DNA of 43,738 nucleotides, from the NCBI GenBank assembly GCA_903929355.1, contig CAIYUN010000031.1:1-43738 (forward strand), read 5' to 3'. This document shows, in pieces, positions 1 through 43,738 of the stretch. The position numbers and the translations under genes were made by a program. Each line of letters starts with the position of its first letter. Positions within the stretch are counted from its first letter, which is position 1. The DNA is from an uncultured Opitutaceae bacterium. GTDB taxonomy: Bacteria; Verrucomicrobiota; Verrucomicrobiia; Opitutales; Opitutaceae. The notes under the pieces were generated by a model, which had not been told where the DNA came from, did no database searches, and saw nothing but the letters and a program-made list of their open reading frames with translations.

Positions 1-177
1 CGGAAAGCGCGTTGGGGTCAACGCGCTCCACCTTGATTCCGGACGGCGCGACCAGCGGGCGCGCCGGTTTTTCGGACACGGAAAGCGCGTTGGGGTCAAC
101 GCGCTCCACCTTGATTCCGGACGGCGCGACCAGCGGGCGCGCCCTACCCTCGGGGCGCAGCAAGACTGCGCCCCTAC
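1..177. repeat. 78-base-period direct repeat plus REP-like hairpins
   Basis: A 65-base unit at 1-65 recurs identically at 79-143, so the period is 78 bases. Each unit holds an 8-bp inverted repeat, GCGCGTTG and CAACGCGC, around a GGGT loop (7-26 in the first copy). To the right, GGGGCGCAG (152-160) pairs with CTGCGCCCC (166-174). Read on the minus strand, GTAG tetranucleotides precede the hairpins (174-177 and 144-147), which is the head found on REP elements mobilised by RAYT proteins. The repeat is open in one frame but translates to a repeated peptide with no family resemblance, so I do not call a gene. Confidence 0.8.
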
Positions 178-217
178 CTCCAAGCCTTTGTGAGTGTTTG
201 TTTTCATTTTAAATTCC

Positions 218-805
218 TCAGCCGCCGCTGCACTCGACGCCCGCCCGGCGCAGCGCGTCGGCGAGGTTTTTGAGGACGTGGTGCAGTTTGTAGCCGACAT
301 GGCCCACGCTCAGGCCCGTCTGCTCGCTGATCTCCTTGTATTTCAAATTGCCCGCATACTTCAGCCGGATGAGGTCCCGGTCCTCCGGCGGCAGCTCGGC
401 GATGAGCAGCCGCACCATCCCCGCCGCCTCCATCCGCGCGAGCGCCTCCGGGGGCAGTTGCTCCTCGGCCACCCCCACCGCGGCGGCGTCCAGCGGAGCC
501 TCGTGCCGGTGGTCGCGGAGGTGGTTGAGCGCGAGGTTGCGCACGCAATGGTAGAGCCATGCGCGGGGGTTCAGGACCTCGTCGCCCAGTTGGTGCAGTC
601 GCAGAAACGACTCCTGGACCAGCTCCTCCGCCACCTCGCGCCGCCCGGTCAGCCCGAGGGAGAACCGCAGCAGGCCGCTCTCCTCCGCCGCAAACAATTC
701 GGCGAAGGAGGGCGTGGCGGGCTTCATGGGCAGGGCAACGGGGGTAACGGCAGGCAAAGCCTCAGCAGCCTGCGACGGAAAGCGCGGGGATGCAAGGGTG
801 GCCAT
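218..805 (-). CDS. ECF-type RNA polymerase sigma factor (sigma-70 family)
   Basis: This 195-residue protein has the two-domain layout of extracytoplasmic function sigma factors. Region 2 lies around residues 35-75 (FSLGLTGRREVAEELVQESF), and region 4, a helix-turn-helix, around residues 130-190 (LPPEDRDLIRLKY, then KEISEQTGLSVGHVGYKLHH). It should bind core RNA polymerase and a -35 element. The start is uncertain. An internal ATG at 727 gives a 169-residue product of more typical length, because the first 26 residues are low complexity. Neither start has a clear Shine-Dalgarno site. An anti-sigma gene would be expected downstream, beyond base 1, and is not visible. Its place beside a secreted carbohydrate-enzyme locus suggests control of that locus, but this is inference from position only. 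Confidence 0.88.
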   Translation of the reverse strand: MATLASPRFPSQAAEALPAVTPVALPMKPATPSFAELFAAEESGLLRFSLGLTGRREVAEELVQESFLRLHQLGDEVLNPRAWLYHCVRNLALNHLRDHRHEAPLDAAAVGVAEEQLPPEALARMEAAGMVRLLIAELPPEDRDLIRLKYAGNLKYKEISEQTGLSVGHVGYKLHHVLKNLADALRRAGVECSGG

Positions 806-929
806 GGGTGTTCGGGGGAAACGCAGTCATTGCGGCTCGCAGAGTAAGACACGCCAGTTGGCGCTTTCTTAGCGATTATCTGAAAAAAGATTGCCGGAGG
901 CTGGTCAGGGGTGGCGCGCCGCAGCAATC

Positions 930-966
930 GGTCGGATCCGGCGGATCAGACCGATCCGACAGATGT
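930..966. repeat. GGATC/TCGGTC palindromic repeat block
   Basis: The gap between the sigma factor and the DUF3472 gene contains GTCGGATC at about 931 and its inverse GATCCGAC near 952-959, separated by 14 bases and embedded in further GGATC and GACCGATC motifs. Related blocks lie at 1950-1990 and 3114-3160. Confidence 0.55.
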
Positions 967-995
967 GGCCGAATAGGCGCGCCGCCACCACCCAC

Positions 996-1880
996 CTACG
1001 GCTTCTCGACCGCCTTGGGCGCGCGGGGAAGGTTTTTCAGGGCCGTGAGCAACGCCGCCGGCAACGGCCGGTCAGAAATCGGCGGCAGATCCTTGCCCTT
1101 GACCCCGAAAACCGGCTTGCCGTAGGCCGCCTCCAGCTTGGCGAAGACCGCGTCGAGCTTGGCGGGTGCCCCCTCGGCCAGGAAATACGCGTCGTGCAGC
1201 TCGCCCCACTGGCCGTCGCCACCCGCCCGGGTGAGACACTTCATCGTGTCCACCCTGGGGCCGAGCCAGAGCCGATAGAGCGCGAGCTTGGCCTCGTCTT
1301 TGGTGGTGCCCAGGTAGTTCTCCAGAAACGAGGCCACCGTGCCGCCGATGGTCCCGACGCCCGGTTTGTCTCCGTTGGGGCAGTTGATGGTGGCGCTGTG
1401 CCGCCATTTCCCGGCCGCCCGGTCAAAGATATAATAACGCGCGTCGGTGGTGCCCGGTTTGTCCCCGGGTTGTTTCTGCACGAAAAACTGAAACATCTCG
1501 CCCGGCTGCCAGGGCCACAGCATGTGGGTGTGCCCGCCCTCGCCCTCGCCGCCGAACCGGTTAAAGAGCGTCTGCGGGTCGGCCTCGGTCACCAGCGGGT
1601 GGAGCTCCGGAGAGGTGTCCCAGATGGAAAAAATGGTGCGGCGCTCGGTCGGGCTGTTGTCCTGGATGCCGCAATAGCCCCCCGCCGGCTCTCCCGGATG
1701 CCAGTTGGCCCCGCAATAGTAGATGGACGGGTGGGTGGCCAGAACCGTGATCTCGCCGTAGAGGCAGAGTCCGTGAGTCTCGCCGCCCAGATTCCACCAG
1801 AGATGCTGCGCCTGGGCCCGGGCAAACGGGGCGAGGCCCAGCACGAGGGCGGCGAGCACACTGAAGGAGCGGGGTTTCAT
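996..1880 (-). CDS. secreted DUF3472-domain protein
   Basis: The start chosen is the ATG at 1880 (MKPRSFSVLAALVLGLA), which opens a clear signal peptide cleaved near ARAQAQ. A further in-frame ATG at 1907 would only add a proline run. The mature protein of about 270 residues has the features of DUF3472: an early W-rich stretch, the block GGYCGIQDNSPTERRTIFSI, then GGEGEGGHTHMLWPW, then YYIFDRAAGKWRHSATINCP. The domain is found in secreted or surface proteins of Verrucomicrobiota and Bacteroidota, often near glycoside hydrolases; its activity is not known. Here it sits in the same direction as a sigma factor and an alpha/beta hydrolase. Its TAG stop is part of a GTAG tetranucleotide. Confidence 0.8.
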   Translation of the reverse strand: MKPRSFSVLAALVLGLAPFARAQAQHLWWNLGGETHGLCLYGEITVLATHPSIYYCGANWHPGEPAGGYCGIQDNSPTERRTIFSIWDTSPELHPLVTEADPQTLFNRFGGEGEGGHTHMLWPWQPGEMFQFFVQKQPGDKPGTTDARYYIFDRAAGKWRHSATINCPNGDKPGVGTIGGTVASFLENYLGTTKDEAKLALYRLWLGPRVDTMKCLTRAGGDGQWGELHDAYFLAEGAPAKLDAVFAKLEAAYGKPVFGVKGKDLPPISDRPLPAALLTALKNLPRAPKAVEKP

Positions 1881-1949
1881 GGGGGGCGGGGGCGGGGGGG
1901 CCCTCACCCTGCCCGGTCAGGCGCGGCCTGTCGAGCGTAGGTGCGGCGG

Positions 1950-1990
1950 ATCGGTCGGATCGGACTGATCAGTCGGATCCGACTGATCGC
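1950..1990. repeat. GGATC/TCGGTC palindromic repeat with perfect 20-bp palindrome
   Basis: Positions 1968-1987 are a perfect 20-bp palindrome, ATCAGTCGGATCCGACTGAT, preceded by GGATCGGTCGGATCGG. It lies between the DUF3472 gene start and the end of the next gene. It shares the GGTCGGATC core with blocks at 930-966 and 3114-3160. Confidence 0.7.
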
Positions 1991-1999
1991 TCCACGCCG

Positions 2000-2022
2000 G
2001 CAGGCAGGGATGCCTGCGCTAC
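2000..2022 (-). repeat. REP-like hairpin overlapping a stop codon
   Basis: GCAGGC (2000-2005) pairs with GCCTGC (2012-2017) around a six-base loop. On the minus strand the hairpin is preceded by GTAG (2022-2019), with one base between. The TAG of that head is the stop codon of the alpha/beta hydrolase ending at 2019, so the element and the gene end are fused. Confidence 0.5.
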
Positions 2023-2945
2023 TTGGCCAGAGGCGCAATCCACCCATGGGCGCGCATCCACTCGGCGCAGCGCAGGGGCCAGTCGGCCGTCTGGCCGAAA
2101 CTGGGGCTCAGGCCCGACCCGTGGGTGCCTTTCTCATAGAGATGCATCTCCGCAGGCACCCCGGCGTGCAGCAACGCTTCGTAAAACATTACGGTGTTTT
2201 CCACCGGCACGGTCGTGTCCTGCATCGTGTGGACCAGAAAGGCGGGCGGCGTGGCCTTGGTCACCTGTTTTTCCAGCGAGTAGCGCTCGACCAGGTCGGG
2301 CGCGGGGGTGCGGCCGAGGAGGGCCGTGCGGGAGCCGGAGTGGGCAAACGGCGGCTCCATCGTGATCACGGGAAAGGTGAGGATCATGAAATCCGGCCGG
2401 CCACTGACCGCGTCGAGCGCCGCGCCGGTTTTGCCCTCGGGGGCGTCGAAGAGGGTGCCGGCGCTGGCGACCACATGCGAGCCGGCGGAGTTGCCAATCG
2501 CGCCGATGCGGTCGGGGTTGAGGCCGAAGTCCTTGGCCTGCGACCGCAGCAGCCGCACCGCGCGGAGCATGTCCTGCAGCGGCGCGGGAGGGCCGTAGTC
2601 CTGGTTGCGATAGATGAGCGTGAAGACCGCCACGCCGTCGTCGAGCAGCCACTGCACGAAACCGGTGCCGCCGGTGTTGACATGCACATAGCCGCCACCG
2701 GGCGCAAAGATGACCGCGGTGCCGTTGGCCGTGCCGGCCTTGGGTGCGTGATACAACATCACCGGGTGATGCGTGTGGGTGTAGGTCGAGCCCGCCACGG
2801 TCTCGTTGGAGGTGTCGGCCTTGATCCCGGGCACGCCCTCGGGCCAGAGGGGAATCTCCGCAGGCACGCCGGCGGCACGCAACCAGGCCGGCGCCAGGCC
2901 AGCGAGGAGAAGCAAGGGGAGGAAAAAACGGGGGAGGATTTTCAT
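2019..2945 (-). CDS. secreted alpha/beta hydrolase, acetyl-xylan-esterase-like
   Basis: The ATG at 2945 opens a good signal peptide (MKILPRFFLPLLLLAGLAPA), giving 308 residues; the frame is open further upstream but without coding character. The fold is an alpha/beta hydrolase: an oxyanion-hole loop FAPGGGY (80-86), nucleophile Ser153 in GAIGNSAGSH, a likely acid Asp243 in VHTMQDTTVP, and His275 in EKGTHGSG. The N-terminal IPLWPEGVPG is typical of the lipase/esterase group often annotated as BD-FAE or acetyl-xylan esterase in polysaccharide loci. The product probably de-esterifies plant polysaccharide in the periplasm. A paralogue with the same layout is at 4738-5736. Substrate cannot be read from the sequence. 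Confidence 0.85.
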   Translation of the reverse strand: MKILPRFFLPLLLLAGLAPAWLRAAGVPAEIPLWPEGVPGIKADTSNETVAGSTYTHTHHPVMLYHAPKAGTANGTAVIFAPGGGYVHVNTGGTGFVQWLLDDGVAVFTLIYRNQDYGPPAPLQDMLRAVRLLRSQAKDFGLNPDRIGAIGNSAGSHVVASAGTLFDAPEGKTGAALDAVSGRPDFMILTFPVITMEPPFAHSGSRTALLGRTPAPDLVERYSLEKQVTKATPPAFLVHTMQDTTVPVENTVMFYEALLHAGVPAEMHLYEKGTHGSGLSPSFGQTADWPLRCAEWMRAHGWIAPLAK

Positions 2946-2958
2946 GGGGTGAGCGGAA

Positions 2959-2998
2959 GGTTCAAAGGAGGAAGGGTTGAGAGGTTGAAGGGTTGGGG
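2959..2998. repeat. octamer array (GGTTGAGA type)
   Basis: Five imperfect 8-base units stand head to tail, including GGTTCAAA, GGTTGAGA, GGTTGAAG and GGTTGGGG. The array begins 13 bases upstream of the hydrolase ATG at 2945. Confidence 0.7.
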
Positions 2999-3113
2999 CC
3001 ACCGGAGGACCGGAGAATCGAATCCTGATCCCTAGTATCGCGCCTAGATTGGCAGAACGATCGAAGCACGCTACCCGACCCTCCCCCACACTGTCGAGCG
3101 CGCACCCTCGCTC

Positions 3114-3160
3114 CTGATCGGTCGGATCTGGTTGGATCGGTTGAATCCGAGCAATCGCGG
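3114..3160. repeat. GGATC/TCGGTC repeat block
   Basis: The stretch carries TGATCGGTCGGATC followed by GGTTGGATCGG and more diverged copies. It is the third member of the family seen at 930-966 and 1950-1990. Confidence 0.5.
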
Positions 3161-3264
3161 CGATCCAGCCCGGCCGGCTTCGCTAGAATTTTGTGCCTTG
3201 CGTCAGGGCAATTTTCTTCCAATTTCAGGGTGTCCTCCCGCGCCAATCCCGTCCCCGCGTACCC

Positions 3265-4626
3265 ATGAACCAAGCCAGGTCGATGCCCCGCCGCACCTTT
3301 CTCCGTGGTCTCGGCACCATGGTGGCCCTACCCGTCCTCGACTCGTTGCTGCCGGCCCGCGCGCTGGCCGCCGCCACCGCGACGACGGTTTCCCCCCGGC
3401 GAGTCGCGTGGATTTACATCCCCAACGGCGCCAACATGGCCGACTGGACCCCCGTGGGCACCGGCCGCGGTTTCGAGCTGCCGCGCATCCTGGAGCCGCT
3501 CAAGGACAACCGCGCCGATTTCACCGTGTTAAGCGGCCTGGCCAACCACCAGGGTGACGCACTGGGCGACGGCGGGGGCGGCCATGCCCGCGCCTCGGCC
3601 AGCTATCTCTCCGGCGTCCACCCGCGCAAGACCGCCGGCGCCGACATCAAGGCCGGTGTGACGGTGGACCAGATCGCCGCCAGCCATGTCGGCGGCGCGA
3701 CGCGCCTGCCGTCGCTCGAACTCACCTGTGACAACGGCCAGCGCGCCGGCTCCTGCGACTCCGGCTACAGCTGCGCCTACCAGTTCAACATGTCCTGGCG
3801 CACCGAAACCCAGCCGGTGCCCGCCGAGGTGGATCCCCGCGCGGCGTTTGAACGGCTGTTCGGCGGCGGCGACCCGGCCGAGACCCTCGCGGCCTCCACC
3901 CGCCGCGCCCTCTACCGCCGCAGCGTGCTCGACTATGTGCTCGACGACACCCGGGGCCTCGGCGACCGCCTGGATGCCGCCGACCGCCACAAGCTCGACG
4001 AATACCTCACCTCCGTCCGCGAGATCGAACAGCGCATTGAGCGCGCGGGCCAGTTCGCCCCGCCCCGGGCCCCCGCCGGGGTCAGCCCGCCCGGCATGTT
4101 TGAAAACTACACCGAGCAGGTGCGCCTGATGTATGACATCCTGGCGCTCGCCTTCCAGACCGACTCGACGCGCATCGCCACTTTCTGCGTCGCCCACGAC
4201 GGCAGCAACCGCCCGTATCCCTTCATCGGCATCCCGGAGGGGCACCACGACCTGTCCCACCACCGCAACGACGAGGCGAAGAAGGCCAAGCTCGCCCAGA
4301 TCAACCGCTGGCACGTCGAGCAGTTTGCCTATTTCATCAACCGGCTCAAGGGGCTGAAGGAGGGTGACGGCACCGTGCTCGACCACAGTCTGGTGTCCCT
4401 GGGCAGCGGCCTCAGCGACGGCAACTCCCACTCGCCGGAGAACCTCCCCCTGCTCCTGGCGGGCGGCGGCGGGGGCGCAGTCCAGCCCGGCGCGCATGTG
4501 CGGGTGGAGAACAAGACCCCGATGACCAACCTCTACCGCTCGATGCTTGGCACCTTGGGCGTGCCCACGGAAAAGATCGGCGACAGCACCGGCCGGCTGG
4601 ATGCCGTCTTCGCTGCGGCCGGGTGA
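3265..4626 (+). CDS. DUF1552 protein, twin-arginine exported
   Basis: The start at 3265 (MNQARSMPRRTFLRGLG) places a twin-arginine motif, RRTFLRG, at residues 8-14, followed by a hydrophobic stretch and an Ala-rich cleavage region. DUF1552 proteins are secreted, of unknown activity, abundant in Planctomycetota and Verrucomicrobiota, and usually paired with a DUF1592 protein. Family blocks are visible: VAWIYIPNGANMADW, ASYLSGVHPRK, TVDQIAA, LELTCDNGQ, YQFNMSWRTETQPVP, and a C-terminal SLGSGLSDGNSHS with LPLLLAGGGGG. The 453-residue length fits. It is the first gene of a plus-strand operon; the DUF1592 partner is not next to it but two genes on, with an alpha/beta hydrolase in between. A role in breakdown or electron transfer linked to polysaccharides is only inferred from context. 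Confidence 0.92.
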   Translation: MNQARSMPRRTFLRGLGTMVALPVLDSLLPARALAAATATTVSPRRVAWIYIPNGANMADWTPVGTGRGFELPRILEPLKDNRADFTVLSGLANHQGDALGDGGGGHARASASYLSGVHPRKTAGADIKAGVTVDQIAASHVGGATRLPSLELTCDNGQRAGSCDSGYSCAYQFNMSWRTETQPVPAEVDPRAAFERLFGGGDPAETLAASTRRALYRRSVLDYVLDDTRGLGDRLDAADRHKLDEYLTSVREIEQRIERAGQFAPPRAPAGVSPPGMFENYTEQVRLMYDILALAFQTDSTRIATFCVAHDGSNRPYPFIGIPEGHHDLSHHRNDEAKKAKLAQINRWHVEQFAYFINRLKGLKEGDGTVLDHSLVSLGSGLSDGNSHSPENLPLLLAGGGGGAVQPGAHVRVENKTPMTNLYRSMLGTLGVPTEKIGDSTGRLDAVFAAAG

Positions 4627-4737
4627 GCGCCGCAGCCGGCCCGCGGGGACGGATTTCCCCGTGAAGGCTGCTCCGACCGAACCGGCCGGCGCGACTGCGG
4701 CCCGTGGCCACGACCCCCTTTTACCCTTCCCCCCCCC

Positions 4738-5736
4738 ATGAAACTGTCCCTCCTGCTCTGCACCCTGCTCCCCCTCGCCGTCGCCGCCCGGGCGGCCGAC
4801 ACCCCGGCCGCGTTTCCGCCGCCGCGCTTCGTGCCGATGATTCCGGTCAACATCTTCAAGGGTGGCCCGCCCATCCCGGCCACGCCCGCGGTCGAGTCCC
4901 CCCACCCCGCCGCCGTCGCGCTCTGGCCGAATGGTGCGCCCGGCTCCGAGGCGCGCAAGGACGAGCCTGAACAGATCAGCTGGCGGCAGGAGGCTGACCT
5001 CGTGTTTCCGATCATCTTCAACATTCACAACCCTTCGATCACCCCCTACCTGCCGCGGAAGGAAAAGGCAACCGGCGCGGCGGTGATCATCGCCCCCGGC
5101 GGCGGCAACATGCAGGACACCATCGACCGCGAGGGCTATGACCTCGGTCGGTGGCTGGCGGACCGCGGGGTCGCCGCCTTTGTCTTGAAATACCGCCTCT
5201 CCCGCGATGCGGCCAACCTCGCCACCGGCGCGCCCCAGCCCTACACCGACCGGGACGCCGCCGCCGATGGTGCGCGCGCCGTCCGCCTCGTCCGGGCACG
5301 CGCCACCGAGTGGGGCATCAACCCCGCGCGCATCGGGATCATGGGCTTTTCGGCCGGCGGCGCGGTGGTGCTCAGCACCGCCACGAAGTTCGATGCGGGC
5401 CGGCCCGACGCCGCCGATCCGGTCGAGCGCGTGAGCTCGCGGCCGGATTTCTTCTGCCCGATCTACACGGGCGGATTCACCCGGGTCGAAGCCGAAATCA
5501 GCAAGGCCAACACGCCCCCCGCGTTTCTCCTCTGCGCGGTGGACGACAGCATGCCGGAGCAGATGGCGAATTTCCTGGTGACGCTGCACAAGGCCGGGGT
5601 CAGCGCGGAGCTGCACATCTTCAACAGCGGCGGCCACGGCTTCGGGGTGCGCACGGACCGCACGATGTCGGTCGGTGGCTGGCCGAATTTGTTCATGGCC
5701 TGGCTGGGCGACCGGGGCTTCCTGAAAACGGAGTAA
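4738..5736 (+). CDS. secreted alpha/beta hydrolase, esterase-like (second copy)
   Basis: The protein has 332 residues with a signal peptide (MKLSLLLCTLLPLAVAARAA). Hydrolase landmarks are the oxyanion loop IIAPGGGN (117-124), nucleophile Ser205 in IMGFSAGG, an Asp pair at 269-270 in LLCAVDDSMPEQ, and His300 in NSGGHGFGV. The segment ALWPNGAPGSEARKDEPEQI matches the family signature also seen in the 2019-2945 gene, so the two flank the divergent region as paralogues. The conserved tail SVGGWPNLFMAWLGDRGFL is usual in this family. It lies 111 bases after the DUF1552 gene and seven bases before the DUF1592 start, so it is almost certainly co-transcribed with both. A deacetylase or carbohydrate-esterase role is inferred. 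Confidence 0.87.
   Translation: MKLSLLLCTLLPLAVAARAADTPAAFPPPRFVPMIPVNIFKGGPPIPATPAVESPHPAAVALWPNGAPGSEARKDEPEQISWRQEADLVFPIIFNIHNPSITPYLPRKEKATGAAVIIAPGGGNMQDTIDREGYDLGRWLADRGVAAFVLKYRLSRDAANLATGAPQPYTDRDAAADGARAVRLVRARATEWGINPARIGIMGFSAGGAVVLSTATKFDAGRPDAADPVERVSSRPDFFCPIYTGGFTRVEAEISKANTPPAFLLCAVDDSMPEQMANFLVTLHKAGVSAELHIFNSGGHGFGVRTDRTMSVGGWPNLFMAWLGDRGFLKTE
5730..5733 (+). promoter_or_regulatory. Shine-Dalgarno GGAG supporting a TTG start
   Basis: GGAG at 5730-5733, overlapping the last codons of the hydrolase gene, sits ten bases before TTG 5744. No ATG or GTG with a signal peptide is available for the next gene, so this site decides its start. Confidence 0.5.
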
Positions 5737-5743
5737 ACCAGCC

Positions 5744-8700
5744 TTGAAGCCCGCCTCGTTCCTCCTCCGCCACCGGGGCGCGGCCCTCGTGCTCGCTGCG
5801 GGCTTCCTGGCGGCCCTGGCCGATCCGGCGGCCCGGGCCGGCTCACCGCCCGTCCGCCTGAATGCGACCCCCGCCACCGCCCCCCTGCCGGTGGACACGG
5901 CGTTTCAAAAAAACGTCCTCCCGCTCCTCCAGAATTATTGCTACGACTGCCATGCCGGCAGTGAACACAAGGGCGATGTGGCGCTCGACTCGTACCTGAA
6001 CGCCGCTGCCGCGGTGAAGGACCGCAAGACTTGGGAACTGGTGCTCCACAACGTCCGCGCGCAGGTCATGCCGCCCGGCGAGCAGGCCGCGCAGCCCACC
6101 GCGGCCGAGCGGGAGACCATCGCCGCGTGGATCGAGCGGGCGCTCTACAACTTTGATCCCGCCCATCCCGACCCGGGCCGCGTCACTCTCCGCCGCCTCA
6201 ACCGTGCCGAATACAACGCGACCGTCCGCGACCTCGTCGGCGTGGACTTCGCGCCCGCGGCCGACTTCCCGCCCGATGACTCCGGCTACGGCTTCGACAA
6301 CATCGGCGACGTGCTCTCGCTCCCGCCCTCGCTGCTGGAGAAATACCTGGCCGCAGCCGACAAGATCCTCGACCAGGCCATCGCGACGGAGCCCACGCCG
6401 AGCCGCACCCAGCGCATCCCCGCCAACGTCGCCCAGGTCGGGTTCAATGCCAAGGGCGACCGGGGCGACGGCTGGATCCAGCTCGTCAGCCTCGAGGAGG
6501 ACGACGTCGCGGTGGAAGTGCCCGTGCCGGTGGCGGGCGACTACCTTTTCCGCATTCAGGCCTTCGCCCAGCCGACCGGCGGCGAAGTGGCCGGCCAGGG
6601 CAGCAGCGTGGTGGTCGAAGCCAAGAACCCGCCGCCCACCAAGATCACCTTGCTGCTCAACGACACCGTCATCCGCGACTTCGACCTGACGACCGATGAA
6701 CAGCACCCCGGCATCTACGAGGCGCGCATTGGCGTGCCCGCGGGGCGGCAGCGTTTCCGGGCCGCCGTGATGCGCGTCCGCGGCGGCGACTACGACCTCA
6801 CCATGCTCAACGGCCGGCTGGGGAAACAGCAGCCCGGCATCGGACTCGTGAAATGGCTTGAAGTCGAGGGCCCGCTTCCCGCCGCCACCCAACGGTGGCG
6901 CGCCGCCGACCTCGCCGCGACGGGCGACGGCCGCAACACGGCGGCCGGCGAGCGCGTCCTCGGGCATAACGGCGGCGTCAGCACCACGATCACCGCGACC
7001 CGGGAGGGGTCCTACCTGCTCCGGGCGCAGGCCTACGCCTCGCAGGCCGGCGCCGAGCCGGCGCGCCTGGAGTTCCGCCTCGACGGCCATCCCCTCCAGA
7101 CCTTCGCGGTGCGGGCGCCCGGCACCATGCAGCCTCTCGCCGGCCAGCGCGTGTTCTCCCTGGCCCTACTCGTACCCATCCCGCAAGTCTATGAGGAGCG
7201 GATCACGCTGCCGCCGGGCCGGCACACCTTCACGGCGGCGTTCACCAACGACTTTGCCGACCCCGCCAACCAGAACGCCAATCTCCGCGTGCGCAGCGTC
7301 ACCGTGCAGAACCTCGAGGTCTCCCGCCTCGACGAGCCGGTGCCGCTTCCCCCGCTGCCCACGCCGCTGCAGGACCTGTGGGCCCGGCATCAGGTAAACC
7401 TCACGGCCGGGGACGCCCCGGCCGCCGCGGCGCCGACCGCCGTCACGGCTCGCGCCGTGCTCGCCGACTTCGCCCGCCGCGCCTGGCGCGGCCCGGTGGC
7501 GCCGGCCGAGCTCGACCGCCTGATGAGGCTCTATGACCTCGCGCGCACGCAGGGCGACAGCTTCGCGGGCGGGGTGAAGCTCGCGATGAAGGCCGTGCTG
7601 GTCTCGCCCCATTTTCTCTTCCTCGGCGCGCCGCGCCCGGCGGCCGGCGGCGCGCCGGCCTCCCGGCCCGCCGCCGGGGCCGCGCCGACGGACTTCCCCG
7701 TCCCGGTCCCCCTCGACGACCACACGCTCGCCGCCCGGCTGTCGTACTTCCTCTGGAGCTCGACCCCCGACGACGAGCTGCTCGACCTCGCCGACCACGG
7801 CAGGTTGCACGCCAATCTCACCGCCCAGGTCCGGCGGATGCTGGCCTCGCCGAAGGCGCGCGCCCTGGTGGACAACTTTGCCGGCCAGTGGCTGCAGTTC
7901 CGCAGTCTGCAGAATTTCCAGCCCGACAAGACCCTGTTCCCCGGCTTCGACCCCCCGCTGCGCGAAGCGATGCAACACGAGACCGAGCGGTTCTTCGAGC
8001 AGGTCATGCGCGACGACCGCAGCGTCTTTGATTTCCTCACCGGCGACTACACGTTTGTGAATGGACGGCTGGCGAAATTTTACGGCCTGCCCGGGGTTGT
8101 GGGCGAGGAGTTCCAGCGGGTCTCGCTGGCCGGCACGCCGCGCCGCGGCGTGCTCACGCAGGGCAGCGTGCTCACCCTGACCTCGAACCCGACGCGGACC
8201 TCGCCGGTCAAGCGCGGTAAATGGGTGCTGGAAAACCTCCTCGGCACGCCGCCGCCGCCCCCGCCGCCCAACGTCCCCGCGCTCGACGACGAGCACCGCC
8301 AGCTCACCGGGACCCTGCGCCAGCAGATGGAGCAGCACCGCGCCAACCCCGTCTGCGCCGCCTGCCACGCGCGCATGGACCCCATCGGCTTCGGCCTGGA
8401 AAATTTTGACGCCACCGGGGCATGGCGCGACCAGGACGCGGGCACGCCCATTGACGCCTCCGGCCGGCTCGTGACCGGCGACAAGTTTGCCGGGGCGGCC
8501 GGTCTCGCGACCCTGCTGGCGACGAGTCGCCGCGCCGACTTCCTCCACTGCCTCGCCGACAAGATGCTCACCTATGCGCTCGGCCGCGGCACCGAATATT
8601 ACGACCGCCCCGCGCTGGACCAGATCGTGCAGGACATGGACCGAAACGGGGACAAGTTTTCGAGCCTCATCCTGGCGGTCGCGCAAAGCCTCCCTTTCCA

Positions 8701-8746
8701 GATGCGCCGCGGCGACACCCCGGAGGGCGCCGTCGCCGGCAACTGA
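5744..8746 (+). CDS. DUF1592/DUF1587/DUF1588/DUF1585 planctomycete-type cytochrome protein
   Basis: The gene starts at TTG and encodes 1000 residues with a signal peptide (hydrophobic to about 32). A heme-binding PSCyt1-like segment follows: CYDCH at 66-70 and a distal Met in AQVMPPGE (about 109). DUF1587 starts near 147 ([21 protein letters not shown]). Two beta-rich blocks (about 225-370 and 395-530) look like carbohydrate-binding inserts. The DUF1595, DUF1592, DUF1588 and DUF1585 parts follow, with [33 protein letters not shown], a second CxxCH (CAACH, 871-875) in [22 protein letters not shown], and a C-terminal [17 protein letters not shown]. Such proteins pair with DUF1552 in Planctomycetota and Verrucomicrobiota; reaction unknown. 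Two CxxCH sites suggest periplasmic electron transfer. A proline run (PPPPPPP) near 840 marks a linker. Confidence 0.92.
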   Translation: [1000 protein letters not shown]

Positions 8747-8757
8747 GCCGAAGAGGA

Positions 8758-8775
8758 CCAGCCGCTCCAGGCTGG
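8758..8775. other. hairpin after the DUF1592 gene
   Basis: CCAGCC (8758-8763) pairs with GGCTGG (8770-8775) around GCTCCA, 12 bases after the stop codon. No T-run follows, so I do not call it an intrinsic terminator. Confidence 0.3.
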
Positions 8776-8840
8776 AACTGCGACGGCCCCGCCGCATGTG
8801 ATGCCCAAACCCTCCACCCCCTGAGCGCCGACATGTGAAC

Positions 8841-8861
8841 TCTGGCATCTGACCTCTGCCT
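8841..8861. repeat. degenerate TCTGACA heptamer array
   Basis: Three 7-base units, TCTGGCA, TCTGACC and TCTGCCT, stand in tandem 51 bases before the pectate lyase GTG. They are diverged copies of the unit that forms the long array at 28635-28704. Confidence 0.5.
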
Positions 8862-8911
8862 TATATCCCCCCCGCCTTGACCACCTGCCACTCGGCGAAC
8901 AAACTACAACC

Positions 8912-10261
8912 GTGCCCACGCCCACCCCCCGCGTCTCTCCCTGCTTCCCACCGTCGCTCCGCTTCGCCGCCTTTGCGTTCGCGGCCGTATCCTCTTTCGG
9001 TGCGACCACCCCCACCGTACCGCCTCCGCTCCCGGCCTTTCCTACGGCGGAGGGATTTGGGGCATTGGCGACCGGCGGGCGCGGCGGAGAGGTTTACCAT
9101 GTCACCAACCTCGGCGACGCCGGCCCGGGCTCGTTCCGCGACGCCGTCGCCAAGGGTCATCGCACCGTCGTGTTCGACGTCGGCGGTTATGTGGACCTGA
9201 AATCCGCCGTCAGCGTGACGAGCGACCTGACCATCGCGGGCCAGACGGCCCCCGGCGAGGGCATCGCGCTCCGCAACTACGAGGTCTCCTTTTCCGGCTC
9301 GCACAACCTTATCGTGCGCTATGTGCGCTTCCGCCACGGGGTGACGCCAAAGCAGGAAAAAAAATACGCGGTGGGCGCCGGCAGCGCCGAGAATCTGATC
9401 CTCGACCACTGCTCGATCGAGTGGGCCAGCTGGGACGGGGTCGGGATGAGTGCCTCGAAAAACATCACGATGCAGTGGTGCCTGATCGGCGAAAACATCG
9501 ACCTCCAGCGGTTCGGCTGCCTGTGCGAGAGCGATCAGGTGACCTTTGCCCACAACCTCTGGATCGACAACCAGAGCCGCAACCCGAAGGCCAAGGGGAT
9601 CATCCAATACGTCAACAATGTCGTGTACAACTGGGGTGTCACGGGCCTGGTCGGCGGCCACTCGGCGGCGGAGCACAGCCTCGACGTGCTCAACAATTAT
9701 TTCATCCAGGGGCCGGACTCCAGCGCCCATTTCGCGGGCGAGTTCACCGCCACGGACCATGTGTTCCAGTCCGGCAACCTCGTCGCCCTCGGCAAGGGCG
9801 GGACGCTCAACGGCCGGCCCGTGCTGGATGGCGATTTTGGCGGCGGCAAGGACGCGCCCACCTTCGTCGCGCAAGTCTTCAACCACCCCACCGTGCCGGT
9901 GCGGATGGACAGCGCCGCCGCCGCCTGCGACCAGGTGCTCGCCGGCGCGGGCGTCTCGCTGCATCGCGACCGGATCGACCTGCAACTGATCGCGCAGGTG
10001 AAATCCTACGGCAAGACCGGCAAGATCATCCACGACCCGTCCGAGGTCGGCGGCTTCGGCGAAATCCTCGGCGGCACGCCGCCGCCCGGCGCCACCGGCG
10101 ATGGCATCGCCGACGCGTGGAAAATCGCGCACGGCCTCGACCTGAAGGACCCGGCCGTGGCCCGGGGCGACTACAACCACGACGGCTATTCCAACCTGGA
10201 AAAATACGTGAACGAACTGGCCGGGGACTTCCGACCAAAGGCGGGAGGGCTGAAAGACTGA
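8912..10261 (+). CDS. secreted pectate lyase-like right-handed beta-helix protein
   Basis: The only sensible start is GTG 8912; the first 31 residues form a signal peptide ending SSFGA. The chain then reads as a pectate-lyase family beta-helix: FPTAEGFGALATGGRGGEVY, VTNLGDAGPGSFRDAV, VVFDVGGYVDL, LTIAGQTAPGEGIAL, LIVRYVRFRHG, and ILDHCSIEWASWDGVGMSAS, followed by GIIQYVNNVVYNWG and LDVLNNYFIQGP. The C-terminal stretch from about 395 (GDGIADAWKIAHGLDL, then GDYNHDGYSNLEKYVNELAG) is a calcium-type D-rich segment common on verrucomicrobial pectate lyases. The enzyme should cleave polygalacturonan or rhamnogalacturonan by beta-elimination outside the cytoplasm. It ends the plus-strand operon. The last codons and the TGA belong to an octamer repeat array. 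Confidence 0.87.
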   Translation: MPTPTPRVSPCFPPSLRFAAFAFAAVSSFGATTPTVPPPLPAFPTAEGFGALATGGRGGEVYHVTNLGDAGPGSFRDAVAKGHRTVVFDVGGYVDLKSAVSVTSDLTIAGQTAPGEGIALRNYEVSFSGSHNLIVRYVRFRHGVTPKQEKKYAVGAGSAENLILDHCSIEWASWDGVGMSASKNITMQWCLIGENIDLQRFGCLCESDQVTFAHNLWIDNQSRNPKAKGIIQYVNNVVYNWGVTGLVGGHSAAEHSLDVLNNYFIQGPDSSAHFAGEFTATDHVFQSGNLVALGKGGTLNGRPVLDGDFGGGKDAPTFVAQVFNHPTVPVRMDSAAAACDQVLAGAGVSLHRDRIDLQLIAQVKSYGKTGKIIHDPSEVGGFGEILGGTPPPGATGDGIADAWKIAHGLDLKDPAVARGDYNHDGYSNLEKYVNELAGDFRPKAGGLKD

Positions 10262-10271
10262 AGGGCTGAAA
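10248..10271. repeat. octamer array (GGCTGAAA type) covering a stop codon
   Basis: Three 8-base units, GGCTGAAA, GACTGAAG and GGCTGAAA, span the 3' end of the pectate lyase gene; its TGA (10259-10261) lies in the middle unit. Confidence 0.65.
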
Positions 10272-10620
10272 CGGAAGAGGTGGACTCGACCGCGGATCGC
10301 AGGGACGAACGGACTTTCCCGCGGATCATGCTGATGAACGCGGATGAAGCGAAAGCGTATCCGGTTTTGTTCGGATACACCTCAAAATTCCTCTGTATCC
10401 GATTGGATCCGTGTGAACCGTGGTCAAAAACCATGCCCCTCCGTTCCTGCTTACCTGATTTCCAAATTACGTGTATTGCCGGATCAAACCAGAGGTTTTA
10501 CCGAAGGCCGCAAAATCGCGGTGCAACGTCCCGATCCATCGCACCCGGCTTTGCGCTCTTGGCGATCCTGGTGCAAAACCCTTCCGGCTGGCAGGCAGCA
10601 GTGCAAGGCCTCTGCATTTC
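10262..10620. other. intergenic space between convergent genes, no gene called
   Basis: The first half holds the octamer array end and phrases such as GCGGATCATGCTGATGAACG and ATCCGTGTGAACCGTGG, which look like diverged short dispersed repeats. The second half (about 10470-10620) is open on both strands with protein-like composition but no start, ribosome site or family resemblance I can name. No T-tailed hairpin was found for either convergent operon. Confidence 0.5.
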
Positions 10621-13047
10621 TCAAAACCCTGCGGTGACCGGCAGATTGAGGGTCTGCCCAAGGGCAAAGTTGCCCTTGAGGCGGAGATCGCGGGAGGAAC
10701 TTCCCACGATGACCTGGTAGTCACCGGCCTCGGCGACCCAGCCCTTTTTCTCCGGGTCGTAAAACGCGAAGGCGCGCGCGCCGAGAGGAATCGACACGGT
10801 CTGGGTCTCGCCCGGATGGAGGGAGATTTTCTGGAAGCCTTTCAGCTCCTTGTCAGGACGGGGAAGCGAAGGGCTCGCTTGGTGCAGGTAGAGCTGGGCA
10901 ACCTCGGCACCGTCGCGTGAGCCGGAATTGGTCACATCGAACTGGGCCGTGGCGGCGGCGCCGTTCGCGCCGCCGGGGACCACGCGCAGGTTGGAATAAT
11001 TGAAGGTCGTGTAAGACAAACCGTGGCCGAAGGGGAATAACGGCTCGATGCTCTTGGTGTCGAACCAGCGGTAGCCGACGAGCAGGCCCTCCTTGTAGGT
11101 TTCGATGCCGCCCTGGCCGGGATAAGCCTCCGGGCCGCCGGCGACCGCCGGGGTGTCGGCGAGCAGCTTGGGAAAGGTGCAGGGGAGCTTGCCGGAGGGA
11201 TTCACCGCGCCAAAGAGGGTGCGGGCGATGGCGTTGCCGGCCTCGGAGCCGCCATACCAGGAGAGGAGCACCGCAGGGGTCTTCTCCAGCCAGGAACCCA
11301 TCTCCACCGGCGAGCCGGCCACGAGCACCACAATGGTGCGGGGATTGGCGGCGACGACGCGCGCGATCAGGTCGTCCTGGCCGTAGGGCAGCTTCAGGTC
11401 GCGGCGGTCGCTGCCCTCGGTGTCGAACTGCTTGTTCAGGCCGACAAAGACAATCGCGACATCGGCGGCCTTGGCGGCGGCCGCAGCGGCGTCAAGGAGG
11501 GGCGTGCTGGCCGCGCCTGCGGCCGCAGCCGCCACCGTGATGGGGGCGGTGTTGCCGTCCGCCACCGTGGGCGGGGTCACCGTGCCGGCCGCAGGCGCCG
11601 GGACCGGGGCGGCCGGGGCGGCGGCGGCACCGCCGCGGCGACCCCCGCGGCCACCGCCGCGACCACCGGACGTGTAGCCCTGCGTGAAAGTGATGTTCAC
11701 CTTGTCCCCGAGATAGGCCTTCAGGCCATCGAGCGGGGAGGTCTCGTGGAAAGCCTTGATGCCGGAGCTCTGGCCGCCGGAGGCCTGGAGGTGGGTCGCG
11801 TTGTCACCGATGACGGCGATGGACTTGATGGCCGAGGCATCGAGCGGGAGCGCGTTGCCCGTGTTCTTGAGCAGCACCATGGACTCCTCGGCGGCCTGCA
11901 GATCGACGTTTTGGTGCGTGGGCGTGTTGATCGAGCCGGCGGGACGCAGCTCTGGGTTGAGCAGATTGATGGCCAGGAGCACGCGGAGATTGCGACGCAC
12001 CTTGTCGTCGAGCAAGGCCACGGGATAGGTGCCGTCCTGGATTCCGGCGCGAAAGGGCGCGGCGAGGTGGTAGGTGGCGTCGTAATCGAAGGGCTGGCCG
12101 TTGCCGACCTTGGTGCCCATCTCGAGATCGAGGCCGCCGAGGGCGCTGCCCTTGGTGGTGTGCGAGGCGCCCCAGTCGGTCATCACCGCGCCCGTGAAAC
12201 CCCAGTCTCCCTTGAGCACCTGGTTCATGAGGTAGTCGTTCTCCGCGCAGTAGGTGCCGCGAAACTTATTATACGCGGCCATCAACGTGAGCACATGGCC
12301 GTCCTTGACGGTGGCCTCGAAGGCGGGGAGGTAGATTTCGCGGAGGGTGCGCTCGTCCATGAGGACATTGATGCTGCCCCGCTGGGTCTCCTGATTGTTG
12401 GCGGCGTAGTGCTTAACGCAGGACGCGACGCCGGCCGACTGCTCGCCCTGGATGAAACCGACCGCGATGCGGCCAGACAGCCATGGGTCCTCGCCGTAGT
12501 ACTCAAAGGAGCGGCCGTTGAGGGGGGTGCGCTCGATGTTGACCGCCGGTCCGAGCATCATGTCCTTGCCGCGAGCGCGAGCCTCCTGGCCAATGGCCTC
12601 ACCGACCGCATGGGCCACCGCAGGGTTCCAGGTGGCGGCCACCGCAATGCCGCAGGGAAACGCGGTCGAGGCGTCGGTCAGGTCGGTGGCGCGGAGGGCG
12701 TCGGCGAAGCTGTTGCGGTTGATCTCGCTGCGGACACCGTGCGGGCCGTCGGAAGTCCAGTGCTCCGGGATGCCGAAGCGCGGGATGCCGGCGATGCTGA
12801 AGGTGGACTGGCCGTGGATGAGCGAGATTTTCTCCTCGAGGGTAAGCTGCTTGAGCAGGTCCTCGACGCGGGCCTCAAGCGGCTGCGACGGGTCCTTGTA
12901 GAGGGTGGAGGTCGGCGGGGGGGGGGTTGTGGCCGGGGCGGCGTCGGCCGCCTGTGCGCGCAGCCCGGGCAGGGCGGCGAAGAGGGACAGCGCGGCGAAG
13001 GACGCGGCGGCCAGCCTGGCGGGGAGACGGAAGGAGGAGTTTTTCAT
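10621..13047 (-). CDS. GH3 family beta-glucosidase-type glycoside hydrolase, secreted
   Basis: The ATG at 13047 gives an 808-residue protein with a signal peptide (MKNSSFRLPARLAAASFAALSL is trimmed near ALPGLRAQA). The GH3 N-domain runs about 65-370: DGPHGVRSE (100-108), LGPAVNIERTPLNGR (165-179), KHYAANNQETQRG (212-224), and the nucleophile Asp291 in AVMTDWGASH. The C-domain follows (VLLKNTGNALPLD, AVIGDNA, then DTEGSDRRDLKLP) and a fibronectin-III-like tail ends the chain (GAEVAQLYLHQ, ELKGFQKISLHPGE, and a final YQVIVGSSSRDLRL). Beta-glucosidase, xylosidase or arabinofuranosidase activity are all possible. An unusual Gly/Arg then Ala/Pro insert lies at 460-518. The gene follows its paralogue after 28 bases. 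Confidence 0.93.
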   Translation of the reverse strand: MKNSSFRLPARLAAASFAALSLFAALPGLRAQAADAAPATTPPPPTSTLYKDPSQPLEARVEDLLKQLTLEEKISLIHGQSTFSIAGIPRFGIPEHWTSDGPHGVRSEINRNSFADALRATDLTDASTAFPCGIAVAATWNPAVAHAVGEAIGQEARARGKDMMLGPAVNIERTPLNGRSFEYYGEDPWLSGRIAVGFIQGEQSAGVASCVKHYAANNQETQRGSINVLMDERTLREIYLPAFEATVKDGHVLTLMAAYNKFRGTYCAENDYLMNQVLKGDWGFTGAVMTDWGASHTTKGSALGGLDLEMGTKVGNGQPFDYDATYHLAAPFRAGIQDGTYPVALLDDKVRRNLRVLLAINLLNPELRPAGSINTPTHQNVDLQAAEESMVLLKNTGNALPLDASAIKSIAVIGDNATHLQASGGQSSGIKAFHETSPLDGLKAYLGDKVNITFTQGYTSGGRGGGRGGRRGGAAAAPAAPVPAPAAGTVTPPTVADGNTAPITVAAAAAGAASTPLLDAAAAAAKAADVAIVFVGLNKQFDTEGSDRRDLKLPYGQDDLIARVVAANPRTIVVLVAGSPVEMGSWLEKTPAVLLSWYGGSEAGNAIARTLFGAVNPSGKLPCTFPKLLADTPAVAGGPEAYPGQGGIETYKEGLLVGYRWFDTKSIEPLFPFGHGLSYTTFNYSNLRVVPGGANGAAATAQFDVTNSGSRDGAEVAQLYLHQASPSLPRPDKELKGFQKISLHPGETQTVSIPLGARAFAFYDPEKKGWVAEAGDYQVIVGSSSRDLRLKGNFALGQTLNLPVTAGF

Positions 13048-13075
13048 GGAAGAAAATGGGGCGAACCAGCGCGGA

Positions 13076-15442
13076 TCACTTGGGCAAAATGCTCGTCTGG
13101 GCCAAGGAGTAGGCGCCATGGAGACGCAGGTCTCGGGATGAAGCGCCGACGACGATCTGGAAGCTCCCCGCCTCGGCCACCCAGCCCGACTTGGCGGGAT
13201 CATAGTAGGCAAACGAAGTTGGGTTGAGCGGGACGGTGAGGGTCTGGCGTTCGCCGGGTTTGAGATCAACCTTGGCAAAACCCTTCAGCTCCTTTTCAGG
13301 GCGTTCGAGCGCCGGGTGGTCCTGGTGCACATAGACCTGCGCGACCTCGCCGCCCTCGCGCCCGCCCGTGTTGGTCACGTCGAACTGCACAATGACCGCG
13401 CCATCAGCCCCACCGGACACGAGACGAAGATTGGAATATTCAAACTTGGTATACGACAGGCCGAAACCAAAGGGGAACAGCGGCTCGATCTTCTTCGTGT
13501 CATACCAACGGTAGCCGACGAGCAGCTTCTCTGAATAAGTTTCGATGCTCACGGGAATCAGCGGATTGCCGCCGCGACCGCCGCCGCGTTGACCGGGCGC
13601 GCCCGGGGCCGCCGCAGGACGCGCGGGATTGGGCAGTCCCGGATAGGCCTCGGGGCCACCAGCTGCGGCCGGAGTGTCGGCCAACAGCTTGGGAAAGGTG
13701 CAGGGGAGTTTGCCCGACGGGTTCACGTCGCCGAAGAGGACCGAGGCGATGGCGTGGCCCCCCTCCATGCCCGGATACCAGCCGTAGACCAGCGTGCTGG
13801 CCTGTTCGATCCAGGGCATCTCGACTGCGCCGCCGCCAAGGAGGACAACGACGGTCTTGGGATTGGCGGCGAGAACCTGGGCCAGCAGGGCGTCCTGACC
13901 GAAGGGCAGCTTCATGTCCGGTCGGTCCACGCCCTCGGCGTCGAAACGGTCATGCACGAGACCGCCGACATAGATGACGAGGTCGGCGGACTTGGCGGCG
14001 GCGACGGCATCGGCGGCCAGGGTGGCGACGTCAGCGCCGGCGGCGGGCGGTTGCGCCCCGCCGCGGCGACCGCCACCGGCGGGAGCGGCGTAGCCGCGGG
14101 CGTAATTCACCGTGACGGCGGAGCCGACGCGTTCCTTGATGCCGACCAACGGGGTGATCTCAAAGGGAGTCTTGACCGTGGCAGAACCGCCCCCGAGGGC
14201 GAATTTCACCGAAGCGTTGTCGCCGATGACCGCGATGGTCTTGTACTTGGCGGCGTCGAGCGGCAGGAGGCCGGCGCTGTTCTTCAGGAGGACGATGGCC
14301 TCCTCCTCGATGTGGCGCGCGATGGCCTGATGCTCCGGCGTGCTGAGCGGATGGGCCTCGGTGGGCGGAACGACCGGCGGACGGGACGAGGTTTTGTCCA
14401 GCAGGCCGAGCTTGGTCATGACGTAAAGGATGCGGCTCACCTTGTCGTCGAGGGTGGCCATCGGATAGGTGCCGTCCTTGAGCCCGGTGAGATAGGCGGT
14501 GGCCAGATAGTTCTGCGCGCCATCCGGACCGCGGCCCTGCATCTCGATGTCCATACCATTGAAGACGGCTTCCTTCGTGTCGTGCACACCGCCCCAGTCG
14601 GAGACGACCAGGCCTTTGAAGCCCCAGTCGCCTTTGAGCACCTGGTTTAGGAGGTAGTCATTCTCACAGGCGTGCACCCCATTGAGCAAATTGTAGGAGC
14701 CCATCACAGAAAGAACGCCGCCCTCCTGCACGGCGGCCTTGAAGGCGGGAAAATAGATCTCGCGCAAGGTGCGTTCGTCCACCCGGGCGTCCACCGTGTT
14801 GCGCTGGGTCTCCTGGTTGTTGGCCGCGAAATGCTTGGCGGTGCCCGTGATGCCCTCGGCGGCCTGGCCCTTGATGTAACCGACCGCCATGCGCGAGGTG
14901 AGCCAGGGATCTTCGCCCAGATACTCGAAATTGCGCCCGTTCAGCGGCGTGCGCTGGATGTTGAGGCTCGGCCCGAGCATGATGGGCTTGCCACGCCGGA
15001 AGGCCTCCGCCCCGATGACCGAGCCGTATTGGAAGGCCAGCGCGGGATTCCACGTCGCCGCGAGACCGAGATTGTTCGGCAGGGCGGTGGCGGCGTCGTC
15101 CGTGGCACCGGGCATGGATTGAAGGAAACCCGAGCGCACGGCGATTGGACCGTCATCCATCCACAGGGCCGGCAGGCCCAGACGCGGAATGCCGCCGGAG
15201 GTCCAGTTGTCCTTTCCGTGGACCATGGAAATCTTCTCCTCCAGCGTGAGCTGCTTGAGGACGTCGGCGACCCGGGCCTCGACCGGCTGGTGCGGGTCTT
15301 GATAGAGGGTGGAGGTCGGTGGGGCTGCCACGTCGGGGGCGGCGGCTTGCGCGCGCAACGACGAAGGCACAACCAAAAGGGCCACGGAGGCCAAGGCGAC
15401 GGCCAGCACTTTAGTCGCGGTCAGGGGTGAGGAGGTATTCAT
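13076..15442 (-). CDS. GH3 family glycoside hydrolase, secreted (tandem paralogue)
   Basis: The ATG at 15442 yields 788 residues with a signal peptide ending near SLRAQA (31-33). Landmarks match the downstream copy: WMDDGPIAVRSG (94-105), LGPSLNIQRTPLNGR (156-170), KHFAANNQETQRN (203-215) and nucleophile Asp282 in LVVSDWGGVHD. The C-terminal domain and fibronectin-III-like tail are present. Differences from the neighbour are DDGPIAV instead of SDGPHGV near the substrate pocket and a separate Gly/Arg/Pro-rich insert at about 603-627, so specificities probably differ. A shorter GGGRRGGA loop sits at 456-463, where the neighbour has its long insert. The pair looks like a gene duplication with later divergence, transcribed together. 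Confidence 0.93.
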   Translation of the reverse strand: MNTSSPLTATKVLAVALASVALLVVPSSLRAQAAAPDVAAPPTSTLYQDPHQPVEARVADVLKQLTLEEKISMVHGKDNWTSGGIPRLGLPALWMDDGPIAVRSGFLQSMPGATDDAATALPNNLGLAATWNPALAFQYGSVIGAEAFRRGKPIMLGPSLNIQRTPLNGRNFEYLGEDPWLTSRMAVGYIKGQAAEGITGTAKHFAANNQETQRNTVDARVDERTLREIYFPAFKAAVQEGGVLSVMGSYNLLNGVHACENDYLLNQVLKGDWGFKGLVVSDWGGVHDTKEAVFNGMDIEMQGRGPDGAQNYLATAYLTGLKDGTYPMATLDDKVSRILYVMTKLGLLDKTSSRPPVVPPTEAHPLSTPEHQAIARHIEEEAIVLLKNSAGLLPLDAAKYKTIAVIGDNASVKFALGGGSATVKTPFEITPLVGIKERVGSAVTVNYARGYAAPAGGGRRGGAQPPAAGADVATLAADAVAAAKSADLVIYVGGLVHDRFDAEGVDRPDMKLPFGQDALLAQVLAANPKTVVVLLGGGAVEMPWIEQASTLVYGWYPGMEGGHAIASVLFGDVNPSGKLPCTFPKLLADTPAAAGGPEAYPGLPNPARPAAAPGAPGQRGGGRGGNPLIPVSIETYSEKLLVGYRWYDTKKIEPLFPFGFGLSYTKFEYSNLRLVSGGADGAVIVQFDVTNTGGREGGEVAQVYVHQDHPALERPEKELKGFAKVDLKPGERQTLTVPLNPTSFAYYDPAKSGWVAEAGSFQIVVGASSRDLRLHGAYSLAQTSILPK

Positions 15443-15506
15443 GGGGTGATGATTGCAATGAGTAGAGCGGGGAAGGAGGCGGGTTTCAAGACTGGTTATC
15501 AGGAAG

Positions 15507-15558
15507 GTAGGGGCGGCTCTCCGAGCCGTCCGCGGACGCCACGGAGTGGCGTCCCTAC
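15507..15558. repeat. inverted pair of REP-like hairpins (BIME-like)
   Basis: GTAG (15507-15510) heads a hairpin CGGCTC/GAGCCG (15514-15519 with 15523-15528). A second hairpin, GGACGCCAC/GTGGCGTCC (15534-15542 with 15546-15554), ends in CTAC (15555-15558), which is GTAG on the other strand. So two heads face outwards. It lies in the 176-base gap between GH78 and GH3. Confidence 0.75.
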
Positions 15559-15618
15559 CCCAATGACGGTCCGGGGCCAAGGCACGCGACGGGGGCGTCG
15601 CGTACCCATGTGGGCCAC

Positions 15619-18345
15619 CTACTTCGGTGCGGGGGTGGAGAAGTGGTAGTCACCTGCCGGCAGGGTGAGCGTCACGCGGCCGTCGGCTGACCTGAGGTCG
15701 GTGGCCCCCGCCAGCTCGGAGAGCGGCCGCCCCCCCTCGGTCACACCGTCGGCGGTGCCGACTGGCAGCACGACTTGCGCAGTGGTGTTGGCTGGAATCG
15801 TCACATCCAGTGCGAAGCGGCCGGCCGCAAGGCGCCAATCGGACGCGGCCGTACCGTAGGGCGTGTCGAGCGTCGCCTTGGCGTGGGTCAGGCCACCACC
15901 GGGCAAGGGCGCGATCACGAAGTGCTTCCAGCCGGGTGCCGCCGCGTCGGGCTTGAGGCCCGCGATGGTGTCGTAGAACCACCCGATGACCGAACCGTAG
16001 GCATAGTGGTTGAACGAGTTCATCCCCGTGGAATTGAAGCCATGCTCCGGCGTCCAACTGTCCCAGCGCTCCCAGATGGTGGTCGCACCGTTCTTCACGC
16101 TCACCAGCCAGCCGGGAAAATCCTCCTGCAGGAGCACTTGATAGGCGAGATCGGCGTGGCCGTTCTCGGTCAGCACCGAGTTGATGAGCGGGGTGCCGAG
16201 AAAGCCGGTCGCGAGGTGGTTGTTTTTCTCGGCAAACTTGCGCACGAGGTTCGCGACCGCCGCAGCGTGCAGGTGGTCCGGCACGAGATCGAAGCCCAGC
16301 GCCAGCAGGTAGGCGGTCTGCTCGTCGCTGGTGATCCGGCCGTCGGCGGTGAGAAACTCGTGTTGGAAGGCCTCGCGGACATGCGCGAACAGCAGGCGGT
16401 CGCGTTCCGCCTCCGGGCGGCCGAGCACAGCGGCCATGCGGCCGGCCAGGTCGGTGACATGTGCGTAATACGCGGTGGCGATGAGCACATAGGGCGTGGG
16501 CGCGTCCGGCGCGTTGAAGCCGGGGGCCAGCCAGTCGCCGTAGCTTTTCTTGCTGCGGCGGATGCCGGCGGGGTAATCCCGCGTCTGGGCCTCGACCCAG
16601 CGCTGCACCGTGTCGAAGTTTTCCTCCAGCACCCGACGGTCGCCCGTGTGCAGCCAGGTGACATAGGGCACGATCACGCCGGCGTCCCCCCACCCCGCGC
16701 TCCCGCGGCCCAATCCGATGGTGGGCGCGACATCACCGTAGCCGCTGGCGCCGCCCGGGTCGTCGCGGAAGCCGTCGCGCAGCGCGAACAGCCACTGGCG
16801 GTAAAACCCACCGGTCGCATAATTGTAGGAGGCCGTGTTGGAAAACACCTGCGCATCGCCCGTCCAGCCCAGACGCTCGTCGCGTTGCGGACAGTCCGTC
16901 GGCGCCTCGAGGAAATTGCCCTTCTCGCCCCACAGGGTGTTCGAATAAAGCTGGTTCAACAGCGGGTTCGAGCAGTCGAAAAAGCCGATACGCGGCATGT
17001 CGGAGTGCACCACGACCCCGGTGATGGCGTCGGCGGCGGGCGCGTCCACCCCGCTCAGCTCAACATAGCGGAAGCCGAAATAGGTGAACTCCGGCTCCCA
17101 GGTCTCGACGCCGGTGCCGGCCGCCCGGTAAATCGCCGAGGCGTGTGCGCCCCGGAGGTTGGCGGTGTAGATCTGACCGTCCGGCTGGAGCATCTCGCCA
17201 AAGCGCAGCCGCACCTCCCGGCCCGCCGGCGCGGTCAGCTTGAGGCGCGCCCAGCCGACAATGTTCTGCCCCAAGTCATAGAGAAACACGCCCGGCTTCA
17301 CCTCCCGGCGCGACACGGGCTTAAGCTCCTCCGTTCGGCGCGCCGGGGGCGAAATCCGCGCCGTGAGCTGAACCGCGGTGGGGATGCGCTCCACCTGCGC
17401 CGGATGCCAGTCCAGCGCCGGGCCGGCCATCTGGGCGGCGCTCCATCGTGGGTCGGCGCGGCGAGCGTCGTAGGTCTCCCCAAAATAAATCCCCTGCGCG
17501 GTCACCGGACCGTCCGTCCAGCGCGTGTCCGGGCCGGTCTTGACCACGGTCACCCTGCCCGCGGCGTCCGTCAGCTCCAGCCACGCCGACACCAGCGGCT
17601 GCGGGCCGGCCTGAGCGCCGGTCATCAGCGTGCCGCTGTACCAGCCATCGCCGAGGACGAGCCCGAGCGCGTTGGCCCCGGCCCGCACCTGTGCGGTCAC
17701 ATCGTAGGTGACGTAAAACACCCGCTTCTGGTAATCGGGCCAGCCGGGAAGAAAGAGATCCGCCGTGACCTTGCGGCCATTGAGCCACGGCTCGACCAGC
17801 CCAAACGCCGACAGGTAGAGCCGGGCCTTGACCGGCGTGGTCGCGGCCGTGAACTCCTGGCGGAAGTACCGCGCGCCCGGCGTGGCGGCCCGGGCCACCT
17901 TCACCCCGTCGCCCACCCAGGCAGCAGGCCACGCGCCGCCCAGCAAGCCGGTTTCAAATGTCGCCGGCTTGCTCCAGCCGCTGTCGCGCCCGCGCTCATC
18001 CCACACCCGCACCTGCCAGGTGTACCGGGTTCCGGGCTGCGCCACCCACTGCGGCACCGTCACCCATTGGGACTGGTCGGAGTTGGTGCGCGGCGTTTCG
18101 ATCGCACCACCCGACGGCCGGCCATCGGCCCGGAGCGGGGTCACGCGCAATTGATAGGCCGTCTGCCGCGCACCCCGCACCGGGTCCACGAGCCACCAGG
18201 AAAAGCGCGGGCTCGCCGTGTCCACCAAGGCCGGATCGGCGCTTCCTTCGCAGGTGAGATGGGATACGGTCGGCCCGGTCTCCGCCGCCGAGGCCATTGA
18301 CCTTATCGCGAGGCCCGCGAACAGAAGAAACATCTGGGTGCGCAT
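15619..18345 (-). CDS. GH78 alpha-L-rhamnosidase, secreted
   Basis: The 908-residue product starts at ATG 18345 (a second ATG is four codons in) and has a signal peptide cleaved near SMASAAE. The order is the usual GH78 one: N-terminal beta domain (residues 25-135, with PRFSWWLVD), Bac_rhamnosid_N (about 160-320, with FGLVEPWLNGRKVTADLFLPGW), the concanavalin-like domain (about 345-445, YDLGQNIVGWARL), then the (alpha/alpha)6 catalytic barrel. The active-site block DCPQRDERLGWTGD (484-497) supplies Asp484, Asp489, Glu490 and Asp497. TTIWERWDSW and GMNSFNHYAYGS lie further on, and a C-terminal beta domain closes the chain. It releases terminal rhamnose, as found in rhamnogalacturonan, which suits the pectate lyase nearby. 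Confidence 0.95.
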   Translation of the reverse strand: MRTQMFLLFAGLAIRSMASAAETGPTVSHLTCEGSADPALVDTASPRFSWWLVDPVRGARQTAYQLRVTPLRADGRPSGGAIETPRTNSDQSQWVTVPQWVAQPGTRYTWQVRVWDERGRDSGWSKPATFETGLLGGAWPAAWVGDGVKVARAATPGARYFRQEFTAATTPVKARLYLSAFGLVEPWLNGRKVTADLFLPGWPDYQKRVFYVTYDVTAQVRAGANALGLVLGDGWYSGTLMTGAQAGPQPLVSAWLELTDAAGRVTVVKTGPDTRWTDGPVTAQGIYFGETYDARRADPRWSAAQMAGPALDWHPAQVERIPTAVQLTARISPPARRTEELKPVSRREVKPGVFLYDLGQNIVGWARLKLTAPAGREVRLRFGEMLQPDGQIYTANLRGAHASAIYRAAGTGVETWEPEFTYFGFRYVELSGVDAPAADAITGVVVHSDMPRIGFFDCSNPLLNQLYSNTLWGEKGNFLEAPTDCPQRDERLGWTGDAQVFSNTASYNYATGGFYRQWLFALRDGFRDDPGGASGYGDVAPTIGLGRGSAGWGDAGVIVPYVTWLHTGDRRVLEENFDTVQRWVEAQTRDYPAGIRRSKKSYGDWLAPGFNAPDAPTPYVLIATAYYAHVTDLAGRMAAVLGRPEAERDRLLFAHVREAFQHEFLTADGRITSDEQTAYLLALGFDLVPDHLHAAAVANLVRKFAEKNNHLATGFLGTPLINSVLTENGHADLAYQVLLQEDFPGWLVSVKNGATTIWERWDSWTPEHGFNSTGMNSFNHYAYGSVIGWFYDTIAGLKPDAAAPGWKHFVIAPLPGGGLTHAKATLDTPYGTAASDWRLAAGRFALDVTIPANTTAQVVLPVGTADGVTEGGRPLSELAGATDLRSADGRVTLTLPAGDYHFSTPAPK

Positions 18346-18682
18346 GGAGTTATAGGGTTGAAACTGCGGAACGGGCCAATGCTGCCGGTTTTCCGCCCCC
18401 GCGCAAGAAGCGGATGCCCCGTTTCAATCCGCGCCCTACCAGCTGCTGTTCTCGCGCCTGAACGAGCGCGAAGCGGCGGCTTGGGATCAGCAAATCGAAG
18501 GCGACGCGCAAAGCGGCCGGCTCGACGCCCTCGATGCGCGCCTGACGGAACGAGAGGGAGGTCAGTCCAAGGTGCCGCTCGATGAAATCCTCGACGACCC
18601 AAATTTTCTTGAGCGCCTGGCCGGCCTGACGAACCCAACGTCAGACTTTCAACCCGGGTGCCGTTGGAAATTTGTGCCCCCC
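18346..18682. other. intergenic space upstream of the GH78 gene
   Basis: The space holds the GH78 promoter region (right of 18346, read leftwards) and a plus-strand gene remnant at about 18395-18646. No -35/-10 pair stands out, and there is no Shine-Dalgarno match ahead of the GH78 ATG. Confidence 0.5.
18395..18646 (+). pseudogene. 5'-truncated small protein remnant, antitoxin-like
   Basis: The frame is open from 18362 but has no ATG, GTG or TTG before coding character begins. Translated, it contains APYQLLFSRLNEREAAAWDQ, QIEGDAQSGRLDALDARLTE and VPLDEILDDPNFLERLAGL. The pattern of WDxQIExDxxSGRLDAL followed by an acidic Leu-rich tail is like small proteins that often accompany RelE/HigB-type toxins. 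That resemblance is from memory of the pattern and is tentative. The frame then runs without a stop into the 3' end of the opposite-strand TPR gene, where the sequence loses sense. I read it as a decayed gene, not a functional one. Confidence 0.4.
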
Positions 18683-21463
18683 TCATTGCTTCCCCGCTGC
18701 CGCCAGGCGCGCGAGCGCGGCATGGGCGAAGAGATACTCGTTGTAATCCCGCTGGTTGGTGGCCACGGATTTTTGAAAAGCCTCGCGCGCGCCGGCCTGG
18801 TCGCCTTTGAGCAGGCGCATCTGGCCGGCAAAATACCAGGCCTCGCAGCGCTGGCCGGACACCGGCTCCTCGCCGCTCTTTTCCGCGGCGGCGAACAGGG
18901 CCGCCTCATCCCGCTGGCCGGCCAGAAACTGGCCGATGGTTTTCGCCCAGCCTTCTTTCCACCCACCCACGGTTTGGGCAAAATCGGCGGGCGCGGCTCC
19001 CTGTTTGAGCTGCAGCAGCTGGCGATAGAGGCGGTAATAAGTCGCGTCGGCCGGATTTAAGGCGATGGCTTGGTCATAATCCGCCAGCGCGCCCGCGGGG
19101 TCGCCCAAGAATTCCCTGACCATGGCGCGGGAGCTGTGGCTGCTCGCATCTTTTGGGGCGAGTTCGAGGGCTTGGTTGTAGTCCGCTAACGCGCCGGCGT
19201 AGTCGCCGGTCTGCTTCTTGACCGAACCGCGACCGGAGTAGGCTTCGACGTTTTTGGGATCGAGCTCCAAGGCGTGGGTGTAGTCCGCCAGCGCGCCGGC
19301 GTTATCGCCAGTCTGAAACTTGACAGAACCGCGACGGGCGTAGGCGTCCGCGTATCTGGGGTCGAGCTCCAGGGCACGGTTGTAGTCCGCCAGCGCGCCG
19401 GCGTAGTCGCCGGTCTGCGCCTTGACAGAACCGCGACCGAAGTAGGTGCCGTAGTTTTTGGGGTTGAGCTCCAGGGCGTGGGTGTAGTCCGCCAGCGCGC
19501 CGGCGAAATCAGTCATGTCCATTTTCACCATCGCGCGCATCCCCCAGGCCTTCACGTTGAGCGGGTCTAGCCCAATCGCTTGGGTGAAATCGGCGATGGC
19601 GCCGGCACCGTCGCCGGTCCGCGCCTTGACCTCACCGCGACCAGTGTAGGCGTTGGCGTTTTTGGGGTCGAGCTCCAGGACGCGGGTGTAGTCCGCCAGC
19701 GCGCCGGCGTGGTCGCCGGTCTGCGCTTTGACCGCACCGCGATTGGCGTAGGCCTCGGCGTTTTTGGTGCCGAGCTCCACGGCCTGATTGAGATCCGCTA
19801 GCGCGCCAGCGTAGTCACCAGTCCGCGCCTTGATCGCACCACGATAGGCGTAGGCGTCGGCGTTTTTGGGGTCGAACTCCAGGACGCGGGTGAAGTCCGC
19901 CAGGGCGCCAGCGTAATCAGCCTGCTGCATCTTCGCCGCAGCGCGCAAGAACCAGGCATCCACGGCGAGCGGGTCCATTTGGAGGGCCCGGGTGCAGTCC
20001 GCGATGGCGCCGGCGACATCCCCCGTGCCCAATTTCTCTTTGACGGCGTTCAGCATGATGGCCGTGCGGCTCAACCCGGTCTGCCGGACGACCGTCCAGT
20101 CCTGGTTTTGGGCCGCAGGGGGCGGGCTGGCGGTTCCGGCCGCCCCGCTGCCCGAGGGAGGGAGGGGACGCAGGTAGGCGACGCCATGTTTGCCGTCCAC
20201 CACCAGATCCATCCGCGCCAGCGCGGCGAGCCCGAGCACCCCGTCGAAATGACCCTGCGTATCCTCGTCATTGCCAAAGTTTCGCAACGGCACGTTCGTG
20301 AGCGTGAGCGCGCCCAGGGACAAATTGTCCGCCAGTGTCTCCTCCGCCTTCCATTCGCCAGCCACCCCATGGATGGTCACCTTGGTGGGCAAAGACGCGA
20401 GGGGATGGGCCGCGCGCCACTCTTTCCACCGGTCCATCGGCAAGGCCACGCCTTGAGAATCGCCCGTGTCCACCAGGAAGGTGCGGGTGGTGCCATCGGG
20501 AGAGGGTATTTCCAAAGTCAGGACGTCGTGGTGGTTGGCGCTGATCTTGACCTTCAACCAGCCGCTCGTGTCCGGCACCGGCGCGTCGTCCCCGGTGACG
20601 AGGGCGACGGTGCGGGGCGCGCCCATGAAAAGCAGCAGGTTGTCCTTCACCGCCGGCCAACCGACCATCAGGCCGGAGTTGTAGCCTGGCAGATTGAACG
20701 TGGCAACTTGCGCGGTGACGCTGGCCGCACCCACGGTCAGTTCGGCCGGGGCGGTCAGGACGATCTCGGGCGCGTTGGCGACCGGGTTGGGCGTCGGCGT
20801 GACCCGCAGCCCGAGGCGCCGCACCTCCTGGGTGGTGAGCAAGACGGCCAGGGAGCTCCCGGTGTCGAGGATCGCCCGCACCGGCTGCCCGTTGATGCTG
20901 GCCGAGGGAAAGACCATGCGGGGTTCGGAGACGGAGGCTGCCTGCCGGATGGCATCGGCCAGACTGGGGTCGAGTTTCAAGGCCTGGTTGAAATCGGCGG
21001 TGGCACCATCGAGGTCTCCTTTGTCATGCTTGACCCGACCGCGAGCGGCGTAGGCGGCGGCATCTTTGGGATCGAGTTCGATGGCACGGTTGAAGTCGGC
21101 GATGGCTCCATCGAGGTCCCCTTTGTTCCTCTTGACCTCCGCGCGGCCGGCATAGGCGTGGGCGGATTTCGGGTCGAGCTCGATGATCCGGCTGAAGTCC
21201 GCCAAGGCCCCGTCGAGATCGCCTTTGTCCTTCTGGGCATTGCCCCGGTTGCCGAGGGCGCGAACAAAATTGGGATCGAGTTTCAAGGCCTGGTTGAAAT
21301 CGGCGATGGCCCCATCGAGGTCCCCCTTGTCGCTCTTGGTCAGGCCCTGCTCCACGAGATCGTTGGGGGTGGCCTGCGCGTGCAGACGGGCCAGGCCACC
21401 CCCACCGAGGAGCAGAGCGGCGAGGAATGCGAGGTGAAGGATCGTTTTTATGGGGGCGGGCAC
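18683..21463 (-). CDS. secreted TPR protein with two retropepsin-like aspartic protease motifs
   Basis: The start is uncertain. GTG 21463 gives 926 residues with a signal peptide (PIKTILHLAFLAALLLGGG); ATG 21598 would add 45 residues of non-signal character. Four TPR units (35-170, GDLDGAIADFNQALKLDP type) precede a region with two DTG motifs: ILDTGSS at 198-204 and LVDTGDS at 330-336. Each is followed by lobe-like sequence; the second continues to GVLGLAALARMDLVVDG (408-424). About ten more TPRs fill the rest (roughly 465-810), nearly identical at DNA level over about 19040-20000 with a 102-base period, followed by a less regular C-terminal helical tail. DTG is the catalytic triplet of aspartic proteases. 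Function unknown; it sits between GH31 and GH78 on the same strand. Confidence 0.8.
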   Translation of the reverse strand: MPAPIKTILHLAFLAALLLGGGGLARLHAQATPNDLVEQGLTKSDKGDLDGAIADFNQALKLDPNFVRALGNRGNAQKDKGDLDGALADFSRIIELDPKSAHAYAGRAEVKRNKGDLDGAIADFNRAIELDPKDAAAYAARGRVKHDKGDLDGATADFNQALKLDPSLADAIRQAASVSEPRMVFPSASINGQPVRAILDTGSSLAVLLTTQEVRRLGLRVTPTPNPVANAPEIVLTAPAELTVGAASVTAQVATFNLPGYNSGLMVGWPAVKDNLLLFMGAPRTVALVTGDDAPVPDTSGWLKVKISANHHDVLTLEIPSPDGTTRTFLVDTGDSQGVALPMDRWKEWRAAHPLASLPTKVTIHGVAGEWKAEETLADNLSLGALTLTNVPLRNFGNDEDTQGHFDGVLGLAALARMDLVVDGKHGVAYLRPLPPSGSGAAGTASPPPAAQNQDWTVVRQTGLSRTAIMLNAVKEKLGTGDVAGAIADCTRALQMDPLAVDAWFLRAAAKMQQADYAGALADFTRVLEFDPKNADAYAYRGAIKARTGDYAGALADLNQAVELGTKNAEAYANRGAVKAQTGDHAGALADYTRVLELDPKNANAYTGRGEVKARTGDGAGAIADFTQAIGLDPLNVKAWGMRAMVKMDMTDFAGALADYTHALELNPKNYGTYFGRGSVKAQTGDYAGALADYNRALELDPRYADAYARRGSVKFQTGDNAGALADYTHALELDPKNVEAYSGRGSVKKQTGDYAGALADYNQALELAPKDASSHSSRAMVREFLGDPAGALADYDQAIALNPADATYYRLYRQLLQLKQGAAPADFAQTVGGWKEGWAKTIGQFLAGQRDEAALFAAAEKSGEEPVSGQRCEAWYFAGQMRLLKGDQAGAREAFQKSVATNQRDYNEYLFAHAALARLAAAGKQ

Positions 21464-21796
21464 GACGGGGGGGCTGTTACCGGTATCGGGCTGCAAAACG
21501 CTTAAAAGCCATTGGCGCGCTGTCAAACTCCTCCCCAGCCCCGGCAGGATCAGCCCGCCTCCGCTGCGGGGGGCACCCGGCGCCACAGGCGCAATCAACG
21601 CGATCCAGCCGAGACTGGCCGCCGCCCGCAGCGTGCTGCTCTCGATTACCCGGCTTCAATCGGACTGCACTGCTTGTGCCGCCATCTTGTCGCGCTGGAG
21701 CAAAGCAAAGGCGGAAGATCACTTCGTGAGTGCCGGTGCAAGGGCGAGACGGAAGACCGAAGGGTGCTTGATGATTTCAAACTGTCCCACCACCGG
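21464..21796. other. intergenic space between GH31 and TPR genes
   Basis: If the TPR gene starts at GTG 21463, these 333 bases hold no gene I can support; with the upstream ATG the gap is 198 bases. I see no T-tailed hairpin for the GH31 gene and no repeat array. Its composition is ordinary for the genome. Confidence 0.4.
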
Positions 21797-24667
21797 CTAT
21801 GGCGCAATCCGGACGTCCACGGCCGCGCCGGTGTAGGTCACCGTCTCGTCGGGTGTGAGGGTGGGCGAATAGGCGACCGCCTTGTTCTTGGACACCACCA
21901 CCACTTGGAAGGTCCGCCGGGCGAGCATGCCGGTGAACGAACCGGTGCGTGCCCCGATGGTCAGTGTGCGGGTCGCATCGTTCCAGCGGATCGGGATGCG
22001 GGCGAACTGGCCTTTCTCGTAGCCGTTGCTCAGCCCGTCGTCCTCGTAGAGGGAATACGTTCCGTCGGCGCCCGCATAGACTTGGAGCGTGACCGGGTCG
22101 GCGGGTGTTTCGCCGGTATATTGGATGGCCGGGCCGAAGGGGATGATCGCGCCGGCCCGGATGTGCAGCGGCATCGCGTCGAAGGGGGCCGGGGCGTCGA
22201 GCGTCTGCCCGCCCGCCAACGCCGTCCCGCTCCAGAAGTCATACCAGCCACCCGGCGTGGCCGGCAGATAGACGGAGCGCGAGCGCGCCAGGTAGGTGGT
22301 GACCGGGCTGACGAGGAACGCCGGACCGAACATGAACTGGTCGGTGAGGTCGCGCGCCTTGGCATCGGTGCGGAAATCCATCACCAGCGGGCGCATGATC
22401 GTGCCGCCGTCCTGCGTCACCGCGCCCGCCATCGAGTAGATGTAGGGCTGCAGCGCATACCGCAGCCGGTCAAACTTGAGTTCCGCCTGGTAGGCCGGGT
22501 TGGTCTCGCCGCCCATCGCCCACATCTCACGGGCGCGCAGTTCGCCATGCGCCCGGAGGAAGGGGGTGAAGGCGCTGAACTCAAACCAGCGCGCATTGAG
22601 CTCATACCACTCCGCGAGGTTGGCGGGCGTGATGTTCTGGGCCGAAAACCGAGTCTCCATGGTGTAACCCCCAGTGTCCATCGTCCAGTAGGGGTTGCCC
22701 GAGATGCTGAAGCCCAGCCCGGCCGTGATCTGCTTGGCAAAGGTCATCCAGGTCGAAGTGATGTCGCCCGACCAAGTGACGGCCGAGTAGCGTTGCTGCC
22801 CGGCGAACCCCGAGCGGGTCAGGATGAAAACGCGCTGGTCCGGTGCGGTCGCGCGCTGGCCCTCGTAGATGCCCCGGCTGTTTTCCAACGCGTAGCCGTT
22901 GAGCACCCGCGAGGGGCTGCCGAGCGCGGTCGAGCCGATGAAGTGCTTGGTCGTCGCCAGGGTGGGAGGAGACGGCTGCACCACGTCGGGCTCGCTCGCG
23001 TCCATCCACCATGCGTCCACGCCTTTTTGGAACAGCCCGGCGTTGATCTGTTTCCAGAACAGATCACGCGCCCCGGCGTTGAACGCATCGTAGAAGGTGT
23101 AGTTGAAACCCCGGGCCACCCAGTCCTTGATGTTCTCCTTGAGGGTGGGTTCGTAGAGGTAGCCGGCCGCCTGCATGGCCTTGAAGTTCTCGTTGCCGAC
23201 ATAGTCGCCGGAGTAGAACTTGCCCCAGACGGAGATCATGAGGTTCGCGTGCTGGTCATGGATCGCCTTGATCCAGCCGACGGGATCGGGAAAACGGGCC
23301 GGGTCGAACTGGTGCGAGCCCCAGGCGTTCTGGGGCCAATACTGCCAGTCCTGCACGATATTGTCGAAGGGGATGCTGCGGGAGCGGTAGCCGTTCACCA
23401 CATCGAGACTCTGCTGCGCGCGCTCATAGCGCTGATAGGACTGCCACAGGCCGAACGCCCAGCGCGGCAGCATGGTGGCCGCGCCGGTCAGGTGCCGGTA
23501 GCCCGCCACCACCTGGTCGAGCTCCGGGCCGTAGACAAAATAGTAGTCCACGCCGTCGCCGACCTCCGACCACAGGGAAATGTCACCAGCTGAGTCGGCG
23601 GGCGCAGGGGTCTTCCAGCGCAGCTGCATCGTGCTCACCTGGTCGCCGCCCGACTCCACCCTGATGGCGTAGTGGTTGCCGGCTGAGAGGTGAACTTTGA
23701 CCTGGTCATACTCCGTCAGCCAGCCTTGGCGCCAGCGGTTGAAAACCAGTTTGCCGTCGAGCCACATTTTGAGGCCGCCATTGGAGTAGGTCTGGAACTG
23801 GTAATCGCCGGTCGTGGGCGCGACCACCTCGCCGACCCAGCGCGTGGTGCCCGCGCCGCCGCGCCCACCCCCGCCACCTCGCGGAGGCGCCCCACGGGTG
23901 AGATCTGCAGTCACCCGCGCACCTTGCAGCACGTCGGGCGCGTTCGCCGTGAAGGTGCCGGTGGTCAGCCCGCCGGCCTGGCGGGAGGCATCCAACAGAT
24001 TGGCGGCCGGGATCGCCTCAAACGGGCGCAGGTCGCCGAAGCGGCTGTAGCCGGGATTGTCCCACAGGATGCCGAAGCCACGGCTGGAGACCAGAAACGG
24101 AACGACAACCACGCTGTTGCGCTGCCAAAGATCGAGATCGCAACCCTTGATATCCATGATCCCAAGCTGCTGCTGACCCAGGCCGTGCAACGACTCTTCG
24201 GGTGCGCCGGCCCAATGCTGCGCAGCGTGGAAGGTTTGTTCGCCGTCGACGTTGGCGGGATCAAGGGAGCGACCGCCGGCTTTTTCGGCGAGCACCACCT
24301 GGCCGGTGGCGTCCAGAAATGTCACTGCGCCCGTGACCAGGTCGACGCGGGCCTTGCAGCGGACCGTGGAGAGGGTGGCCGTCCCGCCGCCGGTGGTGAG
24401 ATCCCAATCGGGCACCGGAGCCGACCGAGGCACAACGATCAAACTCGGCCGGAAGGCGGCAAACGCATGATCCTTGGCGTAGGCCACGCGAATGGTGTTG
24501 TCCGCACAGGCGGTCAGACGAAGGAAGCCGTCGCCAACGGGCAGGATGATCCCATCGGCTAGTCTTTCGACGGCCGGCGGCGGCGGCGAAACCGCAGCCA
24601 GACCGGATGGGGCGAATGGCAGGGAAAAACCAAAGGCGAGCCCGAGGGCCAGTGTGCGGGTAAACAT
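21797..24667 (-). CDS. GH31 family alpha-glycosidase with PA14 insert, secreted (alpha-xylosidase-like)
   Basis: The ATG at 24667 starts 956 residues with a signal peptide (MFTRTLALGLAFGFSLPFA). A GH31 N-terminal beta-sandwich is interrupted by a PA14-like domain at about 225-355 (TRWVGEVVAPTTGDYQFQTY, SNGGLKMWLDGKLVFNRW). The barrel follows: FGLWQSYQRY (405-414), IVQDWQYWP (437-445), nucleophile Asp556 in AWWMDASEPD, and acid/base Asp635 in TWSGDITSTW. The C-terminal beta domain ends the chain. A PA14 insert in this place is known in Cellvibrio Xyl31A, an alpha-xylosidase acting on xyloglucan oligosaccharides, so that activity is my first guess; alpha-glucosidase remains possible. A Gly/Arg-rich stretch, PPRGGGGGRGGAG (261-273), lies at the edge of the insert. 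Confidence 0.92.
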   Translation of the reverse strand: MFTRTLALGLAFGFSLPFAPSGLAAVSPPPPAVERLADGIILPVGDGFLRLTACADNTIRVAYAKDHAFAAFRPSLIVVPRSAPVPDWDLTTGGGTATLSTVRCKARVDLVTGAVTFLDATGQVVLAEKAGGRSLDPANVDGEQTFHAAQHWAGAPEESLHGLGQQQLGIMDIKGCDLDLWQRNSVVVVPFLVSSRGFGILWDNPGYSRFGDLRPFEAIPAANLLDASRQAGGLTTGTFTANAPDVLQGARVTADLTRGAPPRGGGGGRGGAGTTRWVGEVVAPTTGDYQFQTYSNGGLKMWLDGKLVFNRWRQGWLTEYDQVKVHLSAGNHYAIRVESGGDQVSTMQLRWKTPAPADSAGDISLWSEVGDGVDYYFVYGPELDQVVAGYRHLTGAATMLPRWAFGLWQSYQRYERAQQSLDVVNGYRSRSIPFDNIVQDWQYWPQNAWGSHQFDPARFPDPVGWIKAIHDQHANLMISVWGKFYSGDYVGNENFKAMQAAGYLYEPTLKENIKDWVARGFNYTFYDAFNAGARDLFWKQINAGLFQKGVDAWWMDASEPDVVQPSPPTLATTKHFIGSTALGSPSRVLNGYALENSRGIYEGQRATAPDQRVFILTRSGFAGQQRYSAVTWSGDITSTWMTFAKQITAGLGFSISGNPYWTMDTGGYTMETRFSAQNITPANLAEWYELNARWFEFSAFTPFLRAHGELRAREMWAMGGETNPAYQAELKFDRLRYALQPYIYSMAGAVTQDGGTIMRPLVMDFRTDAKARDLTDQFMFGPAFLVSPVTTYLARSRSVYLPATPGGWYDFWSGTALAGGQTLDAPAPFDAMPLHIRAGAIIPFGPAIQYTGETPADPVTLQVYAGADGTYSLYEDDGLSNGYEKGQFARIPIRWNDATRTLTIGARTGSFTGMLARRTFQVVVVSKNKAVAYSPTLTPDETVTYTGAAVDVRIAP

Positions 24668-24679
24668 GGGGGGGAGGGG

Positions 24680-24704
24680 TTGAAATCCGACACCTTGATT
24701 TCAA
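24680..24704. promoter_or_regulatory. perfect 8-bp inverted repeat ahead of GH31
   Basis: TTGAAATC (24680-24687) and GATTTCAA (24697-24704) are separated by nine bases, 12 bases upstream of the GH31 ATG. The dyad could be an operator or a hairpin in the leader. No regulator gene is adjacent. Confidence 0.35.
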
Positions 24705-24878
24705 ACCGCCCGCCCGCCAACGCAAGGGAATCCTGCGCAGAGGAGGGGACGCCGGAACCGTGCGCCTGATGCGCCCCAGGTTTGGCGGTGGCCGATGACG
24801 GGAGATCACGTTGAGCCTCCAACGTCCAAGGGACGAAGTGGTGCGCCTGCCTGGTCGCGTCCGACCTTCGATCCGGGT

Positions 24879-26504
24879 TCAGGCGGCCACGGCGGGGTGG
24901 CCGGGGGCTTCGGGTTTCGCCCCCGGCGGTTGGGCGGGGAGACGGATGATAATGGTCGTGCCGCGGCCGGGCTCGGATTCCACGTCCACTTCGCCGCCCA
25001 GCCGGCCGACGTTGGTCTTGACCACGTCCATCCCGTAGCCGCGGCCGGAAATGTCGGTGATCTCGGTCGCCGTCGAGAAGCCGGGGGCAAAGATCAGGCG
25101 ACGGATCTCGGCAGGGGTCATCGCCGCCGCCTCCGCCGGGCTGATCAAGCCTTTTTCCACCGCCTTGCCGGCGATGCGGCCAAGGTCCATCCCGCGGCCA
25201 TCGTCCCGGATTTCGATCCGGACAAACCCGGCGTCCAGCGACGCCCGAAGTTGAATCGTCCCGCCCGCCAGCTTGCCTTGCTTTTGGCGCTCGGCGGGGG
25301 ACTCAAGGCCGTGGTCGGCGCTGTTGCGGATCAGGTGGGCGAGCGGGTCGGCCAGGCCCTCGATGAGCGGGCGGGTGACCTCGATCTCGTCGCCGACGGT
25401 CTCAAGCCGGATCTCCTTGCCCAGCTTTTGGCCGAGCTCATACACCACCCGGGGATAGCGGCCAAAGAGCGTGCCGACCGGCTGGCAGCGCACATGGGCC
25501 ACCGTGGTCTGCAGTCCGGTGGTGATGGCGTCGAGCTGACCGATGGCCGCGCCGAGCGCCGCGTCGGCCGTGGTGCCGTCGGTGAGCCGGACCAGCTCGT
25601 CGCGCCCCCGGGCCAGATCGCCGACGAGGGAGGACAGCGTCTCGATGAGGCTGACGGGCACCCGGACCATCTCCTCCGGTTTGAACCGCGTGTCAGGCGC
25701 GCTCACCTGCTCGAGGACCGGCTGCTTGTGCTCCAGGGTGGGCTGGCAGACGAGCCAGTCCTCCAGAAACGCCGTCTCGACCGGCGTCAGCTGTCCGGCG
25801 GGGATGCCGAAGGTGCCGACCACGAGGTCGGACTCCATCGCCGTGGCAAAGAGGATCGAGCAGACGAGGTCGGCCGGCGCGGTGTCGTCGAGCCCCCCGA
25901 CCGACCCGAGGTCGAGGGCGGTGTCGATCAGCGTGCCGAGCTCGGCGGCCTCGCGGAGGTAGTGCAAGGGGGTCTGGCCGGCGGCCTCGATGTCGGCCTG
26001 GAGGTGGAGCTGGACAATGTAGAGGTGATGCCCCTGCCCGAGCGCGTTCCGGATGAGTTCGGCATCCAGCTTAAAGGCGTTGAGGTTGGCGGGAACATCC
26101 GGTGCCGGCCGCGCGACGGTGACCGCCGGCTCATGGCGCAGGAGCCCCTGGAGGACGGCGCGCTCGGCCCCCGACGAAACGGTCTCCGACTGGCCGGGGT
26201 CGGCAACCATGAGCCGCAATTTGTCCGTCGCAGCGAGGAGGTCGTGCACGAGCGCGGGGCTGGACTCCATCTTGCCGTCGCGCAGCAGGGCGAGCACACT
26301 TTCCATCACATGGGCGAGCCCGATGACGGCGGTGAGCCCGAAGAAACCCGCAGTGCCCTTGACGCTGTGCACCGCCCGGAAGAGGCGGTGGAGGCGGGCG
26401 GGGTCGGGCCCGCCGGTCCGCAGATCGATGAGATCGGCCTCGAGGCTGGCGAGATGGTCGCCGGCCTCGACGACGAAGCGCCCAAGCATCTCGCTGTGGT
26501 CCAT
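24879..26504 (-). CDS. CheA-like histidine kinase lacking the CheW (P5) domain
   Basis: The ATG at 26504 gives 541 residues. An Hpt (P1) domain carries the phospho-accepting His46 in FRAVHSVKGTAGFFGL. A poorly conserved middle part (about 140-240) may be a P2-like docking domain. A dimerisation helix pair (about 278-340, VPVSLIETLSSLVGDLARGR) precedes the CheA-type ATPase: N-box HLIRNSADHGLE (390-401), G1 DDGRGMD (434-440), FAPGFSTATEITDISGRGYG (472-491) and GMDVVKTNVGRLGG. The chain ends 20 residues after the ATPase, so the CheW-like P5 domain that couples CheA to receptors is missing. The following 210 bases do not encode one. Two bases separate it from the STAS gene. It is probably the kinase that feeds the receiver of 26855-28438. 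Confidence 0.9.
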   Translation of the reverse strand: MDHSEMLGRFVVEAGDHLASLEADLIDLRTGGPDPARLHRLFRAVHSVKGTAGFFGLTAVIGLAHVMESVLALLRDGKMESSPALVHDLLAATDKLRLMVADPGQSETVSSGAERAVLQGLLRHEPAVTVARPAPDVPANLNAFKLDAELIRNALGQGHHLYIVQLHLQADIEAAGQTPLHYLREAAELGTLIDTALDLGSVGGLDDTAPADLVCSILFATAMESDLVVGTFGIPAGQLTPVETAFLEDWLVCQPTLEHKQPVLEQVSAPDTRFKPEEMVRVPVSLIETLSSLVGDLARGRDELVRLTDGTTADAALGAAIGQLDAITTGLQTTVAHVRCQPVGTLFGRYPRVVYELGQKLGKEIRLETVGDEIEVTRPLIEGLADPLAHLIRNSADHGLESPAERQKQGKLAGGTIQLRASLDAGFVRIEIRDDGRGMDLGRIAGKAVEKGLISPAEAAAMTPAEIRRLIFAPGFSTATEITDISGRGYGMDVVKTNVGRLGGEVDVESEPGRGTTIIIRLPAQPPGAKPEAPGHPAVAA

Positions 26505-26506
26505 GC

Positions 26507-26839
26507 TCAGGTCGCGGCGAGGACCGGCGTGGGTGCCGGGGTGAGGCCAAACCGCTCGGCCAGTTTCAGCGCGGTAAAGAGACGCTGGATGTCGGGCACC
26601 GGGTTTTCCACGCGGAAGGTGACCTGGCGGCGTTCGCATTCGCGAAAGAGGGCGACCAGCAGGTTCAGCCCCTGGGAGTCGATGAGGTTGCTCAGGCCGA
26701 GGTCGGCGATCACCCCACCGGCCATGGGATAGGCCCCGAGATGCCCGAGCAGGGCGACCCGGAGCTCGGCGACGTTGGTGGACAGGATGTCGCCCGGGAA
26801 AACCAGGCGGAGGGCGTTGTTGTGGAACTGGGTTTGCAT
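26507..26839 (-). CDS. STAS-domain anti-sigma factor antagonist
   Basis: The 110-residue protein is a single STAS domain. The phosphorylation loop reads DLGLSNLIDSQGLNLLVALF, with Ser55 after Asp54 at the position that partner kinases modify in SpoIIAA/RsbV-type proteins. The preceding strand is GGVIADLG, and the C-terminal helix DIQRLFTALKLAERFGL is typical. It starts 15 bases after the REC-PP2C-HATPase gene and ends two bases before the CheA-like gene. Both a possible serine kinase and the matching phosphatase are in the neighbouring protein, so it should cycle between phosphorylated and free forms. What the free form binds (an anti-sigma factor, a diguanylate cyclase, or something else) is not in the window. 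Confidence 0.9.
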   Translation of the reverse strand: MQTQFHNNALRLVFPGDILSTNVAELRVALLGHLGAYPMAGGVIADLGLSNLIDSQGLNLLVALFRECERRQVTFRVENPVPDIQRLFTALKLAERFGLTPAPTPVLAAT

Positions 26840-26854
26840 GGCGGGGGGCGGTGG

Positions 26855-28438
26855 TTAGGCGGCGGCGAGATCAAATTCCATCGTGAGCTCGGCGCCGTTG
26901 CGGGCCTCGCGGGTGGAGGTGGTGAGGAAATGAATCATCTCCAGACCGAGGGAGACGTGGCCGGTGTCGGCGAACAGGTCGGGCAGCCCGGCCGGGGCGC
27001 TCAGCACCTGCGACCGCCCCGGACCGGGATCGGAGACGGTGATCTCGAGCCGGCGCTGGCGCGGGCGAAGGACCGCGGTCAGATGGGCGACCGCGTCCCG
27101 CAGACCGGCGCAGCCGTGTTTGAGGGCGTTGATCAGGGCCTCGCGGACACAGAGGAGAACGGAGGTCAGGCAACTGGAGGGAAGGTCGGGGATGGCGTGC
27201 AGCAGGTTGCGCTGGAAACGTTCCTGCACGGCATCAATCCCGGGACCGGAGTCGCCCGGCAGGGCCTCGTGGTAGAGCGGCAACGCGTCGTCGGGCTGCT
27301 CCCCGTCCGGTGGGAACCACCGGAACCGGGCCACGAGCACGTCGTCGGCGAAATTGCTGGTGCGGCGGAAGGCGGGCAGGTCGGCCGGAAGGGTGAGGAG
27401 CAGCCGCGCGGCCACCGCATGGGGCGTGAGACCCAGCCGCTTGGCCTGGTCGAGGAGGCCGTCGCTCCACAGGCAGCACGAACCGGTGTCGCCGAGCGGG
27501 ACGGTGGCCACCCCCGGGTTGAGCGTCTCGAACCAGCCGAGCGGGCTGCTCTGGCCGGCCCAGGCCTCCGGGTTCCGGCCGGGCACATGGCAGTGGAGGG
27601 CCGGGCAGCCGCAGTTGAGGATGCGCAGTTCGCGGGCCACGAGATCCAGATGGACGAAAATCGCGCTCAAGGAGGAGGAAACCTCGCCGGCCCCGTTGCC
27701 GGACCATTCGACGAGTAGAAAGCGGTTGCACGCCTCGGCGATCTGCAACGGCGCGATCCCGACCGTTTGCATGCCCTTGACCATGCCCTGGAAGTAGGCG
27801 GCGATGAACCCCTCCAGCAGACCGTGGCCGGAGACATCGCCCAGCACGAGTTGAACGGAACCCGGGGCCGGGTGGAAAACGCTGACAAAGTCACCCCCGG
27901 CCTCGTGGATCGGGCAAATGCGGGTGGTGAGCTCGCAGGCGAGCTGACCGGGCAGAGAGGACCGGTCCGGCAGGTTCGGGGCGAGACGCTCCTGGATGGA
28001 GCAGACATCGGCCAGGCGGCGCTCGGCGGAGTGGAGGGAGCGCTGCCGGCGGGTCAGGCCCACCGCCCGCTCCACGGCACCGAGCACGACCTTGGCGTTG
28101 CACGGTTTTTCCAAAAAGTCGCAAACCCCGCCCTTGAGCGAGGCTGAGAGGGTGGTCCGCTCCGAGTCACTGGTGTTGATGATGGTGGCAAGCGTCGAAT
28201 CGAGCAGCCGAATCTGCTCCAGCAATTCCAAGCCGTTCAGGACCGGCATCAGGTAATCGGTCAGCACGGCATCGAATTCCGGGGCTCCCGCCGAGCGCAG
28301 CCGGTCAAGCGCCTGGGCACCATCGGTCGCGGTTTCGATCGCGAAGCCCCCCCGCCCGACAATGGTGCGAAGGAGCATCAGCGTGGTCGGATCATCGTCC
28401 ACGAGCAGAACGCGGCCGGGAGAAGAGGAAGGTGGCAT
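26855..28438 (-). CDS. response regulator with PP2C phosphatase and RsbW-like kinase domains (HsbR-like)
   Basis: The ATG at 28438 (MPPSSSPGRVLLVDDD) gives 527 residues; the frame is open upstream only because it crosses repeat arrays. REC (about 8-125) has the acidic cluster VDDD, phospho-acceptor Asp61 in LTDYLMP, and Lys111. A linker helix leads to a SpoIIE/RsbU-type PP2C domain with metal-binding residues in GGDF (181-184), GDVSGHG (200-206), SDGLLD (325-330) and FADD (363-366). An HATPase_c domain of the RsbW type follows (about 425-525), with Glu433 and Asn437 in REALINALKHG and SDPGPG (469-474). Its second glycine box is weak. The REC-PP2C-HATPase order is that of Pseudomonas HsbR. Its target should be the adjacent STAS protein. 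Confidence 0.9.
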   Translation of the reverse strand: MPPSSSPGRVLLVDDDPTTLMLLRTIVGRGGFAIETATDGAQALDRLRSAGAPEFDAVLTDYLMPVLNGLELLEQIRLLDSTLATIINTSDSERTTLSASLKGGVCDFLEKPCNAKVVLGAVERAVGLTRRQRSLHSAERRLADVCSIQERLAPNLPDRSSLPGQLACELTTRICPIHEAGGDFVSVFHPAPGSVQLVLGDVSGHGLLEGFIAAYFQGMVKGMQTVGIAPLQIAEACNRFLLVEWSGNGAGEVSSSLSAIFVHLDLVARELRILNCGCPALHCHVPGRNPEAWAGQSSPLGWFETLNPGVATVPLGDTGSCCLWSDGLLDQAKRLGLTPHAVAARLLLTLPADLPAFRRTSNFADDVLVARFRWFPPDGEQPDDALPLYHEALPGDSGPGIDAVQERFQRNLLHAIPDLPSSCLTSVLLCVREALINALKHGCAGLRDAVAHLTAVLRPRQRRLEITVSDPGPGRSQVLSAPAGLPDLFADTGHVSLGLEMIHFLTTSTREARNGAELTMEFDLAAA

Positions 28439-28489
28439 AAGGTGTTTTGGCCCGGGTCTGTTTATCGGCTTCCCCCGGAAAAATCTTAA

Positions 28490-28513
28490 CGCAAAGACGC
28501 AAAGACGCGGAGC
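28490..28513. repeat. octamer array (CGCAAAGA type)
   Basis: Two perfect CGCAAAGA units (28490-28505) are followed by CGCGGAGC. The same family forms the inverted array at 37863-37938. Confidence 0.7.
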
Positions 28514-28539
28514 AAGGAGAAAGCGATGGGGGAGGGTTG

Positions 28540-28574
28540 GATTTTGGATTGCGGATTGCGGATTGCGGATTGCG
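28540..28574. repeat. heptamer array (GATTGCG)
   Basis: Four perfect GATTGCG units at 28547-28574 are preceded by the diverged unit GATTTTG. Confidence 0.8.
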
Positions 28575-28634
28575 GAAGAATTTACCGCGTACCGAGCGAA
28601 GCGACCGCCTGTCATGAACGCCAAGGGACTCGGA

Positions 28635-28704
28635 TCTGGCTTCTGACATCTGACATCTGACATCTGACATCTGACATCTGACATCTGGCTTCTGACATCT
28701 GGCT
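28635..28704. repeat. heptamer array (TCTGACA), ten units
   Basis: Ten uninterrupted 7-base units: seven are TCTGACA and three are the variant TCTGGCT (28635-28641, 28684-28690, 28698-28704). The regular placing of the variant implies copying in blocks. Confidence 0.85.
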
Positions 28705-28911
28705 TCTTGGTTGGCCCCCCAGCGGGCGGATGGGGGGAACCCCGGGATTTGGGAGGAACGATCCCCCGGGTGGGACCGGGGAATCGTTTTAGGGCTCAAG
28801 TGGCACGGCGGCTGGCCGATGGGTGTGGCTGGTGCCAATCATGCAAAAACGTTCCATTCATTCCCCTGGTGGCGGCCACCGGGGCGTGGAGGTCTCCACC
28901 CGGGAGTTCCC

Positions 28912-31764
28912 ATGACCTTGGACGCCCCCATGGTTCCTCCGGTGGAAATCTCGGCATTGGTGCCGGGGGTGCTTTTTCAATTCCGGCTGAGACCCGATGG
29001 CACATGGTGTTTTCCCCACGTGAGCGGCGGGGTCCGGGAGGCGTTCCGGCTGGAGCCGGAGCAAGCGCAGGAGGAGGCCGCCGCCGTGTTCGCCGTGGTG
29101 CACCCGGACGACCTGGACCAACTGCTGGCCGCAATGCACCAGTCCGCGCATGACCTGCACCCGTGGGTGATGGAATTTCGCGTGCGCTTCCCTGACGGCG
29201 GGGAGCATTGGTGGCGCGGCCGGGCCAACCCGGAACGCGAGCCGGACGGCGCAACCCTCTGGCACGGCAATCTGCTGGAGGTCACCGAGAGCAAGCTCAT
29301 CGAGCAGACGCTCAGGGAGAGCGTGCTGCGCTGGCAGTTTGCCCTCGAGGGCGCGGGCGAGGGGGTGTGGGACTGGCGGCCCGAGGCGCGGCATTTGTAT
29401 CTGTCGCGCCGTTGGAAGGCGCTTTTCGGCCACGAGGAACCCGAGATCGGGAATCGGCCCGAGGAATGGTCGGAGCGCGTCCACCCCGAGGACTGGCCCG
29501 CCGTGCAGACCCGGTTGCGCGAACATCTGGCCGGCCGGAGCCCGTCCTACCAGAGCGAGCACCGGATGCGGTGCCGCGACGGCGGTTACAAATGGGTCTA
29601 TGACCGCGGCCGCGTGGTGGAGCGCGGCCCGGACGGGCGCGGGCTCCGGATGATCGGGACCATCTCTGACATCACCGAGAAAAAACAGGCGGAGCTCGCC
29701 CTGCAAAAATCCAAAAGGGAGCTGGAATCCAGCAACCTACGCCTGGAGGAGGCCATCCTCCACTCCAACGAACTGGCCCGTGAGGCCGCCGCCGCCAACC
29801 AGGCCAAGAGCCTGTTCCTCGCCAACATGAGCCACGAGATCCGCACGCCGATGAACGGGGTCATCGGCATGACCGGCCTCCTGCTGGACACGTCGCTGAA
29901 CCCGGAGCAACGCACCTACGCCGAAACGGTGCGCAGCAGCGCCGAGGGCCTGATGCAGCTCATCAACGACATCCTGGACTTCTCCAAGATCGAAGCCGGC
30001 CGCCTCCAGCTTGAGGAGCTCGATTTTGACCTCGCCGAAGTCCTGGACGAGACCCTGGAGATGCTGGCCATCCGCGCCCATGAGCGGGGGCTCGACCTGG
30101 ACGGTCAGATCGCCCCCGGCACCCCGTGCCAGGTGGCCGGCGACCCGAGCCGGTTGCGGCAGGTACTGGTCAACCTCATCGGCAACGCCATCAAGTTCAC
30201 CGAGAGCGGCGAAGTGCTGGTGGGGATCGCCCGGCGCGGGACCGAAGGCCCGCAGGCGACCTTCGTCTTTACCGTGAGCGACACCGGCATCGGCATTCCC
30301 GCGGACCGGGTGCCCGCGTTGTTCCAACCGTTCACGCAGGCCGACGCCTCAACCACCCGCAAATACGGCGGCACCGGCCTCGGTCTCGCCATCTCCCGCC
30401 AGATCGTGGAGGCCATGCAGGGCACGATCAGCGTGCGCAGCGACCCCGGTCGATGCACGGTATTCACATTTGAGGTCCAACTGAAAGTCCGCCCGGTCCC
30501 GCCGGTCCCGCCGGCCACCCCGCTCGCGGGCCAGCGGCTATTTGTGGTCGAGCGCCATGCGGCCACCCGCGAACACCTGACGGCGCTCCTCACGGCGGCC
30601 GGAGCACGGGTGGAGACCGGCCCCCTCGTCGCAGACCTGCCCCGGCGGCTGCAGGGCAGGACGGCCCATGGGATTGACGGCGTGCTGCTGGACCGCCGCG
30701 CGCCGGACGGCGACGAACTGCTGGCGGCGGCGCAGAATGCCCGTCGGCCGGACGGGCAGACCGGCGTGCCCGTCATCCTGCTTACCGATCTCCGGCACCG
30801 CGTGCCGAAGGACAAGCCGGGCGTGAGCGGAGTCGTCTGCAAGCCGCTCCGGCGCGGGACCCTCCTGCCGATGCTCAAACGGGTGCTCGAGGTGGCGGAC
30901 AGCCGGTCACCCCTGGCGCCGGCCGACGATTTTTCCGCGTGGTCGGCCTCCGGGAACTCGCGCTGGCGCCTGCTGCTCGCCGAGGACAACACCGTCAACC
31001 AGCGCGTGGCGGTGGCGATCCTGAACCGCCTGGGCTACCGGACCGACGTGGTGGCCAACGGGCGCGAGGCGGTGACGGCGCTCAGCCGGGTGCCCTACGA
31101 CTTGGTGTTGATGGACTGCCAGATGCCGGAGATGGACGGTTACGACGCCACCCGGGCCATCCGCGCCGAGGACTCCGCCGCGCTCAACCGGACGCTGCCC
31201 ATCATCGCCGTGACCGCGAATGTCCTCAAGGGCGACAGTGAGCGCTGCCTCGCGGCGGGCATGAGCGACTACCTGCCCAAACCCATCGAGGCCAAGGCCC
31301 TCGCGGCGATGCTGGCCCGGCACCTCAAACCGGGACCGGCCCAGCTGAAAGCCCCCGGAATTTTGGAATGGGACGAGTTCCTCGGCCGCCTCGGGGGCGA
31401 CCAAGCGGTGGCCCGCGCGTTGCTGGCCGAATTCTGCACGGAGGCGCCCCGCCACCTGGCGGGCGCCCGGGCCGCGCTCGGGGACCGCGACCGGCCCACC
31501 GCGCGCCAGACGCTCCAGCGACTGGCGGAGGATGCCGCCAGTTTCATGGCCACAACCCTGGCGGCCACCGCGACCGAAGCCGCCGCCGCCGTGGCCGGGG
31601 GCGGCGACCGGGGTTCCGGCCTGACCCGCGTGGCGGAGGCGCTCGACGCTTTCCTTGCCATCGCAGCCAAATTGCTCCCTCATCACTCCCCGTCATGTGT
31701 CACACCGCCTGATGTCACCCGAGCTTACAGCCTTCCCGCCGTTGGTGGTGGTGGTCAACGATGA
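28912..31764 (+). CDS. hybrid sensor histidine kinase with two receivers and a degenerate Hpt
   Basis: ATG 28912 has GGAG five bases upstream, giving 950 residues without membrane segments. A PAS-like domain (about 10-125) and a PAS/PAC pair (140-258) precede a coiled coil and HisKA with His308 in [17 protein letters not shown]. HATPase_c follows, with [10 protein letters not shown] (421-430), DTGIGIP (457-463) and [10 protein letters not shown] (486-495). The first receiver (541-660) keeps Asp594 and Lys644 but has only Glu547 in the acidic pocket. The second (685-805) is canonical, with Asp735 and Lys790. The C-terminal helices (820-925) look like an Hpt whose phospho-His position is Gln869. 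It probably senses a cytoplasmic signal and is divergent from the partner-switch operon. Confidence 0.9.
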
Positions 31765-34700
31765 CGAAGGCCAGCGGCGACCGCTGTGCGCGCTGCTCAC
31801 CCATCACGGCCTGAGGGTTTCGGCGCACGGTTCGGTCAAGGCGGCGCTGCAGGCGATGGCGGTGGAGACGCCGGCGCTCGTGGTCACCGACCTGTGTCTG
31901 CCGGAAATCGACGGCATTCGGTTCTGCCGGATGCTGCGCTCGTCGGCCCACCGGAGCTTCAACGACACCCCGATCATGGTGGCCTCGTCAACCTATGCCG
32001 GCGCCGACAGTGAGACGATCATGGTCGAGCTGGGGGCCAACGACTTCCTGCGGCTGCCGGTGGCGCCGGAAACCTTCCTGCGGCGCGTGGACCGCCTGCT
32101 CCACCACGCCCAGCCCGCGGCTGAGCCGGGGGTGCTGCTGGTCTCCACCCTGGTGGAGGAGATCGCCGGGGTGCGCGAGGCCTTTGCCGCCAATGGTTTC
32201 GGGGTGAGCTGCGCCGCCACCCCGGAGGAGGCCGAGGCGCGACTCGCCGCCGGCGGCTGCGATGTGGCGGTGCTCGACCTGGACCTGCCCGGCGTCGACC
32301 AGGCCTGGCTGGCGAACCTGTCCACCCGCTGGCCGGAGGCCGCCTTTTTCACGCTCACCGCCCAAGGCGAGCCGGCCATCGCGGTCCGGTCCATGCAGGC
32401 GGGCGCCAGCGCCCACCTGCGGCGACCGTTCGCGCCGGAGTACCTGTGCAGCCTGTGCGAGATGGCGCGGCGAGAAAAATCCCTCCTCCGCGTGCAAGAC
32501 CTGCTCGAACGCCGGACCCGCGAGCTGCGCCGGTCCGAGCAGGAGTTGCAGGCCGTGGTCGAATCGACCGGCCAGGCGTTTCTGCTCATCGAGCCGGACG
32601 GCCGGGTGGAGCTGTTCAACCAGGCTGCGGCCCGGATGGCCCAGGAGGTGGTCGGCCGCCCCTTGCGGCTGGGGCAGACGCTGGTGGAGATGCTCGGCCT
32701 CGAATTTGCCCTGGCCACGCTCTGCAACGTCAAGGCCGCGTTTGCCGGCGAGGCCGTGCACCATGAGGTGGAGCTGCATGATTGCGACGGCCGGGCGCAC
32801 TGGTACGCGGTCACCTATGCGCCCGTCCCCGCCCGGGACGGCGTGATCAAACGCGTCTGCTTCAACGCCCAGGACATCACCCAGCGGCGGCTGGCGGAGG
32901 ACGCCGTGCGCGAGAGCGAGGCCCGGTTCCGCGGCATGGCCGACAACGCCCCCGTGCTCATCTGGATGACCGGGCCGGGCCCCGGCTGCCACTACTTCAA
33001 CCAAGGCTGGCTCAATTTCACCGGCCGCAGCATGGAGCAGGAGGTGGGCGACGGCTGGGCGGAGGGGGTCCATCCCGACGACCAGGCCGCGTGCGCGCGG
33101 CTCCGCGCCGACGCCTTTGTCCACCGCCGTCCGATCACCCATGAATACCGCCTGCGGCACCACTCGGGTGAATACCGCTGGATGACGGACACCGGCGTGC
33201 CCCGGTTTGCGCCGGGGGGCGGCTTTCTCGGCTACATCGGCGCGGTCATCGACATCCAGGCCCGCATTGAGGCCGAAGTCGCGCTGCGCACGAACAAGCG
33301 CCGGCTCCAGGCCCTATTTGACCACTCCCACGACGCCATCCTGCTGGCGGACGACGAGGGGCGTTACGTCGACGCCAACCCCGCCGCCTGCCGGCTGCTC
33401 GGCTACGTCCGCGAGGAGGTGCTCGCGCTGCAGGTCCAGCAGGTCCTCGCGGTCTCCGACCCGGCCTGGGCCGGGGGGGCCTGGCGCGAGTTTCTCGCCA
33501 AGGGCCGGACCACGGGCGAGACGGCACTGCGGCGCAAGGACGGCAGCACCGTCGTCGTGGACTACAGCGCCATCGCCAACATTCTGCCGGGCCTGCACCT
33601 GTCCATCCTGCGCGACATCACCGAGCGCCGCGTCCTGCAGGCCCAGCTGCTCCGACAGCAACGGCTCGAGAGCGTGGGCCGGCTGGCCAGCGGCGTCGCC
33701 CACGACCTCAACAACATCCTGACCCCGATCCTGATGGTGCCGGCAATGCTCCGCCCGTACCTGCGGGAAACCAACGCCCTGATGCTGCTCGAAACCGTGG
33801 AAAACGGCGCCCGGCGGGGCTCGATCATTGTGCGCCAGCTCCTCTCGTTTGCGCGCGGCATGCCCGGCGAGAAGCGCCGCATCGACCTGCGGCAGGTCGT
33901 GCGCGACGCCCTGGTCATCATCCAGGAGACGTTTCCCAAAAACATCAAGGTGGACTGGCACCAGCCCGCCGCCGAGATGCCCGTCAACGGCGACAGCACG
34001 CAGTTGAGCCAGATCATCATCAACCTCGCGATCAACGGCAGCGACGCCATGGACAAGGGTGGCCGCCTCGCGCTTTCGCTCGAGGTGGTGGAACTCGACG
34101 CCGAAGAGGCCCGCCAGAACCCGGACGCCCACCCCGGGGCCTACGTGGTCCTGACCGTCGCCGACCACGGCCGCGGCATCGTGCCCGAGCACCTGGACAA
34201 GATTTTCGACCCATTCTTCACGACCAAGCCGTTCGGCCAGGGCAGCGGCCTCGGACTTTCCACCGTGCTCGGCATCGTCCGCGGCCACGAAGGGTTTGTC
34301 CGCGTGACGAGCCGGGTGGGTACGGGCACGCTGTTCAAGGTTTTCATCCCCCTCCACACCGCCCCGGATCGCCCGGCCGCCTCCGCCAATGGCAAACCCC
34401 GGCTGCCTTCGGGCCTCGGCCGCATGGTCCTGGTCGTGGATGACGAGGCGGCGGTGCGGGAGATTGTGCGCATGATTCTGGCGCAGGAAGGTTATCAGGT
34501 GATGTGCGCGGACGGGGCCGACGCGGCGCTCTCGCAGATCCAGGCCGTCGGCGGACGGGTTGACCTGGTCCTGACCGACTTGGCCATGCCCGGCGTGTCC
34601 GGTGCCAAGCTGGTCGAGCGCCTGGCCCACGCCCACCCCGGCCTGCCCGTGCTCGTGATGACCGGCAACGACATGGACGTGAACCTGCCCCCGGAGCTCA

Positions 34701-34822
34701 AGACCCTGACCAAGGGGGTCCTGGCCAAACCCTTCCCCTCCGAAAACCTTCTGGAGAAGGTTGCGCAGGTCATGGCCGGCCGCGGGAACACGCACGATCC
34801 CTTTCCCTCGCCACCGGGATAG
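31712..34822 (+). CDS. multi-receiver PAS hybrid histidine kinase
   Basis: The ATG at 31712 ([20 protein letters not shown]) lies inside the previous gene, a 53-base overlap in another frame that suggests translational coupling. Two N-terminal receivers come first: Asp60 in VVTDLCLPEIDG, and a second one with Asp189 in VLDLDLPG that has lost the usual acidic pair. Three PAS domains follow (about 272-392, 400-518, 528-640), with PAC-type ends such as AQDITQRRLAE and LRDITERRVLQ. HisKA has His664 in GRLASGVAHDLNNILTPIL. HATPase_c has NLAINGSDAM (771-780) and GQGSGLGLSTVLGIV (842-856). A C-terminal receiver has Asp956 in VLTDLAMPG. No transmembrane segment is visible in its 1036 residues. The kinase core resembles NtrB-like, metabolism-linked hybrid kinases. 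Confidence 0.9.
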   Translation: MSPELTAFPPLVVVVNDDEGQRRPLCALLTHHGLRVSAHGSVKAALQAMAVETPALVVTDLCLPEIDGIRFCRMLRSSAHRSFNDTPIMVASSTYAGADSETIMVELGANDFLRLPVAPETFLRRVDRLLHHAQPAAEPGVLLVSTLVEEIAGVREAFAANGFGVSCAATPEEAEARLAAGGCDVAVLDLDLPGVDQAWLANLSTRWPEAAFFTLTAQGEPAIAVRSMQAGASAHLRRPFAPEYLCSLCEMARREKSLLRVQDLLERRTRELRRSEQELQAVVESTGQAFLLIEPDGRVELFNQAAARMAQEVVGRPLRLGQTLVEMLGLEFALATLCNVKAAFAGEAVHHEVELHDCDGRAHWYAVTYAPVPARDGVIKRVCFNAQDITQRRLAEDAVRESEARFRGMADNAPVLIWMTGPGPGCHYFNQGWLNFTGRSMEQEVGDGWAEGVHPDDQAACARLRADAFVHRRPITHEYRLRHHSGEYRWMTDTGVPRFAPGGGFLGYIGAVIDIQARIEAEVALRTNKRRLQALFDHSHDAILLADDEGRYVDANPAACRLLGYVREEVLALQVQQVLAVSDPAWAGGAWREFLAKGRTTGETALRRKDGSTVVVDYSAIANILPGLHLSILRDITERRVLQAQLLRQQRLESVGRLASGVAHDLNNILTPILMVPAMLRPYLRETNALMLLETVENGARRGSIIVRQLLSFARGMPGEKRRIDLRQVVRDALVIIQETFPKNIKVDWHQPAAEMPVNGDSTQLSQIIINLAINGSDAMDKGGRLALSLEVVELDAEEARQNPDAHPGAYVVLTVADHGRGIVPEHLDKIFDPFFTTKPFGQGSGLGLSTVLGIVRGHEGFVRVTSRVGTGTLFKVFIPLHTAPDRPAASANGKPRLPSGLGRMVLVVDDEAAVREIVRMILAQEGYQVMCADGADAALSQIQAVGGRVDLVLTDLAMPGVSGAKLVERLAHAHPGLPVLVMTGNDMDVNLPPELKTLTKGVLAKPFPSENLLEKVAQVMAGRGNTHDPFPSPPG

Positions 34823-35011
34823 GCCGGGGTGGCCTGGTCCCGGCAGGCGCGCCTGGAGGTCGCGCCCCACCCCCGGATGGGAACCGACGGGGCCATGGGG
34901 AAGGGAACGCGCCGGATCCGCCCAAATCCGAGGGAACGCGGGTGAAAACTTCGCGCGGTCGGGGGGAAAGATCTTGCCTCGCCCCCCGGCCTTCCCCAAA
35001 TCCGTCACCCC

Positions 35012-36553
35012 ATGGCCCAAGCCCAACGTCACCCGTTTCTGGATGGACTCAGCAAATACCGCGGTGCGCCGCCGACCGTCGTCGTGATTTTCGGCGCCTC
35101 GGGCGACCTGTGCGCCCGCAAGCTCATCCCCGCGATCTACAACCTTGGGATGGACGGCCTCCTGCCGGCCGACTTTTTCCTGGTGGGCTACGGCCGCAAG
35201 CCGATCCCGGACGAGGAGTTTCGCACCGACGCCGCCGCCGCGATCAAGGAGTTCTCCCGCCGCTCGCTCGACGCCGATGTGTGGGCGCGGCTCGCGCCCA
35301 ACACCAGCTATGTGTCCGGCGGCTACGACGACAAGGCGGCGTTCGACCGGCTGGCCGCGCACCTCGCGGAGATCGAGCAGCGGACGGGGCGCCCGGTGCA
35401 GCCGCTGTTCTACATCTCGACCCCGCCCAATGTCTTCGCGCCGATCCTGCTCAACCTCGGCGCCAGCGGGCTGGCCGCCAAGTATCTGGGCACCCCCCAT
35501 CACGCCAAGGTCGTGATCGAGAAGCCGTTTGGCAAGGACCTGGACTCCGCCCTCGCGCTCAACACCACCATCCGCTCGGTGTTCAAGGAGCACCAGGTGT
35601 ATCGTATCGACCACTACCTGGGGAAGGAGACGGTGCAGGATCTGCTGGTGCAGCGTTTCGCCAACTCGATCTTCGAGCCGCTGTGGAACCGGAATTTCAT
35701 CGACAGCGTCCAGATCACCGTGGCCGAGGAGGTCGGCGTGGGCACCCGCGGCGGGTATTACGAGCAGAGTGGCTGCCTGCGGGACATGATCCAGAACCAC
35801 ACCATGCAGCTCCTCGCGCTCACGGCGATGGAGCCGCCGGGCGCGCTCGATGCGGAGGCGATCCGCGACGAGAAGGTCAAGGTCCTCAAGGCCATCCAGC
35901 CACTCACCATCGGCCCGGCCGGCGAGGTCGTCCGCGCCCAGTACGCCGCCGGCATGATGGCGGGCAAACCCGTGCCGGGGTACCTGGAGGAGGAGGGCAT
36001 CGCCCGGCAGTCCGCGACCGAGACCTACGCCGCCATGCGGCTTTCGATCAACAACTGGCGCTGGCAGGGGGTGCCGTTCTACCTGCGCTCCGGTAAACGC
36101 ATGGCCCGGCGTGTCTCCGAAATCGCCATCAACTTCCGCCGCCCGCCGGGCACGCTGTTCGCTGGCGAGACGGCGCGCTTCGACCTGGCGGCCAACACGC
36201 TGTCGTTCCAAATCCAGCCCGATGAGGGCCTGAGCCTCATCCTCAACACGAAGATCCCCGGCCTCGAGACCCGCACGCAGCCGGTCAAGATGAGCTTCCG
36301 CTACGCGGCCACCTTCGGCTCGAACACGGCCGAGGCCTATGAGCGCCTCGTGCTCGACGCCATGATCGGCGACGGCACCCTCTTCATCCGGGGCGACGAG
36401 GCCGAGGCCTCCTGGAAGCTCTGCACGCCCCTGCTGGACTACTGGCGCAGCGTCGGCCGGCAGGGCATGGACAGCTATGCCGCCGGCTCGTGGGGGCCGC
36501 CGGGCTCCGACGCGCTCCTCGCCAGCCGCGGCCACCACTGGCGGCAGCCGTGA
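35012..36553 (+). CDS. zwf: glucose-6-phosphate 1-dehydrogenase
   Basis: The 513-residue product oxidises glucose 6-phosphate to 6-phosphogluconolactone with NADP, the first step of the oxidative pentose phosphate pathway. The nucleotide-binding fingerprint IFGASGDLCARKL is at 26-38. EKPFGKD (170-176) and the active-site block RIDHYLGKE (198-206, with His201 and Lys205) are intact. QNHTMQLLALTAMEPP and a C-terminal WKLCTPLLDYWRS are as in the family. The length is normal. The start at ATG 35012 gives a short N-terminal tail before the Rossmann fold; no clear Shine-Dalgarno site is seen. It leads a three-gene cluster with an OpcA-like gene and pgl. Confidence 0.97.
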   Translation: MAQAQRHPFLDGLSKYRGAPPTVVVIFGASGDLCARKLIPAIYNLGMDGLLPADFFLVGYGRKPIPDEEFRTDAAAAIKEFSRRSLDADVWARLAPNTSYVSGGYDDKAAFDRLAAHLAEIEQRTGRPVQPLFYISTPPNVFAPILLNLGASGLAAKYLGTPHHAKVVIEKPFGKDLDSALALNTTIRSVFKEHQVYRIDHYLGKETVQDLLVQRFANSIFEPLWNRNFIDSVQITVAEEVGVGTRGGYYEQSGCLRDMIQNHTMQLLALTAMEPPGALDAEAIRDEKVKVLKAIQPLTIGPAGEVVRAQYAAGMMAGKPVPGYLEEEGIARQSATETYAAMRLSINNWRWQGVPFYLRSGKRMARRVSEIAINFRRPPGTLFAGETARFDLAANTLSFQIQPDEGLSLILNTKIPGLETRTQPVKMSFRYAATFGSNTAEAYERLVLDAMIGDGTLFIRGDEAEASWKLCTPLLDYWRSVGRQGMDSYAAGSWGPPGSDALLASRGHHWRQP

Positions 36554-36590
36554 GCGAGGCTCCGCCGCGCTCAATTTCTTATTTTTTATT
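36551..36590 (+). terminator. possible intrinsic terminator after zwf
   Basis: TGAGCG (36551-36556, including the stop codon) pairs with CGCTCA (36568-36573) around an 11-base loop, followed by a T-rich stretch ending in TATTTTTTATT. The stem is short, and the T-rich tail partly belongs to a heptamer array, so the call is weak. Confidence 0.35.
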
Positions 36591-36612
36591 GGTTATCGCT
36601 CATTGGGTCATT
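36585..36612. repeat. heptamer array (CTCATTG type), left arm
   Basis: Four diverged 7-base units, TTTATTG, GTTATCG, CTCATTG and GGTCATT. The reverse complement of the same family lies at 36719-36753. GCTCATTG (36598-36605) is perfectly complementary to CAATGAGC (36740-36747). Confidence 0.55.
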
Positions 36613-36718
36613 TTTCGAGCCGCAGTGTCCAGACGTCCGTCCAACGACGAGCTAAAAAAATTATTTCTCCAATTCCCCACCTGGCCTACTTGCTGACCCA
36701 CGAAGCCTCCCAATTGCC

Positions 36719-36753
36719 CAATAAGCGTTAACCAATAAGCAATGAGCAATTCC
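36719..36753. repeat. heptamer array (CAATAAG type) holding a start codon
   Basis: Five 7-base units, among them CAATAAG twice, CGTTAAC and CAATGAG. The ATG of the OpcA-like gene (36742-36744) is inside the CAATGAG unit, so the first codons are repeat-derived. Confidence 0.7.
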
Positions 36754-37746
36754 TCCCCCTCCCCCACCGACTTCTTCTCCGCCCTGCCGGGTACCGAGGT
36801 GCCGGTCGGCGGCATCAGCAAGGGACTCGCGCAGATGTGGACCGACACCGGGGAGCCCGGCGAGGCCACCTTCGGGCCCGACGACGCCAAGGCCACCCAG
36901 GTCAACTTCGTCCTGCACTTTGGCATGAACACCACGCCGGAGGACGCGCTGGCGCAATTCCAGACCTCCCTGCGGTTCTCGCAGCGTTACCCGAGCCGGG
37001 TGGTCATCCTCTGCCCCCAGCGCGGCCGGGACGGCCCGAACGAACTCAAGGCCAAGGTCTACGGCGAGTGCTTTCTCGGCAAATCGAAGGCCGACAAACG
37101 TTGCGTGGAGTTCGTGATGCTCAGCTATCCGCGCGACGCCCGGGAACACCTGGAGAACCAGGTCTCGATTTGCCTCTCGACCGACCTGCCGCTCTACTAC
37201 TGGGTCCACCGCTTCTCCACGCTCGCCCGGGTGGGCGATTACCGTTACCTTACCTCCCGCGCGAACCGCATCATCATCGACAGCGCCGACGCGCCCAGCG
37301 ACGCCGGGACCTTTGTGTGGCCCCGGCCCGAGGCCGTGCGCGACCTCGTGCTGGCGCGGCTGCTGCCCGTGCGCCAGTCACTGGGTCAGTTTCTCAGCCG
37401 CTACCCGGAGGAGGCGCTGGTCGGCGGCCTGCAAACGGTCGCGCTGACCCACGGACCCGCCCTCGCGCCCGAGGCCCGGGTCCTGCAGGGCTGGCTCCGG
37501 GATCGTCTGGCCCGATGCGGCGACCACCAGGCCGTTTTCACCCTCGCGCCGCTGCCGGCGGAGGATCCGGGCTCGTTTGGCGTGACCTTCACCTACTCCG
37601 GCCCGAAATACTTCCGCTGGAGCGGCGACCTCAAAGCGCGCCACGCGCTCTTCGAGGCCGACTTTGGCACCGGCCGCACCACGCTGCCGGCATCGGTGAG
37701 CCTGCTCCCGCCCGAGGTGGCGCTGAGCGAGGCGATGTTCTTCTGA
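36742..37746 (+). CDS. opcA: OpcA-like glucose-6-phosphate dehydrogenase assembly protein
   Basis: The 334-residue product resembles the OpcA family, which in cyanobacteria and actinobacteria acts as an allosteric or assembly partner of Zwf. Recognisable stretches are VNFVLHFG, SQRYPSRVVILCP, CFLGKSKADKRC, VSICLSTDLPLYYWVHRFS and NRIIIDSADAP. The length is below that of cyanobacterial OpcA and close to the shorter forms. It lies 188 bases after zwf and upstream of pgl on the same strand, which strongly supports the assignment. The ATG falls in a heptamer array and has no Shine-Dalgarno site, so an in-frame start farther in is possible; the coding pattern is good from about PTDFFSALPG (residue 8). 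Confidence 0.82.
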   Translation: MSNSSPSPTDFFSALPGTEVPVGGISKGLAQMWTDTGEPGEATFGPDDAKATQVNFVLHFGMNTTPEDALAQFQTSLRFSQRYPSRVVILCPQRGRDGPNELKAKVYGECFLGKSKADKRCVEFVMLSYPRDAREHLENQVSICLSTDLPLYYWVHRFSTLARVGDYRYLTSRANRIIIDSADAPSDAGTFVWPRPEAVRDLVLARLLPVRQSLGQFLSRYPEEALVGGLQTVALTHGPALAPEARVLQGWLRDRLARCGDHQAVFTLAPLPAEDPGSFGVTFTYSGPKYFRWSGDLKARHALFEADFGTGRTTLPASVSLLPPEVALSEAMFF

Positions 37747-37767
37747 GCGGAAATTTGCCCGTCGGTT

Positions 37768-37848
37768 TTACCACGATACATTGCCTAGCGAGCAGCCGAG
37801 CGCGGCGACGATGGTCAGCACGCCCACCACGGCGAGAAGAGCAATCAA
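37768..37848 (-). pseudogene. headless small lipobox peptide
   Basis: On the minus strand the last 26 codons before a TAA read LIALLAVVGVLTIVAALGC, then SLGNVSW. That is a hydrophobic helix followed by a lipobox-like AALGC, as in entericidin-type small lipoproteins. Just upstream the frame reads VKSSS, with GTT where MKSSS would need ATG, and immediately beyond lies an octamer array. Either a TTG at 37848 is used or the array has replaced the true start. I favour a decapitated gene. It is convergent with the OpcA-like gene. Confidence 0.35.
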
Positions 37849-37862
37849 AGAGGAGGATTTAA

Positions 37863-37938
37863 CGCTAAGACGCTGAGACGCAGAGGCGCAAAGCCTAATA
37901 TCCCCCTCTGCGCCTTCGCGGCTTTGCGTCTTCGCGTT
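37863..37938. repeat. inverted octamer arrays (CGCAAAGA family)
   Basis: Four units (CGCTAAGA, CGCTGAGA, CGCAGAGG, CGCAAAGC) at 37863-37894 face an inverted array at about 37906-37938 whose minus-strand units include CGCGAAGA and CGCAAAGC. A spacer of about ten bases separates them, so the transcript could fold into a long imperfect hairpin. It lies in the 286-base gap between the OpcA-like gene and pgl. Confidence 0.75.
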
Positions 37939-38032
37939 GATGGATTGATCGGCGGTTTTCATCTGCCACGGGTCGCCTGGGTGGGGCACGAATGTCTTTG
38001 CACCTGCCGCCACATTGGGGGCCAATACCCGC

Positions 38033-38743
38033 ATGACCGAGACCTCGACCAACTTCGGCCGGCTGCTCGTCGGCACCAAAGACGAACTTTACCGCCATGC
38101 GGCCGCGCTGGTCGCGGCGGGGCCGCGCGTGGTCGCCTTTAGCGGCGGCTCCACCCCACAGGACTGGTATCGCTGGTGCGTGCAAACCCGGGCGCTGACC
38201 CCGGTCGGGGTCGCGCGGACCCATTTCACTGTGAGCGACGAGCGGTGCGTGCCGCTCACCGACCCGCTCAGCAATTTCGGCCATGCCGACCGCCTTTTGC
38301 TGGAGCCGCTGGGCGTCCCGGCCGACCACCGCCACCCCTGGGCAGTCGGCCTCGCGCCGGCGACGGCCGCCGCAGAATATGGCACGACCATCCCCGAGCT
38401 CGCCGGCCAGGGCCGGTCGTATGACCTGTGCTTTCTCGGCCTCGGCGATGACAGCCACACCGCCTCCCTTTTCCCCGGCAGCCCGTTGCTCCTCGACGAT
38501 CATGGCGGGTGGTTTGCCCCGGTGGAAGTGCCGGGGAAGGGCTGGCGGCTGACCATCACGCCGACGGGGCTGCAGGCCTGCGGGTCGGTCGTGGTGCTCG
38601 CGCCGGGGGCCGGCAAGGCCGAGGCGCTGCGGCGCGTGCTGCAGGGGCCATCTGATCCGGTCAACGTCCCTGCGCAAATCCTGCGAACCTGCGCCGAGCA
38701 TGTCACCTGGCTGGTGGACGAGGCGGCGGCGGCGGCGTTGTGA
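38033..38743 (+). CDS. pgl: 6-phosphogluconolactonase
   Basis: The ATG at 38033 gives 236 residues of the SugAr-type (DevB) 6-phosphogluconolactonase family, which hydrolyses the lactone made by Zwf. The phosphate-binding loop FSGGSTP is at 36-42, TVSDERCVP at 66-74 with the following SNFGHADRLLLEPL, and the signature FLGLGDDSHTASLFPGS at 134-150. A TTG 18 bases upstream is in frame but less likely. There is no clear Shine-Dalgarno site. It completes the zwf, opcA-like, pgl set; the 286-base gap with repeat arrays means it may have its own promoter. Confidence 0.94.
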   Translation: MTETSTNFGRLLVGTKDELYRHAAALVAAGPRVVAFSGGSTPQDWYRWCVQTRALTPVGVARTHFTVSDERCVPLTDPLSNFGHADRLLLEPLGVPADHRHPWAVGLAPATAAAEYGTTIPELAGQGRSYDLCFLGLGDDSHTASLFPGSPLLLDDHGGWFAPVEVPGKGWRLTITPTGLQACGSVVVLAPGAGKAEALRRVLQGPSDPVNVPAQILRTCAEHVTWLVDEAAAAAL

Positions 38744-38770
38744 GCTGGTGGTGGGTCAGTTTGGCTATAT

Positions 38771-38820
38771 GTAGGTTGCGAGCTTGCCTTGCAACGTGGC
38801 GCGACAAGCGCGCCACCCAC
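38771..38820. repeat. inverted pair of REP-like hairpins with GTAG and GTGG heads
   Basis: GTAG (38771-38774) heads GTTGC/GCAAC (38775-38779 with 38791-38795). The second hairpin GTGGCGCG/CGCGCCAC (38796-38803 with 38809-38816) is followed by CCAC (38817-38820), which is GTGG on the minus strand. The arrangement matches that at 15507-15558. It lies between the convergent pgl and TMTC-like genes. Confidence 0.65.
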
Positions 38821-38912
38821 CCCGGCAACGGCAACCAGACCCACTACCCCAAGGCTTCCTCCTTCACTAAGGTTTCGGAGGAAAGGACGGAAGATAGGTC
38901 GGATCAAACCTA

Positions 38913-41213
38913 TTACGTCCCCGCCGGGTGCGGGGCGGAGCTGAACCACCGGGCCAGGGCATTATGCATTTCGGACCAAATGTCGTCGGCCTTCGGCACG
39001 GCAGGGACGGTCGGCAGCAACTCCGGTGGGACGCCGTAGCCACCCTGGGGTGCAATGGCCCGGGCGCGGAACTGCTCGGCGTTGCCAAAGTCCTTCTGGT
39101 CGATGAGCGACTGCACAATCTGCACCGCGGCCCGGTTGATCTCGTCGCGCACGAGGGGGCTGCGGTTGTCCACCTGGTGGCCGCCGTTCGGCTGGTCGGA
39201 CACCGGAACCGGGTTCGCCCCCATGCGTTGGTACACCTGTTTCAGGTTGCCCCAGATCTGCTCGTTGCTGGCATCCACCATCAGTGACTGCAAAAATGCG
39301 ACTGCCGCTTCGCCAAACTCGTTGTTGTTCGCCCGCGCCAGGCCGAGCAGGATGTATCCCTGCGGATTGAGCGGCGCCAGATGGCTGGCGTAGGCGGCTG
39401 ACTTGGCCGCCTCGGTGAACTCGTGCAGGCCCAGATAGGAGGTCGCCAGCTGGAGATGCACGCGCGGATTGCCCACGTCGGCGATCTCCTCGGGCTTGCG
39501 GCCGCGGTCGAGCTGCGCCTGGCGCGAGGCCCCGTTGACCCAGGTGTCGACATCGCGGGCGCGGATCATCACCTCCACCCCCTTCTGGTAAAACCGGCGG
39601 GACTCGGAGATCTCATTGCGCTGCATGAGGAAGTCGCCCTTGATGTTGTAATACATGCCCAAGTCGCAAAACAAGGTGTTGTCCTGCCGCTGGGACGGCA
39701 GAGGTTTCGAGTCGATGACGGCGAGGCCGACCTCGGCCCGGGCGATGGCATTGTCGATGCCGGCCTCGGTGTGGGTACTATTCCAGTAGCCGTTGGCCAG
39801 GCCCTTGTGGACCTTGAAGCTGTTGGGCGCCGCGGCGACCGCGCTGTGCCAGAGGGAGAACTCCGTGCCCCAGTCGACATTCCGGGCGTAGGTGCGGACC
39901 CCGAGGACCAGCAGCAGGGCGCAAGGCAGCGCCAACCCCGCCCACGGGCGCCAGGTGAGGGGCATGGTGAGAACCGTGACGAGTTTCTCGCCCAGCGGGC
40001 GCAGCGCGAGCGCCGCGACGAGGCAGAAGCCGATGGAGGGCAGGTAAAGGAAGCGCTCGGCCATGATGCTGCCGATCGGTTTGACGATGTTGGCCGTGGG
40101 CAGGATCATGCCAAAAAAGAAAAACACCCCGAACGAAAACAACGGCTGCCGGAGGCGCCGGGTCCAGGCAAAGCCGAGCAACGTCACCACCGCAGCCAAG
40201 CCGAGCCAGCATTGCGCGTCCTCCCAGCCGGGCGCGCCCTCCCCATAGAGAGGAATCTGGTTGTAGGAATAATCGCACGACAGGGTGCTGGGATAAACCA
40301 GGATCATGAGGTAGCGGCCCAGCACCTTGAACGCCGTCATCTCGCCGGAAAACCACGACGCGCGGGCAATCGGGTTGTCAATGAACAGCTCGCCGTAGAT
40401 CGGCGACGCCACAAACAGGATCTTCCGGATCACGAAGAAAAACACGATGGGGGGCAGCAGGGCGATCCAGCCCTTGAGCACGAACTCACGCACCGCCGTC
40501 CTGAACCGGTCGGACAACGAACCGGTCAGCCTGGGCCAGCGAAAGATGAAGTCATACAAGGGCAGGAGACCGGCGAGCATGATGCCGCTCTCCTTGGAAA
40601 ACATGCCGCACAGGGCCGCGAGCATCAGGGCGAACAGCCAGAGCACCCGGGTCCAGCCCGCGACGGTGGCGCGCAGGTAACACCAGAAACCCACCAGGAT
40701 CCAAAAGGTGCAGAGCTCGTCGGCCCGGCCCACGACGTTGGTGATGGACTCCACCTCGACCGGATGCAGCGCGAAAATGGCGGCGGCCAGCAGCGCCAGC
40801 CACGGCCGGCCGGTGAGCCGGCGGGTCACGACGAGCACCAGCGAGGCGTTGGCCGCGTGCAGCAGGAAATTGACGACATGGTAGCCGGTTGGATTGGGGC
40901 CGTTGCCGAACAGCGACCAGTTGGCCGCATAGGTGATGGTCGTCAACGGGCGGAAAAGCTCGCTGGGGAAACTGGGATACCAGTAGTTTTCAAAAAAGAT
41001 AAGCCGCAGGTGGTCGTGCCATTCCCAAAAGCGCAACCGGGTGTCGGCCATCAGCACCAGGGCGTTGTCCAGGCTGAAGGCGGCGTGAAAGGAGTTGGCG
41101 TAGGCCAGCCAGGTGGCCAGCACGAGAAACAGCGCGGCCACGGGCATGAACCAGAACGGCACCGCCGGCCCATGTTCGGGCGGCGGGATCTCCACCGGGG
41201 GGGAGGAAACCAT
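38913..41213 (-). CDS. TMTC-like multi-spanning membrane protein with C-terminal TPRs
   Basis: The ATG at 41213 gives 766 residues. The N-terminal two-thirds contain about ten or more hydrophobic spans, starting with WFMPVAALFLVLATWLAYA (21-39). Motifs are those of TMTC/GT-C-type proteins: FRPLTTITYAANWSLFGNGP (87-106), YHVVNFLLHAANA (111-123) and FALHPVEVESITNVVGRADE (147-166), then FSKESGIMLAGLLPLYD. The C-terminal part (about 510-740) is helical with TPR-like repeats (for example TSYLGLHEFTEAAKSAAYAS and GLARANNNEFGEAAVAFLQS). Eukaryotic TMTCs are O-mannosyltransferases; bacterial versions are mostly uncharacterised. The residue pair usually written DD near the first loop is LDN here (48-50). 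It is divergent from the GT39-like gene, 170 bases away. Confidence 0.82.
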   Translation of the reverse strand: MVSSPPVEIPPPEHGPAVPFWFMPVAALFLVLATWLAYANSFHAAFSLDNALVLMADTRLRFWEWHDHLRLIFFENYWYPSFPSELFRPLTTITYAANWSLFGNGPNPTGYHVVNFLLHAANASLVLVVTRRLTGRPWLALLAAAIFALHPVEVESITNVVGRADELCTFWILVGFWCYLRATVAGWTRVLWLFALMLAALCGMFSKESGIMLAGLLPLYDFIFRWPRLTGSLSDRFRTAVREFVLKGWIALLPPIVFFFVIRKILFVASPIYGELFIDNPIARASWFSGEMTAFKVLGRYLMILVYPSTLSCDYSYNQIPLYGEGAPGWEDAQCWLGLAAVVTLLGFAWTRRLRQPLFSFGVFFFFGMILPTANIVKPIGSIMAERFLYLPSIGFCLVAALALRPLGEKLVTVLTMPLTWRPWAGLALPCALLLVLGVRTYARNVDWGTEFSLWHSAVAAAPNSFKVHKGLANGYWNSTHTEAGIDNAIARAEVGLAVIDSKPLPSQRQDNTLFCDLGMYYNIKGDFLMQRNEISESRRFYQKGVEVMIRARDVDTWVNGASRQAQLDRGRKPEEIADVGNPRVHLQLATSYLGLHEFTEAAKSAAYASHLAPLNPQGYILLGLARANNNEFGEAAVAFLQSLMVDASNEQIWGNLKQVYQRMGANPVPVSDQPNGGHQVDNRSPLVRDEINRAAVQIVQSLIDQKDFGNAEQFRARAIAPQGGYGVPPELLPTVPAVPKADDIWSEMHNALARWFSSAPHPAGT

Positions 41214-41383
41214 GGCGGGGGCCGCCGGGGCGGCAAAAGGGGTGGGCACGGGGGCGGACACGGTGGAAGAGGAGGGGGAGCGGGCAGAAAGGAGCAAGCT
41301 TCGCCGGTGGGCAATCTTTCTCTTTGCGCACCGCAAACAAGGGCTTGCGCCCCGCCGGGCCAGGCAAAGGATGCAGGGCTCCC

Positions 41384-43525
41384 ATGTCCGGCCCCCCCGC
41401 GCCATCCCTTCGCCCCCCGCTTGTTTGGACCTTGGTCAGCGTGCTGCTCGCCACCTTTGCGGCGGCCTGCCTCTATGTGGCCGACCACACCTCGCCGACC
41501 TTTGACGAGCCGGACCAACTGGCCACCGGCTACCATGCGCTCATCTGGTTGGGCCGTTCCGACCCCGGGCTGGCCGGCACCAACATGGTCTACACCAACC
41601 AAGACCTGCGGTTCACCCAGATGTGGGAGGCTCTGCCACTGCTGGCCTTCAAGTCGCGGCCGCACTTTCCCACCATCGCGGAGCAGCAGCAGGCGCCCGG
41701 CATCAATTTCGGCCGGTTGTTCATCTTTGACCCGCGGAACGACACCGAGGCGATGGTCTTTTGGAGCCGCGCCATGGTGGTCCTGCTGGCCGTGGTGCTG
41801 GGTCTCGTCCTTTTCCTGTGGTCACGCCGGCTCTGGGGAGCCGGCGCCGGGCTGGTGACCCTGGCCTGCTATTGCCTCAACCCGCTGGTCATCGCGCACA
41901 GCGCCGTCGCGACGACGGACATCCCCACCACCTTGTTTTACACGCTGGCGGTGGCCGCGCTCTGGCGGCTGTTTCACCAGGTCAGCGCGGGCAACGTGTT
42001 GCTGACCGGCCTCGCCGCCGGGGTGCTCGGAGCCTGCAAAATCAGCGGGCTGCTGGTGGTGCCGGTTGCCGGAATTTTGCTGGTCTGGCGCCTCGTCGTC
42101 AACCGACCGCTGGTGCTCAAGCTGCCCGGGCGGCCGGCGGCGCCCGCGCAAGCGCCGGCCTGGTTACTCCTGCCCGGCGCGTTGGTGTCCGCGGTCCTCG
42201 TCGCCTACCTGGTGGTGTGGACGCTCTACGGTTTCCGCTACCCGATGGGCGACGTGGCGCAGACCGCCTCGTGGGTGACCAACCCCAAGCTGCAGCTGGG
42301 CTTTGCCTCCCCCATCATCCAGATCGGCCGGGACTGGCGGCTGCTGCCCGAGGCCTATCTCTATGACCTGCACCTGTTCTCGATGAGCGGCAGCCTCCGG
42401 CAAGCGTTTCTGATGGGCGAATATTCGCTGAACGGCTGGTGGTATTTTTTCCCGGTGGCGTTTCTGGTGAAGACTCCCCTGCCCTTCCTGCTCCTGCTCG
42501 CCGCCGCGGTGGTGGTCGCGTGGCGGGGCCGGGCGGTGCTGGCAGATCAATTCTACCGGCTCACGCCCCTGCTGGTGCTGAGCGCGGTCTATGGCGGGGC
42601 CGCGCTCGCCGGCAACCTCAACATCGGCGCGCGCCATCTGCTGCCGTTGCATCCCCTGCTCTTCGTCTTTGCCGGCCTGCTCGCCTCCCTCCCCCTGGCC
42701 TCCCCGCGGATCCGGGCGGCCTGGATCGGCGCGCTCCTGCTTTGGTCGGCGGTCGAGGCGGCCGCGGTGCACCCAAGCTACCTCGCCTATTTCAACGAGC
42801 TGGCCGGCGGCCCCTCGGAGGGCCACCGCTATCTGGTGGACAGTTCCTATGAGTGGGGCCAGGAGCTGCCAGCCGTCCAGCGCTGGCTCGCCGCCCGCAC
42901 CGCGCAGCCCGGGCCCAAGCCGCCCTTGTATCTCGCCTACTTTGGCTGCGCCGACCTGACCCATTATGGCCTCAAACCCAGCCTCAGCCCTGGCGACGGG
43001 GGCAATGTGATCCAGTTGCCCTCCTTTTATGACACGCGCCCGGGCCAGCCCTACGAGCTGCAGCCCGGCACCTACCTCATCAGCGTCACGTTGCAAAAAT
43101 CCCTTTACGCCGCGATGACGATGGGGCCGTGGCGCCCAACCTACGAGCAGGCTTATCAGAGTGTCCTCAAGGACATGGCCAAGCTCAAGGAAGCCATGGC
43201 CAGCCGGAGCTCGCTCGACTTCTTGTGTGAACAGGAAGGCCGGGCCGCGGCCCCGTCGGCCACCCCGGATCAGGCCCGCCAGTTCGGCGCCCAAATCTGG
43301 GCCCGCAAGATCCGTCTCCACGACGAGCTACGCTTCAGCCGGCTCTGCGCCTATCTGCGCGGGCGGGAGCCCGAGGAGCGCATCGGCTATGGGATCATGG
43401 TCTATCAGTTGTCCGCCACCGAGCTGGACAAGGCGCTCAACGGCCCGCCCGCTGAGCTGCGGGAAAACTACGTCATCAAGGGCACGGAGAATTCCACCCA
43501 GGACCAGCTCGGCTTCATCAAGTGA
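41384..43525 (+). CDS. GT39/ArnT-like membrane glycosyltransferase
   Basis: The ATG at 41384 gives 713 residues. A first membrane span (about 13-33) leads to a loop with the acidic pair of GT-C enzymes, SPTFDEPDQLATGYH (Asp41, Glu42). More than eight further spans follow, for example AMVVLLAVVLGLVLFLW and LLLPGALVSAVLVAYLVVW. The loop with KTPLPFLLLLAA and the stretch IGARHLLPLHPLLFVFAGL are typical of the dolichyl-phosphate-mannose mannosyltransferase-like family. SYLAYFNELAGGP, then SSYEWGQELPAVQRWL mark the long C-terminal soluble region. It probably moves a sugar from a lipid carrier to protein or surface glycan; donor and acceptor are unknown. The divergent TMTC-like gene suggests a shared glycosylation role. 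Confidence 0.85.
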   Translation: MSGPPAPSLRPPLVWTLVSVLLATFAAACLYVADHTSPTFDEPDQLATGYHALIWLGRSDPGLAGTNMVYTNQDLRFTQMWEALPLLAFKSRPHFPTIAEQQQAPGINFGRLFIFDPRNDTEAMVFWSRAMVVLLAVVLGLVLFLWSRRLWGAGAGLVTLACYCLNPLVIAHSAVATTDIPTTLFYTLAVAALWRLFHQVSAGNVLLTGLAAGVLGACKISGLLVVPVAGILLVWRLVVNRPLVLKLPGRPAAPAQAPAWLLLPGALVSAVLVAYLVVWTLYGFRYPMGDVAQTASWVTNPKLQLGFASPIIQIGRDWRLLPEAYLYDLHLFSMSGSLRQAFLMGEYSLNGWWYFFPVAFLVKTPLPFLLLLAAAVVVAWRGRAVLADQFYRLTPLLVLSAVYGGAALAGNLNIGARHLLPLHPLLFVFAGLLASLPLASPRIRAAWIGALLLWSAVEAAAVHPSYLAYFNELAGGPSEGHRYLVDSSYEWGQELPAVQRWLAARTAQPGPKPPLYLAYFGCADLTHYGLKPSLSPGDGGNVIQLPSFYDTRPGQPYELQPGTYLISVTLQKSLYAAMTMGPWRPTYEQAYQSVLKDMAKLKEAMASRSSLDFLCEQEGRAAAPSATPDQARQFGAQIWARKIRLHDELRFSRLCAYLRGREPEERIGYGIMVYQLSATELDKALNGPPAELRENYVIKGTENSTQDQLGFIK

Positions 43526-43606
43526 CGCGGGGCCCCGGCGCAGCACCCGGTCAGGCGGATTAATTGGGAGGCAAGAGGTTTGAACCGAAAATGCGCTGAA
43601 GGATTA

Positions 43607-43646
43607 CACAGAGAACACAGAGTGCAGACACAGAGTTCACAGAGCA
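43607..43646. repeat. nonamer array (CACAGAGAA type)
   Basis: Four 9-base units (CACAGAGAA, CACAGAGTG, CACAGAGTT, CACAGAGCA) with a four-base insertion after the second. They lie in the final 213 bases, where I find no gene. Confidence 0.7.
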
Positions 43647-43738
43647 AACCACTTAAAGATTCAATGGGGGCTGCAATACCCGCACCCGCAGGGTGACATC
43701 CAAAGCTTCCCTCCTTCCGATGTATTTCTGCTCTGTGA

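Follow-up and report, generated by a model that had tools for sequence, protein, structure and literature searches.

Two described systems resemble the locus reported here. In Pseudomonas aeruginosa, the HptB pathway acts on the regulator HsbR and its antagonist HsbA, and the latter is phosphorylated on Ser56 (PMC6482189). In Shewanella oneidensis, the che1 locus, which belongs to the F7 chemosensory class, encodes the kinase CheA1 together with CrsR and CrsA (PMC9855816). The sigma factor RpoS is bound by the HATPase domain of CrsR and HsbR itself (PMC6482189), and the available text of PMC9855816 words the link between Che1 and RpoS in Shewanella as one that "could be." A further CheA is encoded in Borrelia burgdorferi, within the cluster cheW2-bb0566-cheA1-cheB2-bb0569-cheY2 (PMC10703414).

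CheA is regarded as a kinase that always comes with a CheW domain. According to the available portion of one survey, CheW was present in all of 13,673 CheA sequences, and HATPase plus CheW is the domain pair by which CheA homologs are recognized (PMC10782961). On our reading of that portion, the data set was itself picked by HATPase plus CheW. Because recognition rests on this pair, a CheA without its CheW domain (P5) could be missed by construction. A CheA that is conserved and constrained despite lacking P5 would demonstrate that the kinase is able to outlast its array. Here, we describe a candidate in the window, a stretch of 43,738 nucleotides from an uncultured Opitutaceae bacterium whose draft genome comprises 91 contigs and is 96% complete.

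A block of five genes conserved between two genera

Three genes share the minus strand of the window. The first encodes a response regulator (RR) of 527 aa (26855..28438) with REC (Pfam Response_reg, 1.1e-20), SpoIIE/PP2C (4.5e-16), and HATPase_c_2 (3.7e-11) domains, the last of which is an RsbW-type serine kinase or anti-sigma domain. It is followed, after a gap of 15 bases, by a STAS protein of the anti-sigma-factor-antagonist type (26507..26839; 110 aa; STAS, 1.6e-9) and, after another 2 bases, by a CheA-derived kinase of 541 aa (24879..26504). These ORFs were re-derived, and their coordinates, strand, and gaps were all as given in the original prediction. The operon and the three architectures that it described were borne out by Pfam, and Asp61 of the RR, Ser55 of the STAS protein, and His46 of the kinase were found at the residues that it named.

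Two hybrid kinases, which the original prediction left out, are encoded divergently on the plus strand. HK1 (ORF, 28711..31764) has the order PAS-PAS-HisKA-HATPase-REC followed by a degenerate Hpt domain, and comparison with a second genome (G028) indicates that it probably starts at ATG 28912. HK2 (ORF, 31655..34822; start probably at an ATG near 31712) carries N-terminal RECs, PAS domains, a HisKA-HATPase pair, and a C-terminal REC. The region between the two divergent units (28439..28911) contains short tandem repeats and, with an HK1 start at 28912, measures 473 bases; the corresponding spacer in G028 is 239 bases.

All five genes are kept in G028, which belongs to another genus of the same family. 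Gene order is the same, and the RR, STAS protein, kinase, and HK2 are 75%, 67%, 60%, and 76% identical, respectively. Comparison of the window with G028 yielded pN/pS values of 0.28 for the RR, 0.48 for the STAS protein, and 0.49 for the kinase. When the window was aligned with 20 kb of G028, two pieces matched (24993-28417 and 28945-34735). Among six flanking frames of G028 defined with a simple gene caller, one of which overlaps the end of HK2, none matched a flanking gene of the window. Both hybrid kinases belong to this block, and each is a candidate source of phosphate. The gene order is not unique to one strain, a possibility that the original prediction had raised against itself. The neighborhood co-occurrence that it suggested looking for also extends to the RR-STAS-CheA order in an array-type operon of G533, a genome related at the phylum level only.

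The distribution of the module is patchy. A family census, which scored at most five candidates per genome, recovered the P5-less kinase together with the module in 2 of 252 genomes among the matches listed, and a STAS match was found in none of five other genomes of the same genus (completeness, 70 to 98%). A profile search with alignment A1, in which one of the two patterns was a generic receiver peptide, revealed no close relatives: of 80 loci retained, the majority match the REC part only, and none exceeds 44% identity.

A CheA-derived kinase and its array-type relatives

The kinase retains most of the parts of a CheA. Pfam recognized P1 (Hpt, 1.4e-16) and P4 (HATPase_c, 3.8e-18); between them lie a middle domain (residues ~140 to 260) and a weak P3, for which H-kinase_dim gave 0.0018 (19.1 bits versus a cutoff of 23) and which was aligned in alignment A4. 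His46 aligns with the P1 histidine of E. coli CheA that we take to be the phosphorylated one, and the P4 motifs are intact and align with those of E. coli CheA (alignment to 6s1k). No P5/CheW domain was matched by Pfam in this protein or in the G028 kinase, and a P5 profile found none among frames of at least 40 aa within window positions 24001-29000 or in G028; the protein ends 16 residues past P4. The original prediction of a full CheA-like kinase in the same operon was thus right about the operon and wrong about "full."

Between the window and G028, pN/pS was 0.40 for P1, 0.40 for P4, 0.51 for the middle domain, and 0.93 for P3. The comparison supports continued constraint on P1, the middle domain, and P4. 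In a structural model of the middle domain (pLDDT, 83.1), the strand-helix order is ferredoxin-like. A fold search returned 630 PDB matches at E values up to 10 and zero at E values up to 0.001; despite the ferredoxin-like order, we do not claim the domain as a P2. A model of the whole kinase (pLDDT, 69.9; pTM, 0.43) was used for secondary structure only.

To place the absence of P5, we inspected other CheA genes in the family with the P5 profile. The check covered 28 census loci beyond the two P5-less ones along with the listed P3-P4 matches with a frame shorter than 700 aa, for a total of 47 loci and 43 distinct genes (four genes were represented twice); longer-frame matches listed without a locus and matches beyond the list were left out, as were G843:C103 and G844:C28:16511, which are short frames with an N-terminal match only. 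The profile matched 42 of the 43 other distinct genes. The third P5-less frame, in G048, stops at the first P5 residues, and the 20 kb read around it contained no match to the STAS protein or the RR; we discounted it, taking it for a truncated CheA. For G838:C3, also an N-terminal match only, there was no P3-P4 match in 3.5 kb.

In phylogenies, the P5-less kinases of the window and G028 fall within the array-type CheAs. A first CheA tree (21 rows) joined the pair to G284 with support of 100/100. A second (19 rows), from which G132, G074, G025, G047, the CheA of contig C56 of the window genome, and G002 had been dropped and to which G865, G787, G838, and G841 had been added, joined the pair to G865 at 94/92, below the strong-support mark, within a 100/100 clade of seven. 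In a tree of the regulators (15 rows), that of G865 was sister to those of the window genome and G028 (100/100). Long rows were G002, the C56 CheA, and G074 in the first CheA tree, G596 in the second, and G533, G181, and G062 in the RR tree. The operon of G865, a member of the same family, reads RR-CheW-STAS-CheA-MCP-MCP-CheB-CheR, that of G533 reads MCP-RR-STAS-CheA-CheW, and further array-type operons surround relatives in G062, G063, G119, G104, and G132. Pfam found CheW in all 10 CheAs checked from such operons and a C-terminal REC in 9 of them. The absence of P5 is most simply read as a derived loss, and sequence and trees support the view that the kinase has lost three parts still found in its relatives, namely, P5, a second CheW-like stretch, and a C-terminal REC. 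Very probably, then, the three genes form a partner-switch module descended from an array-type chemosensory operon.

These losses, which extend to the CheW, MCP, CheB, and CheR genes, could instead mark a decaying leftover whose kinase has no current function, and the patchy distribution and the truncated CheA of G048, which has no module around it, would suit such decay. We consider it highly improbable, given that the frames are open in two genera with intact motifs and per-gene pN/pS values of 0.28 to 0.49 and that a conserved block is bounded by unmatched flanks.

Genes for CheW, MCP, CheB, and CheR are absent from the locus, and the CheW and MCP families (PF01584 and PF00015) were matched neither on the contig of the window nor on contig C111 of G028. 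Loss of the array from the whole genome was rejected, since contig C56 encodes one, with two MCPs, a CheW, and a CheA; both CheW matches and both MCP matches of the genome lie there. The P5-less kinase might still read that array, for example, through cross-phosphorylation by the C56 CheA or through mixed dimers formed via P3. A cooperating split pair, CheA3/CheA4 of Rhodobacter, has been published, but according to the available text both members keep their CheW domains (PMC10782961). With no P5, a diverged P3, and a C56 CheA that the tree separates widely from the window kinase (on a long branch), such a connection seems very unlikely.

Possible phosphate flow and output of the switch

The residues that a partner switch would need are present. 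Within the RR, the Asp pair at 14/15, D61, and K111 are identical in G028, as are D183, D201, D326, and D365/366 of PP2C and E433 and N437 of the HATPase N-box; we assume for all of these the catalytic roles known for their families (REC, PP2C, N-box). Ser55 of the STAS protein aligns with a serine of SpoIIAA and of TM1442, both of which are matched by profile A3 and whose serines we take to be the phosphorylated ones; the position is Ser in 7/7 STAS proteins of alignment A3. The likely logic is that phospho-REC would set phosphatase against kinase activity on the STAS serine.

The hybrid kinases offer one possible source of phosphate. The Hpt domain of HK1 has no phospho-His, and HK2 carries a REC at its end and no Hpt match in Pfam, so both look like hybrid kinases that would need an external Hpt, as in the HptB pathway. 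For this reason, HK1 and HK2 may signal through His46 of the kinase, as hybrid kinases do through HptB. That relay is weakened by G786 and G790, where relatives of HK1 (50 to 51% identical) and HK2 (60 to 64% over the C-terminal half) stand side by side and the RR, STAS protein, and kinase went unmatched in the surrounding 14 and 16 kb that were read. In both genomes, the HK1 relative also lacks the Hpt histidine. We therefore rejected the idea that HK1 lost its histidine when the CheA P1 took over; partnership with this kinase was not the cause of the loss. The genome has four Hpt matches, namely, the P1 of the kinase, the C56 CheA, the HK1 domain without His, and a stand-alone Hpt protein with an intact His on contig C77, and the last could serve HK1 and HK2 in place of P1.

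Alternatively, the kinase could be autonomous, with P1 phosphorylated by P4, either constitutively or as controlled by the middle domain, and with HK1 and HK2 as separate neighbors. The circuit would then be the simple CheA-to-REC switch of the original prediction. The P4 motifs and their pN/pS of 0.40 fit an active kinase, the 2- and 15-base gaps tie it to the STAS protein and the RR, and HK1-HK2 pairs do exist without the module. However, an autonomous kinase would have no known input without P5, its P3 is weakly conserved (pN/pS, 0.93; Pfam score below the cutoff), and HK1 and HK2 sit inside the conserved block while the tested flanking frames fall outside. On balance, we regard autonomy as unlikely.

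Our preferred reading, an array-derived partner-switch output module that has lost its array, combines these elements. His46 on P1 would receive phosphate from P4 of the same kinase, free of receptor control, and/or from the C-terminal RECs of HK1 and HK2, both of which lack a functional Hpt; the relay through HK1 and HK2 is plausible, at somewhat less than an even chance. From P1, phosphate would pass to Asp61 of the RR. Phospho-REC would then shift the RR from its HATPase, which phosphorylates Ser55, to its PP2C, which dephosphorylates it, and the state of the STAS protein would decide whether the HATPase domain, acting as an anti-sigma domain as in CrsR and HsbR, holds or frees a sigma factor. 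We put such a sigma output just short of even odds; the most likely partner would be an RpoS-like (group-2) factor, with a FliA-like factor second, and genes for both are present elsewhere in the genome. Of 11 HATPase_c_2 matches in the genome, the best is this RR, and among four PF01740 matches, this STAS protein alone has a short frame. Phosphotransfer and the target of the switch are both inferred, and for the reading as a whole, including the phosphate flow and the sigma output, we estimate a probability of about 0.5.

The STAS protein might have a target that is not an RR-bound sigma factor, such as a diguanylate cyclase (in the manner of HsbA and HsbD) or a FlgM-like anti-sigma factor. 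HsbA binds both FlgM and HsbD (PMC6482189). The conserved five-gene block encodes neither a diguanylate cyclase nor a FlgM-like protein, and we hold a target of this kind to be rather unlikely. The original prediction had remarked on the lack of an adjacent anti-sigma gene. This poses no puzzle, considering that the HATPase domain of CrsR and HsbR is itself what binds RpoS (PMC6482189).

Comparison with described systems

The likeness to HsbR and HsbA in domain makeup, noted in the original prediction, is upheld by the REC-PP2C-HATPase regulator and its adjacent STAS protein with a conserved serine. HptB-HsbR-HsbA stands as a precedent, but not as the only close one, given the CheA1, CrsR, and CrsA of Shewanella che1 (PMC9855816). 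The P. aeruginosa pathway likewise joins hybrid kinases, through an external Hpt, to a REC-PP2C-HATPase regulator and an antagonist (PMC6482189). Unlike HptB, the Hpt here is a P1 fused to P3-P4, part of a kinase that has its own ATPase and shares an operon with the regulator; the hybrid kinases are neighbors, and the flow is inferred.

The G865 operon (L287) is similar in its RR (49% identical), STAS protein (44%), and CheA (52 to 54% over P1-middle and P3-P4). Its CheA, however, has two CheW stretches and a REC, and array genes are present; no HK1 or HK2 match was found in the 18 kb of G865 read. The bb0566 gene of the Borrelia cluster presumably encodes a STAS protein. Borrelia CheA1 is dispensable for chemotaxis in vitro and affects RpoS stability, but it is encoded inside a che cluster in which, according to the available text, no anti-sigma factor is known (PMC10703414). 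In proteobacteria, Stage-1 F7 che clusters contain a serine phosphatase along with antagonists of anti-sigma factors (PMC7184735); unlike the window locus, they have a full chemoreceptor array.

The locus poses the questions of whether a CheA P1-P4 core can be rewired to hybrid kinases and what would be gained from its own ATPase, and it bears on the role of STAS and REC-PP2C genes in chemosensory operons. We tentatively suggest that this CheA may have left the array altogether and become an Hpt hub, and possibly also a second kinase input, with HK1 and HK2 feeding P1 and, through it, the partner switch. If true, the kinase would be a CheA-derived substitute for HptB, and the locus would illustrate one way in which a chemosensory pathway turns into an ordinary phosphorelay. 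A literature search with sparse coverage of subscription papers returned no title on a CheA without a CheW domain joined to a STAS switch. The Che1 locus of Shewanella combines CheA with a regulator of the REC-PP2C-anti-sigma type and with a STAS-type antagonist, and control of RpoS has been proposed (PMC9855816, PMC6482189). As described there, Che1 keeps CheW, MCPs, CheR, CheD, CheB, and CheY, whereas the window locus has none of them and a kinase without P5. A CheA encoded with such a switch is thus already published as che1 with CrsR and CrsA, and the array-free form is a variant of it.

The three-gene module and its kinase

Three genes follow one another on the minus strand, in transcription order a REC-PP2C-HATPase response regulator (RR; 28438-26855, 527 aa), a small STAS switch protein (26839-26507, 110 aa), and a CheA-like kinase (26504-24879, 541 aa). 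The intergenic gaps are 15 bases (RR-STAS) and 2 bases (STAS-kinase). Using Pfam, we identified REC, SpoIIE/PP2C, and HATPase_c_2 domains in the RR, a STAS domain in the second protein, and Hpt, H-kinase_dim (sub-threshold), and HATPase_c domains in the kinase. Open reading frames and Pfam matches thus bear out the original prediction of these architectures, spaced in this way on one strand. When sequences were aligned with solved structures, His46 of the kinase fell on the phospho-His of the Escherichia coli CheA P1 domain, Ser55 of the STAS protein lined up with the Ser in both SpoIIAA and TM1442, and the P4 motifs of the kinase were retained.

The kinase had also been described as a full CheA-like protein, which did not hold. 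Neither Pfam nor a profile of the CheW-like P5 domain built from relatives detected P5 in the kinase, which ends 16 residues past P4, or in its counterpart in G028, a genome from another genus of the same family. As a control, we applied the P5 profile to 43 further distinct CheA genes of the family, a subset of the family matches (which span 88 of 252 genomes at E up to 1e-60), and it matched 42 of them within the CheA reading frame. The sole exception was a truncated CheA in G048 with no STAS or RR match within the 20 kb read; its frame (L272, 187-1941) breaks off within the opening residues of P5, and the 4 kb read contains no P5. The window kinase is CheA-derived, yet it lacks P5 and should not be filed as a CheA.

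Conservation and the divergent hybrid kinases

In a first search of 95 genomes, the STAS protein had a match (E up to 0.001) in 16, including the window's own, and the nearest match outside that genome was in G028. This genome has all five genes, namely the module and two divergently transcribed hybrid kinases (HK1 and HK2; plus strand in the window), with identities of 75% (RR), 67% (STAS), 60% (kinase), 64% (HK1), and 76% (HK2). The three architectures therefore occur together as neighbors beyond the window strain. DNA was alignable over 24993-28417 and 28945-34735. Six G028 flanking frames were tested; one runs into the end of HK2, and none of the six matched a flanking window gene. Between the two genomes, pN/pS was 0.28 for RR, 0.48 for STAS, and 0.49 for the kinase, within which it was 0.40 for P1, 0.40 for P4, 0.51 for the middle domain, and 0.93 for P3. 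These ratios suggest selection on the genes, weakest on the dimerization domain. The window's genus is represented by five further genomes, none with a STAS match, and among the matches looked at, only the window genome and G028 of 252 family genomes combined a P5-less kinase with the module. This form is rare and patchy.

The divergent intergenic region contains three short tandem arrays at 28489-28701 (ACGCAAAG x2.5, GGATTGC x4.4, and ATCTGAC x9.7). If HK1 starts at the aligned ATGs, this region spans 473 bases in the window and 239 in G028. Polysaccharide degradation genes lie beside the module (8912-24667), encoding a beta-helix/pectate-lyase-like protein, two GH3 proteins, an alpha-L-rhamnosidase, and a GH31 protein with a PA14 domain; the last had no match at 1e-30 within the 20 kb of G028 read. 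A 971-aa protein (18683-21598) combines many TPR repeats with an embedded retropepsin-like aspartyl protease domain. Elsewhere are a DUF1552 (HXXSHH) protein and a 1000-aa planctomycete-type PSD/PSCyt protein (3193-8746, plus strand), and glucose-6-phosphate dehydrogenase followed by an OpcA assembly domain protein (35012-37746).

HK1 has a PAS-PAS-HisKA-HATPase-REC architecture and ends in an Hpt-like domain that scores under the Pfam threshold and lacks the phosphorylation-site His in both the window and G028. HK2 ends in a REC domain and has no Hpt match. The window genome has four Hpt matches (the module kinase, a CheA encoded with an array on contig C56, a stand-alone Hpt on C77, and the HK1 domain). 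Two hybrid kinases that have no working Hpt thus adjoin one of the three Hpts that carry the His. In Pseudomonas aeruginosa, HptB relays phosphate from three hybrid kinases to HsbR (PMC6482189). Gene setting and this precedent favor a phosphorelay in which HK1 and HK2 would feed the P1 domain of the module kinase, and P1 the RR. However, relatives of HK1 and HK2 are also neighbors in G786 and G790, where reading 14 and 16 kb turned up nothing matching the RR, the STAS protein, or the kinase; the HK1 relatives there likewise lack the Hpt His, and the Hpt on C77 could compete for this role. At these loci (L298, 4996-11078, G790; L299, 5098-11189, G786), the Hpt-like end is followed by the HK2 relative and an MCP.

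Array-type relatives

The STAS profile matched 25 of 372 genomes of the order (E up to 1e-8) and 7 of 387 of the phylum (1e-12), each count including the window genome. Among 29 order-level loci, extending up to 1.5 kb each side, 11 had a CheA match, 19 an RR match, and 3, the window among them, both. Larger stretches around STAS relatives show chemosensory operons: CheW-STAS-CheA-CheB-CheR-REC (G063, G104, G119, and G132), MCP-RR-STAS-CheA-CheW (G533), CheW-STAS-CheA-MCP (G284), and, in the window's family, RR-CheW-STAS-CheA-MCP-MCP-CheB-CheR (G865), with gene names mostly from single-sequence searches and ten CheAs checked by Pfam. An RR lies near the STAS operon in G062 and G063. All ten Pfam-checked CheAs have two CheW stretches, and nine a C-terminal REC.

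In a CheA core tree (21 rows), the window and G028 kinases were sisters (100/100), joined by array-type G284 (100/100). In a second tree (19 rows), the pair joined G865 at 94/92, just below the strong-support mark, within a clade of seven family CheAs (100/100). In an RR tree, the G865 regulator was placed beside those of the window and G028 (100/100). Most simply, P5, REC, CheW, MCP, CheB, and CheR would have been lost from an array-type operon before the two P5-less kinases diverged. A second kind of STAS (DSVGLN-like motif) sits directly 3' of a REC-PP2C-HATPase gene at six loci of the family (L033, L034, L035, L036, L037, and L038), with a second CheA type near five; the only one checked (L033) has two CheW stretches by Pfam.

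Possible output and known systems

CrsR sequesters RpoS with its own anti-sigma domain, HsbR likewise binds RpoS, and HsbA partners include FlgM and HsbD (PMC6482189). By domain makeup compared with published descriptions, the module should work as a partner switch of the CrsR/HsbR type; this logic of the original prediction is likely to be right, its full kinase aside. The reported absence of an adjacent anti-sigma gene is real but expected, because CrsR carries its own such domain and HsbR binds RpoS. The window STAS is the only one of four PF01740 matches in its genome in a short frame (115 aa; others 643, 772, and 251 aa), and the window RR is the best of 11 HATPase_c_2 matches; six of the other ten lie in frames matching a histidine-kinase query, and near the remaining four the only match is to a receiver. 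The 15 Sigma70_r2 matches include a 360-aa group-2 factor (regions 1.2, 2, 3, and 4) and a 265-aa factor, which their domains suggest are RpoS-like and FliA-like, respectively. An ECF-type sigma factor lies at 218-805 (minus strand), ~24 kb from the module.

A CheA survey distinguishes CheA homologs by HATPase plus CheW together and reports CheW in 100% of 13,673 sequences (PMC10782961), so P5-less CheAs may lie outside its reach. Our literature search found no publication on a P5-less CheA of the window kind. Stage-1 F7 clusters include an anti-sigma antagonist and a serine phosphatase (PMC7184735). In Campylobacterota, chemosensory gene orders are described as including STAS genes, and a REC-PP2C-kinase protein is proposed to act via STAS on a chemoreceptor (PMC9239204). 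Shewanella che1 encodes a CheA with an anti-sigma-domain regulator and an anti-sigma antagonist that "could be involved" in RpoS control (PMC9855816). As far as che1 is described there, the module shares this gene combination but is array-free. The module is a rare, array-free variant of the published association between CheA and a partner switch, and the variant itself is new.
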